From the NCBI GenBank assembly GCA_021234155.1, contig JAJEKV010000005.1:14999468-15063467 (forward strand): a stretch of DNA of 64,000 nt. The letters are read 5' to 3'. Below the pieces are notes generated by a model. That model saw nothing but the letters and a program-made list of their open reading frames with translations, ran no database searches and had not been told where the DNA came from. Origin of the DNA: Isoetes taiwanensis (lineage: Eukaryota > Streptophyta > Lycopodiopsida > Isoetales > Isoetaceae). A program made the translations under genes and the position numbers. Positions 1-64,000 of this stretch are shown here, piece by piece (position 1 is the stretch's first letter; each line of letters starts with the position of its first letter).

Positions 1-290
1 GTTAAATGCCCGTGTACTTATGGCCGGGGAAGGTAAAGAATGCTTTGAAATGAAAAGCAGGCAATCTACATTTTGTGCCTTTAATTCTTGCAAGCGAAGG
101 CTTTGAGGCAATGCAAGCAATGCAAGCAATTATGGACACATGCATGGCGGGGAAATTATTTGAGAGTGCACCATACCCAACTTATGAAGCAATGATGGCA
201 GCATTGTTTAGTAGATGAAAAACTTATGGGGTGTCCGAGCAGTTGGTTAAATCGCTTCCATGTACTTATAGCAGAAATATTTTTGTAAAT
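1..290 (+). pseudogene. PPR-protein E-domain remnant (third copy)
   Basis: This stretch matches 36469-36770 and 18031-18330 closely. In those copies a broken reading frame gives pentatricopeptide-repeat-like text near its C-terminal extension, such as EAVALFSR-like and KTYG blocks. PPR proteins are plant organelle RNA-binding proteins; this is only a decayed fragment with no usable frame. The direct repeat of ATGCAAGCA around 110-130 is shared with the copy at 36590. The element continues off the left edge. The family call is an inference from weak residual similarity. Confidence 0.4.
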
Positions 291-509
291 AAATAGAATA
301 GAGGGAGCTAAGAATACTTGCATAAAGGGTAAAGGAAAAAATTTCGTAAAACCATAATGAAGGCGAACAACTTGGTATATGAAGCAGCCATAAAGTAAGC
401 TAAGGTCAGTATTAAAAAGTTCAATGATTGCCATGGAATTTTGTGATGTCTTGCCACACATGCAATCGGGTGGATCTTCTAATCGAGAAGTAAGGTGAGT
501 CTTCATTCT

Positions 510-2166
510 CCCACGGTAAGTATCCGCCAGACCACACCGATAATTCGATGCTGATGGAGTTGAGGGGTTGCCCCCTCTTCCCACACTCTTTGGCCTATAC
601 ATTGATCGTATATAGGCTGTATGAGGCATGCTGGCCCGTATCACATCGGCGGCCGCGACCGATTGGTGGGTAGCATTGGAGTGCGTCGAGGTTGCCCCCT
701 CTCCCCTCACTCTTTGGCCCCTATACATTGTCCGGTTGGAAGATTGGCTCACGAGGCGGCTCATGCATCCACCTGTCAAGCAACTCATATATATCGCGGC
801 GATGTCAACCTCATGGCCTATACTCCAGGAGGACATGCAGCGTCACCTGGATGCTCTCGACACTTTTGCCAATTCAGCGGCATGCGAGTTAACTTGGCCA
901 AAACCCAAGATGGCGCTAGTTGCATCATCCCGTCGATAAGGCTTCATTTGTTATTCACTTACCGAGGGGCAAGAGGTAAGGTGGCTCCGACCTAATGCCT
1001 TGGGTTGAGTTCTCAACTACCACCACCCATTGGGATCACCAATTTTGTATCGGGGGTGCGGGTCCGCGGCGGGTTAAAGCACTATATGCCATGCTCACCA
1101 CTTGATCACAAAAAGGCGGGATTGTATGCACAGGGCCACCGATCCACATTTGTTTGGGACCTTGGTTGGCCCGGTCCTTTTGTATGGGGCCGAAGTGTGG
1201 GGTCAGGTGATATCCCTCAACACACCGGAATGACCTCGCGGCGGTGCGAGAGGATTCTTGTACGGGAGCCCTGGGGGTTCCATTACCAGATCCTACTCCA
1301 AGGCGGGCTTTACGCCCCTTTCCAGCGGCATTGCATTGGAGCGCCATATCATTTACTTCAAAAGGTGGTGCATTATGGGTTACCGCGCTTGCCCCAACTT
1401 GCTTTGGCCATGGCGATGGGTCCCCAATGCACGAAATCTGTACGGAAAGACAAGCAAGCTCGGTGGTTCTCCCTGGCTATTTGGGGTAATGCGGGGCAAA
1501 GGAGATAGATCAGTCGGGACAAAGAAAGATCGCGAGGCACTTAAAGCGTACCTAGATGCTACTTTCCTTTGCGAGCTGCGGGATCGGAGGAGGCGGCGCG
1601 TGTTAGGCGGCACACTATCGTGACAAGTCAATCCCTAAGCTCACAAAGAGGCCCACACCGGTACTTGTACACCGGTACCCCCGTGAAGAAGCGCCCAGAC
1701 TTATAGCTTCCATTCATGGCGGGGCACATCCATCTCCGCGTTAAGCGAGCGTTGGGCTCGGGAAGCGGAAAGCAAAGAGCTTTGCGGTGTTGCCACCGGC
1801 GATTGAGGATGAATGTCATACCCTCGGTCAGTCCCGGCATTTGCCCATATCGAGGCGATATGTTCGATTACTAGTGCGGCGGTAGTTGCATCGATTATTG
1901 ACTTCTACGGCATGATGGGTTTGTTGGGGTCATACCTCCGAGGAGGTTATGGATGCGGACTCGTTTGTGGCCATCTGGCGGGGCGGTATAAAGCATCTCT
2001 ATGCAATTTCTGATTAATGCCCGGCATGCTTATTCTTGCTAAGGTTTTTCCTCGAAAACCCTTGAGTGAGGGTTTTAATCACTGTCGATGTCATGCTGCT
2101 CTCTTTTTTATTTGGGTCCCATAGGCCAATTGGTCTTAAGTGGGCGCTAAAACCCTATTCTATTCT
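510..2166 (+). mobile_element. LINE fragment, copy A (reverse transcriptase, degraded)
   Basis: This is a 5'-truncated non-LTR retrotransposon, the same insertion as 36984-38635 in the duplicated copy. Fragments of the reverse transcriptase palm survive in shifting frames near 560-950: GCPLSP, a broken Y-A-D-D region, and a LNLAKT-like block. A zinc-knuckle tail is near 1800-1990. The 3' end holds the family hairpin (2041-2080), the block GGGTCCCATAGGCCAATTGG and a short (ATTCT) tail. The flanks read TTCATTCT on the left and AGAATT on the right. The paralogous site at 18751-18766 has TTCATTCTAGAATT with no LINE, so this is a true insertion. Frames are more damaged than in the 36984 copy, often at CAG/CTG positions. 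It cannot encode an active enzyme as given. Confidence 0.85.
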
Positions 2167-2460
2167 AGAATTGTGCGATGTAGTGTTGGATATGTCCTTT
2201 TGGTACAAAGGCATTTTATTTTAGAACTTATTGAAACATGATGATAGTCGTTTTTTTTTTTTAGAATTTGCTTAGTGGCCGGTCCATTATGAATATTGGT
2301 GTTTTGGGTCCGACTTCAGGATTCCGACAAGGAGCAAATTCAAGACCATATATTGGTAAATTTGTTTTGTAGATATCCTAGTAATGTTACTCTTTGTCAA
2401 GAAAAATTATTAATTCTTATTGGACATGCCTATTGCTTTAGAACATGGCTAGGTAATTGT
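2167..2460. repeat. Segment Q duplicate, post-LINE flank
   Basis: This stretch continues the duplicated unit after the LINE. It matches 38636-38950 and 18761-19065 (AGAATT...GATGTAGTG...GGTCCGACTTCA). Homology stops near 2460, where the sequence changes to the PPR fragment. No gene is seen. Confidence 0.8.
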
Positions 2461-2529
2461 TCTGGATCTTTGTCAATATGACCTTGTTTGGAGAAAAGCC
2501 CTCGAATGGCACTTCTTTGTCGAGCTTGA

Positions 2530-3010
2530 GAGTGCGGCTATAAGCTACCCTCCTAGACATATTTGCAAATATAGCGATCCTAGGAAGTTAGGCCCCGCTC
2601 TTGGCAATTTGGTAAAAATTGCTCTCACATTGCTTATACTATCACATTTGCCATACATATTGATATGACATGTCCCAAATGCAACACCTTCCTTGAAATC
2701 ATTAGCATTTATGATATGAGCATAGAAATATTTACCCCCAACCAGGAATGTGCATCAACAAGACTTATTAAGGTCAATGTTATTTGGTATGATATTTGTT
2801 GTATGCTTTTGGTGAAAAACATAAAGGCTTCATCGGGCCATCCTTGTTGGGCATATGCTACAATCATGGCGCTAAATAAATGACATCCCATTCAACCATT
2901 TTCTCAAAAATTGCCCTTCCATCTTCCACATTACCACAATGACATGAGAACATATTTTTTATTGTGCGGTTTTGTCAAAGACTTGTCGAAAGCGTAATGC
3001 AAACTTTCTC
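2530..3010 (-). pseudogene. PPR-protein fragment
   Basis: Read on the minus strand, this gives pentatricopeptide-repeat text across several frames: a GNVEDGRAIFEKM-like block near 2900-2940, SAMIVAYAQQGWPDEAF at about 2820-2890, then ITLTLISLVDA, and further left MYGKCDSISN and AIFTKLP. This is the periodic pattern of plant PLS-class PPR proteins, which bind organellar RNA. Frameshifts and stops break it and only about four motifs are present, so it is a fragment. It sits at a duplication breakpoint: segment Q ends just to the left and segment P starts just to the right at about 3030. Confidence 0.65.
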
Positions 3011-3458
3011 ATTTTCCATATAAGTACTAATAATTGCAGTGCCAATAACAACATCAAATTCCAATCTGCTCTTACAAGGATATGAACTTCCTTTGCTTCT
3101 ACTTTAGTTGCCCAACCCCACAAGCATCAAGAAGACAGAGGAATGTTACCTTATTGGATACACACTCATAAATTGCATTTTAGCAAACACGATCAGAACC
3201 ATCCTACAATGACTACAAAGAACAAGTGCACCAATCATACAAGACCATGAGATCTTGTCAAGCTCCATAGTATCTTGGCGTCAAATTCATATCAGCTAAA
3301 GGATGGATCAATTCTAGAAAAAGCTCAGCCTAAAAAGTATGTTTAAAATAAAAAAAATCATGCCTAAGGTGAAAAATCAATTGTCTAACCAAAAGAAATT
3401 AAAAGCAAAACAATTTGGTGCCCAAAAAGACAAAAACCTTAGGTCATATTAATATGGA

Positions 3459-4902
3459 AGGGTCAAATTGAGTTGCGGTTCGATATACAATATGTCAACC
3501 GGCGAGAGAGAGGTTATATGGGGCTAGATGCGCTGGCAGGCCGCGTTTCTTTGCGTGGGCTGGAGGTTGGATGCGGGTTGGTGCACAAAGCGTGCACCAC
3601 CGCCATTCCTAAAGCGGCCGGGTCACCGATTCTTGGCATGTCTAAGGCTGAGCATAGGAGTTCCTGTTTCGCTTGGAGTATGGCAGAGTACAAATGCTTC
3701 GTGTTCTTCTCCGGAGGTTTTGCTGGTAAGAAAGATGAGACTTCTGGCATGTTCTTCAGTCTATGGAATTCGGCAGAAGGAATCAGTTATGGAAGGGTTT
3801 GACACGGCCTTTCGGGCATGTCTTTGCCCGCACTCACCGCTAAGTTTCTCAAGGCCTGCACTCACTGCAGGTTGGGCCCAGCCGGAGGTTTTTCCCTTTC
3901 CCATATGATTTTGGTCTGCATTCTCTTCATTGGCTTCTGTGTTGCTTGTCTTAAGGCTCATCCCGGTCTTCCAAGTGGGATTGTGAGCAGGAGATATTCT
4001 CTAGAGGGCTGGTGATCAGTGGTTCTTGGCACTTGTTATGTGCTTTCTTGGTTAGTTAGTTCATCCTTGTTCACTCTTTGTGCTTCTTGCTCTCCCCGTC
4101 CTGGCTGGGGAAGTTTGGCGACTAAATCTGTGCTAGGTCTGTGCTATTGTCATTAAATCAAGATTTCTAAGCAGGTCCAGGCCGGGAGACCTGGGTTGTC
4201 TCATTGCTACATAGAGTCAGAATCAATCAATAACCCATGTAAGGGCATTAGCGGTATGATTAAGCGGTGGACCGTAGGCCCCACGTTCATTAATTTTGGG
4301 GGAAGAAGTGGAGGCTACCTCCCTTAGTACTGGCTGGAAAAGTGAGGGAACTCCGTCTAGTATCTCAAAATAGTTGGATTTCAGCCATTAACGCTGGGTT
4401 GAAGCCTTGCTTATTGTTTGTCTTCGTTCTTACATCTTTCGGGGGAGAGCATAGGTGATTATTGATTCATCATCAACGAGAACTCTTCTTTTGTTGCCAA
4501 TGGAATAGGCCTCATCGGTTTAAAATGCTGATCTTGAGCATATGGGCTTCAAAGCTTGATCCGGTCTTGAAGGACAACAACAACTTTTTGGTATTGGAGC
4601 GGATGCAAAGGGGTTCGGAAGTTGAGGAACCCCTCCCCTCGTAGTATGACTTTGAGCGAAGAGGCGATCGCTTTCTCTAGTAATCGCACATGAATTTGTT
4701 AGAGGTCCCCATAGTACTTGCTTTTAGAAGGAAGAAGTTGAGCGTGGCTTCCAATCGAATATTGAACCCTTTTTTATCTAAACCATCATCATCATAGTTG
4801 TTATGGGTTAAATTCTTCCTATCCGGCCCTTTGAGGGGTCCAAATAAGGTTTTACGTACCATTCATTATTATTAATATAAAAACTTGCCTTCAACAAAAA
4901 AA
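3459..4902 (+). mobile_element. Poly(A)-tailed retroposon with 11-bp TSD
   Basis: This 1444-bp insertion is absent from the paralogous site at 29433-29443, which reads ATTCATATGGA. It is flanked by the direct repeat ATTAATATGGA (3448-3458 and 4903-4913), a target-site duplication. It ends in CTTGCCTTCAACAAAAAAA, the form of a plant L1-like 3' end. The inner sequence is G/C-richer than the flanks and shows no convincing protein; the ORFs at 3473-3802 and 3528-3908 look accidental. It is either a strongly 5'-truncated LINE 3' region or a non-autonomous retroposon. The element at 39584-41094 has the same terminal sequence. Confidence 0.85.
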
Positions 4903-5084
4903 ATTAATATGGAAAAATACAAAATATTTTTCACCACGAAAGAACAATCAAAAGAGTAATGGTCATCGATCATGAGATATATGTGAGGTCAAAATGGATG
5001 ACTATAATGCGATAACTTTTCCTATCCGCAAAACAATTTGCAAAGGTATTCTAATTCATTCATCCTTTTGGCATATGATGACAT

Positions 5085-5532
5085 TCGGATACGCTTATCT
5101 TTGAAATGGGTCTGCGTCTTGGCCACCGCATGAGATGTTGAGCACGAGCTCGATAATCTGGAGGTTGGGATCATATCTTCAAGAGATCATGAATCACGAG
5201 ACCAGCTTTCGATCCCGGGCACTTACCCTCGATACATGTACATATCTCATCCCCCCATAATATATATTTGTCTTTGTGTTTGTACAGTTTGACATCAAAC
5301 CTATTCATGTGGTTTTCCCCAAACGATCCTTCAAGGAGGGGAGGGGGGGGGAGGGGTTTTGTAACCCGAATAGCGATACGCTTGTCGCACCTCCCGCTTG
5401 GGTCCCATAGGCCCGTGGACGATAAAAACTCTATTCGATTCGATTCGATTCGATTCGATTCGATTCGATTCGATTCGATTCGATTCGATTCGATTCGATT
5501 CGATTCTATTCTATTCTATTCTATTCTATTCT
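5085..5532 (+). mobile_element. LINE 3' end with (ATTCG)14(ATTCT)6 tail
   Basis: This is the 5'-truncated end of the window's main LINE family. The stretch 5110-5190 corresponds to the end of ORF2 (GQP-x-EMLSTSS, GIISSRD-like text), as in the LINE at 57001-57905. A G-rich hairpin region follows at 5312-5360, then the conserved GGGTCCCATAGGCCC and GTGGACGATAAAA at 5399-5428. The tail is 14 units of ATTCG (5433-5502) then 6 units of ATTCT (5503-5532). The paralogous insertion at 29625-30019 has an all-ATTCT tail. Confidence 0.85.
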
Positions 5533-5921
5533 AAACTCTATTGTGCATGCATTAGGCTCTTATTAGCGTAACCTTGTTCTCTCTTTTAACTTACGATGGT
5601 ACTATATGGTAGACATAACTTTAAACCTTGTATGCATCTTTCCCTCATCCATGTAGTAAACATAGCAATTAGTCATTATCTATGCACATTTATCATATGT
5701 GCAAGCAAAAGCGAAATTGTAAACATAAATTGATATTTAATACATGGGTTCAAAAAAATACAATTCTCTCCTTTTTTCTAACTTAAAATACAACTTCAGA
5801 TGCAATACATTTTCACGACATGGCCAAAGCTTCACATGTATACAAGGATTCTATAATAGGGAAAGCTTTTATATTCCCAATGTCTGCAGCTTTGTTTCCC
5901 CATAAAGAGTTAGATTTATCA

Positions 5922-7782
5922 ATATCTCTTGCTTTGCCTTGTCTGAATGTGTTGGTGCAATCAAAATATGGGAAAAATGCAACTAAGCTTTATATACACT
6001 AGGCACAATAGGGATAATGCTCTTATATTAGACTCCCAATGTTTGCAGTTTTGTTTTCCTATATAATAGAATAATTTTTTTAACGTCCCCAAAGACCAAT
6101 CAAATAGAGATCTAGATAAAGTGTTGATCTCAGGGTAAAGAAGGTGTTTTCGATTGAAAACTGAAAATTTCTGATTCAGTTAGTGCATGGCAGGAAAGTT
6201 TTTGATAGATTTCATGTGCTTTTCTGTAAGGTCTATACAAAGTTTTGGTTGAAACCTTGAAATATCAAAATATATAGGTGAACATCGTGCTCCAACCGTC
6301 GACTTTCTCTAACAATGCTTGGACCAGTTTCATCATAATCTGCTTTTGTAATATGATGGTTATGAGGAAACACGACTTTTGCAAGGATGGCACCCCCAAT
6401 CCAGGCAGAATATTTCTGCGCGTTTTCTGGCATATACTCTGGAGGCTGATGATAAAAGCACAATACGGTTAACTATGTGGTAGTTAGTAAATCATGGACA
6501 TCCATATACCTCATTTGCAACGTGGGGCTTCCATATTTCATTTAGAAATATTATTAATTACTTTATTCGCAAAAATGAAATTAATATATTTAATCACAAT
6601 TTCAATCTAGCTTTCCAATTTAAATAATTTGTCCGATAGATGCTTTCTTAATGAGAAATTAACTGTCTAAGTCTACTATTGCGCCTTTTTGCGCCTTTTT
6701 TTTTTATATAATATGAATACATATTGTTGGTATCTTACTAGCATTGTTCCCTAATGGTGGCAATATGAGTGATAGTATTTTGACCCAATGATATTCACGT
6801 GCTCAAGTTAGAACCATGGCAGATATTTAGATTTGGGTAGATTGTATAGCTACATGGTTTACCATGGAAACTTATTGGGTCTTTATCTACTGGTAATATT
6901 GCATAAACACTTTCATAGTTTATCAAAACCCCTTTTCTTCTTAGCCGAAATTTGATCCTCCTCTCCATCTTTATGAATTGAGGCCGCTATTATCAAAATT
7001 TTAGTTGCCTTGACTATTTTTCCCGAGCAAACCCGAACATGGACTTTGAGCTAGTGAATATATCTGAAACCTATGGATGTTATTTGATGTGCCTTCTTCT
7101 GGCCATATACTCACATTTTCTAAGGTTGTTATATGAACCTCGAAATTGAGTAGTTTAGACTCTTGCGCTTCACAGTATAAGGAAAGTACAGTTTTACACA
7201 CTAAGTTTGCTATGGGATATCTTATTTCAGTCGAACTTCCTTATGTACAACCCATCTCTTTGATATAACCAAAAAATGAAATATGTTGAGAACATGCTCC
7301 TTTGCTTTAAAAGGATTATATGCTTTTCAAATAGAACTTGCTGCCGGTTTCAATGTGGCAGGACCTGTTGTAGGCTTGAACCATGTACCACCTACATGCA
7401 TCCAACTACAAATGGGGACTTCAATACTTGTAACTAGTCTTGTGGACTCAAATAAGGACGTCCCTCTTTAAGTGTTAGGTTTTGCCTTAGAAAATATACA
7501 TCCACAATTTATGATGATTTGTAAGCTCATTGGAAGAGAGACTCTTCTGCATCTTCCATGTCGCTTATTTGCTACAAAATTAGATATGCAAGCAAAGTGT
7601 TCTAAATGCATAAAAAGTGTGCAAAATGTTTAAAAGTTTTTAGAAAAGTTGAAAGCTAAGATAAGTGTATAAACAAACCAGATAATAAGCATAAGCTAAT
7701 ATACATTTCAAATTACTATTTTCATATCTACAGGTATTTGTGTCATTCCTCGTGACCAGAAATTTTGAATGTCTCAAGATAT
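5922..7782. other. Intergenic, nothing recognised
   Basis: This AT-rich stretch has many short runs of T and A. I see no ORF with protein-family similarity, no RNA gene and no terminal repeats. The right end lies downstream of the BiP stop codon and would hold its 3' UTR and polyadenylation signals on the minus strand. Confidence 0.5.
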
Positions 7783-9756
7783 TTACAGCTCAGAGTGATC
7801 TTCATCTTCTTCCTTCCGAGGCAAAGAACACCGATTTTTGATAAATCTTGGTTATTATCGGATTGCAAACATCCTCAATCTCCTTCAATTTCTCTTCAAA
7901 TCCTCCCCTCAAAGACTTTGGTTATCATCCAACCACTCCACGATTTCCTTCAATTCAACTTCAATCTTTTTCTTTGTCATCGGAATCTAGCTTATCCGCT
8001 AGCTTATCCTTGTCACCAATTGAACTCTTCATGTTGTACACATATGTCTCCAATCTATTCCCCGCATCAATCTTTTCCTTCACCTTCTTATCTTGCTCGC
8101 ATATTCCTCGACCTCCTTGATCATTCTATCAACCTCATCTGAAGATAAACGATCTTTGTCGTGATAATGATGATCTTCTACGCCTTATTGGTCGCCTTAT
8201 CCTCTTGCCTTCACTTTTAGAATTCCATCCGCATCTACTTCAAAAGTAACTTCAATCTGGGGAATACCTCTTGAGCTGGGGCAATACCACTCAAATCAAA
8301 TTTTCCAAGTTCCCGACAATCTTTTGTCAAGCTTCTTTCTCCTTCAAAGACCTGAACAGACACGGTTGTTTGCTTATCCTGATAGGTGCTAAACATTTGG
8401 GATTTTTTAGTTGGAATTGTAGTACCCCTGGGAATGAGCTTTGTCATCACTCCACCAACAGTTTCAATGCCAAGGGTCAAAGGAGTGGCATCAAGGATGA
8501 GTGCATCTTTAGTCTCTTTTTCAGCCTTCCCCACTTAGAATGCCTCCTTGAATACCGCACCATAGGCTCTGACCTCATCGGGATTGACTCCCTTGCTAGG
8601 CTCCTTGCCTTCAAAGTAGTCCTTCAACAATTCTTTGTACCTTTGGGATCACGAGTACTTCCTCCAACAAGAACGATTTCATCAATCTGTGACTTCTTAA
8701 GGCCAGCATCATTCATGGCCTTCCTAACAGGGCCTAATGTCTTCTTGAACAAGTCATTGTTAAGCTCCTCAAACCTTGCTCTGGTAAGTGGTTCAGAGAA
8801 ATCAACACCATCAAAAAGACTCTCAACCTCAATTCTAACTTGGTGCTGGTTACTGAGTGCCCTCTTTGCACGCTCTGCCTCGCGACGGAGTTTTCCAATA
8901 GCCCTGCTATCCTTGCTAATGTCCTTGTTGTACTTCTTCTTGATGAGTTTAATGAAGTGCTCCATTATTCTGTGGTCAAAATCCTCTCCTCCAAGATGAG
9001 TATCACCACTTGTGGCTAAAACTTCAAATACTCCATTATCAATTGTTAAGATGCTGACATCAAAGGTACCACCACCAAGGTCAAACACAAGTATGTTCTT
9101 CTCGTTTCCCTTCTCATTAAGTCCATAAGCCAATGCTGCTGCAGTTGGCTCATTCAGAATACGAGCCACGTTAAGTCCAAAAGAATGATACCAAAGACAT
9201 CATTGAAATAAGCTGGGACAGTGATAACAGCATTTTTTACGACCTTTCCTAAGAATGCCTCGGCAGTTTCCTTCATTTTTATCAAAATCATAGCGCTAAT
9301 CTCCTCTGGGCTGAAGAGCTTAACTTCGCCGTCCTTGATCTTAACTTGTATATAAGGTTTCCCATCTTTGTTGATGATCTTGTAGGGCAATAGTTTCATA
9401 TCATTTTGGACTTCTTTGTCGTCAAACTTCCTTCCAATCAAACGTTTAGGGTCAAAAATTGTCCTTTCGGGGTTAGAAGCAGCTTGGTTCTTGGCTGCCT
9501 CTCCAATGAGCCTTTCAGAATCTGTGAAGGCTACCCAGGAAGGTGTGATTCGATTTCCCTGGTCATTGGCTATGATTTCTACATGCCCATCTTTGTTATA
9601 AACCCCCACACAAGAATATGTTGTTCCGAGATCAATACCAATTACTGTATCTAATTTGGGAGCTTCTTCTGCGCCTGCTGCTACAGATACAACCCAAATT
9701 GTAAGAAAAACCAAGCATAGACCTAATCTGCTAACATGAGCTACTTCCCTCGACAT
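7783..9756 (-). CDS. BiP: BiP, ER-lumenal HSP70 chaperone (intronless; frameshifts in the given sequence)
   Basis: Three long frames join into one HSP70 of about 658 codons, the usual BiP length. BiP is the ATP-dependent chaperone of the ER lumen that folds secretory proteins. The start at 9756 gives a signal peptide ([11 protein letters not shown], then a hydrophobic core ending VSVAAGA). HSP70 signatures follow: [25 protein letters not shown] near 9090, and IVLVGGSTR near 8680. The substrate domain follows ([36 protein letters not shown]), then a C-terminal helical lid. The end is EEDEDHSEL, an ER-retrieval-like signal with S where HDEL has D. There are no introns, although plant BiP genes as I know them have several, so this may be a retrogene. 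Frames break near 9200, 8640-8560, 8250 and several places to 7850. Nearly all breaks fall where conservation predicts CAG or CTG, so they may be consensus errors. A processed pseudogene is the alternative. Confidence 0.9.
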
Positions 9757-10664
9757 TCTCTATTGCCTCTGCTTCTCTTAACACTCTCTTCTGCTTCTGC
9801 TTCTGCTTCTGCTTGTCACCACTCTGCTTCTTTTAAACAAGCAAGGAAAAAGGCAAAGGAAAAGAAACGCAAAAGGGAAAAGGGAAAAGGGAAAAAAAAG
9901 GCAAGCATAAACATACCTATTTTTTCTTCTTGATGAGTTCTTATTGAAGGCAGTTCGATCTAATTCTTTGCTGGGCGATCTGGTGGTGCCTTGGCACGAA
10001 ATGGAAGAATATGGTGATTTTATGCGCAAATACTATATGTCCCTTAAATTCGTTTTGTTGCATATAATAGCAGCATGTAGAGGATTGACAGCATACTGGC
10101 TAACTGTTTCTTTTTGCCAAAAGTGCTGATGTAGTAGGACTATAAGCTGTCTACTGACAATGATGTAGGATATGCGAATACTGTGAATAAGAAGGAGGCT
10201 TTTACATTGTTTGAGAGGATTCACAACATGAAGATCAAATCCTAACTGAGATCATGCATGTAAGCTTTTTCATGCTTGTCTTGCTGCACACGATTTGGTG
10301 GTGGCATCCACCATTGACAATGTCCTGGACCCATTACAATGGCTTCCAATACAGGTATGTCCGTACTCTCCAAAATGATTATGTTTCTGTCTGTTATTTT
10401 TTGCAGAATTTGGAATCCTGCTTTGCATTAATCCTGTAGAAAAGAGCTTTTCAATCTACTTTCGGAACTCCAGATAGATCCCACATCATGATGAATATGA
10501 AGATCTTGCATGTTCACTATGCCTTTTGGCATCTGAATTGGTTACATTTTTTTTTCCACCATAAATTAATCCTGATAGAATAGAATTACCAAATGTTATC
10601 GTTTCCATCCAATTGTCATCAATCTAAAGCAGCATGAAATTAATAGGTAAAGGAAATTCTTTCA
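9757..10664. other. BiP upstream region with TTCTGC hexamer run
   Basis: This lies upstream of the BiP start. On the plus strand 9786-9813 holds about four TTCTGC units, followed by an A/G-rich run at 9838-9905. That is a CT/GA-rich leader type of sequence on the minus strand. I see no clear ER-stress element. No coding similarity was found from 9940 to 10664. Confidence 0.4.
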
Positions 10665-10790
10665 TGACACTGATTTGATCAACATGTATGCAAAAGGTGG
10701 CTTTCAGAGACAGAGGATGTCTTTTATAATATGGTGGCCCAAGATGTTTCACCAGAATCTATATATAATACTAATCCGTCGTTGATTTTT
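10665..10790 (+). pseudogene. Short PPR-like fragment
   Basis: This stretch matches 17698-17810 and 36127-36235. It reads TDLINMYAKGGFQRQ in one frame and then shifts, like the conserved LI-x-MYAKCG part of a PPR motif. It is isolated, lying about 0.7 kb upstream of the START/COQ10-like gene. It is the third dispersed copy of this short module in the window. Confidence 0.5.
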
Positions 10791-11363
10791 TTTTATCCCT
10801 TCATTCAGCGGTTGGTTCCTCGCAAAGTTTGAGAGGATGCCTTTTGGTCGATTTGCCGCACTTTGTTTTGGTTCATTCATAGAATGCCATTGCGGTACTG
10901 CCATCGCTCTGTTATCCGGATTGTCTCTTCCTTACAATCCCGAACCAAGGGGCTCTTCGTCGTTCTGCACCTTATTTTTTATTCTAAAGATGTTCCTCGA
11001 TGCAGGCTGGTAGAATGAAAACAGGCCTATGTGAAAACCACCATGGAGGTTTCTGCGAACAATATGGCAGCCAAGTTTCGGGCCAATGCAGCCATTGCTA
11101 GCAGATTAGTATGGTGATGTTCCATTCCATGTACTGTACAGTCAGGGCTCTGTTTCTAAAGCTTTTCTAAAACTTGATCCTCTCATTGAAACTTTTCTTT
11201 GCTCGTGTTTCTTTGGCATCTACTGGAAAACTTTGTTCAAGGAAATCGTTTTGAAAGGAAACTTGCTGCAGAAACAAACAGGTAAACAAGTTTTGCATTT
11301 TGGGGCTATGTGATTGCAAGCTTTTGAGCTATTTGCAGCTTTTGGTTAATGGTTTAACCGTCT

Positions 11364-14300
11364 TTGACATTCCGCCACAGGGTTTGTTATGTCTATATCT
11401 CTGATATTAGAAAGCAAGCTACTAAGGCTAGATCTCCACTTTCTAATACATGTCTTATAAGTTCAACCATGCCACATTTTAGAAGTCTGCCAAACAACAA
11501 AAATGTTATGTTTCTCATTTCTCGGATGATCCCTAGGCGGTTAAGAGAGGAACTTCATACATACAGGGAAAGCATGGAGATGCAAAGCATGGCACAGGAT
11601 GACAGAGAGGAAGAAGTTCATTGCCAAGTTGGTATAGTTTCATGTAGAGAAAGGCACATTTCAGCCAGCATCCTGGTGAATGCAAGTGAAGATCATGTCT
11701 GAAGTACTTACAGATTATGAACGACTTCCAGAATTTATTCCACATTTAGTACATAGGTAAGTTGTAGGCAGTTTAAATTTTTTAGAACATCCAGTGTTAA
11801 GGAAGACCTATTTTGTACAAGAAATACACTGCAAAACATTTGGTCTCAATGTGGTTTCTTACAGAAGATGCTCTTCTCCTTTTGCCCATCCAAATGCCTG
11901 TCTTCATGACAAAATACCCGTCCCGAGAAATCAATATAGGAGAAATTATTTACAGGGAATGCATGTTTCTTACGCAGTGAATGATACATCATAGTGTCTA
12001 GACTTCATGGAGTTCTTACCTGTGGCAGTAATTTTACACGGCTTTGCTTATGATAGGAACACTGCCTATTAGATGTTTCCTTGCAGTTGTTTTTCTTCAA
12101 TACTAATAAGTCTCCAGTTCTTACAAATATGGGATGTGCTATTTCGCAATTTGTTCCACAGCAAAATAGTACCATGTCCGCAGTCAGGTCATGTTTGGTT
12201 GCTGCAACGCGCTGCACGTACGACCATGTATTGGCACATAGAAGCCAGTGCCATACTTGAACTCAAGGAGCTTCCTCACTTGGTTAGTATGGTTGCTCAA
12301 TTCTTCTTACATGCACAATCTTCTTAATAGCCCAATGATGAACTCCATATGACGATGCAGTGATGCCATTAAGTTTGTAAAAACGTCCTCCATATGAAGA
12401 AAATTTCTAGATGAGCCTTTGATATTTATGCATATACATTTGTAATGCATGCAATTGAATTCCAAGTATAGAATTAGAACTCTTAAGTCGTTTTAGGAAT
12501 TAAAAGGCCAGTTTGGTCTAAAGCCTGCATCGCTGTCACAGAAAACATCTGTCAACTGTATTACATATTCTTGTCTTGCAATAATAACTATTTCCATATT
12601 TATCAAAAATAAGTTCAAGAAATTCTTTCTTTTTGAAGGTTGAGGGAAAGGAGCTACAGTTTTATATGGTTGAGGGGGACTTCAAAAAATATGCTGGGAG
12701 ATGGTTTCTTTGTCCTGGTCCAAGGTAATAGAAATATTTTCAGGGCTGCTCTTTTACCAGCATCCCTCTTCTTTATTATATCATCTCATAAGCAAGAAAT
12801 AGTGAGATGCTTTCTTCGTCCCGGTCCAAGGTGATAAGAAATATTTGCAGGGCTGTTCTTTTACTTATATTTGATCAAGCAAGAAATAACTGAAGCATAC
12901 TACTCATAAATGCACTTGTAGCTGCAAGAAAATGACAAGAAACATGGATGAGAGAAAAAAAAATAGAATTTCTTTTGATAGATTAGCAGTAAACTGCTAC
13001 CCAGATAAGCATACAATGAGAGGATATCTGAGCTTTAGAATTTTTTTGTGCTTGTGGATGCCACTATGAGGCTAGTGAATAATATTAACGTTGGAGTGAT
13101 TTAGTTATGAAGCTTTCTATGACCAGAAGGATGTCCAGAAATGAGTATCCTGGGGAATGTCATTAAGTAAGAAGGTGTAACCTAACCAATTTTTAAAGGT
13201 CTAATCTTTTGGAGTTACAACATTAGTAGAAGCACCTAGACATCTCTGAGTCTTCTTAATAACTAGGTCACAAAAAACGTTTTCATGGTTTTTATTTGAG
13301 CCTTTTGAAAACAAGGAAAAAACGTTTTCTTTCTGGGTTAGAATGAAAAACGTAAAAAAAACGCTGCCAGAATTTCTTACCGGAAAAAAGACATGACATT
13401 TCATTGCATAGAAATTCTCATAGAGATCTGATACATTATGACAGGAACTTTGATTTGAGAGAGAAATTCCAAAAACTTAGGCATACTTAGACATAGAAAC
13501 TCTTGACATAGACATTGTTTATCACAGTTTATCACAGAATTAGTGTGAGAAACAAATTAGAGTGTGCATGCATATATTTTTTTATTCCTGCCATGAATCG
13601 TCTTGCAGTTCAGATTTTATGGATGTTAATGGCCTACTTTTACATCTGTCCACCTAAATCTGGCGAGAACTCTGTTGAGATATGGGTAATGGAGAAGAAA
13701 AAGATATGGGTAATGGAGAAGGAAATCCTAACTAGGCAAAAAATGGCTCAAAAAAGTCGCCTGTTTTTGTTGCCAGAACGTTGGCCGGAAAAGTTAGAGA
13801 AAAATACGTGTATTTTTTGCCTTTTTATAGGGTTTAGTTCCGAACGTGCAAAAAACGTTTTTTTTCCCTAAATGTCAACGTTTTCTGTGACCTAGCTTAA
13901 TAATGGTTCCTCATGGACTCAAAATACATGCCTCAGAAATCGTACATGTTTTGATGATGCATATGGGATAGGTATTTTGTTTCTCTTTTCTATCCTGTTT
14001 TGCCTCCTAATTATGTTGGATGATTGCGCTTACATGTTCCAATTGCTTTCATGCTTCAGGCATGGGACAACAACCTTGCATTATGAAGTCAACGTGATAC
14101 CAAAACTCATTTTCCCCACCCCATTTGTTGAGAAAATAATTAAGGCAGACCTTCCTATCAATCTTCATGCACTGGCCAAGAGAGCAGAAGAGGTTTCACA
14201 CGGATTGAGACGGAGTGCCAGTGCAAGTACACACGTCATAGACAAAGAGGCACCCATGGAAGCGAGTGCAAAAGTGGTAAATGTATGGAAAGGAAAAAAA

Positions 14301-15190
14301 GATGTTCTATCTACAATCAAGGACTTGAATACGTGTGGCTGGAGTATAAATAAAAAGGACTGGAAAAGAAGAGGAAAGGCAGGTGGTGGAAAAAGACAAC
14401 GTAGTGTGGATGAAGTTCACTTAAGACGTCTATCCGATTCCAATGTGAGTTTTGCCATGCGAAATATCCTGATGGTAAAATCCATTAGTGTAACATTACA
14501 ATTTGCAGGGATATGGTGGACACTGGCATGTACCTGCATCAATAACAATCCAAGCACCCATTGAAGAAGTGTGGCGACTGTATGTATTGATGAAATTATC
14601 TTGGACAGTATGTAGAGCTGCATTGTTACGATAATACATTGTTGCAGTCAATGTTGAAAAGGTAAAATTGTCTTCTTAAAGGTCAACTGCAATTCATACA
14701 GGTTTCTTCCAAATCTTGCAAAGAGCATAATTCTTTCAAGGGAAGATAATCATCTCCGGATACTTCAGGTCTTTTTCATTACCATTTGTAGGGCCTGTGA
14801 TGTTGCTTGTTTGAATTTAGCTCATGCATCATTTTCGCCCCAAATGAATAATGTGTACAACCTTTATTGTCAAATCATGAACATCACAATGCCGCTCTTT
14901 TAAATTGTACAACCTATATTGTCAAGTCGTGAACGCCATAATGGCGCTCTTTTAAACTTCTGTCACAAAATGTTGCTTCTGTTATGAATGCAGGAAGGGT
15001 GCAAACGCCTTATGTATATGGTTTTACATGCACGTGTTGTTCTTGAACTTTGTGAAAGACCACTTTCTGAGATAACCTTTCATCAAGTAGGAGGAGACTT
15101 TGAATCACTGCAAGGGAAATGTTCACTTGATGCCCTGGGAAGTGAACACACCTTACTGAGATATGTTGTCAATGTTAAAATGAAAAGCAA
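11364..15190 (+). CDS. Two-domain START/COQ10-like (polyketide cyclase/dehydrase) protein, 3'-truncated
   Basis: A split gene whose exons match the plant family represented by Arabidopsis At5g08720, as I recall it: two START/COQ10-like lipid-binding folds, predicted plastid. Exons seen: to 11756 (EEVHCQVGIVSCRERHISA, then TDYERLPEFIPHLV, ending at GTAAGT); about 12180-12281 (GHVWLLQRAARTTMYWHIEA); 12639-12724 (EGKELQFYMVEGDFKKYAGR); 14060-14444 (LHYEVNVIPKLIFPTPFVEK, later SVDEVHLRRL); 14509-14580 (HVPASITIQAPIEEVW); 14701-14768 (FLPNLAKSIILSREDN); 14994-15190 (EGCKRLMYMVLHARVVLEL, GGDFESLQGK). The second fold ends at VNVKMKSKW and no later exons were found, where the family continues for several hundred residues. 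Segment Q starts at 15099, within this last exon, so the duplication probably cut the gene. A frame break near 11700 falls beside a CTG. The first exon is uncertain. Confidence 0.75.
12698..12890 (+). repeat. Tandem duplication of an exon end
   Basis: Copies at 12698-12803 and 12804-12890 share GAGATG-TTTCTT-GTCC-GGTCCAAGGT and the start of the next intron. The first copy holds the real exon end and its GTAATA donor. The second has a GTGATA donor and lies within the intron, so it is probably skipped. Confidence 0.75.
13263..13895. mobile_element. hAT-like MITE with 8-bp TSD
   Basis: This 633-bp element has terminal inverted repeats starting CTAGGTCACA (left 13263; right end the reverse complement, ending at 13895). 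After that, AAAAACGTTTTC faces GAAAACGTTGAC. It is flanked by CTTAATAA at 13255-13262 and 13896-13903, an 8-bp target duplication typical of hAT transposons. The inside is AT-rich with many AAAACG runs and a 25-bp direct repeat near 13680-13730. There is no transposase, so it is non-autonomous. It lies in the intron between the exons at 12724 and 14060 of the START/COQ10-like gene. Confidence 0.85.
14854..14957. repeat. 52-bp tandem duplication
   Basis: Two copies, 14854-14905 and 14906-14957, both run from TGTACAACC through TATTGTCAA to GCTCTTTTAAA with a few substitutions. The pair ends about 37 bp before the last recognised exon of the START/COQ10-like gene. Confidence 0.8.
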
Positions 15191-15349
15191 ATGGGTCTGA
15201 TGCAAAGTGCGTGGTTATTATTAGCCAATCAGAACAAAGGCATCTAGAATAAAACACGACATAAAATTGGGTAATTGTGTGAATTTTTTTTCCATCAGAG
15301 ATCTAGAGTCGAGTTTAAATTTTGTCGTGGCTTGGTAAATATGTACAAT

Positions 15350-16572
15350 TCTATTTTCTATTCTCTATTCTCTATTATCGTTTATTCTCTATTATCGTTT
15401 ATTGTGGACCATTGATCTTATGGATATTCCATCTTTGATTCCAATTGGAGACACCATAGCCCGTCGATTGACCCCTTGATGGGGTCAAATAGTGATTCCA
15501 TGTCGACATATGATTTTGTGCCAATGGTTTCCAAGTCAATCTTATCGTCCTGCGGTTGTGCTAACTAGCAAGACTGGTCCAATTAAGCCCCCTCAAGAAA
15601 TCGCTATATAAAAAGAAACTTCTTCCAAATGAATCACTCTATGAAGAAGCCCAACATAATGTTCCCGAGCTCGGTTCTAGAATCTCTTTGTTTGCCTTCC
15701 GAGAAGAGACACCGGCCGCTGACAAATATTTAATAATTCTGCACAAACAAAGGATACAATTTAACAAGAAAGGGACATCTTAGGTGGATCTAGGAATCTT
15801 CAAACTTCAATCCAAGACTGAGTAGAATCATAGACAGTGGAGATCTATCTATGTTTGGTTCTGGTCAGGAAGAGTCTTGGATCTAGAAATGTATTTGCAA
15901 AGTTCCTCCAATCGATTTTATTTCCAAAGCATAAGTTATGGCGGACACTTGGGGGCGGGCCGCTTCGGGTTTTCATCTATTTCTACCTTTCATAGCCCTG
16001 CATGAAACATATGTATGGCAGATTCGACTTTGTGCTCCCACAGCCCTTTCCCAGCTGGATATGAAAAATATGCTTTTCCACAACTCTGCCCAATGCATGT
16101 GAACAACATACTAGATGCGAATCCTAAACAATACTAGAACTTTACATCTTCAACAAGAAGAAAGAAGATAATAGGCTCTGTGAATAAGTGACTTGCCAGA
16201 TCCATCAACAAAGCCAGTTCTTCCAACTCACAACACTGAGGTATTCGTCCTGCATCTATTAGCCTCCTCCACTGCCATACCTTCAGCCGTTCACATTAGA
16301 AAATCCTACCGACTAAACCCTATCTGCTAGAAACGCCTATTCCGACTCTCCTACCGACTGAACCCTATCTGCTAGAAATGCCGATTCCGACTCCTTCTAT
16401 TGCGCCAATACTTCTATTCTTCCCAAACTATCTCCTCTCTCTCTATAACCTTCGATGCATTCAAACTCATTTTCCACCGTCAGCATCCTACTACTTTGTC
16501 TACGAATACACCTGAAATACCTTTAACAATCTTATGTAAGACTGTATATTGTTTACATTTTTAGCACCTTAT
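15350..16572. other. Block present only in copy 1 of segment Q
   Basis: The second copy passes directly from GTACAATT to GCAGCATGAGG (about 35008), whereas here about 1.2 kb intervenes. It opens with a degenerate CTATTCTCTATTATCGTTTATT repeat (15352-15405). Near 16303-16392 it holds a 46-bp tandem pair around CCTACCGACT and ATCTGCTAGAAA. I find no coding similarity or terminal repeats, so insertion versus deletion in the other copy is unresolved. Confidence 0.6.
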
Positions 16573-16974
16573 TGTAGCATGAGGAAACACAATTGCGAAC
16601 AATCACTAGGTCAGACAAGAGTATGACTTTGGCACAAGCAAGGCGGGGTATGCTAGGGGATATGCTTTGCACAACAATGATATTAGTGTATCTTTCTACC
16701 TTGATCTTCTATCAAAGAGGGTAATCATCTCGACAGTACTTTACCTAAACATGGAGGAATATATCATTATTATTTTGTAAGAGATTAAAGACCGGAGCAG
16801 AAGGAAAGAGCTTAGAACACACTATGTTTTTGAAAACTATTCTAGAATTTCACATAAGTGTTAGAGGTTCTTAAGTGTTAGAGGTTCTTATTGATTAAGA
16901 AAGGAATATTGCGCTAGGACCAATCCCTTAGGGCGTCTCATCCTTCTCTTGAACATTATTTACATATTCTTAAC

Positions 16975-17600
16975 TTAAGCCCAGCAATGCTGGGCACCAT
17001 TATTAGTATCTAATAAGATGAAATTGTTGCTTCCATATAATAAATGCTTAAAATGTGTTGTATATATGCAAAGAAAAGCATGTCTCTATATGTTCTGCAT
17101 AATTATTTGCAAAATCATGCTAAAAACTATGTTTTTTTGCATTATTAAATGTGCAGTCGCCTTATAAGCAGCAATACTGGGCATTTTTCTAATAGATGAC
17201 ACACCCATACAAAACTTTGACTGCTACCCTTCAAGATTGTCGATGCTGGTTTATACAAAATCATTGACAAATGTCGGCATTCGCTCATTGCAATTGGAAA
17301 TATGCATGCAAAAATGCAACGATGATAGTCTCTACACTCGAAGAGTTTAAGCCACTTTGGAAAAAGTGCAAGAGATCGAAGAGAACTAAATAGGTAAGAA
17401 AGCTTTAAAAGACAACACTTGAAGTCAGACACACAAATTCATTTCCAAAACTTAATAACTTATGTTCAAGTTTTAAGCTCAATAAATAAAACACTTTAGA
17501 AGGACAATATTCAACTTCAATTTATAACAAACGATATTTTTATTCATTTTGAACTTAATCCCAACGAAAAGCCCAGCAACGCTGGGCACTTTTTCTAGTA
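16975..17600. repeat. Stretch bounded by GCCCAGCA hairpins
   Basis: Near-perfect palindromes GCCCAGCAATGCTGGGC (16980-16996) and GCCCAGCAACGCTGGGC (17571-17587) bound about 600 bp. A third, degenerate one is at 17168-17183. The second is followed by a T-run (ACTTTTTCTAGTA). The other copy has lost half of the first palindrome (35407) and keeps the second (36001-36017). I could not assign an element family. Confidence 0.6.
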
Positions 17601-17694
17601 TGCAATAATACAAGGATACCACATAAATTATGAAGGTAAGAATGCTTTGAGAAATGACAACGAACCCAATCTACATTTTTATGTCTTCTAACTG

Positions 17695-18330
17695 CTTTCA
17701 TTGGCACTGATTTGATCAATATGTATGCAAAAGGTGGCTTTCAGAGACAGGGGATGACTTTCATAATATGGTGGCCCAAGATGTTTCACCAGAATATGCA
17801 ATAATACATCTGTGCCTTCTAACTGCTTGCAAAGAAAGGCCTGGGTATTTTTGAGGCAATGCAAGCAACTATGGAACTATACATAACATACATAGATTGA
17901 TGTTCTTGCATGATCAAGACAATGCATGAAGCAGGAAAATTACTTGAGATCGCACCATGCCCACCTTCTGAAGAAGCAGGGGCAGCTTTGTTTAGTAGAT
18001 GCAAAACTTATGGGGAGGCACCTTGCCAGAAAGATTGGTTAAATGCCCCGTGTACTTATGGCCCAGGAAGGTAAGAATGCTTTGAGAAATGAAAACGAAC
18101 CCAATCTACATTTTTGTGCCTTTTAATTTTTGCAAACGAAGGCTTTGAGGCAATGCAAGCAACTATGGACACATGCATGAAGCAGGGAAATTATTTGAGA
18201 TTGCACCATGCCCAACTTATGAAGCAGCAGTGGCAGCATTGTTTAGTAGATGAAAAACTTATGGGGTGTCAGAACAGATTGGTTAAATGCTGCTTCCCAT
18301 GTACTTATGGCAAGTATTTTTGTAAATAAA
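17695..18330 (+). pseudogene. PPR-protein remnant with internal duplication
   Basis: Broken plus-strand frames read LINMYAKGGFQRQ-like text at 17705-17760, then CLLTACKERPG, then EAGKLLEIAPCPPSEEAG and ALFSRCKTYGE at 17925-18020. This pattern suits the last PPR motifs plus the E extension of a plant organellar RNA-editing-type protein. A second, diverged copy of the last part follows at 18105-18300 (KLFEIAPCP, ALFSR, KTYG). Stops and shifts rule out a product. Matching remnants are at 36125-36765 and 1-290. Confidence 0.6.
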
Positions 18331-18370
18331 TAGAATAGAGGGGCTAAGAATACTTGCATCTGGGGTAAAG

Positions 18371-18603
18371 ATAGATAGATAGATAGATAGATAGTATTTT
18401 AACGTCACACCACTAGGCAGCATCCAACTGGACATGTGACCACACACCACACTACATTGCTTGGTTGGGCCCTGCCCCCAACCACTTTACATTGCGTCTG
18501 TGGGTTTTGACACCCAATAGTTCAGAGTGCGATTCTGGGCAGTCTCGAACTCGAGACCTATAGTTGCTAGATCTAGTGTGTTACCACTAGACTAAACGCC
18601 CAG
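18371..18603 (-). mobile_element. tRNA-derived SINE
   Basis: Read on the minus strand, the element opens GGGCGTTTAGTCTAGTGG, which holds a pol III A-box-like TAGTCTAGTGG. About 30 bp later comes a B-box-like GAGTTCGAGACT. A tRNA-unrelated body follows, ending GTGACGTTAAAATA and a (TATC)6-like tail. The paralogous site at 36805 lacks it. Insertion here went with loss of about 17 bp of target, and no TSD is visible. Its last about 40 bases resemble the main LINE's 3' end (CCAGTTGG then GACGTTAAAATA; compare 47316-47345 on the minus strand). Confidence 0.85.
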
Positions 18604-18750
18604 CCATAATGAAGGCGAACAACTTGGTATATGAAGCCAGCCATAAAGTAAGCTAAGGTCCAGCAGTAAAGTTCAATGATTGCCATGGGACTGTGATGTC
18701 TTGCCACACATGCAATTCGGGTGGATCTTCTAATCCAGAAATAAGGTGAG

Positions 18751-18766
18751 TCTTCATTCTAGAATT
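18751..18766. other. Empty LINE target site
   Basis: TTCATTCTAGAATT is intact here, whereas a LINE with a 3' (ATTCT) tail interrupts the same point at 510-2166 and 36984-38635. The pre-insertion site already contained ATTCT. Confidence 0.8.
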
Positions 18767-19255
18767 ATTACTGATGTAGTGTTGGATATGTCACTTAGCT
18801 GGTACAAAAAGGCATTTTATTTTAGAACTTATTGAGAAACATGATGATAGTGCATTTTTTTTTAGAATTTGCTTAGTGGCCAGTCCATTATGGATATTGG
18901 TGTTTTGGGTCCGACTTCAAGTTCCAGCAAAGAACAAATTTCAAGACCATATATTAGCCGCTGGTTTTGTAGATACCCTAGTAATGTTGCTACTGTCAAG
19001 AAAAATTATTAATTCTTATTGGACATGCCTATTGCTTTAGAACATGGCTAGGTAATTGTTCTATGTTCTGGTTGCATTTACAAAGCATAAGGAACATGAA
19101 AAAACTACTTGAGTCCGAGATATGAGGATTTGTTGGATTAAAAAAGTCTTCATAATTGGCACTGCATGAAGCTAATGTAGTGATTTTTCATGGCAAAGAA
19201 TAGAGGCTTCATGATTGATAATGCAAATGGCTTACAACACTTGGATAATGCACCT

Positions 19256-19345
19256 TGTGCATGCTCTCTTGCTTAAGATGACAATCTAGAAGAAAAAGAA
19301 TGTGCATGCTCTCTTGCTTAAGATGACAATCTAGAAGAAAAAGAA
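19256..19345. repeat. 45-bp tandem repeat, two units
   Basis: Two identical units (TGTGCATGCTC...AAAAAGAA) are shared with 39130-39219, so the duplication predates the segmental duplication. Confidence 0.85.
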
Positions 19346-19710
19346 TATCATCAATGGTCTGATCAACCAAGCCCTTGAATGCAGATGAAGAAGTTGGAGT
19401 GCCAGATCTGTGAGAATCATGTTGAATTCATTTTCACTGTAAAAATATTATTCTTTTCAATTCCATGACCCATCCTATGTGATAATATACGGCAACAGAG
19501 AGAATTCAAATGCAACAAATCGACTTATAAAATTCACCATGAAAATTTATCTTAGCAAAGAATTAGGCTAACAGATTCCGAATGTTGAAACATAAGTAAA
19601 TTATCAACATCATCATATTTAAGGTCACTAACCAATTAAGAATTGTGTTTTTTTTTCTTTTTCTTTTTTTTTTAATTTTTCATGTCACAGCAAATAGCCA
19701 ATAGCCAATC

Positions 19711-19735
19711 TCCCTCCCTCCCTCCCTCCCTCCCT
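19711..19735. repeat. (TCCC)n microsatellite
   Basis: About six TCCC units stand here, compared with about three at the paralogous position near 42340. It is a length-variable simple repeat. Confidence 0.85.
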
Positions 19736-19979
19736 TTGTTTTCTACATGTTCGCTAGAAGGATAAAATGAAAAGCTACACGAGACACTAGAATCATGGGT
19801 AATTAACTATTATGAAAGAACCTTTCAACTACACTTTTTGTTTAGTAGGATTGCCTAGCCCGATGTGCACGATTTCATGCAATTTTATCTATGCTACGTG
19901 TATGCCACATGTCCGGCCACGTCATACCTGCCCTCCCCCCCAGTGGCTTCGTCTCTTATCTCCTTCGTCTGTTCTACAG

Positions 19980-20819
19980 GTGGTTTTGATAACATCATCT
20001 TCTTACGTGAATTTATGGAGCCTGATTGGGACATGTTCCATGTAAGCTTAAATCAATGCTTTTTCACTAGTTTTTGGTCTTTTGTTTTTTTCACAAAATT
20101 TTGGTGCAGACTCTACATCCCGCAGTAGAATACCATGCTGCAGCTTGTGCTGTCGGAGGATGTGTTGTTTATGTAAAGTATATGCAATGTGGAATGCTCT
20201 TGGAATGTGTCCAGAATTAGATATATATCACTGGTGAGGACTTCAATGCAGGGATAAACCAGACAATCATAACTTTGAGCTGTTAAAGAAACTTGTACTG
20301 CCTGATGGTTCTATACTTTGAGCTCAACTTCCAAACAATACACACTTGTGATTTTCTCTTCTCAGATCCTACACGAGATAAGTCTAGATAATCAAAATTT
20401 ATGGATAGACATGATTTGATTTTATACTTTTGATCATACAACCTTATTGTGAAATTTCTGAACAGCCTGTTAAAGATTTGGAACATGATTAAATATCTGC
20501 TGTAATAGGGGCCTTCAATTGCGAGTACTCCTTGGTGCATAATTGATAAAGTAGCCAAAATGCATCAAAACCCAAAAGTTATAACCGGAGGCATATATGC
20601 ACGAGATGTACCACTTTTGAAAGACATAGTTTGGAAGTGGTTGGAACCATGAGATTGTAGTTTATGGTCACCGCAATGGTGCATTTATGAATCACGCTAT
20701 ATACATGCGTCCATTCGGGTTCTTTACATTTAGTTCTCTCCGCGGAAGAGTTAGTCGTCTTCCAAGAAGTGCAGCTCTGCCAATTACTCTGGAAGTTCTG
20801 AACTTCGAAATAGAATAGT
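19980..20819 (+). pseudogene. Raffinose synthase/SIP1-type (GH36) pseudogene, copy 1
   Basis: C-terminal exons of a plant raffinose-synthase/alkaline-alpha-galactosidase (SIP1) family member, which transfers or hydrolyses galactosyl groups in the cytosol. Exon 19980-20041 reads FLREFMEPDWDMFH with an AG acceptor and GTAAGC donor; the DWDMF motif is a family hallmark. Exon 20110-20178 reads TLHPAVEYHAAACAVGG. Exon from 20252 reads NHNFELLKKLVLPDGSIL, then hits TGA where the family has CGA (R), then LLKIWNM near 20470 and LPRSAAL near 20760, stopping at 20817. Stops and shifts make it non-functional. Earlier exons are absent. The introns show it was copied as DNA, not from mRNA. The paralogue is 42601-43439. 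Confidence 0.85.
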
Positions 20820-22122
20820 ACCATTGAAGACAAATTATATGTTTATTATTGAACCTAGAATTTGCTATTTCTGCGAATTAACATTCTACAAGCCTGGATT
20901 TGCAGAATTTAACTTCTGGTTTGTTCTTTGCTTCAATTGGCCTTCTAAAAATGTATTAACTCTGGAGGGGCCATACAGTCACTTGAATATAAGAATCTAG
21001 CTAAACCAAATGATGAATCTGCCAACTGCATTGAACCAAATGATACATCTTCACCCCAACACAACCTCCACTCCAACCTCCACCCCACCCTGCATTTCCG
21101 CTAGTTTCTATATGACGAACATAAACATAAAATAGAATGCGTGCGAAGCTACATTTGAACACGAAAATTATCGTTGAGACTCTAGATTGTTGTCTCTTTG
21201 CATGTACAAAGATTCAACCAGGATGGACTTGACTACATGGTTGCAACAATGTATTGAATAGCCAATGCGTTCTTTCGGCATCGTACCCATATTATGGGCC
21301 CCAACTAAGCAAATGGCATTCCATCTTCGCTCTGGTTGGCTCTTCTGGTGATTTGAAAATGTCACAAACTCCATGTATTTCATGGCAACCATTCATTTGT
21401 TGGTGATTTATTTTTGATGCCCATACGAAGATGCTTATAAGTGCTGATTTATGCCATCCGGTACCCAACTTAAGGAAACAATTGCATCTCACATTTCTAA
21501 CTATAAGGGCAGATGTCTTTCAGAAACACTACATGAAAGTGAAACACTATATGAGAGTGATTGTGCAGATGTTGCTTGAGTTCTGCTGGCGTCGAGAGCA
21601 CGGGGCCGTCTGACAGAAGAAATGAAGACATGACTGTTGTCATGCGACGCCTTTTAACCACACAAAAGAAGAAGCACAAAAGAAGAAGCATGTACAACAT
21701 TCTCCATCATGAAACCACTACAGATTTGCCCTGTTGACATGCCATGAATGGCGTGTGGATTGCCACTTCTGTAACGTGGAAGACAGAGAGGTGCAATTCA
21801 ACATCCCAGAATGCTAAGTAGAATCCCTGGGGTAAACACAACAGAATGCAAGGTAAACTGCTGCAGTAAAAAATGTCGACTGACATTCCTGAAAGGAAAC
21901 GTGCCACGTAGCAGAGCATGATAGGCAGATGGGGATGAATTAATCCAATGATCATAAAAATAATAGAGCAAATGGGGAAACGAAGAAAAAAGGGGAACCC
22001 GTCAGACTGCCCACTGACCTTCAGCAGTGGAGGAATGTACCACTGTGACGGTCATCTATGGCCTACACTTCACAAGGAAGAGTAGAACCGGCAATCGCGC
22101 TCAAGCCAGCAGGCTCCACTTC
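20820..22122. other. Intergenic part of segment Q, no gene seen
   Basis: Matches 43440-44726 closely. It holds a C-rich stretch (21055-21095) and two near-repeats of AAACACTA-ATGA at 21520-21555. ORFs here carry no recognisable family. I see nothing else. Confidence 0.5.
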
Positions 22123-25100
22123 ATCGTCCGGGTTGTGAGATTTGTCTATGCATTTTTAGCATAGTTCCTAGTACGAACTATAGAACAGATCCTGTTCAAG
22201 TATAGTCGTGCTCATGTATGCTCTGATGTTGTTTATATATTGATGGATGCCTGTGGGATATAGATTTTATACTGTGCAGACCTTGCCGGATTCCTTCTAA
22301 GTCACTGATTGAGCATCATCACACATCTTGCTATCAACCAAGACAGCGGCAGGACTATTCTGTAGCAGGTCGGCATCAAGTATGTTAATTTTTTACCCCC
22401 TTTTTCTTTTCTTTATTTTTCCGTTTATGATTGGTACTTCTCTGTGCAAATACTCTTTCTCACATGATCTGCTGCTCCTCTGTGCAAAATAACCATGCAA
22501 CAATGATGAGCAGTGCAGTGCAAGATATACCTGGATGAATAAGAGCCTAACTGCTAATACAAAGGAAGGATTTTTTATGAGAGGTTCTTTTGTTTGGCTT
22601 TAGGTGCATCAAGCATTGAAGTAAATGCTCAATTTGACCTAGTAACTATTGACATGGAAATAGTTTCTAGGCTAGGATCGACGTCCCGAGATGATTGGTT
22701 ACACCTTTGAGTAGCATATGAGATAAAGGTGCTGAGGCAAAATATATAATAAAAAGGGCAGACGAGTTCATGTAATGACAACCTTGTGTGGCCTGTCTGG
22801 TTAGATGGGGGGATCTATTACGTGCATCTCTCTGTGCCTATTTGGTGTCACTGTGCTTAACCAAAATGCAAGTAAGCTTTTGCTTTACTACATTTTGCAG
22901 CTATAAAGTTGAGATAAATTGTCATATTTTTGTTGAAGAATAATGATCAATCTTTGTGAGTAGAACTATTTGGAGCAAAATATGTGGAATTGGTACAGAT
23001 CAGTGACAGGTTCAACATCAATTTATGATTAAGGCATCTGCACTCAACATATGGCGTCCTGGCCATGTTGGCCTCAACTATTAAGTCTGCACTTGCAACC
23101 AATAGGCTTAGTTGCATGAAGATTTTAGATAGCATTTTTATTAATATCATACTCTGTTGTTCAAGATTATTGAGATATTATGAAACTGCGCATATGCTTG
23201 AAATCCTTCCCTTACTGTAATTTTGACTGTCTTGAGCTATTTTTGGGGTGTTCTTGGGTTGTCAACGGCTTGCCATGTCTGCAAAACGTGGTATGGAATA
23301 ATGCAAAATTGGTCAAATGAATTTATCTGTTGGAGCTTATTCATAGCATAGTTGGTTGCCTCAAGGCGCATAAGATCTTTAATATCCTAATGTGGACATA
23401 CTATCTTCATTATCCTGAAGCATCATTCTTCTGTAAGATTGATTCTTCCATAAGATCTTGGAGTTGATCAACACGCAAACAGAATAGATACTGCTTAAAG
23501 ATTCCATCAAGCTTCCAAATATCAGTTAACTTATGGAGTTTGGTCTACCATGGTAATAATAAAGGGAAGCAGTCATGCTTTGAAGTAAGTCCCTTTTATT
23601 TTCAGCACCCAAAATAATCAATTGTTTAGCTATGTTTAGGACCATGGCAAATTGCCATCATGCTTGCAAATTATGTTTGTTGGCATTCATGCTGGCCTCA
23701 AATATTTGTAAGTTTGCACTTGTAGCCAATATGCTTAGTGGCATGAAGATTTTAGATGACATTTTTATTTTCTTTGTTTGCATTTATTTTGGTTTACACT
23801 TGGCTCAGATCTTCAGTATTGAGGTGATTTTTGCATGAGTCTATTGTTTATGCATGATCTTAAACATATTTGAGGGCAAAGAAGTGGGCCCATATTATAT
23901 GCCCGGAATTGGAGAATGTTTCCAGTTAAAATCATGGCGGTGGTAATTAATAGGAATTTTAACAACCAAATTATATGTCTGAGACTAAAGAGGCGTTACA
24001 GCATTGGGACATGCATATATGTTACAAATGCATTAAGTTGCTTCAGAGGTATTTAATATTTCTTTCTAGCTATATCATTTAGGCCCTCTTTTTAGAAGTT
24101 TCTCTTATCGGACATGCCTATTCAATAGTCTACAGTTGTAGCCTGTTCTAGAACCTTTTACGCATTTCTCAAGGCCATTAGGTGTTAGATCGTAACATCT
24201 GACTCTTTGTTAATGAGATTTGTTTAAGATACAAATGCTATTATCATGGGTTTGATTATTGTTTTGGATTTGTAAATACTTTCTCAATGTGAGATCTCAT
24301 TTAAATTTTATGGAGCTTTAAGCCTAATACTCTTGCTCCATCTTGACAGGGTATTCGCTTGAGTGCTCTACTAAAAACTCGTAGACATAATCTGGGTTCT
24401 GAATAATACGGTAAGTCCTAACTGTTGATTATCAGCTCTGATGTAGACAAGTTGGGGAGTAGACAAACTTCCATATGATATGACTTTGCAACTGTGAGTT
24501 TTCTTCAATTTAGAGGTTTTCCAATTCATGGGTAATATTTCTAGCTTGTGAAATATGTCCTTTGCGGGATAGAGTTTGAATCTCATTTATGTATTCCCGT
24601 GTATATTTCACACACTGCAATACTTGCAAGGAAATTCTTGCATTGAAACAATTGTAAAAAGAGGGCCTAGAAAGAGGGGAAATTAGACAATTAGGTTTGC
24701 CACAAAATCCCCTTCACGTTTTAACTCCAAAACAAAAAGCGGGTCTAAAGAAAATTCTTGGAGGACCTGGTTTTGTTGAAACTGTAAATGTTTTTACCTT
24801 CTGCATGGAAATGCTTTCCAAGCTGAATTCAGCATGATGCATGGGGCTAAAAGCTTATTCTGTTGGAGTGTTAATACACATCATTGAGGATTCAACAATT
24901 TATTGGTTTGTTTTGTAACATATCCAAGGTTTAGATTATCTATGCAAATTATCTCAATTTGCTAGGTGTTTGCCTCTAGCTTTCTTACACTCTTGTGTCA
25001 AGTTTCTTATGTTTAATTTATGGATGTTCGAAGGTTTTGGCACTGTTGAAGCGTGCATAATATATGTACAACAACCTTCTATGTAGCATTAACATGCAAA

Positions 25101-25553
25101 ATATATATGAGATCAGCAATATCTAACACGTTTTAAAGATTTACATTCGCATGAGTTTATTCCATCACCTATGACAAATTCACCCATGCATGTGTATCAT
25201 AAAAAGAATGGCTATTTCCAAATGATCTATTGGTCTTCAATAACGGGGCTATCATTCAAGCAGTCTATTGATTTTCACACCTTGAATATGCCATTCTGTG
25301 AAATAAAAACTAGCAAAACTTTATAAACATTAAAAATATGCAAAAAAAAGTCTGTGTACCACTATTAATCCTTTCTTGTATACCATCTCTTCTATTATGG
25401 AAATTTACAATTGCATAGTACCAGCTCTATATTTTCTATACGATATGCAATTGTTAAACTGGCACTTCAACAAAGGTGATGAGCACCATGTAGTTTTATA
25501 ATGTAGGCTCTTATAACAACAATCAACAATCTGTAGCACAATCATATACACAT
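22123..25553. repeat. 3.43-kb tandem block, unit 1
   Basis: Starts ATCGTCCGGGTTGTGAG and ends ACACATAT. Unit 2 follows directly at 25554-28997, and a third copy, truncated at the point equivalent to about 24660, is at 44727-47250. Inside, 23065-23145 and 23680-23775 are diverged copies of one about 100-bp sequence (GGCCTCAA, TTTGCACTTG, GCATGAAGATTTTAGAT). No coding similarity was found. Unit 1 has the cleaner CAG/CTG positions and lacks a 15-bp piece (GTTCAAAGATTTATT-like) near 22240. Confidence 0.9.
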
Positions 25554-28500
25554 ATCGTCCGGGTTGTGAGATTTGTCTATGCATTTTTAGCATAGTTCCT
25601 AGTACGAACTATAGAACAGATCCTGTTCAAGTATAGTCGTGCTCATGTATGCTCTGATGTTGTTTATATATGTTCAAAGATTTATTGATGGATGCCTGTG
25701 GGATATAGATTTTATACTGTGCAGACCTTGCCGGATTCCTTCTAAGTCACTGATTGAGCATCATCACACATCTTGCTATCAACCAAGACAAATGGCAGGA
25801 CTATTCTGTAGCGGTCGGCATCAAGTATGTTAATTTTTACCCCCCTTTTTCTTTTCTTTATTTTTCCGTTTATGATTGGTACTTCTCTCAAAATACTCTT
25901 TTCTCACATGATCTGCTGCTCCTCATTGCAAAATAACCATGCAACAATGATGAGCAAAGCGATTACAAGATATACCTGGATGAATAAGAGCCTAACTGCT
26001 AATACAAAGGAAGGATTTTTTATGAGAGGTTCTTTTGTTTGGCTTTAGGTGCATCAAGCATTGAAGTAAATGCTCAATTTGACCTAGTAACTATTGACAT
26101 GGAAATAGTTTCTAGGCTAGGATCGACGATCCGAGATGATTGGTTACACCTTTGAGTAGCATATGAGATAAAGGTGCTGAGGCAAAATATATAATAAAAA
26201 GGGCAGACGAGTTCATGTAATGACAACCTTGTGTGGCCTGTCTGGTTAGATGGGGGATCTATTACGTGCATCTCTCTGCCTATTTGGTGTCATCCTGTGC
26301 TTAACCAAAATGCAAGTAAGCTTTTGCTTTACTACATTTTGCAGCTATAAAGTTGAGATAAATTGTCATATTTTTTGTTGAAGAATAATGATCAATCTTT
26401 GTGAGTAGAACTATTTGGAGCAAAATATGTGGAATTGGTACAGATCAGTGACAGGTTCAACATCAATTTATGATTAAGGCATCTGCACTCAACATATGGC
26501 GTCCCGGCCATGTTGGCCTCAACTATTAAGTCTGCACTTGCAACCAATAGGCTTAGTTGCATGAAGATTTTAGATAGCATTTTTATTAATATCATACTCT
26601 GTTGTTCAAGATTATTGAGATATTATGAAACTAGCGCGATATGCTTGAAATCCTTCCCTTCTTGTAATTTTGACTGTCTTGAGCTATTTTGGGGTGTTCT
26701 TGGGTTGTCAACGGCTTGCCATGTCTGCAAAACGTGGTATGGAATAATGCAAAATTGGTCAAATGAATTTATCTGTTGGAGCTTATTCATAGCATAGTTG
26801 GTTGCCTCAAGGCGCATAAGATCTTTAATATCCTAATGTGGACATACTATCTTCATTATCCTGAAGCATCATTCTTCTCGTAAGATTGATTCTTCCATAA
26901 GATCTTGGAGTTGATCAACACGCAAAAAGAATAGATACCGCTTAAAGATTCCATCAAGCTTCCAAATATCGCTTAACTTATGGAGTTTGGTCTACCATGG
27001 TAATAATAAAGGGAAGCAAAATCATGCTTTGAAGTAAGTCCCTTTTATTTTCAAAGCACCCAAAATAATCAATTGTTTAGCTATGTTTAGGACCATGGCA
27101 AATTGCCATCATGCTTGCAAATTATGTTTGTTGGCATTCATGCTGGCCTCAAATATTTGTAAGTTTGCACTTGTAGCCAATATGCTTAGTGGCATGAAGA
27201 TTTTAGATGACATTTTTATTTTCTTTGTTTGCATTTATTTTGGTTTACACTTGGCTCAGATCTTGATGATTGAGGTGATTTTTGCATGAGTCTATTGTTT
27301 ATGCATGATCTTAAACATATTTGAGGGCAAAAGAAGTGGGCCCATATTATATGCCCTAATTGGAGAATGTTTCCGCTTAAAATCATGGCGGTGGTAATTA
27401 ATAGGAATTTTAACAACCAAATTATATGTCCGAGACTAAAGAGGCGTTACATTGAGACATGCATATATGTTACAAATGCATTAAGTTGCTTCAGAGGTAT
27501 TTAATATTTCTTTCTAGCTATATCATTTAGGCCCTCTTTTTAGAAGTTTCTCTTATCGGACATGCCTATTCAATAGTCTGATTGTAGCCTGTTCTAGAAC
27601 CTTTTACGCATTTCTCAAGGCCATTAGGTGTTAGATCGTAACATCTGACTCTTTGTTAATGAGATTTGTTTAAGATACAAATGCTATTATCATGGGTTTG
27701 ATTATTGTTTTGGATTTGTAAATACTTTCTCAATGTGAGATCTCATTTAAATTTTATGGAGCTTTAAGCCTAATACTCTTGCTCCATCTTGACAGGGTAT
27801 TCGCTTGAGTGCTCTACTAAAAACTCGTAGACATAATCTGGGTTCTGAATAATACGGTAAGTCCTAACTGTGATTATCACTCGATGTAGACAAGTTGGGG
27901 AGTAGACAAACTTCCATATGATATGACTTTGCAACTGTGAGTTTTCTTCAATTTAGAGGTTTTCCAATTCATGGGTAATATTTCTAGCTTGTGAAATATG
28001 TCCTTTGCGGGATAGAGTTTGAATCTCATTTATGTATTCCCGTGTATATTTCACACACTGCAATACTTGCAAGGAAATTCTTGCATTGAAACAATTGTAA
28101 AAAGAGGGCCTAGAAAGAGGGGAAATTAGACAATTAGGTTTGCCACAAAATCCCCTTCACGTTTTAACTCCAAAACAAAAAGCGGGTCTAAAGAAAATTC
28201 TTGGAGGACCCGGTTTTGTTGAAACTAGAATGTTTTACCTTACGCATGGAAATGCTTTCCAAGCCGAATTCAAAGATGATGCATGGGGCTAAAAGCTTAT
28301 TCTGTTGGAGTGTTAATACACATCATTGAGGATTCAACAATTTATTGGTTTGTTTTGTAACATATCCAAGGTTTAGATTATCTATGCAAATTATCTCAAT
28401 TTGCTAGGTGTTTGCCTCTAGCTTTCTTACACTCTTGTGTCAAGTTTCTTATGTTTAATTTATGGATGTTCGAAGGTTTTGGCACTGTTGAAGCGTGCAT

Positions 28501-28997
28501 AATATATGTACAACAACCTTCTATGTAGCATTAACATGCAAAATATATATGAGATCAGCAATATCTAACACGTTTTAAAGATTTACATTCGCATGAGTTT
28601 ATTCCATCACCTATGACAAATTCACCCATGCATGTGTATCATAAAAAGAATGGCTATTTCCAAATGATCTATTGGTCTTCAATAACGGGGCTATCATTCA
28701 AGCAGTCTATTGATTTTCACACCTTGAATATGCCATTCTGTGAAATAAAAACTAGCAAAACTTTATAAACATTAAAAATATGCAAAAAAAAGTCTGTGTA
28801 CCACTATTAATCCTTTCTTGTATACCATCTCTTCTATTATGGAAATTTACAATTGCATAGTACCAGCTCTATATTTTCTATACGATATGCAATTGTTAAA
28901 CTGGCACTTCAACAAAGGTGATGAGCACCATGTAGTTTTATAATGTAGGCTCTTATAACAACAATCAACAATCTGTAGCACAATCATATACACATAT
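25554..28997. repeat. 3.43-kb tandem block, unit 2
   Basis: Nearly identical to 22123-25553. I count about 29 differences, most at CAG or CTG in unit 1, for example CAGCACC against CAAAGCACC and CAGTT against CGCTT. From about 28290 to the end the two units look identical. Either a recent tandem duplication or a false duplication in the assembly would explain this. Confidence 0.9.
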
Positions 28998-29624
28998 TAG
29001 GATTCGATGATTCCAATACTCACCTTGAACAACATCAAATTCCAATCCGCTCTTCAGTACAAGGACATGAACTTCCTTTGCTTCTATATTAGTTGCCCAA
29101 TCCCCACAAGCATCAAGAAGATAGAGGAATGTTACCTTATTGGATACACACTCATAAATTGCATTTTAGCAAACACGATCAGAGCCTTCCTACAGTGACT
29201 ACAAAAAACAAGTGCACTAATCATACAAGACCATGAGATCTTGTCAAGCTCCATAGTACCTTGGCATCAAATTCATATCAGCTAAAGGATGGGTCAATTC
29301 TAGAAAACGCTCAGCCTAAAAAGTATGTTTAAAATAAAAAAAATCATGCCTAAGGTGAAAAATCAATTGTCTAACCAAAAGAAATTAAAAGCAAAACAAT
29401 TTGATGCCCAAAAAGCCAAAAACCTTAGGTCATATTCATATGGAAAAATACAAAAATATTTTTCACCGCCGAAAGAACAATCAGTAATAATGGTCATTAG
29501 ATCATGAGATATACGTACATTATGAGGTCGAAATAGATGACTATAATGCGTAACTCCTCCTATCAGCAAAACAATTTGTAAAGGTATTCTAATTCATTCA
29601 TCCTCTTGACATATGATGACATTC

Positions 29625-30019
29625 GAATACGCTATGCTGAGTTGGTCCGTCCTGGCCAGCCCCCGCATGAGATGTTGAGCACGAGCTCGATACGGAGGTT
29701 GGGATCATATCTTCAAGAGATTATGGATCGCCGACATCAGCTCAGTCTTTGGGCACTTACCTGATACATGTATATATCTCTGTCCCCCATAATATATTTG
29801 TCTTTGTATTTGTACATTTTGACAAGAAACCTGTTCCTGTGGTTTTCCCCCAAATAACCCTTCGGGGCGGGGAGGGGTTTTTTTTAACCTGGACAGTAAT
29901 AACTTGTTGCACCTCCTGTTTGGGTCCCATAGGCCAATTGGTATCCGTGGACAATAAAAACTCTATTCTATTCTATTCTATTCTATTCTATTCTATTCTA
30001 TTCTATTCTATTCTATTCT
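29625..30019 (+). mobile_element. LINE 3' end with (ATTCT)11 tail
   Basis: Starts in ORF2 text RYAELVRPGQP (29630-29665), followed by EMLSTSSI and GSYLQEIMD. The stop region, the hairpin CCCTTCGGGGCGGGG (29860-29875), GGGTCCCATAGGCCAATTGG (29922-29941) and GTGGACAATAAAA then come before about 11 ATTCT units (29964-30019). It is the same insertion as 5085-5532. Confidence 0.9.
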
Positions 30020-30043
30020 GTAATGTACATGCATTAGGCTCTT

Positions 30044-30048
30044 ATTAG
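30044..30048. other. Copia target-site duplication, left
   Basis: ATTAG directly precedes the TG of the 5' LTR. It recurs at 34370-34374 after the 3' LTR, and the uninterrupted site is at 5562-5566. Confidence 0.9.
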
Positions 30049-30393
30049 TGTCGAGATATATGATATCGAGATCACCATCTTGTCGCTTGACAAAGATCGA
30101 CAAAGACTCAAAGACAGAGAGGTCGACTATGTCTTGACTCAAAGACTTCATCAAGACACTACACCAGCCCACCCACTTGCCTTAATTAGCTACGGCACCG
30201 ACTTGCCTTAATTAGTTACGGCATAATTATGTGTGGTTGGTAACGGGAGCAGTTATTATCTACTGCCCCTTTTTATATCTTGTATTCATACATACGCTGA
30301 ATACAATTCCATTTTGCTTTTGTTTTGGGAGCTTGCGCTCTCGAATTCGAGCCTGTGCATCCCTTTCTCTCCGCTCTTGGTGCAACCTTGACA
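30049..30393 (+). repeat. Copia 5' LTR
   Basis: TG...CA termini. It differs from the 3' LTR at about nine places. In the first 110 bp all lie where the 3' LTR has CAGCAC, GCTG or CTG (five CAGCA sites become CAAAGA-like or CAAGAC), and the remaining 230 bp are almost identical. Confidence 0.95.
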
Positions 30394-30411
30394 TGGTATC
30401 GAAAGACTAGG
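30394..30411 (+). other. Primer-binding site
   Basis: TGGTATCGAAAG follows the 5' LTR directly. TGGTATC is the copia-type start complementary to the 3' end of initiator tRNA-Met. The next bases deviate at a position where CAG would be expected. Confidence 0.8.
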
Positions 30412-30429
30412 TGTCTTGAGATTGATTCA

Positions 30430-31290
30430 AGATCAACACAAAGAATGGAGAAGGATGCAAGCTACAACCAGATTACCTTCCCTCGGCGGTCGTGGTGATT
30501 CAAATCTTCGATGGCACGGGTTTTCAAAGAATGGAAGAGAAGAATGACTCTCATTCTTAAGGCTGAAGGAGTCCGGGGAATTGTTAGTGGCCAAGAACCA
30601 AAGACCCGAAGCTTGCGCCAGATGGCAAGAATAAATCTGTTCTTGATGCTTGGCGTGCACGGATGACAAGGCTATGGCTACGATTGGGCTTTACTGTCAA
30701 TCTCTTCTTGATGAGGTTCGAAGGAGAACAGCCATGATTTATGGAATGCTCTCATCCAAGAGCATGAAAAGAAGACCCATACACAAATTGGGCATTTGTA
30801 TCTTTGAAGTGGTGAATATGCTACCGGGAAGAGACAGAGAGTCTTGACAAATTCGCAGACGCATGAAGAACACCTTTCGCAGATTGAAGCCTCCGGAGAA
30901 GAGAATAAGATCTCTCCTTCATTGCAATTATTCTTCTTTCTTAGATCCTTACCCAATTCTTTCCATGCTTTGGCGCAGCAAACCTCATGCAAATTGCCGA
31001 CATGGATCTCAATCGTGCAATCACTTCCGTCAAGGAGGAGATCATGATGAGGAAGGATGCTGGGATTATCAAAGACGAGCACAATGCTTTCTTTGCAGGT
31101 CATTCTGAGCCTAAATCCTATGCAAAAGGGAATGAAAAAGCTAAGAAGAAGAAGAATAACAGTAGCAGCAATGCCTTCAAGGGTGCTTGACAAAGAAAGG
31201 CACAAGATCCAAGCAAAGCAGTCCCGCGGACTATTGCAAGAAAGGCAATCATACCGCAGCAGAATGTAGGAAGAAGATGAAGGATCTTGA
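30430..31290 (+). pseudogene. Copia gag region, frameshifted
   Basis: Pieces of copia Gag occur in several frames: DDKAMATIGLYC (about 30665-30700), VNMLPG and ESLDKFADA (30810-30860), NTFRRL, SLPNSFHALAQQ (30945-30980), DLNRAITSVKEEIMMRKDAG (31005-31065), then a lysine-rich stretch. A zinc knuckle survives in part as YCKKGNHTAAEC (31229-31266), the C-x4-H-x4-C half of CCHC, with the first cysteine lost. Gag forms the particle that packages element RNA. Breaks here lie close to the damaged 5' LTR and may share its cause. Confidence 0.8.
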
Positions 31291-32750
31291 GCACAAACTG
31301 AAAGCTTTGGAGACAAACAAAGCTTCAGCCAATGTGGCCCAAATTGTTGAAGAAGTAAGCGTAGCCAATGTGGTTCCCTGCAGCCCGGATTATGTCTATC
31401 TTTGTAAACAAGTGGCAGCCCCTCGCTCTATCAAATTCATCATGGATTCTGGTGCTACAGCTCATATTAGTTGGCACAAAGATTGGTTTGAAAATTTCAG
31501 ACCTATCTCTTCCAATCACATTGTTCAAATCGGCGACAATAGTGAGCATCAAATCTGCGGAATGGGTGACATTCAAGTACCCACAAGTCTTGGTAATTTC
31601 ACTTTAAAAGGGGTAATGTATGCTCCTACTTTACGTAAAGATCTGATTTACATTTAACGCGCCTTCTTGATATGGGCACAAGAGTTATCTTTGATAGTGA
31701 CGACTGCATTGTTCGCAGCAAAGTTACAGGAAAGAGCCTTGCTCGTGCTATTCGTACGGGTAATCTCTACCATTTGGGCCAAGAATATGCTGACCAAGTT
31801 GTTCTTGTAGCTGCTGGTAATGGTACCTGTGATCTGTGGCATAAGAGGCTTGGACACATCAGTCTTAAAGCACTCAACCAGCTGCCCCAACTTGTAGAAG
31901 GTTTTGATCTTCATCAGCACCCTACTCTTGCAAGTTGTGAGGCTTGTGCATTGGGCAAACAGCACCGCAGATCTTTTACTCTTATTGGATCTCGTGCTAC
32001 TGCTCTTCTTGAACTAGTACACACGGATCTTTGTGGTCCAACTCATGTTCCCTCTCTTTCGGGTGCTTATTATTTTCTGACATTCATTGATGATTTGAGC
32101 AGGAAAACATGGGTCTATTTCTTGAAGCGAAATCGATGCATTTGCCCATTTCCAAGAATGGAAAGCTTTGTTGAGAATCAAGTAGCCCATAAGATTAAGA
32201 AGCTCAGATCCGATAATGGTGGAGAATTTACCAGTCAAGCATTCAATCATTTTTGTGCTGATCATGGTATTGAGCGCCAACTTACCGAGCCTCATACTCC
32301 ACAACATAATGGCGTTATTTGAACGGAAGAATCGCAAATTGTTGACATGGCACGCTGTTTGCTCGCTCAATCCTCAAGCACCCATTCAATTTTGGGCTGA
32401 AGCAAAGGGTACTCGGTTTACCTACTCAATAGATTGCCCAATCGCTGTTGTGAAAAATCAGACTCTGAACAAGCTTTCACCGCATAAAGCCAAATTTGTC
32501 TCCCTTGCGTGTCTTTGGATGTGCTGCCTTTATGCTTATTCCCAAAGCAAATCGCAAGAAACTTGAGCATACTAGCAAGAAAATGATCTTTGTGGGTTTC
32601 TCTGACCAGTGCAAGCATGGTTATAGGTTGATTGATCCGGATACCAAGAAGCTTTGTGTTAGTCGCGATGTTATTTTTCATGAAGATGTTTCGGCATTTC
32701 AGCAAGGTTCAAAAACTCCTAATGTGGAATTTCTTGATATCTCTGCATGG
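31290..32750 (+). pseudogene. Copia protease and integrase region
   Basis: The aspartic protease core DSGATAHIS is at about 31444-31470, in the frame 31187-31657, which stops where a CAG-containing stretch would be expected. The GAG-pre-integrase motif LWHKRLGHIS (about 31835) with a C-x2-C pair (SCEACALGK) follows. The integrase core has its first D in HTDLCGP (32020), a further D in the conserved LRSDNGGEFTSQ (32205-32240), and the E of ERQLTEPHTPQHNG (32270-32315). An extra T at about 32320 shifts frame. The integrase end VFGCAAFMLIPKANRKKLEH and KMIFVGFSDQCKHGYRLID is intact at 32505-32640. All the domains needed for insertion are recognisable but not in one frame. Confidence 0.9.
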
Positions 32751-32868
32751 ATAACAGATGACGCCATAGCTTCTAATCCATCGGACTTAGTTTCTGATAT
32801 TCCAAAGACTGCAGCGGCCCAAAGACTGCAGCGGTTCCGGACTCGCAGCAGTCCCCAAAGACTGCGCA

Positions 32869-33789
32869 GTGATTTACAAAGACCCTGCTTTCACGATCAC
32901 GGTAGATCTTGACACATCCGATCAAGGAGGAGATCTTGACCCATCTGATCCAGGAGATGATTTTGATCATCCTGATCAAGGAGGAGTTGAAGAAGAACTT
33001 GGTCGAGGTAAAAGGAAACGTTTTCCTCCTCAAAGGTTTGCTTTCTATGCTGAAATTATGCCCAAAGATTATGGAGTTTTGTGGTGTCGCTATTATCGAA
33101 CCCACCAGCTATCGTGGAAGCTATTTCATGTGTTTGCTGCACCTCATTGGCAGCAGGCAATGGACCACGAAATGGATTCTATTGTTCAAAATGGCACTTG
33201 GGATTTGGTTCCTCTTCCTCATGATAGGAAGGTTGTTGGTAACAAATGGGTCTACAAATGCAAGCTCCATCCTGATGGAACCATCAGCAGCTACAAAGCA
33301 CGCTTGGTTGCACAGGGTTTCAGCCAGCAATATGGCATTGATTACTTGGAAACATTTTCTCCAGTGGTCAAAATGATGAGCATTCGCATTCTTCTTGCAT
33401 TTGCTGCTCATTATAATCTTGAGGTTCATCAAACAGATGTCAAAACAGCATTTCTTAATGGCAAACTTGATGAAGAAATATATATGAAGCAACCTCAGGG
33501 TTATGTCAAAGCTGGTGCTGAGCATTTAGTATGCAAATTGACGAAGGCACTTTACGGGTTAAAGCAAGCATCACGTGCTTGGTACAAGACCATAGATTCT
33601 TTCTTCAAAGACCAAGGATTCCAGCCTATTGAGGCTGATTCTAATGTCTACATCCGTCGTCAAGGCAAGTTCTTACTCATCATTGCTTTGTATGTGGATG
33701 ATTCCTTGCTCATAGGCAACAATAATGAGCACATTGCTGAATTCAAGACAAAGCTTGCTGCTAAGTTTCCAATGGTAGACTTGGGCTAA
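32869..33789 (+). CDS. Copia reverse transcriptase domain
   Basis: An open frame of 306 codons. Copia RT starts about residue 95 with QAMDHEMDSIVQNGTWDLVP and continues KWVYKCKLHPDG, YKARLVAQGFSQQYGIDY, ETFSPVVK, HQTDVKTAFLNGKLDEEIYM, and KALYGLKQASRAWY. The catalytic YVDD lies at about 33690-33701. The D of QTDVKTAFLNG is the first metal ligand. The frame ends at MVDLG then TAA (33787-33789), exactly where the RNase H linker has been deleted. The reading frame is otherwise clean. Confidence 0.95.
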   Translation: MIYKDPAFTITVDLDTSDQGGDLDPSDPGDDFDHPDQGGVEEELGRGKRKRFPPQRFAFYAEIMPKDYGVLWCRYYRTHQLSWKLFHVFAAPHWQQAMDHEMDSIVQNGTWDLVPLPHDRKVVGNKWVYKCKLHPDGTISSYKARLVAQGFSQQYGIDYLETFSPVVKMMSIRILLAFAAHYNLEVHQTDVKTAFLNGKLDEEIYMKQPQGYVKAGAEHLVCKLTKALYGLKQASRAWYKTIDSFFKDQGFQPIEADSNVYIRRQGKFLLIIALYVDDSLLIGNNNEHIAEFKTKLAAKFPMVDLG

Positions 33790-33997
33790 GTTTCCAAAAT
33801 CTAAGCATGTTCCCAAGCATTATCATTTTGTAAGGGACCTTGTGGCTGATAAGCAGGTTCAGATTGAGCATGTTTCTACACGGGACAATACCGCAGATCT
33901 CTTGACTAAGCCTTTGGCTCGTGAGCTCTTTGAGCGACATCGACTTGGTATTGGTCTTGATAGATTCCAGATCTCATCTCCAGGAGGAGGAGGTTGA
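33785..33997 (+). pseudogene. Copia RNase H C-terminal remnant
   Basis: In another frame after the RT stop, SKHVPKHYHFVRDLV, then VSTRDNTADLLTKPLAREL and ERHRLGIG, the conserved end of copia RNase H. The catalytic part is missing. The 12-bp repeat CTAAGTTTCCAA occurs at 33761-33772 and 33785-33796 around the junction, suggesting a microhomology deletion. Confidence 0.9.
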
Positions 33998-34011
33998 GCA
34001 TGGAGATGGTG

Positions 34012-34030
34012 ACCTCTCATCAAGGAGGAG
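34012..34030 (+). other. Polypurine tract
   Basis: AAGGAGGAG ends directly at the TG of the 3' LTR, as expected for the plus-strand primer of a copia element. Confidence 0.75.
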
Positions 34031-34369
34031 TGTCGAGATATATGATATCGAGATCACCATCTTGCTGCTTGACAGCACTGACAGCACTCAGCACAGAGGT
34101 GCTGACTATGTGCTGACTCAGCACTTCATCAGCACCTACACCAGCCCACCCACTTGCCTTAATTAGCTACGGCACCGACTTGCCTTAATTAGTTACGGCA
34201 TAATTATGTGTGGTTGGTAACGGGAGCAGTTATTATCTACTGCCCCTTTTTATATCTTGTATTCATACATACGCTGAATACAATTCCATTTTGCTTTTGT
34301 TTTGGGAGCTTGCGCTCTCGGAATTCAGTGTGCATCCCTTTCTCTCCCGTTCTTGGTGCAACCTTGACA
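34031..34369 (+). repeat. Copia 3' LTR
   Basis: 339 bp, TG...CA, followed by ATTAG. It has five CAGCAC-type words in its first 110 bp, intact, in contrast with the 5' LTR. Confidence 0.95.
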
Positions 34370-34728
34370 ATTAGCAGAACCTTGTTCTCTCTTTTAACTT
34401 ACGATGGTACTATATGGTAGACATAACTTTAAACCTTGTATGCATCTTTCCCTCATCCATGTAGTAAACATAACAATTAGTCATTATCTATGCACATTTA
34501 TCATATATGCAAGCAAAAGCGAAATCGTAAACATAAATTGATATTTAATACATGGGTTCAAAAATACAATTCCCTCCTTTTTCTAACTTAAAATACAACT
34601 TCAGATGCAATACATTTTCACAACATGGCCAAAGCTTCACATTTACACAAGGATTCTACAATAGGGATAAAGCTTTTATATTCCCAATGTCTGCAGCTTT
34701 GTTTCCCCATAAAGAGTTAGATTTATCA

Positions 34729-34842
34729 CTGCAAGGGAAACTTGAATCACTACAAGGGAAATGTTCACTTGATGCCTTGGGAAGTGAACACACCTTACTG
34801 AGATATGTTGTCAATGTTAAAATGAAAAGCAAATGGGTCTGA
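34729..34842 (+). pseudogene. Captured piece of the START/COQ10-like last exon
   Basis: Carries ESLQGKCSLDALGSEHTLL and RYVVNVKMKSKWV, the same text as 15100-15190. It is joined to segment P sequence with a small repeat of CTGCAAGGGAAA/CTACAAGGGAAA at the junction. No other exon of the gene is present here, so this is a duplication-edge fragment. Confidence 0.85.
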
Positions 34843-36124
34843 TGCAAAGCGCATGGTTATTATTAGCCAATCAAAACAAAGGCAGCAAAAGCTTAAGAGA
34901 TCTAGAATAAAACACGACATAAAATTGAGTAATTGTGTGAATTTTTTTTCCATCAAAGATCTAGAGTCGAGTTTAAATTTTGTCGTGGCTTGGTAAACAT
35001 GTACAATTGCAGCATGAGGAAACACAATTGCGAACAATCACTAGGTCAGACAAGAGTATGACTTTGGCATAAGCAAGGCGGGGTATGCTAGGGGATATGC
35101 TTTGCACAACAATGATATTAGTGTATCTTTCTACCTTGATCTTCTATCAAAGAGGGTAATCATCTCGACGGTACTTTACCTAAACATGGAGGAATATATC
35201 ATTATTATTTTGTAAGAGATTAAAGACCGGAGCAGAAGGAAAGAGCTTAGAACACACTATGTTTTTGAAAACTATTCTAGAATTTCACATAAGTGTTAGA
35301 GGTTCTTAAGTGTTAGAGGTTCTTATTGATTAAGAAAGGAATATTGAGCTAGGACCAATCCCTTAGGGCGTCTCATCCTTCTCTTGAACATTATTTACAT
35401 ATTCTTAAGCAATGCTGGGCACCATTATTTGTATCTAATAAGATGAAGTTGTTGCTTCCATATAATAAATGCTTAAAATGTGCTGTATATATGCAATGAA
35501 AAGCATGTCTCTATATGTTCTGCATAATTATTTGCAAAATCATGCTAAAAACTATGTTTTTTTGCATTATTAAATGTGCAGTCGCCTTATAAGCAGCAAT
35601 ACTGGGATGACACACCCATACAAAACTTTGACTGCTACCCTTCAAGATTGTCGATGCTGGTTTATACAAAATCATTGACAAATGTCGGCATTCGCTCATT
35701 GCAATTGGAAATATGCATGCAAAAATGCAACGATGATAGTCTCTACACTCGAAGAGTTTAAGCCACTTTGGAAAAAGTGCAAGAGATCGAAGAGAACTAA
35801 ATAGGTAAGAAAGCTTTAAAAGACAACACTTGAAGTCAGACACACAAATTCACCTGCATGATATGACCATTCCAAAACTTAATAACTTATGATGTTCAAG
35901 TTTTAAGCTCAATAAATAAAACACTTTAGAAGGACAATATTCAACTTCAATTTATAACAAACGATATTTTTATTCATTTTGAACTTAATCCCAACGAAAA
36001 GCCCAGCAACGCTGGGCACTTTTTCTAGTATGCAATAATACAAGGATACCACATAAATTATGAAGGTAAGAATGCTTTGAGAAATGACAACGAACCCAAT
36101 CTACATTTTTATGTCTTCTAACTG

Positions 36125-36765
36125 CTTTCATTGGCACTGATTTGATCAACATGTATGCAAAAGGTGGCTTTCAGAGACAGGGGATGACTTTCATAATATG
36201 GTGGCCCAAGATGTTTCACCAGAATATGCAATAATACATCTGTGCCTTCTAACTGCTTGCAAAGAAAGGCCTGGGTATTTTTGAGGCAATGCAAGCAACT
36301 ATGGAACTATACATAACATACATAGATTGATGTTCTTGCATGATCAAGACAATGCATGAAACAGGAAAATTACTTGAGATCGCACCATGCCCACCTTCTG
36401 AAGAAGCAGGGGCAGCTTTGTTTAGTAGATGCAAAACTTATGGGGAGGCACCTTGCCAGAAAGATTGGTTAAATGCCCCGTGTACTTATGGCCCAGGAAG
36501 GTAAGAATGCTTTGAGAAATGAAAACGAACCCAATCTACATTTTTGTGCCTTTTAATTCTTGCAAACGAAGGCTTTGAGGCAATGCAAGCAATGCAAGCA
36601 ATTATGGACACATGCATGAAGCAGGGAAATTATTTGAGATTGCACCATGCCCAACTTATGAAGCAGCAGTGGCAGCATTGTTTAGTAGATGAAAAACTTA
36701 TGGGGTGTCAGAACAGATTGGTTAAATGCTGCTTCCCATGTACTTATGGCAAGTATTTTTGTAAA
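36125..36765 (+). pseudogene. PPR-protein remnant, copy 2
   Basis: Near-identical to 17695-18330, with the same LINMYAKGG, EIAPCPPSEEAG and SRCKTYGE text and the same internal duplication. Here and at 110-130 the word ATGCAAGCA is tandemly doubled, which links this copy to 1-290 rather than to 18130. Confidence 0.6.
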
Positions 36766-36983
36766 TAAATAGAATAGAGGGGCTAAGAATACTTGCATCT
36801 GGGGTAAAGGAAAAAGGCTGTAAAAACCATAATGAAGGCGAACAACTTGGTATATGAAGCCAGCCATAAAGTAAGCTAAGGTCCAGCAGTAAAGTTCAAT
36901 GATTGCCATGGGACTGTGATGTCTTGCCACACATGCAATTCGGGTGGATCTTCTAATCCAGAAGTAAGGTGAGTCTTCATTCT

Positions 36984-38635
36984 CCCACACAGGCCGTATC
37001 ACATCGGCAGCACAGCCGATGGTCAGTAGCATTGGAGTTCAGGGTTGCCCCCTCTTCCCACACTCTTTGGCCTATACATTGATCAGTATATAGGCTGTAT
37101 GAGGCATGCTCAGGCCGTATCACATCGGCAGCACAGCCGGTGGTCAGTAGCATTGGAGTGCGTCAGGGTTGCCCCCTCTCCCCCTCACTCTTTGGCCTAT
37201 ACATTGATCAGTTGGAAGATTGGCTCTCTGAGACAGCTCATGCATCACACAATCCGGCAACTCATATATGCTGACGATGTCAACCTCATGGCCTATACTC
37301 CAGAGGACATGCAACGTCACCTGGATGCTCTCGACACTTTTTGCCAATTCACTGGCATGCGAGTTAACTTGGCCAAAACTAGGGTGCTGCTAGTTGCATC
37401 ATCCCGTCAGCCAAGGCTTCCCACATTCACTTACCAGGGGCAAGAGGTAGAGGTGGCTCCGACCTACAAGTACTTGGGGATTGAGTTCTCAACTACCACC
37501 CATTGGGATGCGGCCGTCGGGTTATGGGTCACTGGCGGGTTGGAAAGCACTATATGCCATGCAACAACAATCCACAAGGCAGAGTTGTATGCCTGGGGCC
37601 ACCAGTCACATTTGTTTCGGGCCTTGGTTGAGCCGGTCCTTTTGTATGGGGCGTAAGTGTGGGGTCCGTGATATCCCTCAACACTGGAATGACCTCGGCA
37701 GTGCGAAGGCCTTCTTGGCACGGGCCCTAGGGGTAAAGTCCACAGCCCGCACTGATCCTACTCCAGAGACGGGCTTTACGCCCTTTCAACGGGCTGCATT
37801 GGAACGCCATATCATTTACTTCCAAAAGGTGGTCGCTATGGCTGATACACGCTTGCCCCAACTTGCTTTGGCCATGGCGATGGGTCCCCAATGCCCCAAA
37901 TCCTCTTGAAAGACAAGCAAGCTCGGTGGTTCTCACGCTGGGTGTGCGTGCAAACAGATGCGTCTGTGTCGGGGACAAAGAAAGATCGCGAGGCACTTAA
38001 ACCGTACCCTAGATGCTACTTTCCTTTGCAAGCTCACGGGATGCGAGGCTCGACGCATGTTAAGGCGGCACACTATCGCCAGTTAAGTCAATCCCTACGC
38101 TCACAAGAGGCCCACACCAAGATTTGTACACCCAACCGCCCATGAAGAAGCGCAGACTTATAGCTTCCATTCGCGACGGGTGCACATCGCCCGCGATGAA
38201 ACAGGGCGTTGGGGCTCCGGGAAGCACGAGAGCAAAGGCTTTGCCCGGTGTTGCCACCGGTAGCGATTGAGGATGAATGTCATGCCCTCCGGATCTGCCC
38301 AGCATTTGCCCATATCCGAGAGCGATATGTTCGATTACTAGTGCCTGGCCAGCCGTTGCATCGCTTATTGACTACGGCATCGGGGGGTTTGTTGGGGTCA
38401 TACCTCCGGAGGTTATGGATGCACGGACTTCGTTTGTGTCCTCGCTGGGACGGTATTAAACCGTCCTATGCAATTGTATGCAGTGTGCCAAAGATGCTTA
38501 TTACTTTGCTAAGGTTTTTCCTCGAAAACCCTTCTGGGTGGGGTTTTAATCCGTCGATGTACGCTTGTCGCTCTCTTTTGTTTGGGTCCCATAGGCCAAT
38601 TGGTCTCCGTGGACGCTAAAAACCTATTCTATTCT
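36984..38635 (+). mobile_element. LINE fragment, copy C (best RT of this insertion)
   Basis: The same insertion as 510-2166, better preserved. From 37045 the RT palm reads GVRQGCPLSP-like text (37150-37190), YADDVNLMAYTPEDMQRHLD (37267-37325), GMRVNLAKTRVLL and YKYLGIEF (37468-37490). After that come a thumb/connection region to about 37910 and a C-terminal zinc knuckle ending IEDECHALRICPAFAHIRERY (38265-38330). RT copies element RNA at a nicked target. About 36990-37085 and 37105-37205 are a tandem duplication within the element, present also at 540-760. The 3' end has the hairpin (38517-38555), GGGTCCCATAGGCC and two ATTCT units. It is broken by frameshifts and inactive. Confidence 0.9.
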
Positions 38636-39225
38636 AGAATTATTACTGATGTAGTGTTGGATATGTCACTTAGCTGGTACAAAAGGCATTTTATTTTAGA
38701 ACTTATTGAGAAACATGATGATAGTGCGTTTTTTTTTAGAATTTGCTTAGTGGCCAGTCCATTATGAATATTGGTGTTTTGGGTCCGACTTCAAGTTCCA
38801 GCAAAGAACAAATTTCAAGACCATATATTAGCCGCTGGTTTTGTAGATATCCTAGTAATGTTGCTACTGTCAAGAAAAATTATTAATTCTTATTGGACAT
38901 GCCTATTGCTTTAGAACATGGCTAGGTAATTGTTCTATGTTCTGGTTGCATTTACAGAGCATAAGGAACATGAAAAAACTACATGAGTCTGAGATATAAA
39001 GATTTGTTGGATTAAAAAAGTCTTCATAATTGGCACTGCATGAAGCTAATCTAGTGATTTTTCATGGCAAAGAATAGAGGCTTCATGATTGATAATGCAA
39101 ATGGCTTACAACACTTGGATAATGCACCTTGTGCATGCTCTCTTGCTTAAGATGACAATCTAGAAGAAAAAGAATGTGCATGCTCTCTTGCTTAAGATGA
39201 CAATCTAGAAGAAAAAGAATATCAT
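38636..39225. repeat. Segment Q, post-LINE flank
   Basis: Matches 18761-19350 and in part 2167-2460. It includes the 45-bp tandem repeat at 39130-39219. No gene is seen. At 39226 the two Q copies diverge, because the next 2.8 kb is absent from copy 1. Confidence 0.8.
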
Positions 39226-39583
39226 CAATTAAACATTAACAATCTCTATCTAGGTCCAAAAAGTTCACGAGCCTTTATGAAAGACTGAGGTTGCTTTTCA
39301 AAGACTAGATTTAATGGCAGGGCATTTAAATTGATCTTTATTGCAGGTATATGCTTTTGACTATATTTGTGTTTGTGGTAAATTAGGAATTGTTTCTTAC
39401 CCTTTTAGATCTGGAAGCCTTTTTGTAGTTGTATAAGTCATGATTATGAGAAGCCACTAGAGTTGCATTGTAACACAATATTCATGGGAAAGGAAAGCAA
39501 TTTCCGACTGTTAATTTTTTTCTCTCTACAGAAATGCTTTGCATGTTCTAATGTTGATTTGTTGAAGTTGCAAACGTAGATAT

Positions 39584-41094
39584 TTTTTTCTTTTTTTTTT
39601 TTGAAGGCAAGAGTCTGTATTATATTCGAATGATAAAACAATTATATACATACAGTTGAGTATGGAACTGCTACCACTTCTCTGATCCATGAATAGCAGT
39701 CCATACTCTGAGCCTAGTACTCTTAGAACCCCTCTCAACTTCTTCTCCATAGGATACTACAGGAGAAGAGGACTAAGTTCCTAGACCCTAGTGATGCAAC
39801 AAGGGCCAGCTACTGGACAAGAGCTACCCGGCCTCTTCTCCAGACAGATACTATGGGAGCACAGCTCTTGTCTTTCCCTGTGCCCCACTTGCATCACAGC
39901 TTCAAAAAGGTTGGCCCTAAGATAAACAGAAGAAACCAGACTTGAGTTAGAGAGCCATAAAAGAACGGGACAGCCAAGTGCACTGATCTGCCACCAAGCA
40001 AGAATTAAGGATCCTCTGTACGCTCCTCCCGAATGTAGTGATGGCCAAGCCAGATGCTGTAGCAGTACTATAAGGAGTGCCCTGGTGTGCGCGGCACTCA
40101 ACCTTCTTCTCACCAAGCAGACCAGCAGGGACACCACCGCTAGAATCCAGAATCATGCTAAGCCCATCTGCATCTAGCTATGCAGGCCTTGTCTTCCTGC
40201 AAAACCAATAATGAAACATTTCTATGGTCTCCCGCCCACTAGAAGCCCATGGCTCTCAATCTGTCCCGTACATCATGACTACCAGTACACAAGCCACCCC
40301 TTGCTGGGAAAGGGGAGCGCAGGCCCTGCTACATGTTAAGCAAACTACCACAAAATCTTTTAAATAATTGCAGACGGATTATGAGGAGTTGCTCCACTCA
40401 ATAGATCTTATTCTTGCCAACTCCTGGCATCTGCTCAAAGAAAGTTTACAGCCTAGTACTAATAATGGAAGCAGCGTCTTCTTCTTCCTTACCATAGTAC
40501 TATAGAAGAGCATCACTTCTTTCCAGCCTGCCTTTTGCCCAGCCTTAAAGATCCCTTCCGAAAAATGTTCTAGCAAAGGTTTCTGTACTAGCAGTGCTCT
40601 CCTTCTTCCTTAGGCGGTGAATACTATAGCTCTGCTTGCACTGTTTTTCCTAAAAACTGTATGACCTTCTCCCAGCCGACATACTAGAAGTAACCAAGAA
40701 AAGATATATCTGAAATAGAGCTAACCTTGACCACTAACCTGAGGCACAGCTCCCCTGACCGGAAATCTTGTGGAAGATGCTGAAATATGCAGCAGAAAAC
40801 CAGGTATGCCGTCCTTGCCAAGCAACACAGAAGCCCCTGGATCGTTAGAAGCTGAAAGATAAGGAAGGAAGGCTTTCCTGATTAGTAGCACAAGAGGGAA
40901 CAAAAGAGTGGAAAAACCCAGCTGCAAAGAAACGATTCATGCAGCCCTGTTATCTGAAGTGCAGATCCCTAATGGCCCTCCAGCAGCCTGCCAAAAGAGA
41001 CGTCTCACCAAGCAACAGAGACGGCCACAGCCGTCTCCTACGAGTAGGCCAAGAACTCGGCCGCCATCACCGGCCCGTTTTCGGCGCATCTATC
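39584..41094 (-). mobile_element. Poly(A)-tailed retroposon with 13-bp TSD
   Basis: Bounded by CAAACGTAGATAT at 39571-39583 and 41095-41107. On the minus strand it ends CTCTTGCCTTCAA followed by an A-rich tail (the T-rich run at 39584-39602), the same terminus as the element at 3459-4902. The body is 1.5 kb with no convincing protein, although the composition and scattered ORFs suggest a 5'-truncated LINE 3' region. It lies downstream of the fibrillin exons, in what would have been an intron of that gene. Confidence 0.85.
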
Positions 41095-41198
41095 CAAACG
41101 TAGATATAGAGTGCATTTTATTATGTAATAGCATGTTTATTTGATATATTTTGTTATTTGATTTCAAAAATGGCAGTTTTGAAGCATTTAACTTTTAC

Positions 41199-42056
41199 CT
41201 GTACTCGTTGTGGGCTGCGAACTTCAAAAGATGCTGTAGCAGAAAAAGAAGTTGATGCATAAGGTCCAAAGAAGGTGACGAAATTTTGGGCACTGAATGC
41301 TTCGGCTTCGATGGTTTTGCGAGATTTCTGCAAGCGTTGACAAGGGGCAAGATTCCTGCTACAAGAAGGGGGAAAAGTTCTGACTAGGAAGCGTCTCTGC
41401 AGATCACATTTGTGTTAAGAGCACAAAGAACAATAGCAGAAAATTGCACAAGTGAACTAAAGAGACAGTTCACCAGGAAGAAGTGATGATATGTGTGGAT
41501 ATTGATAAGGTTCTGCTTCATGATTTTTTACATGGGTAACAATTTACACCAGAATCCACTTTCCATTGAGCAGTTGTAGTGCATCTGTAGGAGCCAGGGT
41601 AGGGTTCTTAGCTTCCAGCTCAAAAATCAGTTCTATAACTTCTGCACGGACCTCACTGCTAGCAACAAGGCCGCGCTCAGTACCAAAAGCAGAATCAATC
41701 AATGCCTTCTTAAGCCCTAATATTGTATTATCTTCTGCAGGTGTTTCCACAGTTGTAACTACATCATGGCTGGATGATTATTTGTGCTTGGCTCCATGGC
41801 TCTCATTTTCCTGACCATTATTTTTGTCTGGCAAAGCTGAAGCCACCAGACTTCTCCAACCAGGAGTATATCGAGAGGTAGAAACAAATGGAGATTTTTG
41901 GAATGAAACTTTACATGCCTTCCCTGGGAAAAGAGGCAATTTGTTGTTTATAAGTCGCAAATGGGGCTTCAATACTGCATCAGTGATAATAAATCTGGTC
42001 TGATCAACCAAGCCCTTGAATGCAGATGAAGAAGTTGGAGTTGCCAGATCTGTGAG
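41199..42056 (-). pseudogene. Plastid fibrillin (PAP/fibrillin) gene fragment
   Basis: Minus-strand exons of a plastid lipid-associated protein, which coats plastoglobules. Exon 41550 to about 42056 starts with a serine-rich, transit-peptide-like stretch, then [47 protein letters not shown] and LLNGKWIL, ending at a GTGTAA donor. Exon 41199-41379 reads LFPLL, then after a shift IEAEAFSAQNFVTF, FGPYASTSFSATASFEVR and SPQRVQ at a GTAAAA donor. A TAA interrupts exon 1 (after GAKHK). Later exons (the IGTPQLT region) were not found beyond the retroposon insertion. In segment Q copy 1 only a trace of exon 1 remains near 19365-19410. It is probably non-functional. Confidence 0.85.
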
Positions 42057-42600
42057 AGAAGTATATCATGTTGAATTCATTTTCACTGTAAAAATATTAT
42101 TCTTTTCAATTCCATGACCCATCCTATGTGATAATATACGGCAACAGAGAGAGAATTCAAATGCAACAACTCGACTTATAAAATTCATCATGAAAATTCA
42201 TCTTAGCAAAGAATTAGGCTAACATATTCCAAATGTTGAAACATAAGTAAATTATCAACATCATCATATTTAAGGTCACTAACCGATTAAGAATTGTGTT
42301 TTTTTAATTTTTCATGTCACAGCAAATAGTCAATAGCCAATCTCCCTCCCTCCCTTTGTTTTCTACATGTTCGCTAGAAGCATAAAATGAAAAGCTACAC
42401 CAGATACTAGAATCATGGGTAATTAACTATTATGAAAGAACCTTTCAACTACACTTTTTGTTTAGTAGGATTGCCTAGCCCGACGTGCACGATTTCATGC
42501 AATTTTATCTATGCAACGTGTATGCCACATGTCCGGCCACGTCATACCTCCCCCTCCCCCCCGGTGGCTTCGTCTCTTATCTCCTTCGTCTGTTCTACAG

Positions 42601-43439
42601 GTGGTTTTGATAACATCATCTTCTTACGTTAATTTATGGAGCCTGATTGGGACATGTTCCATGTAAGCTTAAATCAATGCTTTTTCACTAGTTTTTGGTC
42701 TTTTGTTTTTTTTTTCACAAAATTTTGGTGCAGACTCTACATCCCGCAGTAGAATACCATGCTGCAGCTTGTGCTGTCAGAGGATGTGTTGTTTATGTAA
42801 AGTATCTGCAATGTGGAATGCTCTTGGAATGTGTCCAGAATTAGATATATATCACTGGTGAGGACTTCAATGCAGGGATAAACCAAGAAATCATAACTTT
42901 GAGCTGTTAAAGAAACTTGTGCTGCCTGATGGTTCTATACTTTGATCTCAACTTCCAGCCCGACACACTTGTGATTTCCTCTTCTCAGATCCTACACGAG
43001 ATCAGTCTAGATAATCAAAATTTATGGATAGACATGATTTATACTTTTGATCATACAACCTTATTGTGAAATTTCTGAACAGCCTGTTAAAGATTTGGAA
43101 CATGACTAAATATGCACGAGTAATAGGGGCCTTCAATTGCCAGGGTACTCCTTGGTGCATAGTTGATAAAGTAGCCAAAATGCATCAAAAACCCAAAAAC
43201 TATAACTGGAGGCATATATGCACGAGATGTACCACTTTTGAAAGACATAGCTAGAAGTGGCTGGAACCATGAGATTGTAGTTTATGGTCACCGCAATGGT
43301 CTGTTTATGAATCCTGCTATATACATGCGTCCATTCAGTTCTTTACATTTAGTTCTCCTGTGCAGAAGAGTTAGTGCGTCTTCCAAGAAGTGCAGCTCTG
43401 TCAATTACTCTGGAAGTTCTGAACTTCGAAATAGAATAG
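42601..43439 (+). pseudogene. Raffinose synthase/SIP1-type (GH36) pseudogene, copy 2
   Basis: Paralogue of 19980-20819. Exon 42601-42662 has TAA where copy 1 has GAA (LR-stop-FMEPDWDMFH). The later exon keeps more sense here: LLKIWNMTKYARVIGAFN and CQGTPWCIVDKVAK (43080-43180), then GWNHEIVVYGHRNG (43258-43300) and LPRSAALSITLEVLNFEIE before the stop at 43437. It thus has different disabling changes from copy 1, so the two decayed in part independently after duplication. Confidence 0.85.
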
Positions 43440-44726
43440 TACCATTGAAGACAAATTATATGTTTATTATTGAACCTAGAATTTGCTATTTCTAAGAATT
43501 AACATTCTACAAGCCTGGATTTGCAGAATTTAACTTCTGGTTTGTTCTTTGCTTCAATTGGCCTTCTAAAAATGTATTAACACTGGAGGGGCCATACAGT
43601 CACTTGAATATCAGAATCTAGCTAAACCAAATGATGAATCTGCCAACTGCATTGAACCAAATGATACATCTTCACCCCAACACAACCTCCACTCCAACCT
43701 CCACCCCACCCTGCATTTCCGCTAGTTTCTATATGACAAATATAAACATAAAATAGAATGCATGCGAAGCTACATTTGAACACGAAAATTATCATTGAGA
43801 CTCTAGATTGTTGTCTCTTTGCATGTACAAAGATCCAACCAGGATGGACTTGACTACATGGTTGCAATGTATTGAATAGCCAATGCGTTCTTTCGGCATC
43901 GTACCCATATTATGGGCCCCAACTAAGCAAATGGCATTCCATCTTCGCTCTGGTTGGCTCTTCTGGTGATTTGAAAATGTCACAAACTCCATGTATTTCA
44001 TGGCAACCATTCATCTGTTGGTGATTTATTTTTGATGCCCATACGAAGATGCTTATAAGTGCCGATTTATGCCATCCGGTACCCAACTTGAGGAAACAAT
44101 TGCATCTTACATTTCTAACTATAAGGGCAGATGTCTTTCAGAAACACTACATGAAAGTGAAACACTATATGAAAGTGATTGTGCAGATGTTGCTTGAGTT
44201 CTGCTGGCGTCGAGAGCACGGGGCCATCTGACAGAAGCAATGAAGACATGACTGTTGTCATGCGATGCCTTTTAGCCACACAAAGGAAGAAGCATGTACA
44301 ACAGTCTCCATCATGAAACCACTAAAAATTTGCCCTGTTGACATGCCAGGAATGGCATGTGGATTGCCACTTATGTAACGTGGAAGACAGAGAGGTGCAA
44401 TTCAACAGCCCAGAATGCTAAGTAGAATCCCTGGGGTAAACACAGCAGAATGCAAGGTAAACTGCTGCAGTAAAAATGTTGACTGACATTCCTGAAAGAA
44501 AACGTGCCACGTAGCAGAGCATGGTTAGGCAGATAGAGATGAATTAATCCAATGGTCATAAAAATAATAGAGCAAATGCGGAAACGAAGAAAAAAGGGGA
44601 ACCCGTCAGACTGCCTGCTGACCTTCAGCAGTGGAGGAATGTACCACTGTGACGGTCATCTATGGCCTACACTTCACAAGGAAGAGTAGAACCGGCAATC
44701 GCGCTCAAGCCAGCAGGCTCCACTTC
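43440..44726. other. Intergenic part of segment Q copy 2, no gene seen
   Basis: Matches 20820-22122 with few substitutions. Nothing further is recognised. Confidence 0.5.
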
Positions 44727-47250
44727 ATCGTCCGGGTTGTGAGATTAGTCTATGCATTTTCAGCATAGTTCCTAGTACGAACTATAGAACAGATCCTGTT
44801 CAAGTATAGTCGTGCTCATGTTTGCTCTGATGTTGTTTATATATGTTCAAAGATTTATTGATGGATGCCTGTGGGATATAGATTTTATCTTGTCTGCGGA
44901 CCTTTGCCTGATTCCTTCTAAGTCACCGATTGAGCATCATCACACATCTTGCTATCAACCAAGACAAATGCGGGACTATTCTCAGAAAGCGTGTCGGCAT
45001 CAAGTATGTTCTTTTGAAACCCCCTTTTTCTTTTTCTTTATTTTTCCGTTTATGATTGGTACTTCTACATTGCAAATACCCTTTCTCACATGATCTGCTT
45101 TGCCTCCTCGTGCAAAATAACCATGCAACAATGATGAGCGGTCAAATTCAAGATATACTGATGAATAAGAGCCTAACTGCTAATACAAAGGAAGGATTTT
45201 TATGAGAGGTTCTTTTGTTTGGCTTTAGGTGCATCAAGCATTGAAGTAAATGCTCAATTTGACCTAGTAACTATTGACATGGAAATAGTTTCTAGGCTAG
45301 GATCGACGTCCCGAGATGATTGGTTGCACCTTTGAGTAGCATATGAGATAAAGGTGTTGAGGCAAAATATATAATAAAAAGGGCAGACGAGTTCATGTAA
45401 TATGACAACCTTGTGTGGCCCGTCTGCGGTTAGATGGGGGATCTATTATGTGCATCTCTCTTGGTGTCATCAGGCTTAACCAAAATGCAAGTAAGCTTTG
45501 CTTTACTACATTTTGCAGCTATAAAATTGAGATAAATTGTCATATTTTTGTTGAAGAATAATGATCAATCTTTGTGAGTAGAACTATTTGGAGCAAAATA
45601 TGTGGAATTGGTACATATCAGTGACAGGTTCAACATCAATTTATGATTAAGGCATCTGCACTCAACATATGGCGTCCTACTATTAAGTCTGCACTTGCAA
45701 CCAATAGGTTTAGTTGCATGAAGATTTTAGATAGCATTTTTATTTGTATCATACTCTGTTGTTCAAGATTGTTGAGATATTATGAAACTGCGCATATGCT
45801 TGAAATCCTCCCCTTACTGTAATTTTGACTGTCTTGAGCTATTTTTGGGGTGTTCTTGGGTTGTCAACGGCTTGCCATGTCTGCAAAACGTGGTATGGAA
45901 GAATGCAAAATTGGTCAAATGAATTTATCTGTTGGAGCTTATTCATAGCATAGTTGGTTGCCTCAAGGCGCATAAGATCTTTAATATCCTAATGTGGACA
46001 TACTATCTTCATTATCTTGGAGCATGATTCTTCTGTAAGATTGATTCTTCCATAAGACCTTGGAGTTGATCAACACGCAAACAGAATAGATACTGCTTAA
46101 AGATTCCATCAAGCTTCCAAATACCAGTTAACTTATGGAGTTTGGTTTACCATGGTAATAATAAAGGGAAGCAGTCATGCTTTGAAGTAAGTCCCTTTTA
46201 TTTTCAGCACCCAAAATAATTAATTGTTTAGCTATGTTTAGGACCACGGCGAATTGCCGTCATGCTTGCAAATTATGTTTGTTGGCATTCATGCTGGCCT
46301 CAAATATTTGTAAGTTTGCACTTGTAGCCAATATGCTTAGTGGCATGAAGATTTTAGATGACATTTTTATTTTCTTTGTTTGCATTTATTTTGGTTACAC
46401 TTGGCTCAGATCTTCAGTATTGAGGTGATTTTTGCATGAGTCTGTTGTATATGCATGATCTTAAACATATTTGAGGGCAAAGAAGTGGGCCCATATTATA
46501 TGCCCGGAATTGGAGAATGTTTCCAGTTAAAATCATGGCTGTGGTAATTAATAGGAATTTTAACAACCAAATTATATGTCTGAGACTAAAGAGGCGTTAC
46601 AGCATTGGGACATGCATATATGTTACAAATGCATTAAGTTGCTTCAGAGCTATTTAATATTTCTTTCTAGCTATATCATTTAGGCCCTCTTTTTAGAAGT
46701 TTCTCTTATCGGACATGCCTATTCAATGGTCTGCAGTTGTAGCCTGTTCTAGAACCTTTTACGCATTTCTCAAGGCCATTAGGTGTTAGATCGTAACATC
46801 TGACTCTTTGTTAATGAGATTTGTTTAAGATACAAATGCTATTATCATGGGTTTGATTATTGTTTTGGATTTGTAAATACTTTCTCAATGTGAGATCTCA
46901 TTTAAATTTTATGGAGCTTTAAGCCTAATACTCTTGCTCCATCTTGACAGGGTATTTGCTTGAGTGCTCTACTAAAAACTCGTAGACATACTCTGGGTTC
47001 TGAATAATATGGTTGTTGATTATCAGCTCTGATGTAGACAAGTTGGGGAGTAGACAAACTTCCATATGATATGACTTTGCAACTGTGAGTTTTCTTCAAT
47101 TTAGAGGTTTTCCAATTCATGGGTAATATTTCTAGCTTGTGAAATATGTCCTTTGCGGGATAGAGTTTGAATCTCATTTATGTATTCCCGTGTATATTTC
47201 ACACACTGCAATACTTGCAAGGAAATTCTTGCATTGAAACAATTGTAAAA
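44727..47250. repeat. 3.43-kb block, third (truncated) copy
   Basis: Matches 22123 to about 24660, then stops at AACAATTGTAAAA, where the LINE region begins. It is more diverged than units 1 and 2 are from each other, with ordinary substitutions throughout. A locally scrambled stretch at 44885-45480 again sits on CAG/CTG words. Confidence 0.85.
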
Positions 47251-47317
47251 TTGGGATGAATGAGAACCATTTTATATTTGCCATTTTTACGTTGATGACT
47301 TAAAGGAAGGAAGTATA

Positions 47318-49685
47318 TTTTAACGTCCACGGAGGCCAACTGGCCTATAAGACGGTTTTACAATATAGCGGAAAGTTTCCAAACACAAAATAAAACCACA
47401 GAAACCCTGTACAATGTGTTTCTACTACTGGGATGAAAAAACCCCCCGTGTGGGAGGAAAAACCCTTGTAGTAGGCGTTGAGAGGCCCCATTTGGGCGCT
47501 CAAATTCCCTGTGCTGTGAGGGACTCCCTGACGGCGGAGACTTGCAGAATGTAGGGCGCAAGACGTGCCACCATTGGCGAAGCCAGCAGTTGGTGAATTG
47601 GTTATCTCAGAGCATCTGAGATCGGCATGAGCTGCTCGGATGTGTGCATATGCTGGGCATTCCTGTAGAGCATGGTGTTTATCTTCTACTATCTGCATGT
47701 GACAGCACTGGCATAGTCTCTCATGCCGGGGGATTCCCTGCCCTCCCTCCGCACTCCCAATTGTCTCAATTAAGAGATGGTGGGACCACATCCTTATTGC
47801 AGCTATAGCTCTTCGTTTCTTGGTGGAAATGTGTGCCTTCAGATACTGGTGGGGGCCATGTTCAAGCGACGGATTGACTTGCGTATGCTCTGTTTTGGGC
47901 TTTGCAAGAGTGGGCGCATCCCACAGAGAGGCAGCAAAGCGCGCATTCAAATGCAGCTCCTGCTCTGCGATATCCGACATATCCACAATGTGTTGATAGT
48001 CTATGGACCATCGTGCGAACCATTCCCTACAATGCTCTTGCCATACTCTCTTGACGTTGCGCCCTTGTGCCAATAACGAGAGCCCGGGAGGAAGACGTTG
48101 TGCATCCATTTCGTCAACCTTATGGAAATACGCCAAGGTGCTCAAGCGCATAGCGAATCTTGCGGGGTCAAAAGCCAATCTCATACAGCAAAATTGGATA
48201 AGGCACCGTGTCCTTGATGCCTAGGCTGTATGTCGGGAAAGCCTTTTGCACCCTCTCTAGCTTATCCCAAGTACCCTTGCTAATCGCCGCCCCCGCACCT
48301 CTACTCCATACAAAGAAGATCGGTTCCACGAAAGTGCTCGGAACAAGTGTGCTTTTATGCGTCCAATCGCAGAGATCTATTCTCAGGATGTTTATTCTCA
48401 GATTGCATACGAGCTTTCCATCCCGCTACCGACCCTCTTTCTACACAAATCATCCCATAGCATGTTAGCAGAGAAATCGATTCCCGGACACTTAAAAGGT
48501 CCTTACAACTTCCATCCTTTGTCCTCAGAATAGAAGTCCGGGATATCATGCAACGACGGGATTGGCAAATGCTTGGTTTTCTGCTGGTTGATCGCATTCC
48601 CCGCAATGTCACGTAATTGATCGAGAGCATCCAAATGTTCCTGCATACTCCTGGCTGTATGGGATAATAAGCCCAGATCATCTGCATAGAGCAACTGTTT
48701 TACTGTACATGCCTCTGGCAACTGTGGGCCACCACCTCCATGTTCTTGCATCCAGGTCTCCAACTTGTCAATATAGAGTCCAAAAAGCGTTGGAGATAAC
48801 GGGCATCCCTGTTTAACACCTATGGTGTTGTTCACCCGGTGGTCTGATGCAGGCAAAGTGGCATATATTCCGTCATACAGCCGGTAGATGGCATTCTGTA
48901 AATCCTGTGGGACATGTAGCTCCTGCAAGCGTTGCCACAACAGGTCCCGAGGGACCGGATCATATGCCGTCTTAAAATCTACGAAACAGCAATATAGGTT
49001 ACGTCGTGCATTGCAGCTAGCTTCCATAAGGATTCTGAGAGTAAAAATTCACTTTCGGGAGTGGGCGGGCGCGTAACGCCTCGCCAACCGCGACTCGGTT
49101 TCCTCCGCCCATTGCGTTAAATTCTTCTCCAGCACCCCTGCTAGAAGTTTTGCGAGTAACGGGCTCACCATGATCATACGGTAGTTGGTGGAGTCATCCC
49201 TGCTTCCCGTCTTATGGGATTCTCGAGAGTAAAATTCACTGCGGAGTGGGCGAGGCGTAAACCTGCTCGGCCAACCGCGCCTCGATTTCCTCCGCCCATT
49301 GCGTTAAATTGCTAGAAGTTTTGCGAGTAACGGGCTCACCATGATCATACGGTAGTTGGTGGAGTCATCCCTGCTTCCCGTCTTATGAATAGGGGTGACC
49401 TTGCTAACCATCCATTCTTGCGGGAGGCCCTCTCTGATGGCCTGATTGATTATCCCTGTCAAAGGTCTGACCAAAGCTGGCCCACCCCATTTCAACAGCT
49501 CGGCCTGAAGTCCCTGCAAGTCCTTTGCTTTACCATTAGCAAGATGCCTAAGACCCTGGTGGATATCCGCCTCTGAGAGCTGTAGTGTTTCTCCTAGTTG
49601 ATCTGGCATGTCAGCAATTGCTCCTGGGGGGTCATACAACTCCTCCAACCGCTGTCTCCACTGGTCTGCGATAACATTTGGGACA
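47318..49685 (-). mobile_element. LINE, 5'-truncated, minus strand
   Basis: Reads right to left. RT start: GLRHLANGKAKDLQGLQAE and QEWMVSKVTPIHKTGSRDDS (49304-49570). RT palm: CCFVDFKTAYDPVPRDLLW (about 48940-48990), VKQGCPLSPTLFGLYID (about 48780-48830) and the catalytic YADDLGLLS (about 48660-48690). C-terminal part: 47345-48184 with the zinc knuckle ERLCQCCHMQIVEDKHHALQ and ECPAYAHIR. The 3' end at 47318-47470 has the GGGTTTTTCCTCCC hairpin and GTGGACGTTAAAATATAC. Frameshifts break it into at least three frames, and a 187-bp internal tandem duplication (49031-49387) disrupts the RT start. It is related to, but clearly diverged from, the LINEs at 510, 36984 and 57001. Confidence 0.9.
49031..49387. 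repeat. Tandem duplication inside the LINE
   Basis: Copies at 49031-49217 and 49218-49387 share GATTCT, AGAGTAAAA, TCCGCCCATTGCGTTAAATT and the whole ACGGGCTCACC...CCGTCTTATG end. The second lacks about 15 bp. It is placed within the region encoding YRMIMVSPLLAKLL. Confidence 0.85.
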
Positions 49686-49759
49686 ATAGAATTAGGGGCA
49701 GTCGAAAATCTTCAAGCTAGGTTTTTGCTGGGTTCAACGGAAATCTAGGGCAAAAGGAT

Positions 49760-50945
49760 TTTTAGGAAGACTGCACGATGGATTCTTTGTAGCTCCGGCG
49801 AAATCTGTGTTCCAAACTGCAAAGGCAGATCCAAGGCAAATAGTCCATGCTCTAAAAGTAGGGTTAGCCCTTTTTTTAAGCTCCTTTATAATGCTTATTG
49901 AGTTCCCAAAGCCTAGTGTAACAGAGAATGCAGTCTGGGCTCTTATGACTGTAGTGGTCGTCTTCGAATTCTCATTTGTTAAAGAATTGATACCTTAATC
50001 TCTGTTCCTTTCCAATTCAATCAAGATTATTTTCTGTAATATATCAAATAAAAACTTCTGGAAAAAATGTATGTTTCCTTCTTGCAGGAGAAACTTTGAG
50101 CAAGGGGTTAAACAGAGGGATTGGAACATTCGTAGACTTGCTGCATTAGGGGTCTCACATTTAGCCGACCTGGCAGGATTTACAGTCGAAATTATAATTA
50201 TCTGCCTTATTGTCTTCTTTGTAGGTAATCTATTATCATTAAGTTAGACGTTGATGATGAGTCATTGATTTTAATGCAAAACAGGAGCGACAACCAATAT
50301 TTGCTAGATTTTTATCAAAGGTCAAGGAAAGATTTGAATATGGGGTGGTGATTTTTCTCCTTACCTTCAGTTTTATTATCATATCCAGCCGTCGAATGAT
50401 GGTTCGATCAACAATGCCATAACTAGGTTGTTCACAATCCTAATGGGATGTGGCATATGTACAGTAATTTGCATATTCGTATGTCCAATTTGGGCTGGGG
50501 AAGATCTCCACAACAAGACGACGCAGAATCTAGACAATCTGGCCAAATCATTGGAAGGTGAATTGGGCACTTAAATAAATTGTTATAGTTTCTGTGTGAC
50601 TTGTTGGTTTCTAACAACAGGGTTCTGCAACTTTGAAGATTGTGTAGCTGCATATTTGGAAGGATCTTCCACCTCAGCTAGAGATGATGATCCCATGTAT
50701 AAAGATTATCAGTTTTTAATCAAGTCTCAAACAGAGGATTCCTTGGTATGTGGCAGATTGGATTGAAATTTTGATTTTGAATGTTTTCTTTGCTAATGAT
50801 GAAGGATTTGTTGGATTTATCAGGCAGGATTTGCAGGACCCACATGGAAAGTTCAGGATGTTTAGGTATCTGTGGAAGGAATATGTTAATGTGGTTACTG
50901 CAACCCAGCATTGTGCTTATACCTCCATGGCCATGTGGAAAATTT
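49760..50945 (+). pseudogene. ALMT-type anion/malate channel gene, broken
   Basis: Exons of an aluminium-activated malate transporter family member, a plant anion channel of plasma or vacuolar membrane. Exon to about 49977: KADPRQIVHALKVGLALFLS, then ENAVWALMTVVVVFEF (family hallmark). Exon 50087-50224: LSKGLNRGIGTFV, shift, then LAALGVSHLADLAG and a hydrophobic end. Exon 50285-50557: RFEYGVVIFLLTFSFIIIS, shift, then CIFVCPIWAGEDLH. Exon 50621-50745: FEDCVAAYLEG. Exon about 50820-50940: DPHGKFRMFRYLWKEYVNV and HCAYTSMA. Splice sites are mostly normal. The break in exon 2 is a loss of bases where the family has a CAG-coded stretch (V-A-G). No conserved C-terminal region was identified afterwards. 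It may be less broken than it looks. Confidence 0.8.
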
Positions 50946-52742
50946 GAGACAGATTGATTTGGGCAGTCGAAAATATTCAAGCTACCCAACAGACCCAACA
51001 GATCTGAGCATGGTAAATGACTGTTTAAATTTGTAGAACACAATCCAACTAGTCAAAAGCCACAGAACCATAGCTTTTCACATGAAAAAGAGACGCAGCC
51101 TGGCCCGAGATGCAGCTTCCCTCATTGTCAAGGCTCTGGCAACAACCCAAATTGGAGGAAATGGTATGAATCACATGCAGCACATCTGGGATAATCTAGT
51201 AAATGACCTTGCTAGAGAAGAGACCCAACTCGAATTTTTGTTCCAGTTGGGCAATTCCATGATCAAAATTCATAGTAGATTCAAGCAAAATCTGATTTTT
51301 GCATATTGGGCAGTGGGATTGCAGCTTCATATAGAATAGAATAGATTATGCAAATATGCAATATGTAAATGCTCCATTTGTAGAGGCTCTGTTGCAATAT
51401 GCAAATGGTAGGCCGTTGTTTTTAACAGGTTGAATAATTTAGTCCTGCCACCAAAAGTTCGATGCATATGCTTGCGTGATATATTTCTGAAGATTTGCTT
51501 GCCAGAATCGTAAGATAGAATAAACCTGGGCCATTCAAAGATCTGGTAAAAATCGGCTCTAATATCTTAGGCTAGGGTCTATCAGACATAAATGAGTAGT
51601 TGGTCTTCAACAGGGATTTGGAAGCAGGGACAAAGCTTTTTATTATGCCAAAACTCTATCGATCAAGCATTTCTATGTAGCGATTGAATGGGAGTCGATG
51701 TGAGTCACTATGCATTGATTTTTTGGCTAATGTTTTAAGGTATTACTAATTTACTATAGATTTTCTTAGCTTGCTAATTGCTATTTCCTTGCCCCTTCTT
51801 GACTATTGTCATTCCATGGCCTCTTATGCATAAAAAGCACAACTTAGATGATTCGTCAACATGTGATAAAGGACTATAGATTTTCTTAACTTGCTAATTG
51901 CTATTTCCTTGCCCCTTGACTATTGTCCATGGCCTCTTATGCATAAAAAGCACAATTTAGATGATTCATCAACATGTGATAAAGGACGTTCATCAATCTA
52001 TAGATCAAAATTTTCATCTAGTGAATTGATTGAAGCAATATGATGTACCAACAAAAAAACCAACACAACAAAAAATCCTACTAGGAAGGCTATACAAGTG
52101 AGCTGGAAGTAGCCCCTGTGCTTGTGCTTGATATTAAATTGTAGGTGGCAAGGGCTATGGCAAAGGGGGGTGGGAAGAATCAAAGCTACGGGACAAAGCA
52201 TGGAAGGAGATAAAAGAAGGAGGTAACAAAATTAGAAAATCATCATCTGGATGGGGCTAGTGAGGTTCTTCTCTTTAGCTATGAAGCTTAAGCGATAAAT
52301 GGTCAAACACTACAGGACATCCCATCGTTGCATTGCGTTTGCTTTACCACTCTCGGTTCATAGGTTAAAAATATATAAAATAATTTCGAAAACAACTAGC
52401 AACAATTTCTTAGAATTTGGACAAAGAGTTCGTATTTGATTAGAGTTTTCACGTTCTTCTAAATATTCTGGCAGGCAAATACGGAAGTTAAAATTCTAAG
52501 ATTAAACATAATTTTCGCATGTTCAGAAATAAGATCTTTTTGAATTTAACATAAAACCCCTTTTGCAGCAAGTTGGACAACCTTGGCCCCCGTGATAAAT
52601 TTCTTTAGGTTTAAATCCTATGTATTCTTAAACTGATTACTAGCCATAATTCAAATCTATAAGTAAGTCAATTCAGAGGGGTTGGACTCGGGGTCAGTGG
52701 CGATGCAACAATTCAATTAGCTATATGGTCGTGAAGGGTAGT
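50946..52742. other. Region after ALMT, with a 115-bp tandem duplication
   Basis: ORF 51082-51339 (KKRRSLARDAASLIVKALA...) follows on the same strand and could be a further ALMT exon, but I do not recognise it. Copies at 51753-51872 and 51873-51986 form a tandem duplication starting ACTATAGATTTTCTTA. The rest is AT-rich with nothing recognised. Confidence 0.6.
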
Positions 52743-52848
52743 CTTCGTTTTGCAGCCACCTTTGACGTGGCATTATGTCAGCCCTTGATTTGCAGATTGT
52801 ATGGCCTGGATCCGTGCCACGTCAGGTGGGGGGGGCTGTAAAACGAAG
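52743..52848. mobile_element. Small foldback element (MITE-like)
   Basis: The 106-bp stretch starts CTTCGTTTTGCAGCCACC and ends in the inverted GGTGGGGGGGGCTGTAAAACGAAG-type sequence. TGACGTGGCA faces TGCCACGTCA inside, so almost the whole element folds on itself. No clear target duplication is visible. Confidence 0.7.
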
Positions 52849-53059
52849 GGAACAAGCCCTTTGCTCAAAGTAGGTAAAGCAGATGCTGAGTTTCACATCC
52901 ATTAGACAGATGCCAAGTCATTCACGGCAATTAATGATGAATTCCCTTACAAAGGACTGCTCTACTAATGCCGAATGCATCGAAGCATATTTGCTGTGAA
53001 TGTCAATCCCTTTCCCTTGAATCCAAGCTTTGTCACAATGTGAAGGCTTCCACATTGTC

Positions 53060-54870
53060 TACAGCTGTTGGATAGGCATATTCACCCCTTATTCCTTAAT
53101 CTACACCGTACGTAAAGTTCCTTGTTTGTGGGGTATGCAAGTACAAAATTTGCTATACTGTATAACAAGATTCGCAAAATACTATAAGATTTCAAGCGGA
53201 ATACTATATGGTGTTGATTTCGTACGTGCAAAATACAATTATGAGGGCTCTCGCTGCCCTGCGTCACCCCCCGTGTGAATATGCACCCAAACCAAAGGGG
53301 GTTTAAGGGGGATTTTAATTTAAATGTGTTGGACCCAATGGTTGTGTTAATTAATGTCAATGGTAGTTATGTGTTGGTTGTTAATGTCAATGGTTGTTAT
53401 GTGTTGGTTGTTATGTGTTAGTTGTTATGTGTTGGGGGATTTAATTTTTATATGTTGGATGTTAATGGTTTGTGTTGCAAAAAAAAAATTTTGGCCCCTT
53501 CGGGGACTTAGGGACGTCCCCGATGTGTGACAAAAAATTTAGAATTCAAACCAGAAAAAGACTAGAATTCATTTGAGGCTTTCATCACCTGTAGCTTTTG
53601 AATTTCATAACAATAAAACAAATAGAACATAAGTAAAAGTTTACCATAAAGATAGAGCAGATTGATCCCATTATTTTGAAAGTCATAAAGTTTGCAACAC
53701 CCATACACAAATATTCTTCAACTGGAATTTAACAGCAGCCTTTGGCCTCCATGGATTCTTGTGGTGAGAAATCAAAGTGGGAAACTTTTCTGCTTGTTAG
53801 CACAAGGGTCTAGAAGCCTTGGAATTTGCTTAATAACTGCCTCAAAATCTAAAAATGCATGGTAATTTTTTGCAAGCTTCATTCGGAATGAGCCATAAAA
53901 CAATATCCAATAGCGCAATCCTGTATTAATCAGCTGGTAGGATGTGAAAGCCTACCAAACCCGGCCGAAAAATTGTTGTTGTAGCATAGATAACTTAACC
54001 AAACATATCCATATCATACACTATCAAAAAGATCTCGGAGAGAATCTTTCCAACGCAATAAAAATCATCTGAAACAGAGCTCTGGATCAAAAGTTATGAT
54101 AAGAAATGTGTTGTCGGCAGGGAAACTGCACTACATGCGCCCTTCAAGCCCTTCATGTGCCCATTATGCACCACACACACAAAAAGAGGGCTTTTGTTGT
54201 GAGCCATTGGTTGTTGACCATTATGCACCACACGCACAAAAAAAGGGCTTTTGTTATGAGCCATTGGTTGTTGACCATTATGCACCACACGCACAAAAAG
54301 GGCTTTTGTTGTGAGCCATTGGTTGTTGACCATTGAAAAAAAAAGGCTAAAATCAATGGCTTAGAAATGGTGCACTCTAGATGTACGCATTAGTACATCC
54401 ATTTGAATACAAACCATTGCATCCAATACATTTGAATTAAAATCCCCCTGAAACCCCCTTTGGTTTGGGTGCATATTCACACGGGGGGTTACGTAGGGCA
54501 GCGAGAGCCCCTAAGAACTCACAATACATGTACAAAATTAACACCATTAAGTACATTCTCTCAAACCTTATAGTATTTTGCAAACCTTAATATACAGTAT
54601 ACAAAAACTTGTACATGCATACCCCACAAACGAGGATCGCTATGTGCAGTCCAGATCTTGGAATAAAGGGCAAATATGCCCATCCGACAGCTCTCGATGC
54701 CCGGAGTAACCCCCCGTGTGAATATGCACCCAAACCAAAGGGGGTTTCAGGGGGATTTTAATTCAAATGTATTGGATGCAATGGTTTGTATTAATTAATG
54801 TTAATGATAGTTATGTGTTGATTTCTATATTAAAAAAAATTTTGGGCCCTTCGGGCCCTTAGGAAGGAAT
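53060..54870. repeat. Large inverted repeat with a third, direct copy
   Basis: 53060-53330 is repeated inverted at 54430-54685, and 53255-53500 is repeated directly at 54690-54870. Shared landmarks are GTTTGTGGGGTATGCA, CCCCCCGTGTGAATATGCAC and CCAAAGGGGGTTT. Two copies end with a TTTTGG-CCCTTCGGG stem (53490 and 54838). The 54430-54870 part is itself a palindrome with a loop of about 170 bp. There is no coding similarity. It looks like a foldback or nested MITE cluster. Confidence 0.8.
54163..54331. repeat. 57-bp minisatellite, three units
   Basis: Units at 54163-54219, 54220-54276 and 54277-54331, each ATTATGCACCACAC...GGCTTTTGTT...GTTGTTGACC. They differ by one or two bases and a 2-bp length change. 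The array lies in the spacer of the large inverted repeat. Confidence 0.9.
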
Positions 54871-54880
54871 TTGACATGTT

Positions 54881-55110
54881 AGAATAGAATAGAATAGAAT
54901 ATGATTTTATCGTCCACGGAGACCAACTGGCCTATGGGACCCAAGTACAAAGAGAGAGCAGCAGGCGTATTACTACCAGGATTAAAAAACCCCCGCCCCG
55001 AAGGGTTTTCGGGGGAAAAACCTTAGTAGCAATAAGGATGCTGACATACTGCACAGTTATATACATAATCACAAGTACAGCTGAGGTTAATGTCGGACAG
55101 GGGGCAAACA
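54881..55110 (-). mobile_element. LINE 3' end, minus strand
   Basis: Four AGAAT units (54881-54900) are the (ATTCT) tail read in reverse. GTCCACGGAGACCAACTGG and CCTATGGGACCC follow, then the hairpin CCCCGCCCCGAAGGG (54990-55005). Only the 3' non-coding end is present. Confidence 0.9.
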
Positions 55111-57000
55111 ACAATATAAACTATAGTAATTGTTAGAAACAATGGGAGAGACTATTAAATGAAACAAAAGGCCCTAACAAATTCGAACATGCAACACAAC
55201 ATGGTCTTTATGGTAGGACCTCTTAACACATTTACAATGTTACACACATTCGTAAAAAATATACAAGCAGTAATAAAGAAGCAGAGAAATGGAACAAAAT
55301 AGCAAGAATCCTTCTCTACGTTGAGTTGGATGGCAAGAATCTTCCTCTAGGTTGAGTTGAATGGCATGGAGAAACGTAATTCTCTTTGCTAAACTAATTC
55401 TCTTTGCTAAATGTAAAGAAAAAAAAAGGAAAAAACTACGATGATGTAAAGAGCAAGAAGAATGAGTAAAGAACCAAGTTGAGAAACAAAGAATGGTATA
55501 AAAATAGAATTTTATTCTTCACCACACCTTTTTTCAATTCCCACAATAAAAACCGGGGTTTCAAAACAATTGCAGAACTCTAATGAATGGCATAGAAGCA
55601 TAATTTGTCTCTTCATCACAATGCTATGAAGAGCAACTGCAAATTTTAAAATAGTTGTGCACCTAATTCATGTGCATGAAATTCCTGGATGGAGCGATGG
55701 CTTATAGCCATAGTAAACTTGGAGTTTAAGCATCCATCATGATATGGGTTAAATATAGTGCTACATAAGATGACAGGCTGGATAATTGCACCAAAATAGA
55801 GTATTTGGAAATAGAGTGTTTGAAACTGCATAAGAAATGTCTCAGGAGAACAAACAAGGATACAATTAATATCGTGCAAAGCAATAATGAAAGCCACACT
55901 TACTGGATATGTAGCATTTGGAGCCATCAGCTTCTGTTTCCACTAAATTGGAGGCTAGCAAGAACAATCTGACCTGCAAGGCAAAACACATCAAGTTATC
56001 ACCTGAATCGCGTTTCTGTAAAGAGTGTTTGCTAAACTTTGAGATTAACCATGAATCTACAGCTCAAATGCCTTGTTCCATCGTCAAAGCCGCTCATCAC
56101 TACTTGGCCACTGCATGGAGGCAACCCTTTCCTAGTCTGGCTATCTTGCGGAGCTGATACATTCAAAGACAACAATTGATTCCAATTTATCAGCACAATA
56201 CAGTCAATTGTTAGACATCTTACTTCCATCTTTTCCAAGTAGAGACTGTCGTGAACACGGCTGCATTAAGAAAGCATTCCACAGGTAGACCAGATCAATG
56301 CAGTTGCTCGCGAGATTTGTCTCGAAAAAAAAAAGGAAATTTTAAAATGAAGCACAAATCATCTTTAACCTAATCTTAACGCACTCAAACGTCACTTCAT
56401 ATAGCTCTGTTGGAGTCCAAACCCTGACAAAAAAGAACTCTCCTACAGAGGAGGGGCTAAACGAGGCCGGATCTTCATCTAGTCTGCTGCTGGAGAACCG
56501 CCGGAATAAGCCCGTCTAAGGGTTTTTGAGCTTTCGATTTGGAAATCATCTTTAACCTAATCTTACGCACTCAAAGGTCACTTCATGTACCTCTGTTGGA
56601 GTCCAAACCCTGACAAAAAAGAAGGAGGGGCTAAACGAGGTCGGATCTTCATCTAGTCTGCCGCCGGAATAAGTCCGTCTAAGGGTTCTTGAGCTTTCGA
56701 TCTGGACCCTATATCCCTTTCCATGCATTTACCTAATAGATTAGAAGTGAGAGGGTCGATATTGGCCATTGGAATGGCCTGGGAGAAATTGCATGGCACA
56801 AAAATTATAGAAACATGGGCCAAACCATAGCATAGTGGAATTAAAAGATAAAAATATAGTGTGCACTCTAGATGTACGCATTAGTACACTTCAAGCAATA
56901 CGGACTCCAAATCATAGTAAAACCATTGCAAAAAGTGTACAAAAATATAAAAAAAAACCCCTGTTATTATGCTACATATTCACTCAATTTCGATTTAAAT
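55111..57000. other. Intergenic; 165-187-bp tandem duplication
   Basis: Copies at 56356-56542 and 56543-56706 share AAATCATCTTTAACCTAATC, GTTGGAGTCCAAACCCTGAC and CTAAGGGTT-TTGAGCTTTCGAT. The first has two extra short pieces. A further CACTCTAGATGTACGCATTAG at 56863 recurs at 54371. No protein similarity was found, and ORFs 55646-55927 and 55918-56157 look accidental. Confidence 0.6.
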
Positions 57001-57905
57001 GAGAATGAGAATGAGAATGATTTTTTATTGTCCACTGAGGCCAATCGGCCTATGGGACCCATAAGGAGCGCAACAAACTTATTACTGTCCGGGTTAAAAA
57101 ACCCCCTCCCCGAAGGGTTTTCGAGGGAAAAACCGTGGCAGTAATAAGAATGCTGTCAAACTGTACAAGTATACATCAATGTATATATACATGTCAAGTG
57201 TGTGGCCGAGGACATAGCTGATCTCGCATGTCCATAACCTCCTGAAGGTATGATCCCAGCACCCGTACGGATGCTGTGCTCAATGTCACATGTAACGGCT
57301 GGCCAGGCCTGACCAACTCAGCATAGCGCGTCCGAATTTGATCATATGCTGGGCAACTTTGAAGGGTATGAGATTCATCCTCAATGACTCCCATTTGGCA
57401 GCATTGACAAAGCCTGTCCTGGCGTGGCTCACCAATCCATCTGCCCGTCTCAATTCGAAGATGATGTGCCCCTGTGCGAATGGAGGCAATGAGTCTGCGC
57501 CTTTTCATGGGCAAGTGGGTACGCAGGTAGCATTGCGGGCCTCGTTCCAATGTGGGATTTATGTGGCGCTGGTAGTGTGCTGTCTTGACATGTTCAAGGG
57601 CATTGGCATCCCAAAGCTTGTTGAGGAAGCAAGTGTCAAGATATTGCCTCAAGCTATGGCGATCTGCCTCTGTCTGCACATGTATGCACCTGTGCTCCTG
57701 CACATTCCATCTAGCCAACCATTGAGCTCTCTTTTCCCTCCAGCAGGCCTTGAGGCGCTGCGGCCCCATTGCCATGATATTAAAGGGTACCACCATGTCA
57801 TGGTACATCCTCTTGCTTTCGAATTCTTCCTCAGAGGCAGCACGCATGGGAATCAGGGAGCGTATGATCAGTTCGCTAAAATCACCCCAGACATTTCCTT
57901 TGCTT
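57001..57905 (-). mobile_element. LINE 3' part with intact ORF2 C-terminus
   Basis: The tail is (ATTCTC)3 read in reverse (57001-57019), followed by the conserved GGCCTATGGGACCC and the hairpin CCCTCCCCGAAGGG. ORF 57194-57847 gives the last 217 residues of ORF2 in one frame: RAQWLARWNVQEH, KTAHYQRHINPTLERGPQCY, LRTHLPMKRRRLIASIRTGA, a CCHC-type knuckle RLCQCCQMGVIEDESHTLQS and CPAYDQIR, then SYLQEVMDMRD. The RT domain is missing. This is the cleanest C-terminus of the family in the window and helps to read the other copies. Confidence 0.9.
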
Positions 57906-59223
57906 AAAGCACTTGGACTTTGGGGTTATCATCAAATTCCAACAATAAACACATCTGACCTTCATTCGATGAAACGATAGGCATGCCTCATCCAAAGAAC
58001 TACATTATATATGTCTCTACAACATTGCCGAGAAAAGGATATCTGTTAAGGCCACTTTCTGGCAAGGTGTGCATGGATAATTCGGGATATGCACATTGGA
58101 AAATGGTGTAGTCTAGCTAAGATAGCTAGTATCGCACAAATTGGCCTCTAACACAAGCCTCATTGCAACCATCTCCTTTCTGCTCCCTCAGTCGATCTAA
58201 CTATGTCAATCTGTTTTTACATCTCTGCAAGGTGGAACTGTCAAACATATTTGTGTCAATTATCTCTGCAAAAACCGTAGATCCTGTCATAGCCATCTTA
58301 ACCATGCAAAGGGAAGAAAAAACTGAGGTCGGACATGACTGGAGGAAGGATTTCTAGAATTGTTGGAATTTTATCAGCCTTGATGAACATTTTTATGGAT
58401 CCAATGGTGGAAACAAAATTAAATGACATGGCATAACACGTGGATAGGCTAGAAATTAAGGAATTGTTGTAAAGGGGGTTAGGAAAAAGCCTACTAAGAA
58501 AAACAAGGTGCTGCGCACGGAGGGTTGCCCTCCATGGCCGGAGGGTGAAGTGGCTTAAATCATAGTTCACATATTTTGACAATCAATTCAAAACCATAAC
58601 CCCGAACATTTAGAAACGAAATCCTCTGTCCAAGACTTGTCGGGCTATTAATGTTTTAGTATTCTAGGGGCTATTAATGTTTTAGTATTCTAGCTGCTCA
58701 TTATTCTATGGTTATAATTATACCTTTGGGTATATCACTACCAGGAACAGAATCAAGACCATTCAGGTCAAAAGACTACTCACAAACTACAAATCACAGA
58801 GAGAGAACCTAAGCAAAAAGAACCAAGAGGAGCCCGACAGAAAAAAGAATCATAGCCAGTATTTGATCGAAGCCAGAAGATATGTCCAGACACTCGGCTT
58901 CCAATCTACTTTGATGAGCAATGCGAGTCCAAATGAATGAGCGAGAGATAGATAGATAGTGGTTTTTTCCAAAAAAAATCAAAATTAAGTTGACAAATTT
59001 ATAGGATATGATAATATTTTGGAGACATTTCGGGAACTTTCTTCTGCTGGTGAATGTTGTAACAACCAACATAACAATTTATCGTATTGGGACCTTGAAA
59101 TTCCAAATTACTTTGTTAGTTTATGTGCAATAACTTTGTTTGTGTTGAAATGGCTATGTTTGATCCATTGACGAAATTTCAAGTCCCATGGATCACATCT
59201 CCGAGATGTCGAAGGTCACTAGT
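57906..59223. other. Intergenic, nothing recognised
   Basis: A 25-bp direct repeat GGGCTATTAATGTTTTAGTATTC-like (58643-58692) and a short (ATAG) run near 58948 are the only structures I see. No gene similarity was found. Confidence 0.5.
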
Positions 59224-59406
59224 AAGTAAACCCATATAGGAAATGCCACTCGTGGCGTTAGCTGTGGCGCGGCATCTGTGGCAACGCCTGTAAGTATACC
59301 ATGGGTATATGGCAATGCCACTCGTGGTGCGCCAACCATGGCAATGCCTGTAAGTTTACCATGGGTATATGGCAACGCCGCTGGTGGCAATGGCTATGGG
59401 TTTACC
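59224..59406. repeat. 60-bp repeat, three units, open in both strands
   Basis: Period is exactly 60 bp (59221, 59281, 59341). Units share GTAAGT-TACC, ATGGGTATATGG and AATGCCACTCGTGG. Because the period is a multiple of three, frames stay open over about 65 codons on both strands, with a 20-residue repeat such as LPWVYGNA. I see no evidence of a real protein. Confidence 0.75.
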
Positions 59407-59893
59407 AGGTCTAACCTCCTCCACCTAGGAAGGAGGTTACTATGCACAAAACAGTTAGCACAACAGCCAACATAGAATGAACCCTCATTTTTCACATGTC
59501 TTTTCCATTTCGTACAGGGACCAATTTGACGATTTAATCCATCAGTCGTCTCAAGTAGGCAACTAACAATCCTTTTCTCAAGTAAAACCACTGTCAAGCA
59601 ATCAATTAGCATCTTAGCATGTCCCTTGCTTCCTACCTGACATTACTGTACTTGGGATAATAGGGAAATTAAAATAAGGTTAGGATTTTAAATTTTAGAC
59701 GATCATGGTTTACTGTTGATCAAGTTTTTGGATCGTGTTTTAATATAATGTAATTTGAAGTGTACTTCAAACGATTGATCAAAATCCAGGTATTCAAATG
59801 CATAATTAGAATATGAAGGTTGAACTGTACATCCTAAATTGAATAAGAATGGAATAAAACATCAAGTCAGCCTAAGACATAAGTATCTCACAT

Positions 59894-61912
59894 TTAGCTA
59901 CTGCTTGGCCTGGATAAGCTGCTAGACATTCCTGCACTCTTGAACTTCGTGTTTAAGCTTTGCAAGTCCACTAAATCTTCAAATAGCTTATCTGAAGGTT
60001 TTGCCGCCTTGGATTGTGAGGAAGTTGGCTTCTGTGTAATAGTTGCTACAGCAAATTGATCACTACCTCCCGCTTGCTGAGTCAACATATATTGACTCCC
60101 ATTCTGAAATGGATAAGTTTGTCCCTCATTAAGTACTCTGTGTTGGATACTGGAAACTGCCTTGTGGGGTAAGAAATCCCTACTGCTGACTATATGGAGA
60201 TTGCATCACAGTATTACCAAATAGCATAGCCCTTTGCTGAGGGCTTATGGGCTGTTGTAGGGGTGTTTCCCAGGGAGCAACTGGATTTCCAGCTGGAAGT
60301 GATTGAGATTGGTTGTGGTGGTGGTGGAAGAGATGCCTGAGTACCAACTTGGCTCACAGATTGACTACTTTTCTGCGTCCTGTTCTTTGAAGATCTGATC
60401 AACGTAAAATTCACCATAAGTTTTAGTACCCTGAACTTGGCCTTTACCTGTTTCATGGAATAAGAATGAGATTTACCTGTGGGCTAACTGTGCAAAATCG
60501 TCATCTTCTTCTTCGTGCTAGACAAGCCCCGTGTTTCGCAGCTGTGGCATTGCACTTGCCACTTGAGGCAAAGGTGCTCCAGCAGCAATGGCATCATGCT
60601 TTTCCAATGTCCGTTATAACTCATCATTCAGAGCCAAACTCTGGCGCAATAACTCCTCGTCTCTATGCAAATAGAAATACACTAACAATAAAATGCCTCT
60701 CACAAACTAACTCATAACAAACAGTCATAAAATCTACACATTAAGCCAAACCAATCTTGTTGACTAACTCGGTTCCAGTCCTACTATTCTAAACAATAAA
60801 TGCTTTCTTTTATAAGCAAAGACAGCATCTGAAACATGGAAAGCCACCATATTATATTAAGAGACAAACTGTCTTACGAGGTGTTATTTACGAGATGCCT
60901 AACACGCTGCTGAGTTGAACGACATTGTTCTACAAGCTCCATTATCAACTCATCTTTGACAGCCTGGTTATATGAGGTGATATGAGCTTATATGCATGCC
61001 ATAATAATCTCTTTGGAAAAGCCAACAAGTTGAAAAAGGAAATTGTCTACAAGTCATTACGCGATTCGACCGCCTATCTTGAGGATTGAGAGCATTTAAC
61101 ATTTCATTGAGAACCTCAAGCCTTCCACGAAAGCGAAATATCAATCTCTTAAGCTGCTTGAAAATGAAATCAAAGATCTGTTATAGTGTTGGTTGATTGA
61201 TTGATGTTTAAAGAATACGGCCTTCTATCAAAAACTATTACCTTAGCCCGTGCAAATCTGATGACATAAGAGCCTCCAACCTTGCGGGTAAGTTTGCGTG
61301 AGCGATTCAAACTTGGTACTACTGGTGCGGTGATTGGATGTGTCCGAGGTGGTGTAAAAATAGGCGATCATTTTCGTGGAGCTCGTTTGGAAATTCAACA
61401 CCTATTCGCCAGCATCACATTTTTTTCCTTGAGCAGGATAAAGTGGCATATATAAAGATATGAAAAGCAAAAACAGGTTCAAATGCGTTGATATAGATAC
61501 CGTCATGAGAACCTTTCCCTGAATCGAACAACATCTTCATATTCAAAGATAAATAAAAAGAGTCCGATTTAGTGACTAAAACTTACTCTAAGCTCCTCGT
61601 ATGCCATATAATATTGTGGATATCTCCCCTTGGACCACCAAAAGCATGTTGCCATGAATCCAAAGAGAACCGTGGATTTTGTCTCTCACATGCATGTCCG
61701 TCTGAAATGTTATGGACATTTGGCAAGTCAAGAACAAACTAAACAATACAAGTTATATAAACATATCTCTAGTATTGCGGCCTCATGGATAACCACAACG
61801 TGAAAACAAACCTTCCTTTTCACAATTTTCACCATCTCATGCAAGATATCCTTCTCTGCAACATGTTGATGAACTACTACTCCACAATTCTTTACCATAG
61901 TCTCTAACACCT
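59894..61912 (-). pseudogene. TOL: TOL (TOM1-like VHS-GAT) trafficking adaptor gene, 5'-truncated
   Basis: Minus-strand exons of a plant TARGET-OF-MYB1-like protein, an ESCRT-0-type adaptor that binds ubiquitinated membrane cargo. VHS: 61818-61912 (VLETMVKNCGVVVHQHVAEK, DILHEMVKIVKRK) and about 61575-61707 (DMHVRDKI, then WQHAFGGPRG, YPQYYMAYEEL after a shift). Linker: 61252-61400 (PIFTPPRTHPITAPV). GAT: 61060-61150 (RLEVLNEMLNALNPQDRR), 60885-60975 (DELIMELVEQCRSTQQRVRH) and 60470-60690 (EELLRQSLALNDEL, EEEDDFAQLAHR). A Q/P-rich tail ends KPSDKLFEDLVDLQSLNTKF near 59900. The first VHS exons are missing; their place holds the EGF-type fragment. Frame breaks at about 61640 coincide with expected CAG and CTG sites. 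It may be a truncated copy or a consensus problem. Confidence 0.85.
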
Positions 61913-62045
61913 ACAAGAAGGCCGAAACCCCAGAATAAATAAGTTCTATCTGATCATAATTTTATTCAAACGTGCTAAGAATCTATGGCACCTCAATCTT
62001 TAAAAATTACATGAACCATTTCTCAATTGAGTGGCATTTGTTACT

Positions 62046-62680
62046 TGTTTTACTGGACTAGAATAACCATGGAAGCAGTGGCATTCTCCAAGCTCCTTAT
62101 TGCATATGCCATGGCCGCTGCATTGCTTATGGCAGGATATGTTGTGAAGGTTCTGCATGCATTAAAAATCTTTTGAATTTGAGCTTGTTAGAGGTTCACT
62201 TGTTACATATGCACATTTCGTTAACTAGCAAAGCCACCAAAGAAATGTAAGTAGGATTCAAGATGAAAAAAGCCTAATATCTAAGAACTAACCTCAGTGA
62301 TCCGAACTTTAGAAACAGAGCCATTATATTCTAGGAACCATTGCCCAATATGTGGCTTCCAAACTGGATTTCTCATTGATTTCTTCCGATGCTTCTTTGA
62401 TTTGAAGACACTTCTATATACGTTGACGGGCTGCACGAACTAAGAAATATATATATTATTGGCATAATGAAGGCAAAACTCCCCGTAAACAATTCCTTGC
62501 TTAAATCTTGTTGATCTTTGAATGATAGGGCCGTGAAAATTTAGGCATTAAGATTGAAGATCAACCGTGATCGACTTGCTAACCTCCTCCTTCAGATAGG
62601 CTTCAGATGGGAGATGGGAAGGCCAGATACTAAGTCCCAGAGGCCTCTCCGGTTAGCCAGTTTCAAGAGTGGCTGCCCAA
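62046..62680 (-). pseudogene. EGF-like-module protein gene fragment
   Basis: Three exon-like minus-strand pieces. 62046-62152 follows a GCATGCAG acceptor and reads NISCHKQCSGHGICNKELGE then CHCFHGYSSP, an EGF-like cysteine pattern C-x3-C-x-GHG-x-C-x5-G-x-C-x-C-x2-GY. 62291-62449 reads NPVWKPHIGQWFLEYNGSVS then KVRITEV. About 62585-62665 reads SIWPSHLPSEAYLKEEVSK. A plant exostosin-like glycosyltransferase with an N-terminal EGF module is one possibility, but I cannot confirm the family. It lies directly upstream of, and on the same strand as, the truncated TOL gene. Confidence 0.5.
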
Positions 62681-63760
62681 CAACGAAAATGACCGAGCAT
62701 TTACAGCCAATAAGGGGTTTTTAGCAGTCATAGGCATATTTCAAGCATATACTGGCATATACCTATAATATGCCATAAACCCACATAAACAAGGGTTTGC
62801 CCCTTTAGGGGCAACCCAAAAAAGGGTTTGCTCTAGTTGTTTCATTATTATTATTTACTCCTTTTGCTTTGGTCATTGTGTTTGCTCCATTTTATTCCAT
62901 TCTCTCATAGATCTACTTGTTCCATCGATTCCCTTTTGCTATAGCTATTAGTCTTCCTTTGATTTGTACATTTGTACATTTTCCTTAGACTCTTGGCTCC
63001 CTTTTTATTATGTTCCTTTGGTTCCACAATCCAACATCTTTTGCTCCATTAGTTCATTCCTAATGCTCATGAGTCTTTTACTTTCTGTCTTTGTAGAATA
63101 ATTAGTTTGAGATAGGTTCCTCTTCTATCGGCTCATATATGTGTGATCTAGGACCCATGCTAAGAATGCCATGGTTCTATTGCAAAACCAACATTCTTAG
63201 CATGGCAACGATTCTATGTTGGTTCTATTTATATGTTCATTTTTCTTTTGTTAACCGATCGACATTTCCTTGAGCTTGTACCCTAGTCATCTCTTCTTCT
63301 TCCAGTCTCCCACACCACCTGCCCTTGGTGTTTGAATTGGTCGGTCTCAAGGGTCGCAGTAGAGGTCGTGGGCAAGTTTTTTTGCTCGGTGTGGCACCAT
63401 AGCCTCTGAGGCAGTACCTATTGGATGTTTCTCGTGCATATTTTCAAGAATGGATTTCTAATTGGTTTATTGTTTTTTCTTTCTCGGCATTGCCTCATGG
63501 CCTCCGAGCTCATCTAAGATTAGATATATGGCATTGTTCATAGGGATTATTACCTTTTGATCATTTAACCACAGTTGATGAGTCGTTTGCTTTTTTGACC
63601 TGCTCTTGAATTGTGGCAAGGGTTGACACAAGTTCATCACCATTATAGCAGTGGTTGATACATAAGGGGTCAAGTTTCTATTTAGTTGACTACCTTGGCA
63701 ACAATGCTTTGAGGGGCTAGATATATAAATATTTCAGAGCTTGTTGATTGTCTAGTCTCT
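62681..63760. other. Intergenic, nothing recognised
   Basis: T-rich on the plus strand, with GGGTTTGCCC-type direct repeats at 62790-62832. There are no family matches. ORF 63467-63673 on the minus strand looks accidental. Confidence 0.5.
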
Positions 63761-63880
63761 ATTCTATTCTATTCTATTCTATTCTATTCTATTCTATTCT
63801 ATTCTATTCTATTCTATTCTATTCTATTCTATTCTATTCTATTCTATTCTATTCTATTCTATTCTCTTCTATTCTATTCT
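63761..63880. repeat. (ATTCT)24 array
   Basis: About 24 uninterrupted pentamers with one change (CTTCT near 63865). The LINE 3' block (GTGGACG-TAAAA) is not present to its left, unlike at 5432 and 29964. Confidence 0.95.
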
Positions 63881-63892
63881 TTTCTTTTCTTT

Positions 63893-64000
63893 TTCTTTTT
63901 TTGAGGAAAAGAAAGTGATTATATTAATCATAACTTAAAACATACAGGAGTAAGGCTTAGAGCCTTTACAACAAAATGAGAGAAGCTCTCTGAGACACAA
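63893..64000 (-). mobile_element. Probable retroelement 3' end at window edge
   Basis: A T-rich run (63880-63902) followed by GAGGAAAAGAAAGTGATTAT is, on the minus strand, a unique end going into an A-rich tail, like an L1-type 3' end. The element continues beyond the window, so its identity cannot be checked. Confidence 0.5.

Follow-up and report, generated by a model that had tools for sequence, protein, structure and literature searches.

One-way scrambling of CAG/CTG triplets in a tandem copy of an Isoetes taiwanensis locus, probably a nanopore consensus artefact

In a 64,000-nucleotide stretch of the Isoetes taiwanensis assembly (GCA_021234155.1, contig JAJEKV010000005.1, positions 14,999,468 to 15,063,467 of the forward strand; hereafter the window), the second of two adjacent 3.4-kb copies has lost CAG and CTG triplets (together abbreviated CWG) that the first copy retains (Table 1). 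Because the same scrambling recurs in patches and breaks the frames of a conserved gene, it is read here as an artefact and not as biology: very probably, unit 2 is a nanopore consensus in which CAG/CTG were miscalled at 5mC in the CHG context and were left unrepaired by short-read polishing. A consensus error at one trinucleotide class had been proposed in an initial annotation of the sequence, and the proposal is supported by the one-way direction of the loss, by a third copy that marks unit 2 as the odd one, by recurrence at unrelated loci, by the broken frames, by the patchiness of the damage and by the apparent nanopore basis of the assembly.

Table 1. Features of the window compared in the analysis, in window coordinates
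Feature	Coordinates	Strand	Description
LINE-like copy	1..2463	+	CAG/CTG-poor (31); partner 36468-38936
BiP/HSP70 gene, 3' half	7786..8656	-	frames broken, residues between breaks BiP-like; 12 CWG in 865 bp
BiP/HSP70 gene, 5' half	8657..9759	-	frame open except for a short loss near 9200; 33 CWG in 1109 bp
Upstream stretch	19355..22122	.	weaker CWG loss relative to partner 41996-44726
Unit 1	22123..25553	.	CAG/CTG look intact; 2 of the 70 three-way clusters private to it, 0 at CWG
Unit 2	25554..28997	.	tandem copy, CAG/CTG scrambled; 28/77 unit-1 CWG altered; 12 of its 18 private clusters at CWG that units 1 and 3 retain
5' LTR of Copia-like element	30047..30393	+	CAG/CTG scrambled; 10/15 CWG of the 3' LTR altered
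3' LTR of same Copia-like element	34029..34369	+	CAG/CTG intact by comparison
LINE-like partner	36468..38936	+	67 CAG/CTG; compared with 1-2463
Third copy	44727..47250	.	matches 22123-24659; arbiter of which unit changed; partly scrambled near 44889-45470; CWG low in the 2 kb starting at 45 kb

BLAST matched 22123-25555 with 25554-28997 at 97.5% identity, so that the coordinates first given for the two adjacent copies were right, as were all five differences quoted as examples (at 23570, 23603, 23524, 24768 and 24132). The initial annotation had further counted about 29 differences and had placed well over two thirds of them at CAG/CTG; the clustering and the enrichment hold, whereas the count and the share were off. 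Full global alignment yielded 102 differing columns in 37 clusters, a number that depends on the alignment (37, 38, or 41-42 under four other scoring schemes), and the share at CWG is about two thirds: 26 of 38 clusters touch a CWG of unit 1 (mean 3.5 and maximum 9 for shuffled clusters in 400 trials), as do 27 of 41-42 under the four other schemes. CWG of unit 2 are touched by 2 clusters, with 2.5 expected. CWG loss between the units is one-way, with 24 clusters against 0. Counting bases inside and outside CAG/CTG on the full alignment, as had been suggested, gave the same enrichment: viewed from unit 1, 39/231 bases changed within CWG and 33/3200 outside (Fisher p = 4e-28), and viewed from unit 2, 1/153 within and 84/3291 outside. 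Per site, 28 of the 77 unit-1 CWG are altered in unit 2 compared with 4.7% of all triplets; that no more than these 28 were altered counts against the miscall reading.

The changes in unit 2 comprise insertions, deletions and multi-base scrambles, with CAG becoming CAAAG, CGC or CAAA and CTG becoming CCG or being deleted, and CpG is gained nearby at 15 of the 28 altered sites. Ordinary CpG triplets are barely altered (ACG/CGT 1/27, TCG/CGA 0/16), CCG/CGG is altered at 3/18, and CCWGG sites are altered too, 2/3 in unit 2 and 4/5 in the LINE-like copy. Under the first of the other scoring schemes, 14 clusters fall off CWG; sorted by hand, 6 of them are homopolymer lengths, matching the other main class of ONT error, 4 sit directly beside a CTG and 2 within CCCG, and the last two are a lone base change and a 14-bp indel. 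Real mutation, with methylated CHG cytosines of unit 2 deaminated once the duplication had occurred, would strike the same sites but should leave a C-to-T majority, and unit 2 has none: aligned base changes comprise 28 transitions and 27 transversions, beside many small indels. The first description of the changes as small insertions and scrambles, not C-to-T, was accurate in this respect, and deamination is a very improbable account of unit 2.

A third, roughly 5% divergent copy (BLAST) allows the direction of change to be assigned. In the three-way alignment, which contains 70 difference clusters, 38 are private to the third copy, of which 5 are losses of CWG kept by units 1 and 2, and in 12 all three copies differ. 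With 18 private clusters in unit 2 and 2 in unit 1, and with 12 of the 18 destroying CWG present in both other copies, it is unit 2 that stands out as changed, not unit 1. Ordinary divergence of a duplication was rejected on the same figures, since the changes are not shared alike between the units either in CWG loss (24 and 0) or in private clusters (18 and 2). The third copy has itself lost CWG: compared with unit 1, 20 of 59 clusters touch unit-1 CWG (5.9 expected) and 10 touch third-copy CWG (4.5 expected). Units 1 and 3 are underlain by a larger duplication with insertions breaking it, 16571-24659 versus 35006-47250.

The small remainder of differences bears on whether unit 2 exists at all. 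Once clusters that touch or adjoin CWG, or that lie in CCCG or homopolymers, are set aside, the units differ only by the 14-bp indel and one base change, although the third copy is some 5% away, and they join with a 2-bp overlap. Both observations would be expected of a false tandem duplicate, in which a single real 3.4-kb locus entered the assembly two times, the second copy deriving from unpolished reads or the other haplotype, an account that is compatible with miscalling. The 14 bp themselves, however, occur in both unit 2 and the third copy but not in unit 1, and unit 2 is therefore not simply unit 1 copied with errors; a second haplotype and a very young real duplication could both fit. 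The region is also rich in other duplications (a BiP copy lies 44 kb upstream, for example), so that a young real duplication is plausible, and a false duplicate is best regarded as a tentative possibility, somewhat on the improbable side. The 14-bp gap of unit 1 (within the region 22200-22290; compare 25631-25735 and 44804-44908) lies just upstream of the minus-strand U3 snoRNA gene of that unit, where the missing bases would be flanked by a CCCACA-type element and a TATA-like box. The window contains two plant U3 snoRNA genes, in keeping with a plant origin, and the junction of units 1 and 2 falls inside a U3 snoRNA gene (25528-25640), leaving a truncated match of 50.5 bits (gathering score 80).

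The same loss is seen at unrelated loci of the window. Within the Copia-like element, 7 of the 9 clusters separating the LTRs lie at CWG of the 3' LTR (2.3 expected, shuffle maximum 7), and the change of CAG to CAAAG recurs in the 5' LTR. The LINE-like copy at 1-2463 has 61 of the 67 CWG of its partner altered, on top of real divergence, and the partner has lost CWG too, with 25 of 131 clusters at CWG of 1-2463 (10.9 expected). The upstream stretch at 19355-22122 is separated from its partner by 79 clusters; 20 touch partner CWG (8.5 expected, maximum 17) and, in the opposite direction, 10 touch CWG of the stretch itself (8.4 expected). Four other pairs in the window (starts 16571, 18753, 5562 and 3047) gave no clear CWG excess. 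CAAAG, the recurrent product in unit 2 and in the LTR, is not recurrent in the LINE-like copy, and it correlates with low CWG within the window. Among the 32 segments of 2 kb tiling the stretch, 7 have CWG below z = -2.5, against at most 2 for any other triplet; ordered by spread of z, CAG/CTG comes third, not first. The trend of CpG with CWG within the window was not significant (Spearman -0.14, p 0.26). Pentanucleotide arrays (ATTCG, TCTAT) occur at 5433-5531, 29962-30019 and 63758-63890 and may, as a guess, be the tails of LINE-like elements.

Comparison of all six frames of unit 1 with Pfam found no family, and the BiP/HSP70 gene of the window was therefore taken as the coding yardstick. 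In a frame-tolerant alignment against human BiP, its 3' half contains 8 frame shifts and 3 in-frame stops. Across the assembly this gene has at least 40 matches, counting the one in the window, that are 90-96% identical to the window's copy; they are mostly clustered on a few contigs (C1068, C1055, C910 and C1029), an unusually large family for a chaperone gene. Ten of the 40 matches were compared, the window's copy among them (L029 was excluded, being identical with the copy in the window, and the L031 piece exceeds the rest in length, as it takes in a second match). Of 186 private clusters, 102 touch CWG (27.6 expected, maximum 44 in 1000 shuffles), and in 54 of these 102 the length is altered, which again argues against deamination; private clusters at CWG create a new CAAAG/CTTTG in 11 cases and a new CG in 39. 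Every one of the ten copies departs from the majority at CWG bases 2.7 to 7.2 times as often as at others, and the damaged patch occupies a different part of the gene in different copies; the window's copy, for instance, reads TACAAAGAAT where the majority reads TACAGCAAT.

Copy L031, although itself off the majority at 12 of 69 CWG sites, is the sole one of the ten with a full-length frame, of 665 residues. In the other nine the longest frame is between 142 and 468 residues long, and in the majority sequence it is 470, broken near the same loss as in the window's copy. Counted by triplet, 167 of 626 CWG are altered and 773 of 16,875 CWG-free triplets, and CCG/CGG, also a CHG site, is altered at 29/100 and CGA/TCG at 47/230. 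The damaged class in the BiP genes is wider than CWG alone, and this counts against a miscall confined to CWG. Copy L033 has 34 private clusters, only 6 of which change length, and several are plain changes of CAG to CAA and of CTG to CTA or TTG; in contrast to the scrambles, these look like real CHG deamination and speak in its favour.

A biological process, of whatever kind, that rewrites CAG/CTG locally with small insertions and scrambles would match damage that is site-specific, one-way and patchy. Such a process, however, must shift the frame of a conserved chaperone out and in again while the residues between the breaks stay conserved, and must do so at different places in each BiP copy; the apparent technology of the assembly, moreover, has a known error of the same form. 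We regard biological rewriting as exceedingly improbable.

The reach of the phenomenon was gauged in the assembly at large (1,658,258,908 bases in 1110 contigs), from twenty 10-kb stretches placed at hand-chosen round coordinates on seven contigs and thus not random. Five stretches (L012, L018, L021, L024 and L026) had no window with 200 N or fewer, and the other 15 provided 75 windows of 2 kb. Here no triplet was depleted as often as CWG, which lay below z = -2.5 in 23 of the 75 windows, the next triplets reaching 6. CAAAG, taken as an error marker, showed neither an excess nor a correlation with low CWG in the 75 windows. Direct-repeat pairs within the sampled stretches were 4 in all, too few for weight; of their 86 clusters 23 lay at CWG, with 15 on the richer side and 6 on the poorer. 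In CWG-poor windows, CAA/TTG and CTA/TAG are slightly raised, as deamination would have it, and some real deamination is therefore likely. CpG observed/expected in these windows is nonetheless 0.70 versus 0.50, richer and not poorer, and this, together with scrambles that change length, led to the rejection of simple deamination as the main cause.

CAG/CTG is the CHG site favoured by plant CMT3-type enzymes, and these triplets are the main CHG methylation sites of plants. A basecaller untrained on 5mC in the CHG context would miscall methylated CAG/CTG in most reads, and such miscalls would survive racon. Pilon would then correct them only where short reads place uniquely, and unique placement, and hence correction, would fail between near-identical sequences, for instance units 1 and 2 or the forty BiP genes. 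Unit 1 would have received the correction and unit 2 none, probably through ambiguous read placement; gap filling with raw reads could add further scrambled patches, and the other scrambled patches of the window and of the assembly may reflect the same process. We infer the nanopore origin of the reads, the CHG methylation of the sites and the failure of polishing as the maker of patches; excerpts of the genome paper accord with parts of this, describing nanopore R9.4.1 sequencing, basecalling with Guppy 3.1 flip-flop, assembly with miniasm, and the use of racon and of Pilon with Illumina reads, with gaps filled by LR_Gapcloser and haplotigs purged, and reporting 1658.30 Mb in 204 scaffolds and 909 contigs (PMC8566536). 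The word 'methylation' is absent from the main text of that paper.

If scrambles at one motif are scattered in patches through a reference genome, they will produce false pseudogenes, false divergence between duplicates, a false depletion of CAG/CTG, and LTR pairs that seem too old. The BiP family, with one full-length frame among ten copies and 102 of 186 private changes at CAG/CTG, illustrates this. One-way loss of a motif between near-identical copies is a test that needs the assembly only, and it could be used to screen other nanopore plant genomes. It is enticing to speculate that the pattern of destroyed CWG constitutes a partial record of CHG methylation, the patches and copies with scrambled triplets marking DNA that was CHG-methylated in the sequenced tissue and that polishing did not reach. 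This seems to us rather unlikely; if true, the assembled sequence by itself could yield a coarse methylome and a list of genes that only seem broken.

The open-licence literature on nanopore errors, in the titles and abstract openings of the matches listed, describes no CAG/CTG scrambles in a plant assembly, nor do passages of PMC7501810, PMC10027222 and PMC8514461. The scrambling seems to belong to a class of artefact already known, and it stands out for how far it extends through what appears to be a published plant reference. One related case is the ONT work on plants read with general basecallers, where excerpts hold that differences in plant methylation are likely to underlie a loss of accuracy (Ferguson et al. 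2022, PMC9749173); that loss concerns the accuracy of reads, unlike the motif-specific damage in a finished assembly seen here, and CHG, CAG and CTG are absent from the main text. Another is that of modification-mediated ONT errors, for which excerpts of Chiou et al. (2023, PMC10687267) report that untrained modifications lead to systematic assembly errors, as proposed here, and that amplification removes them; these, however, were bacterial isolates corrected with close reference genomes. A third is that of the errors at Dcm sites: excerpts of Wick et al. (2019, PMC6591954) report that, with default ONT models, the Dcm motif CCAGG/CCTGG accounted for about 70% of consensus errors, with homopolymers next, and attribute this to training data without that methylation. 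There as here, errors pile up at a motif of the form C-W-G, a 5mC motif in the Dcm case and probably one here, followed by homopolymers; the Dcm case concerns bacteria and a 5-base motif, whereas the present one concerns a plant and CAG/CTG in general.
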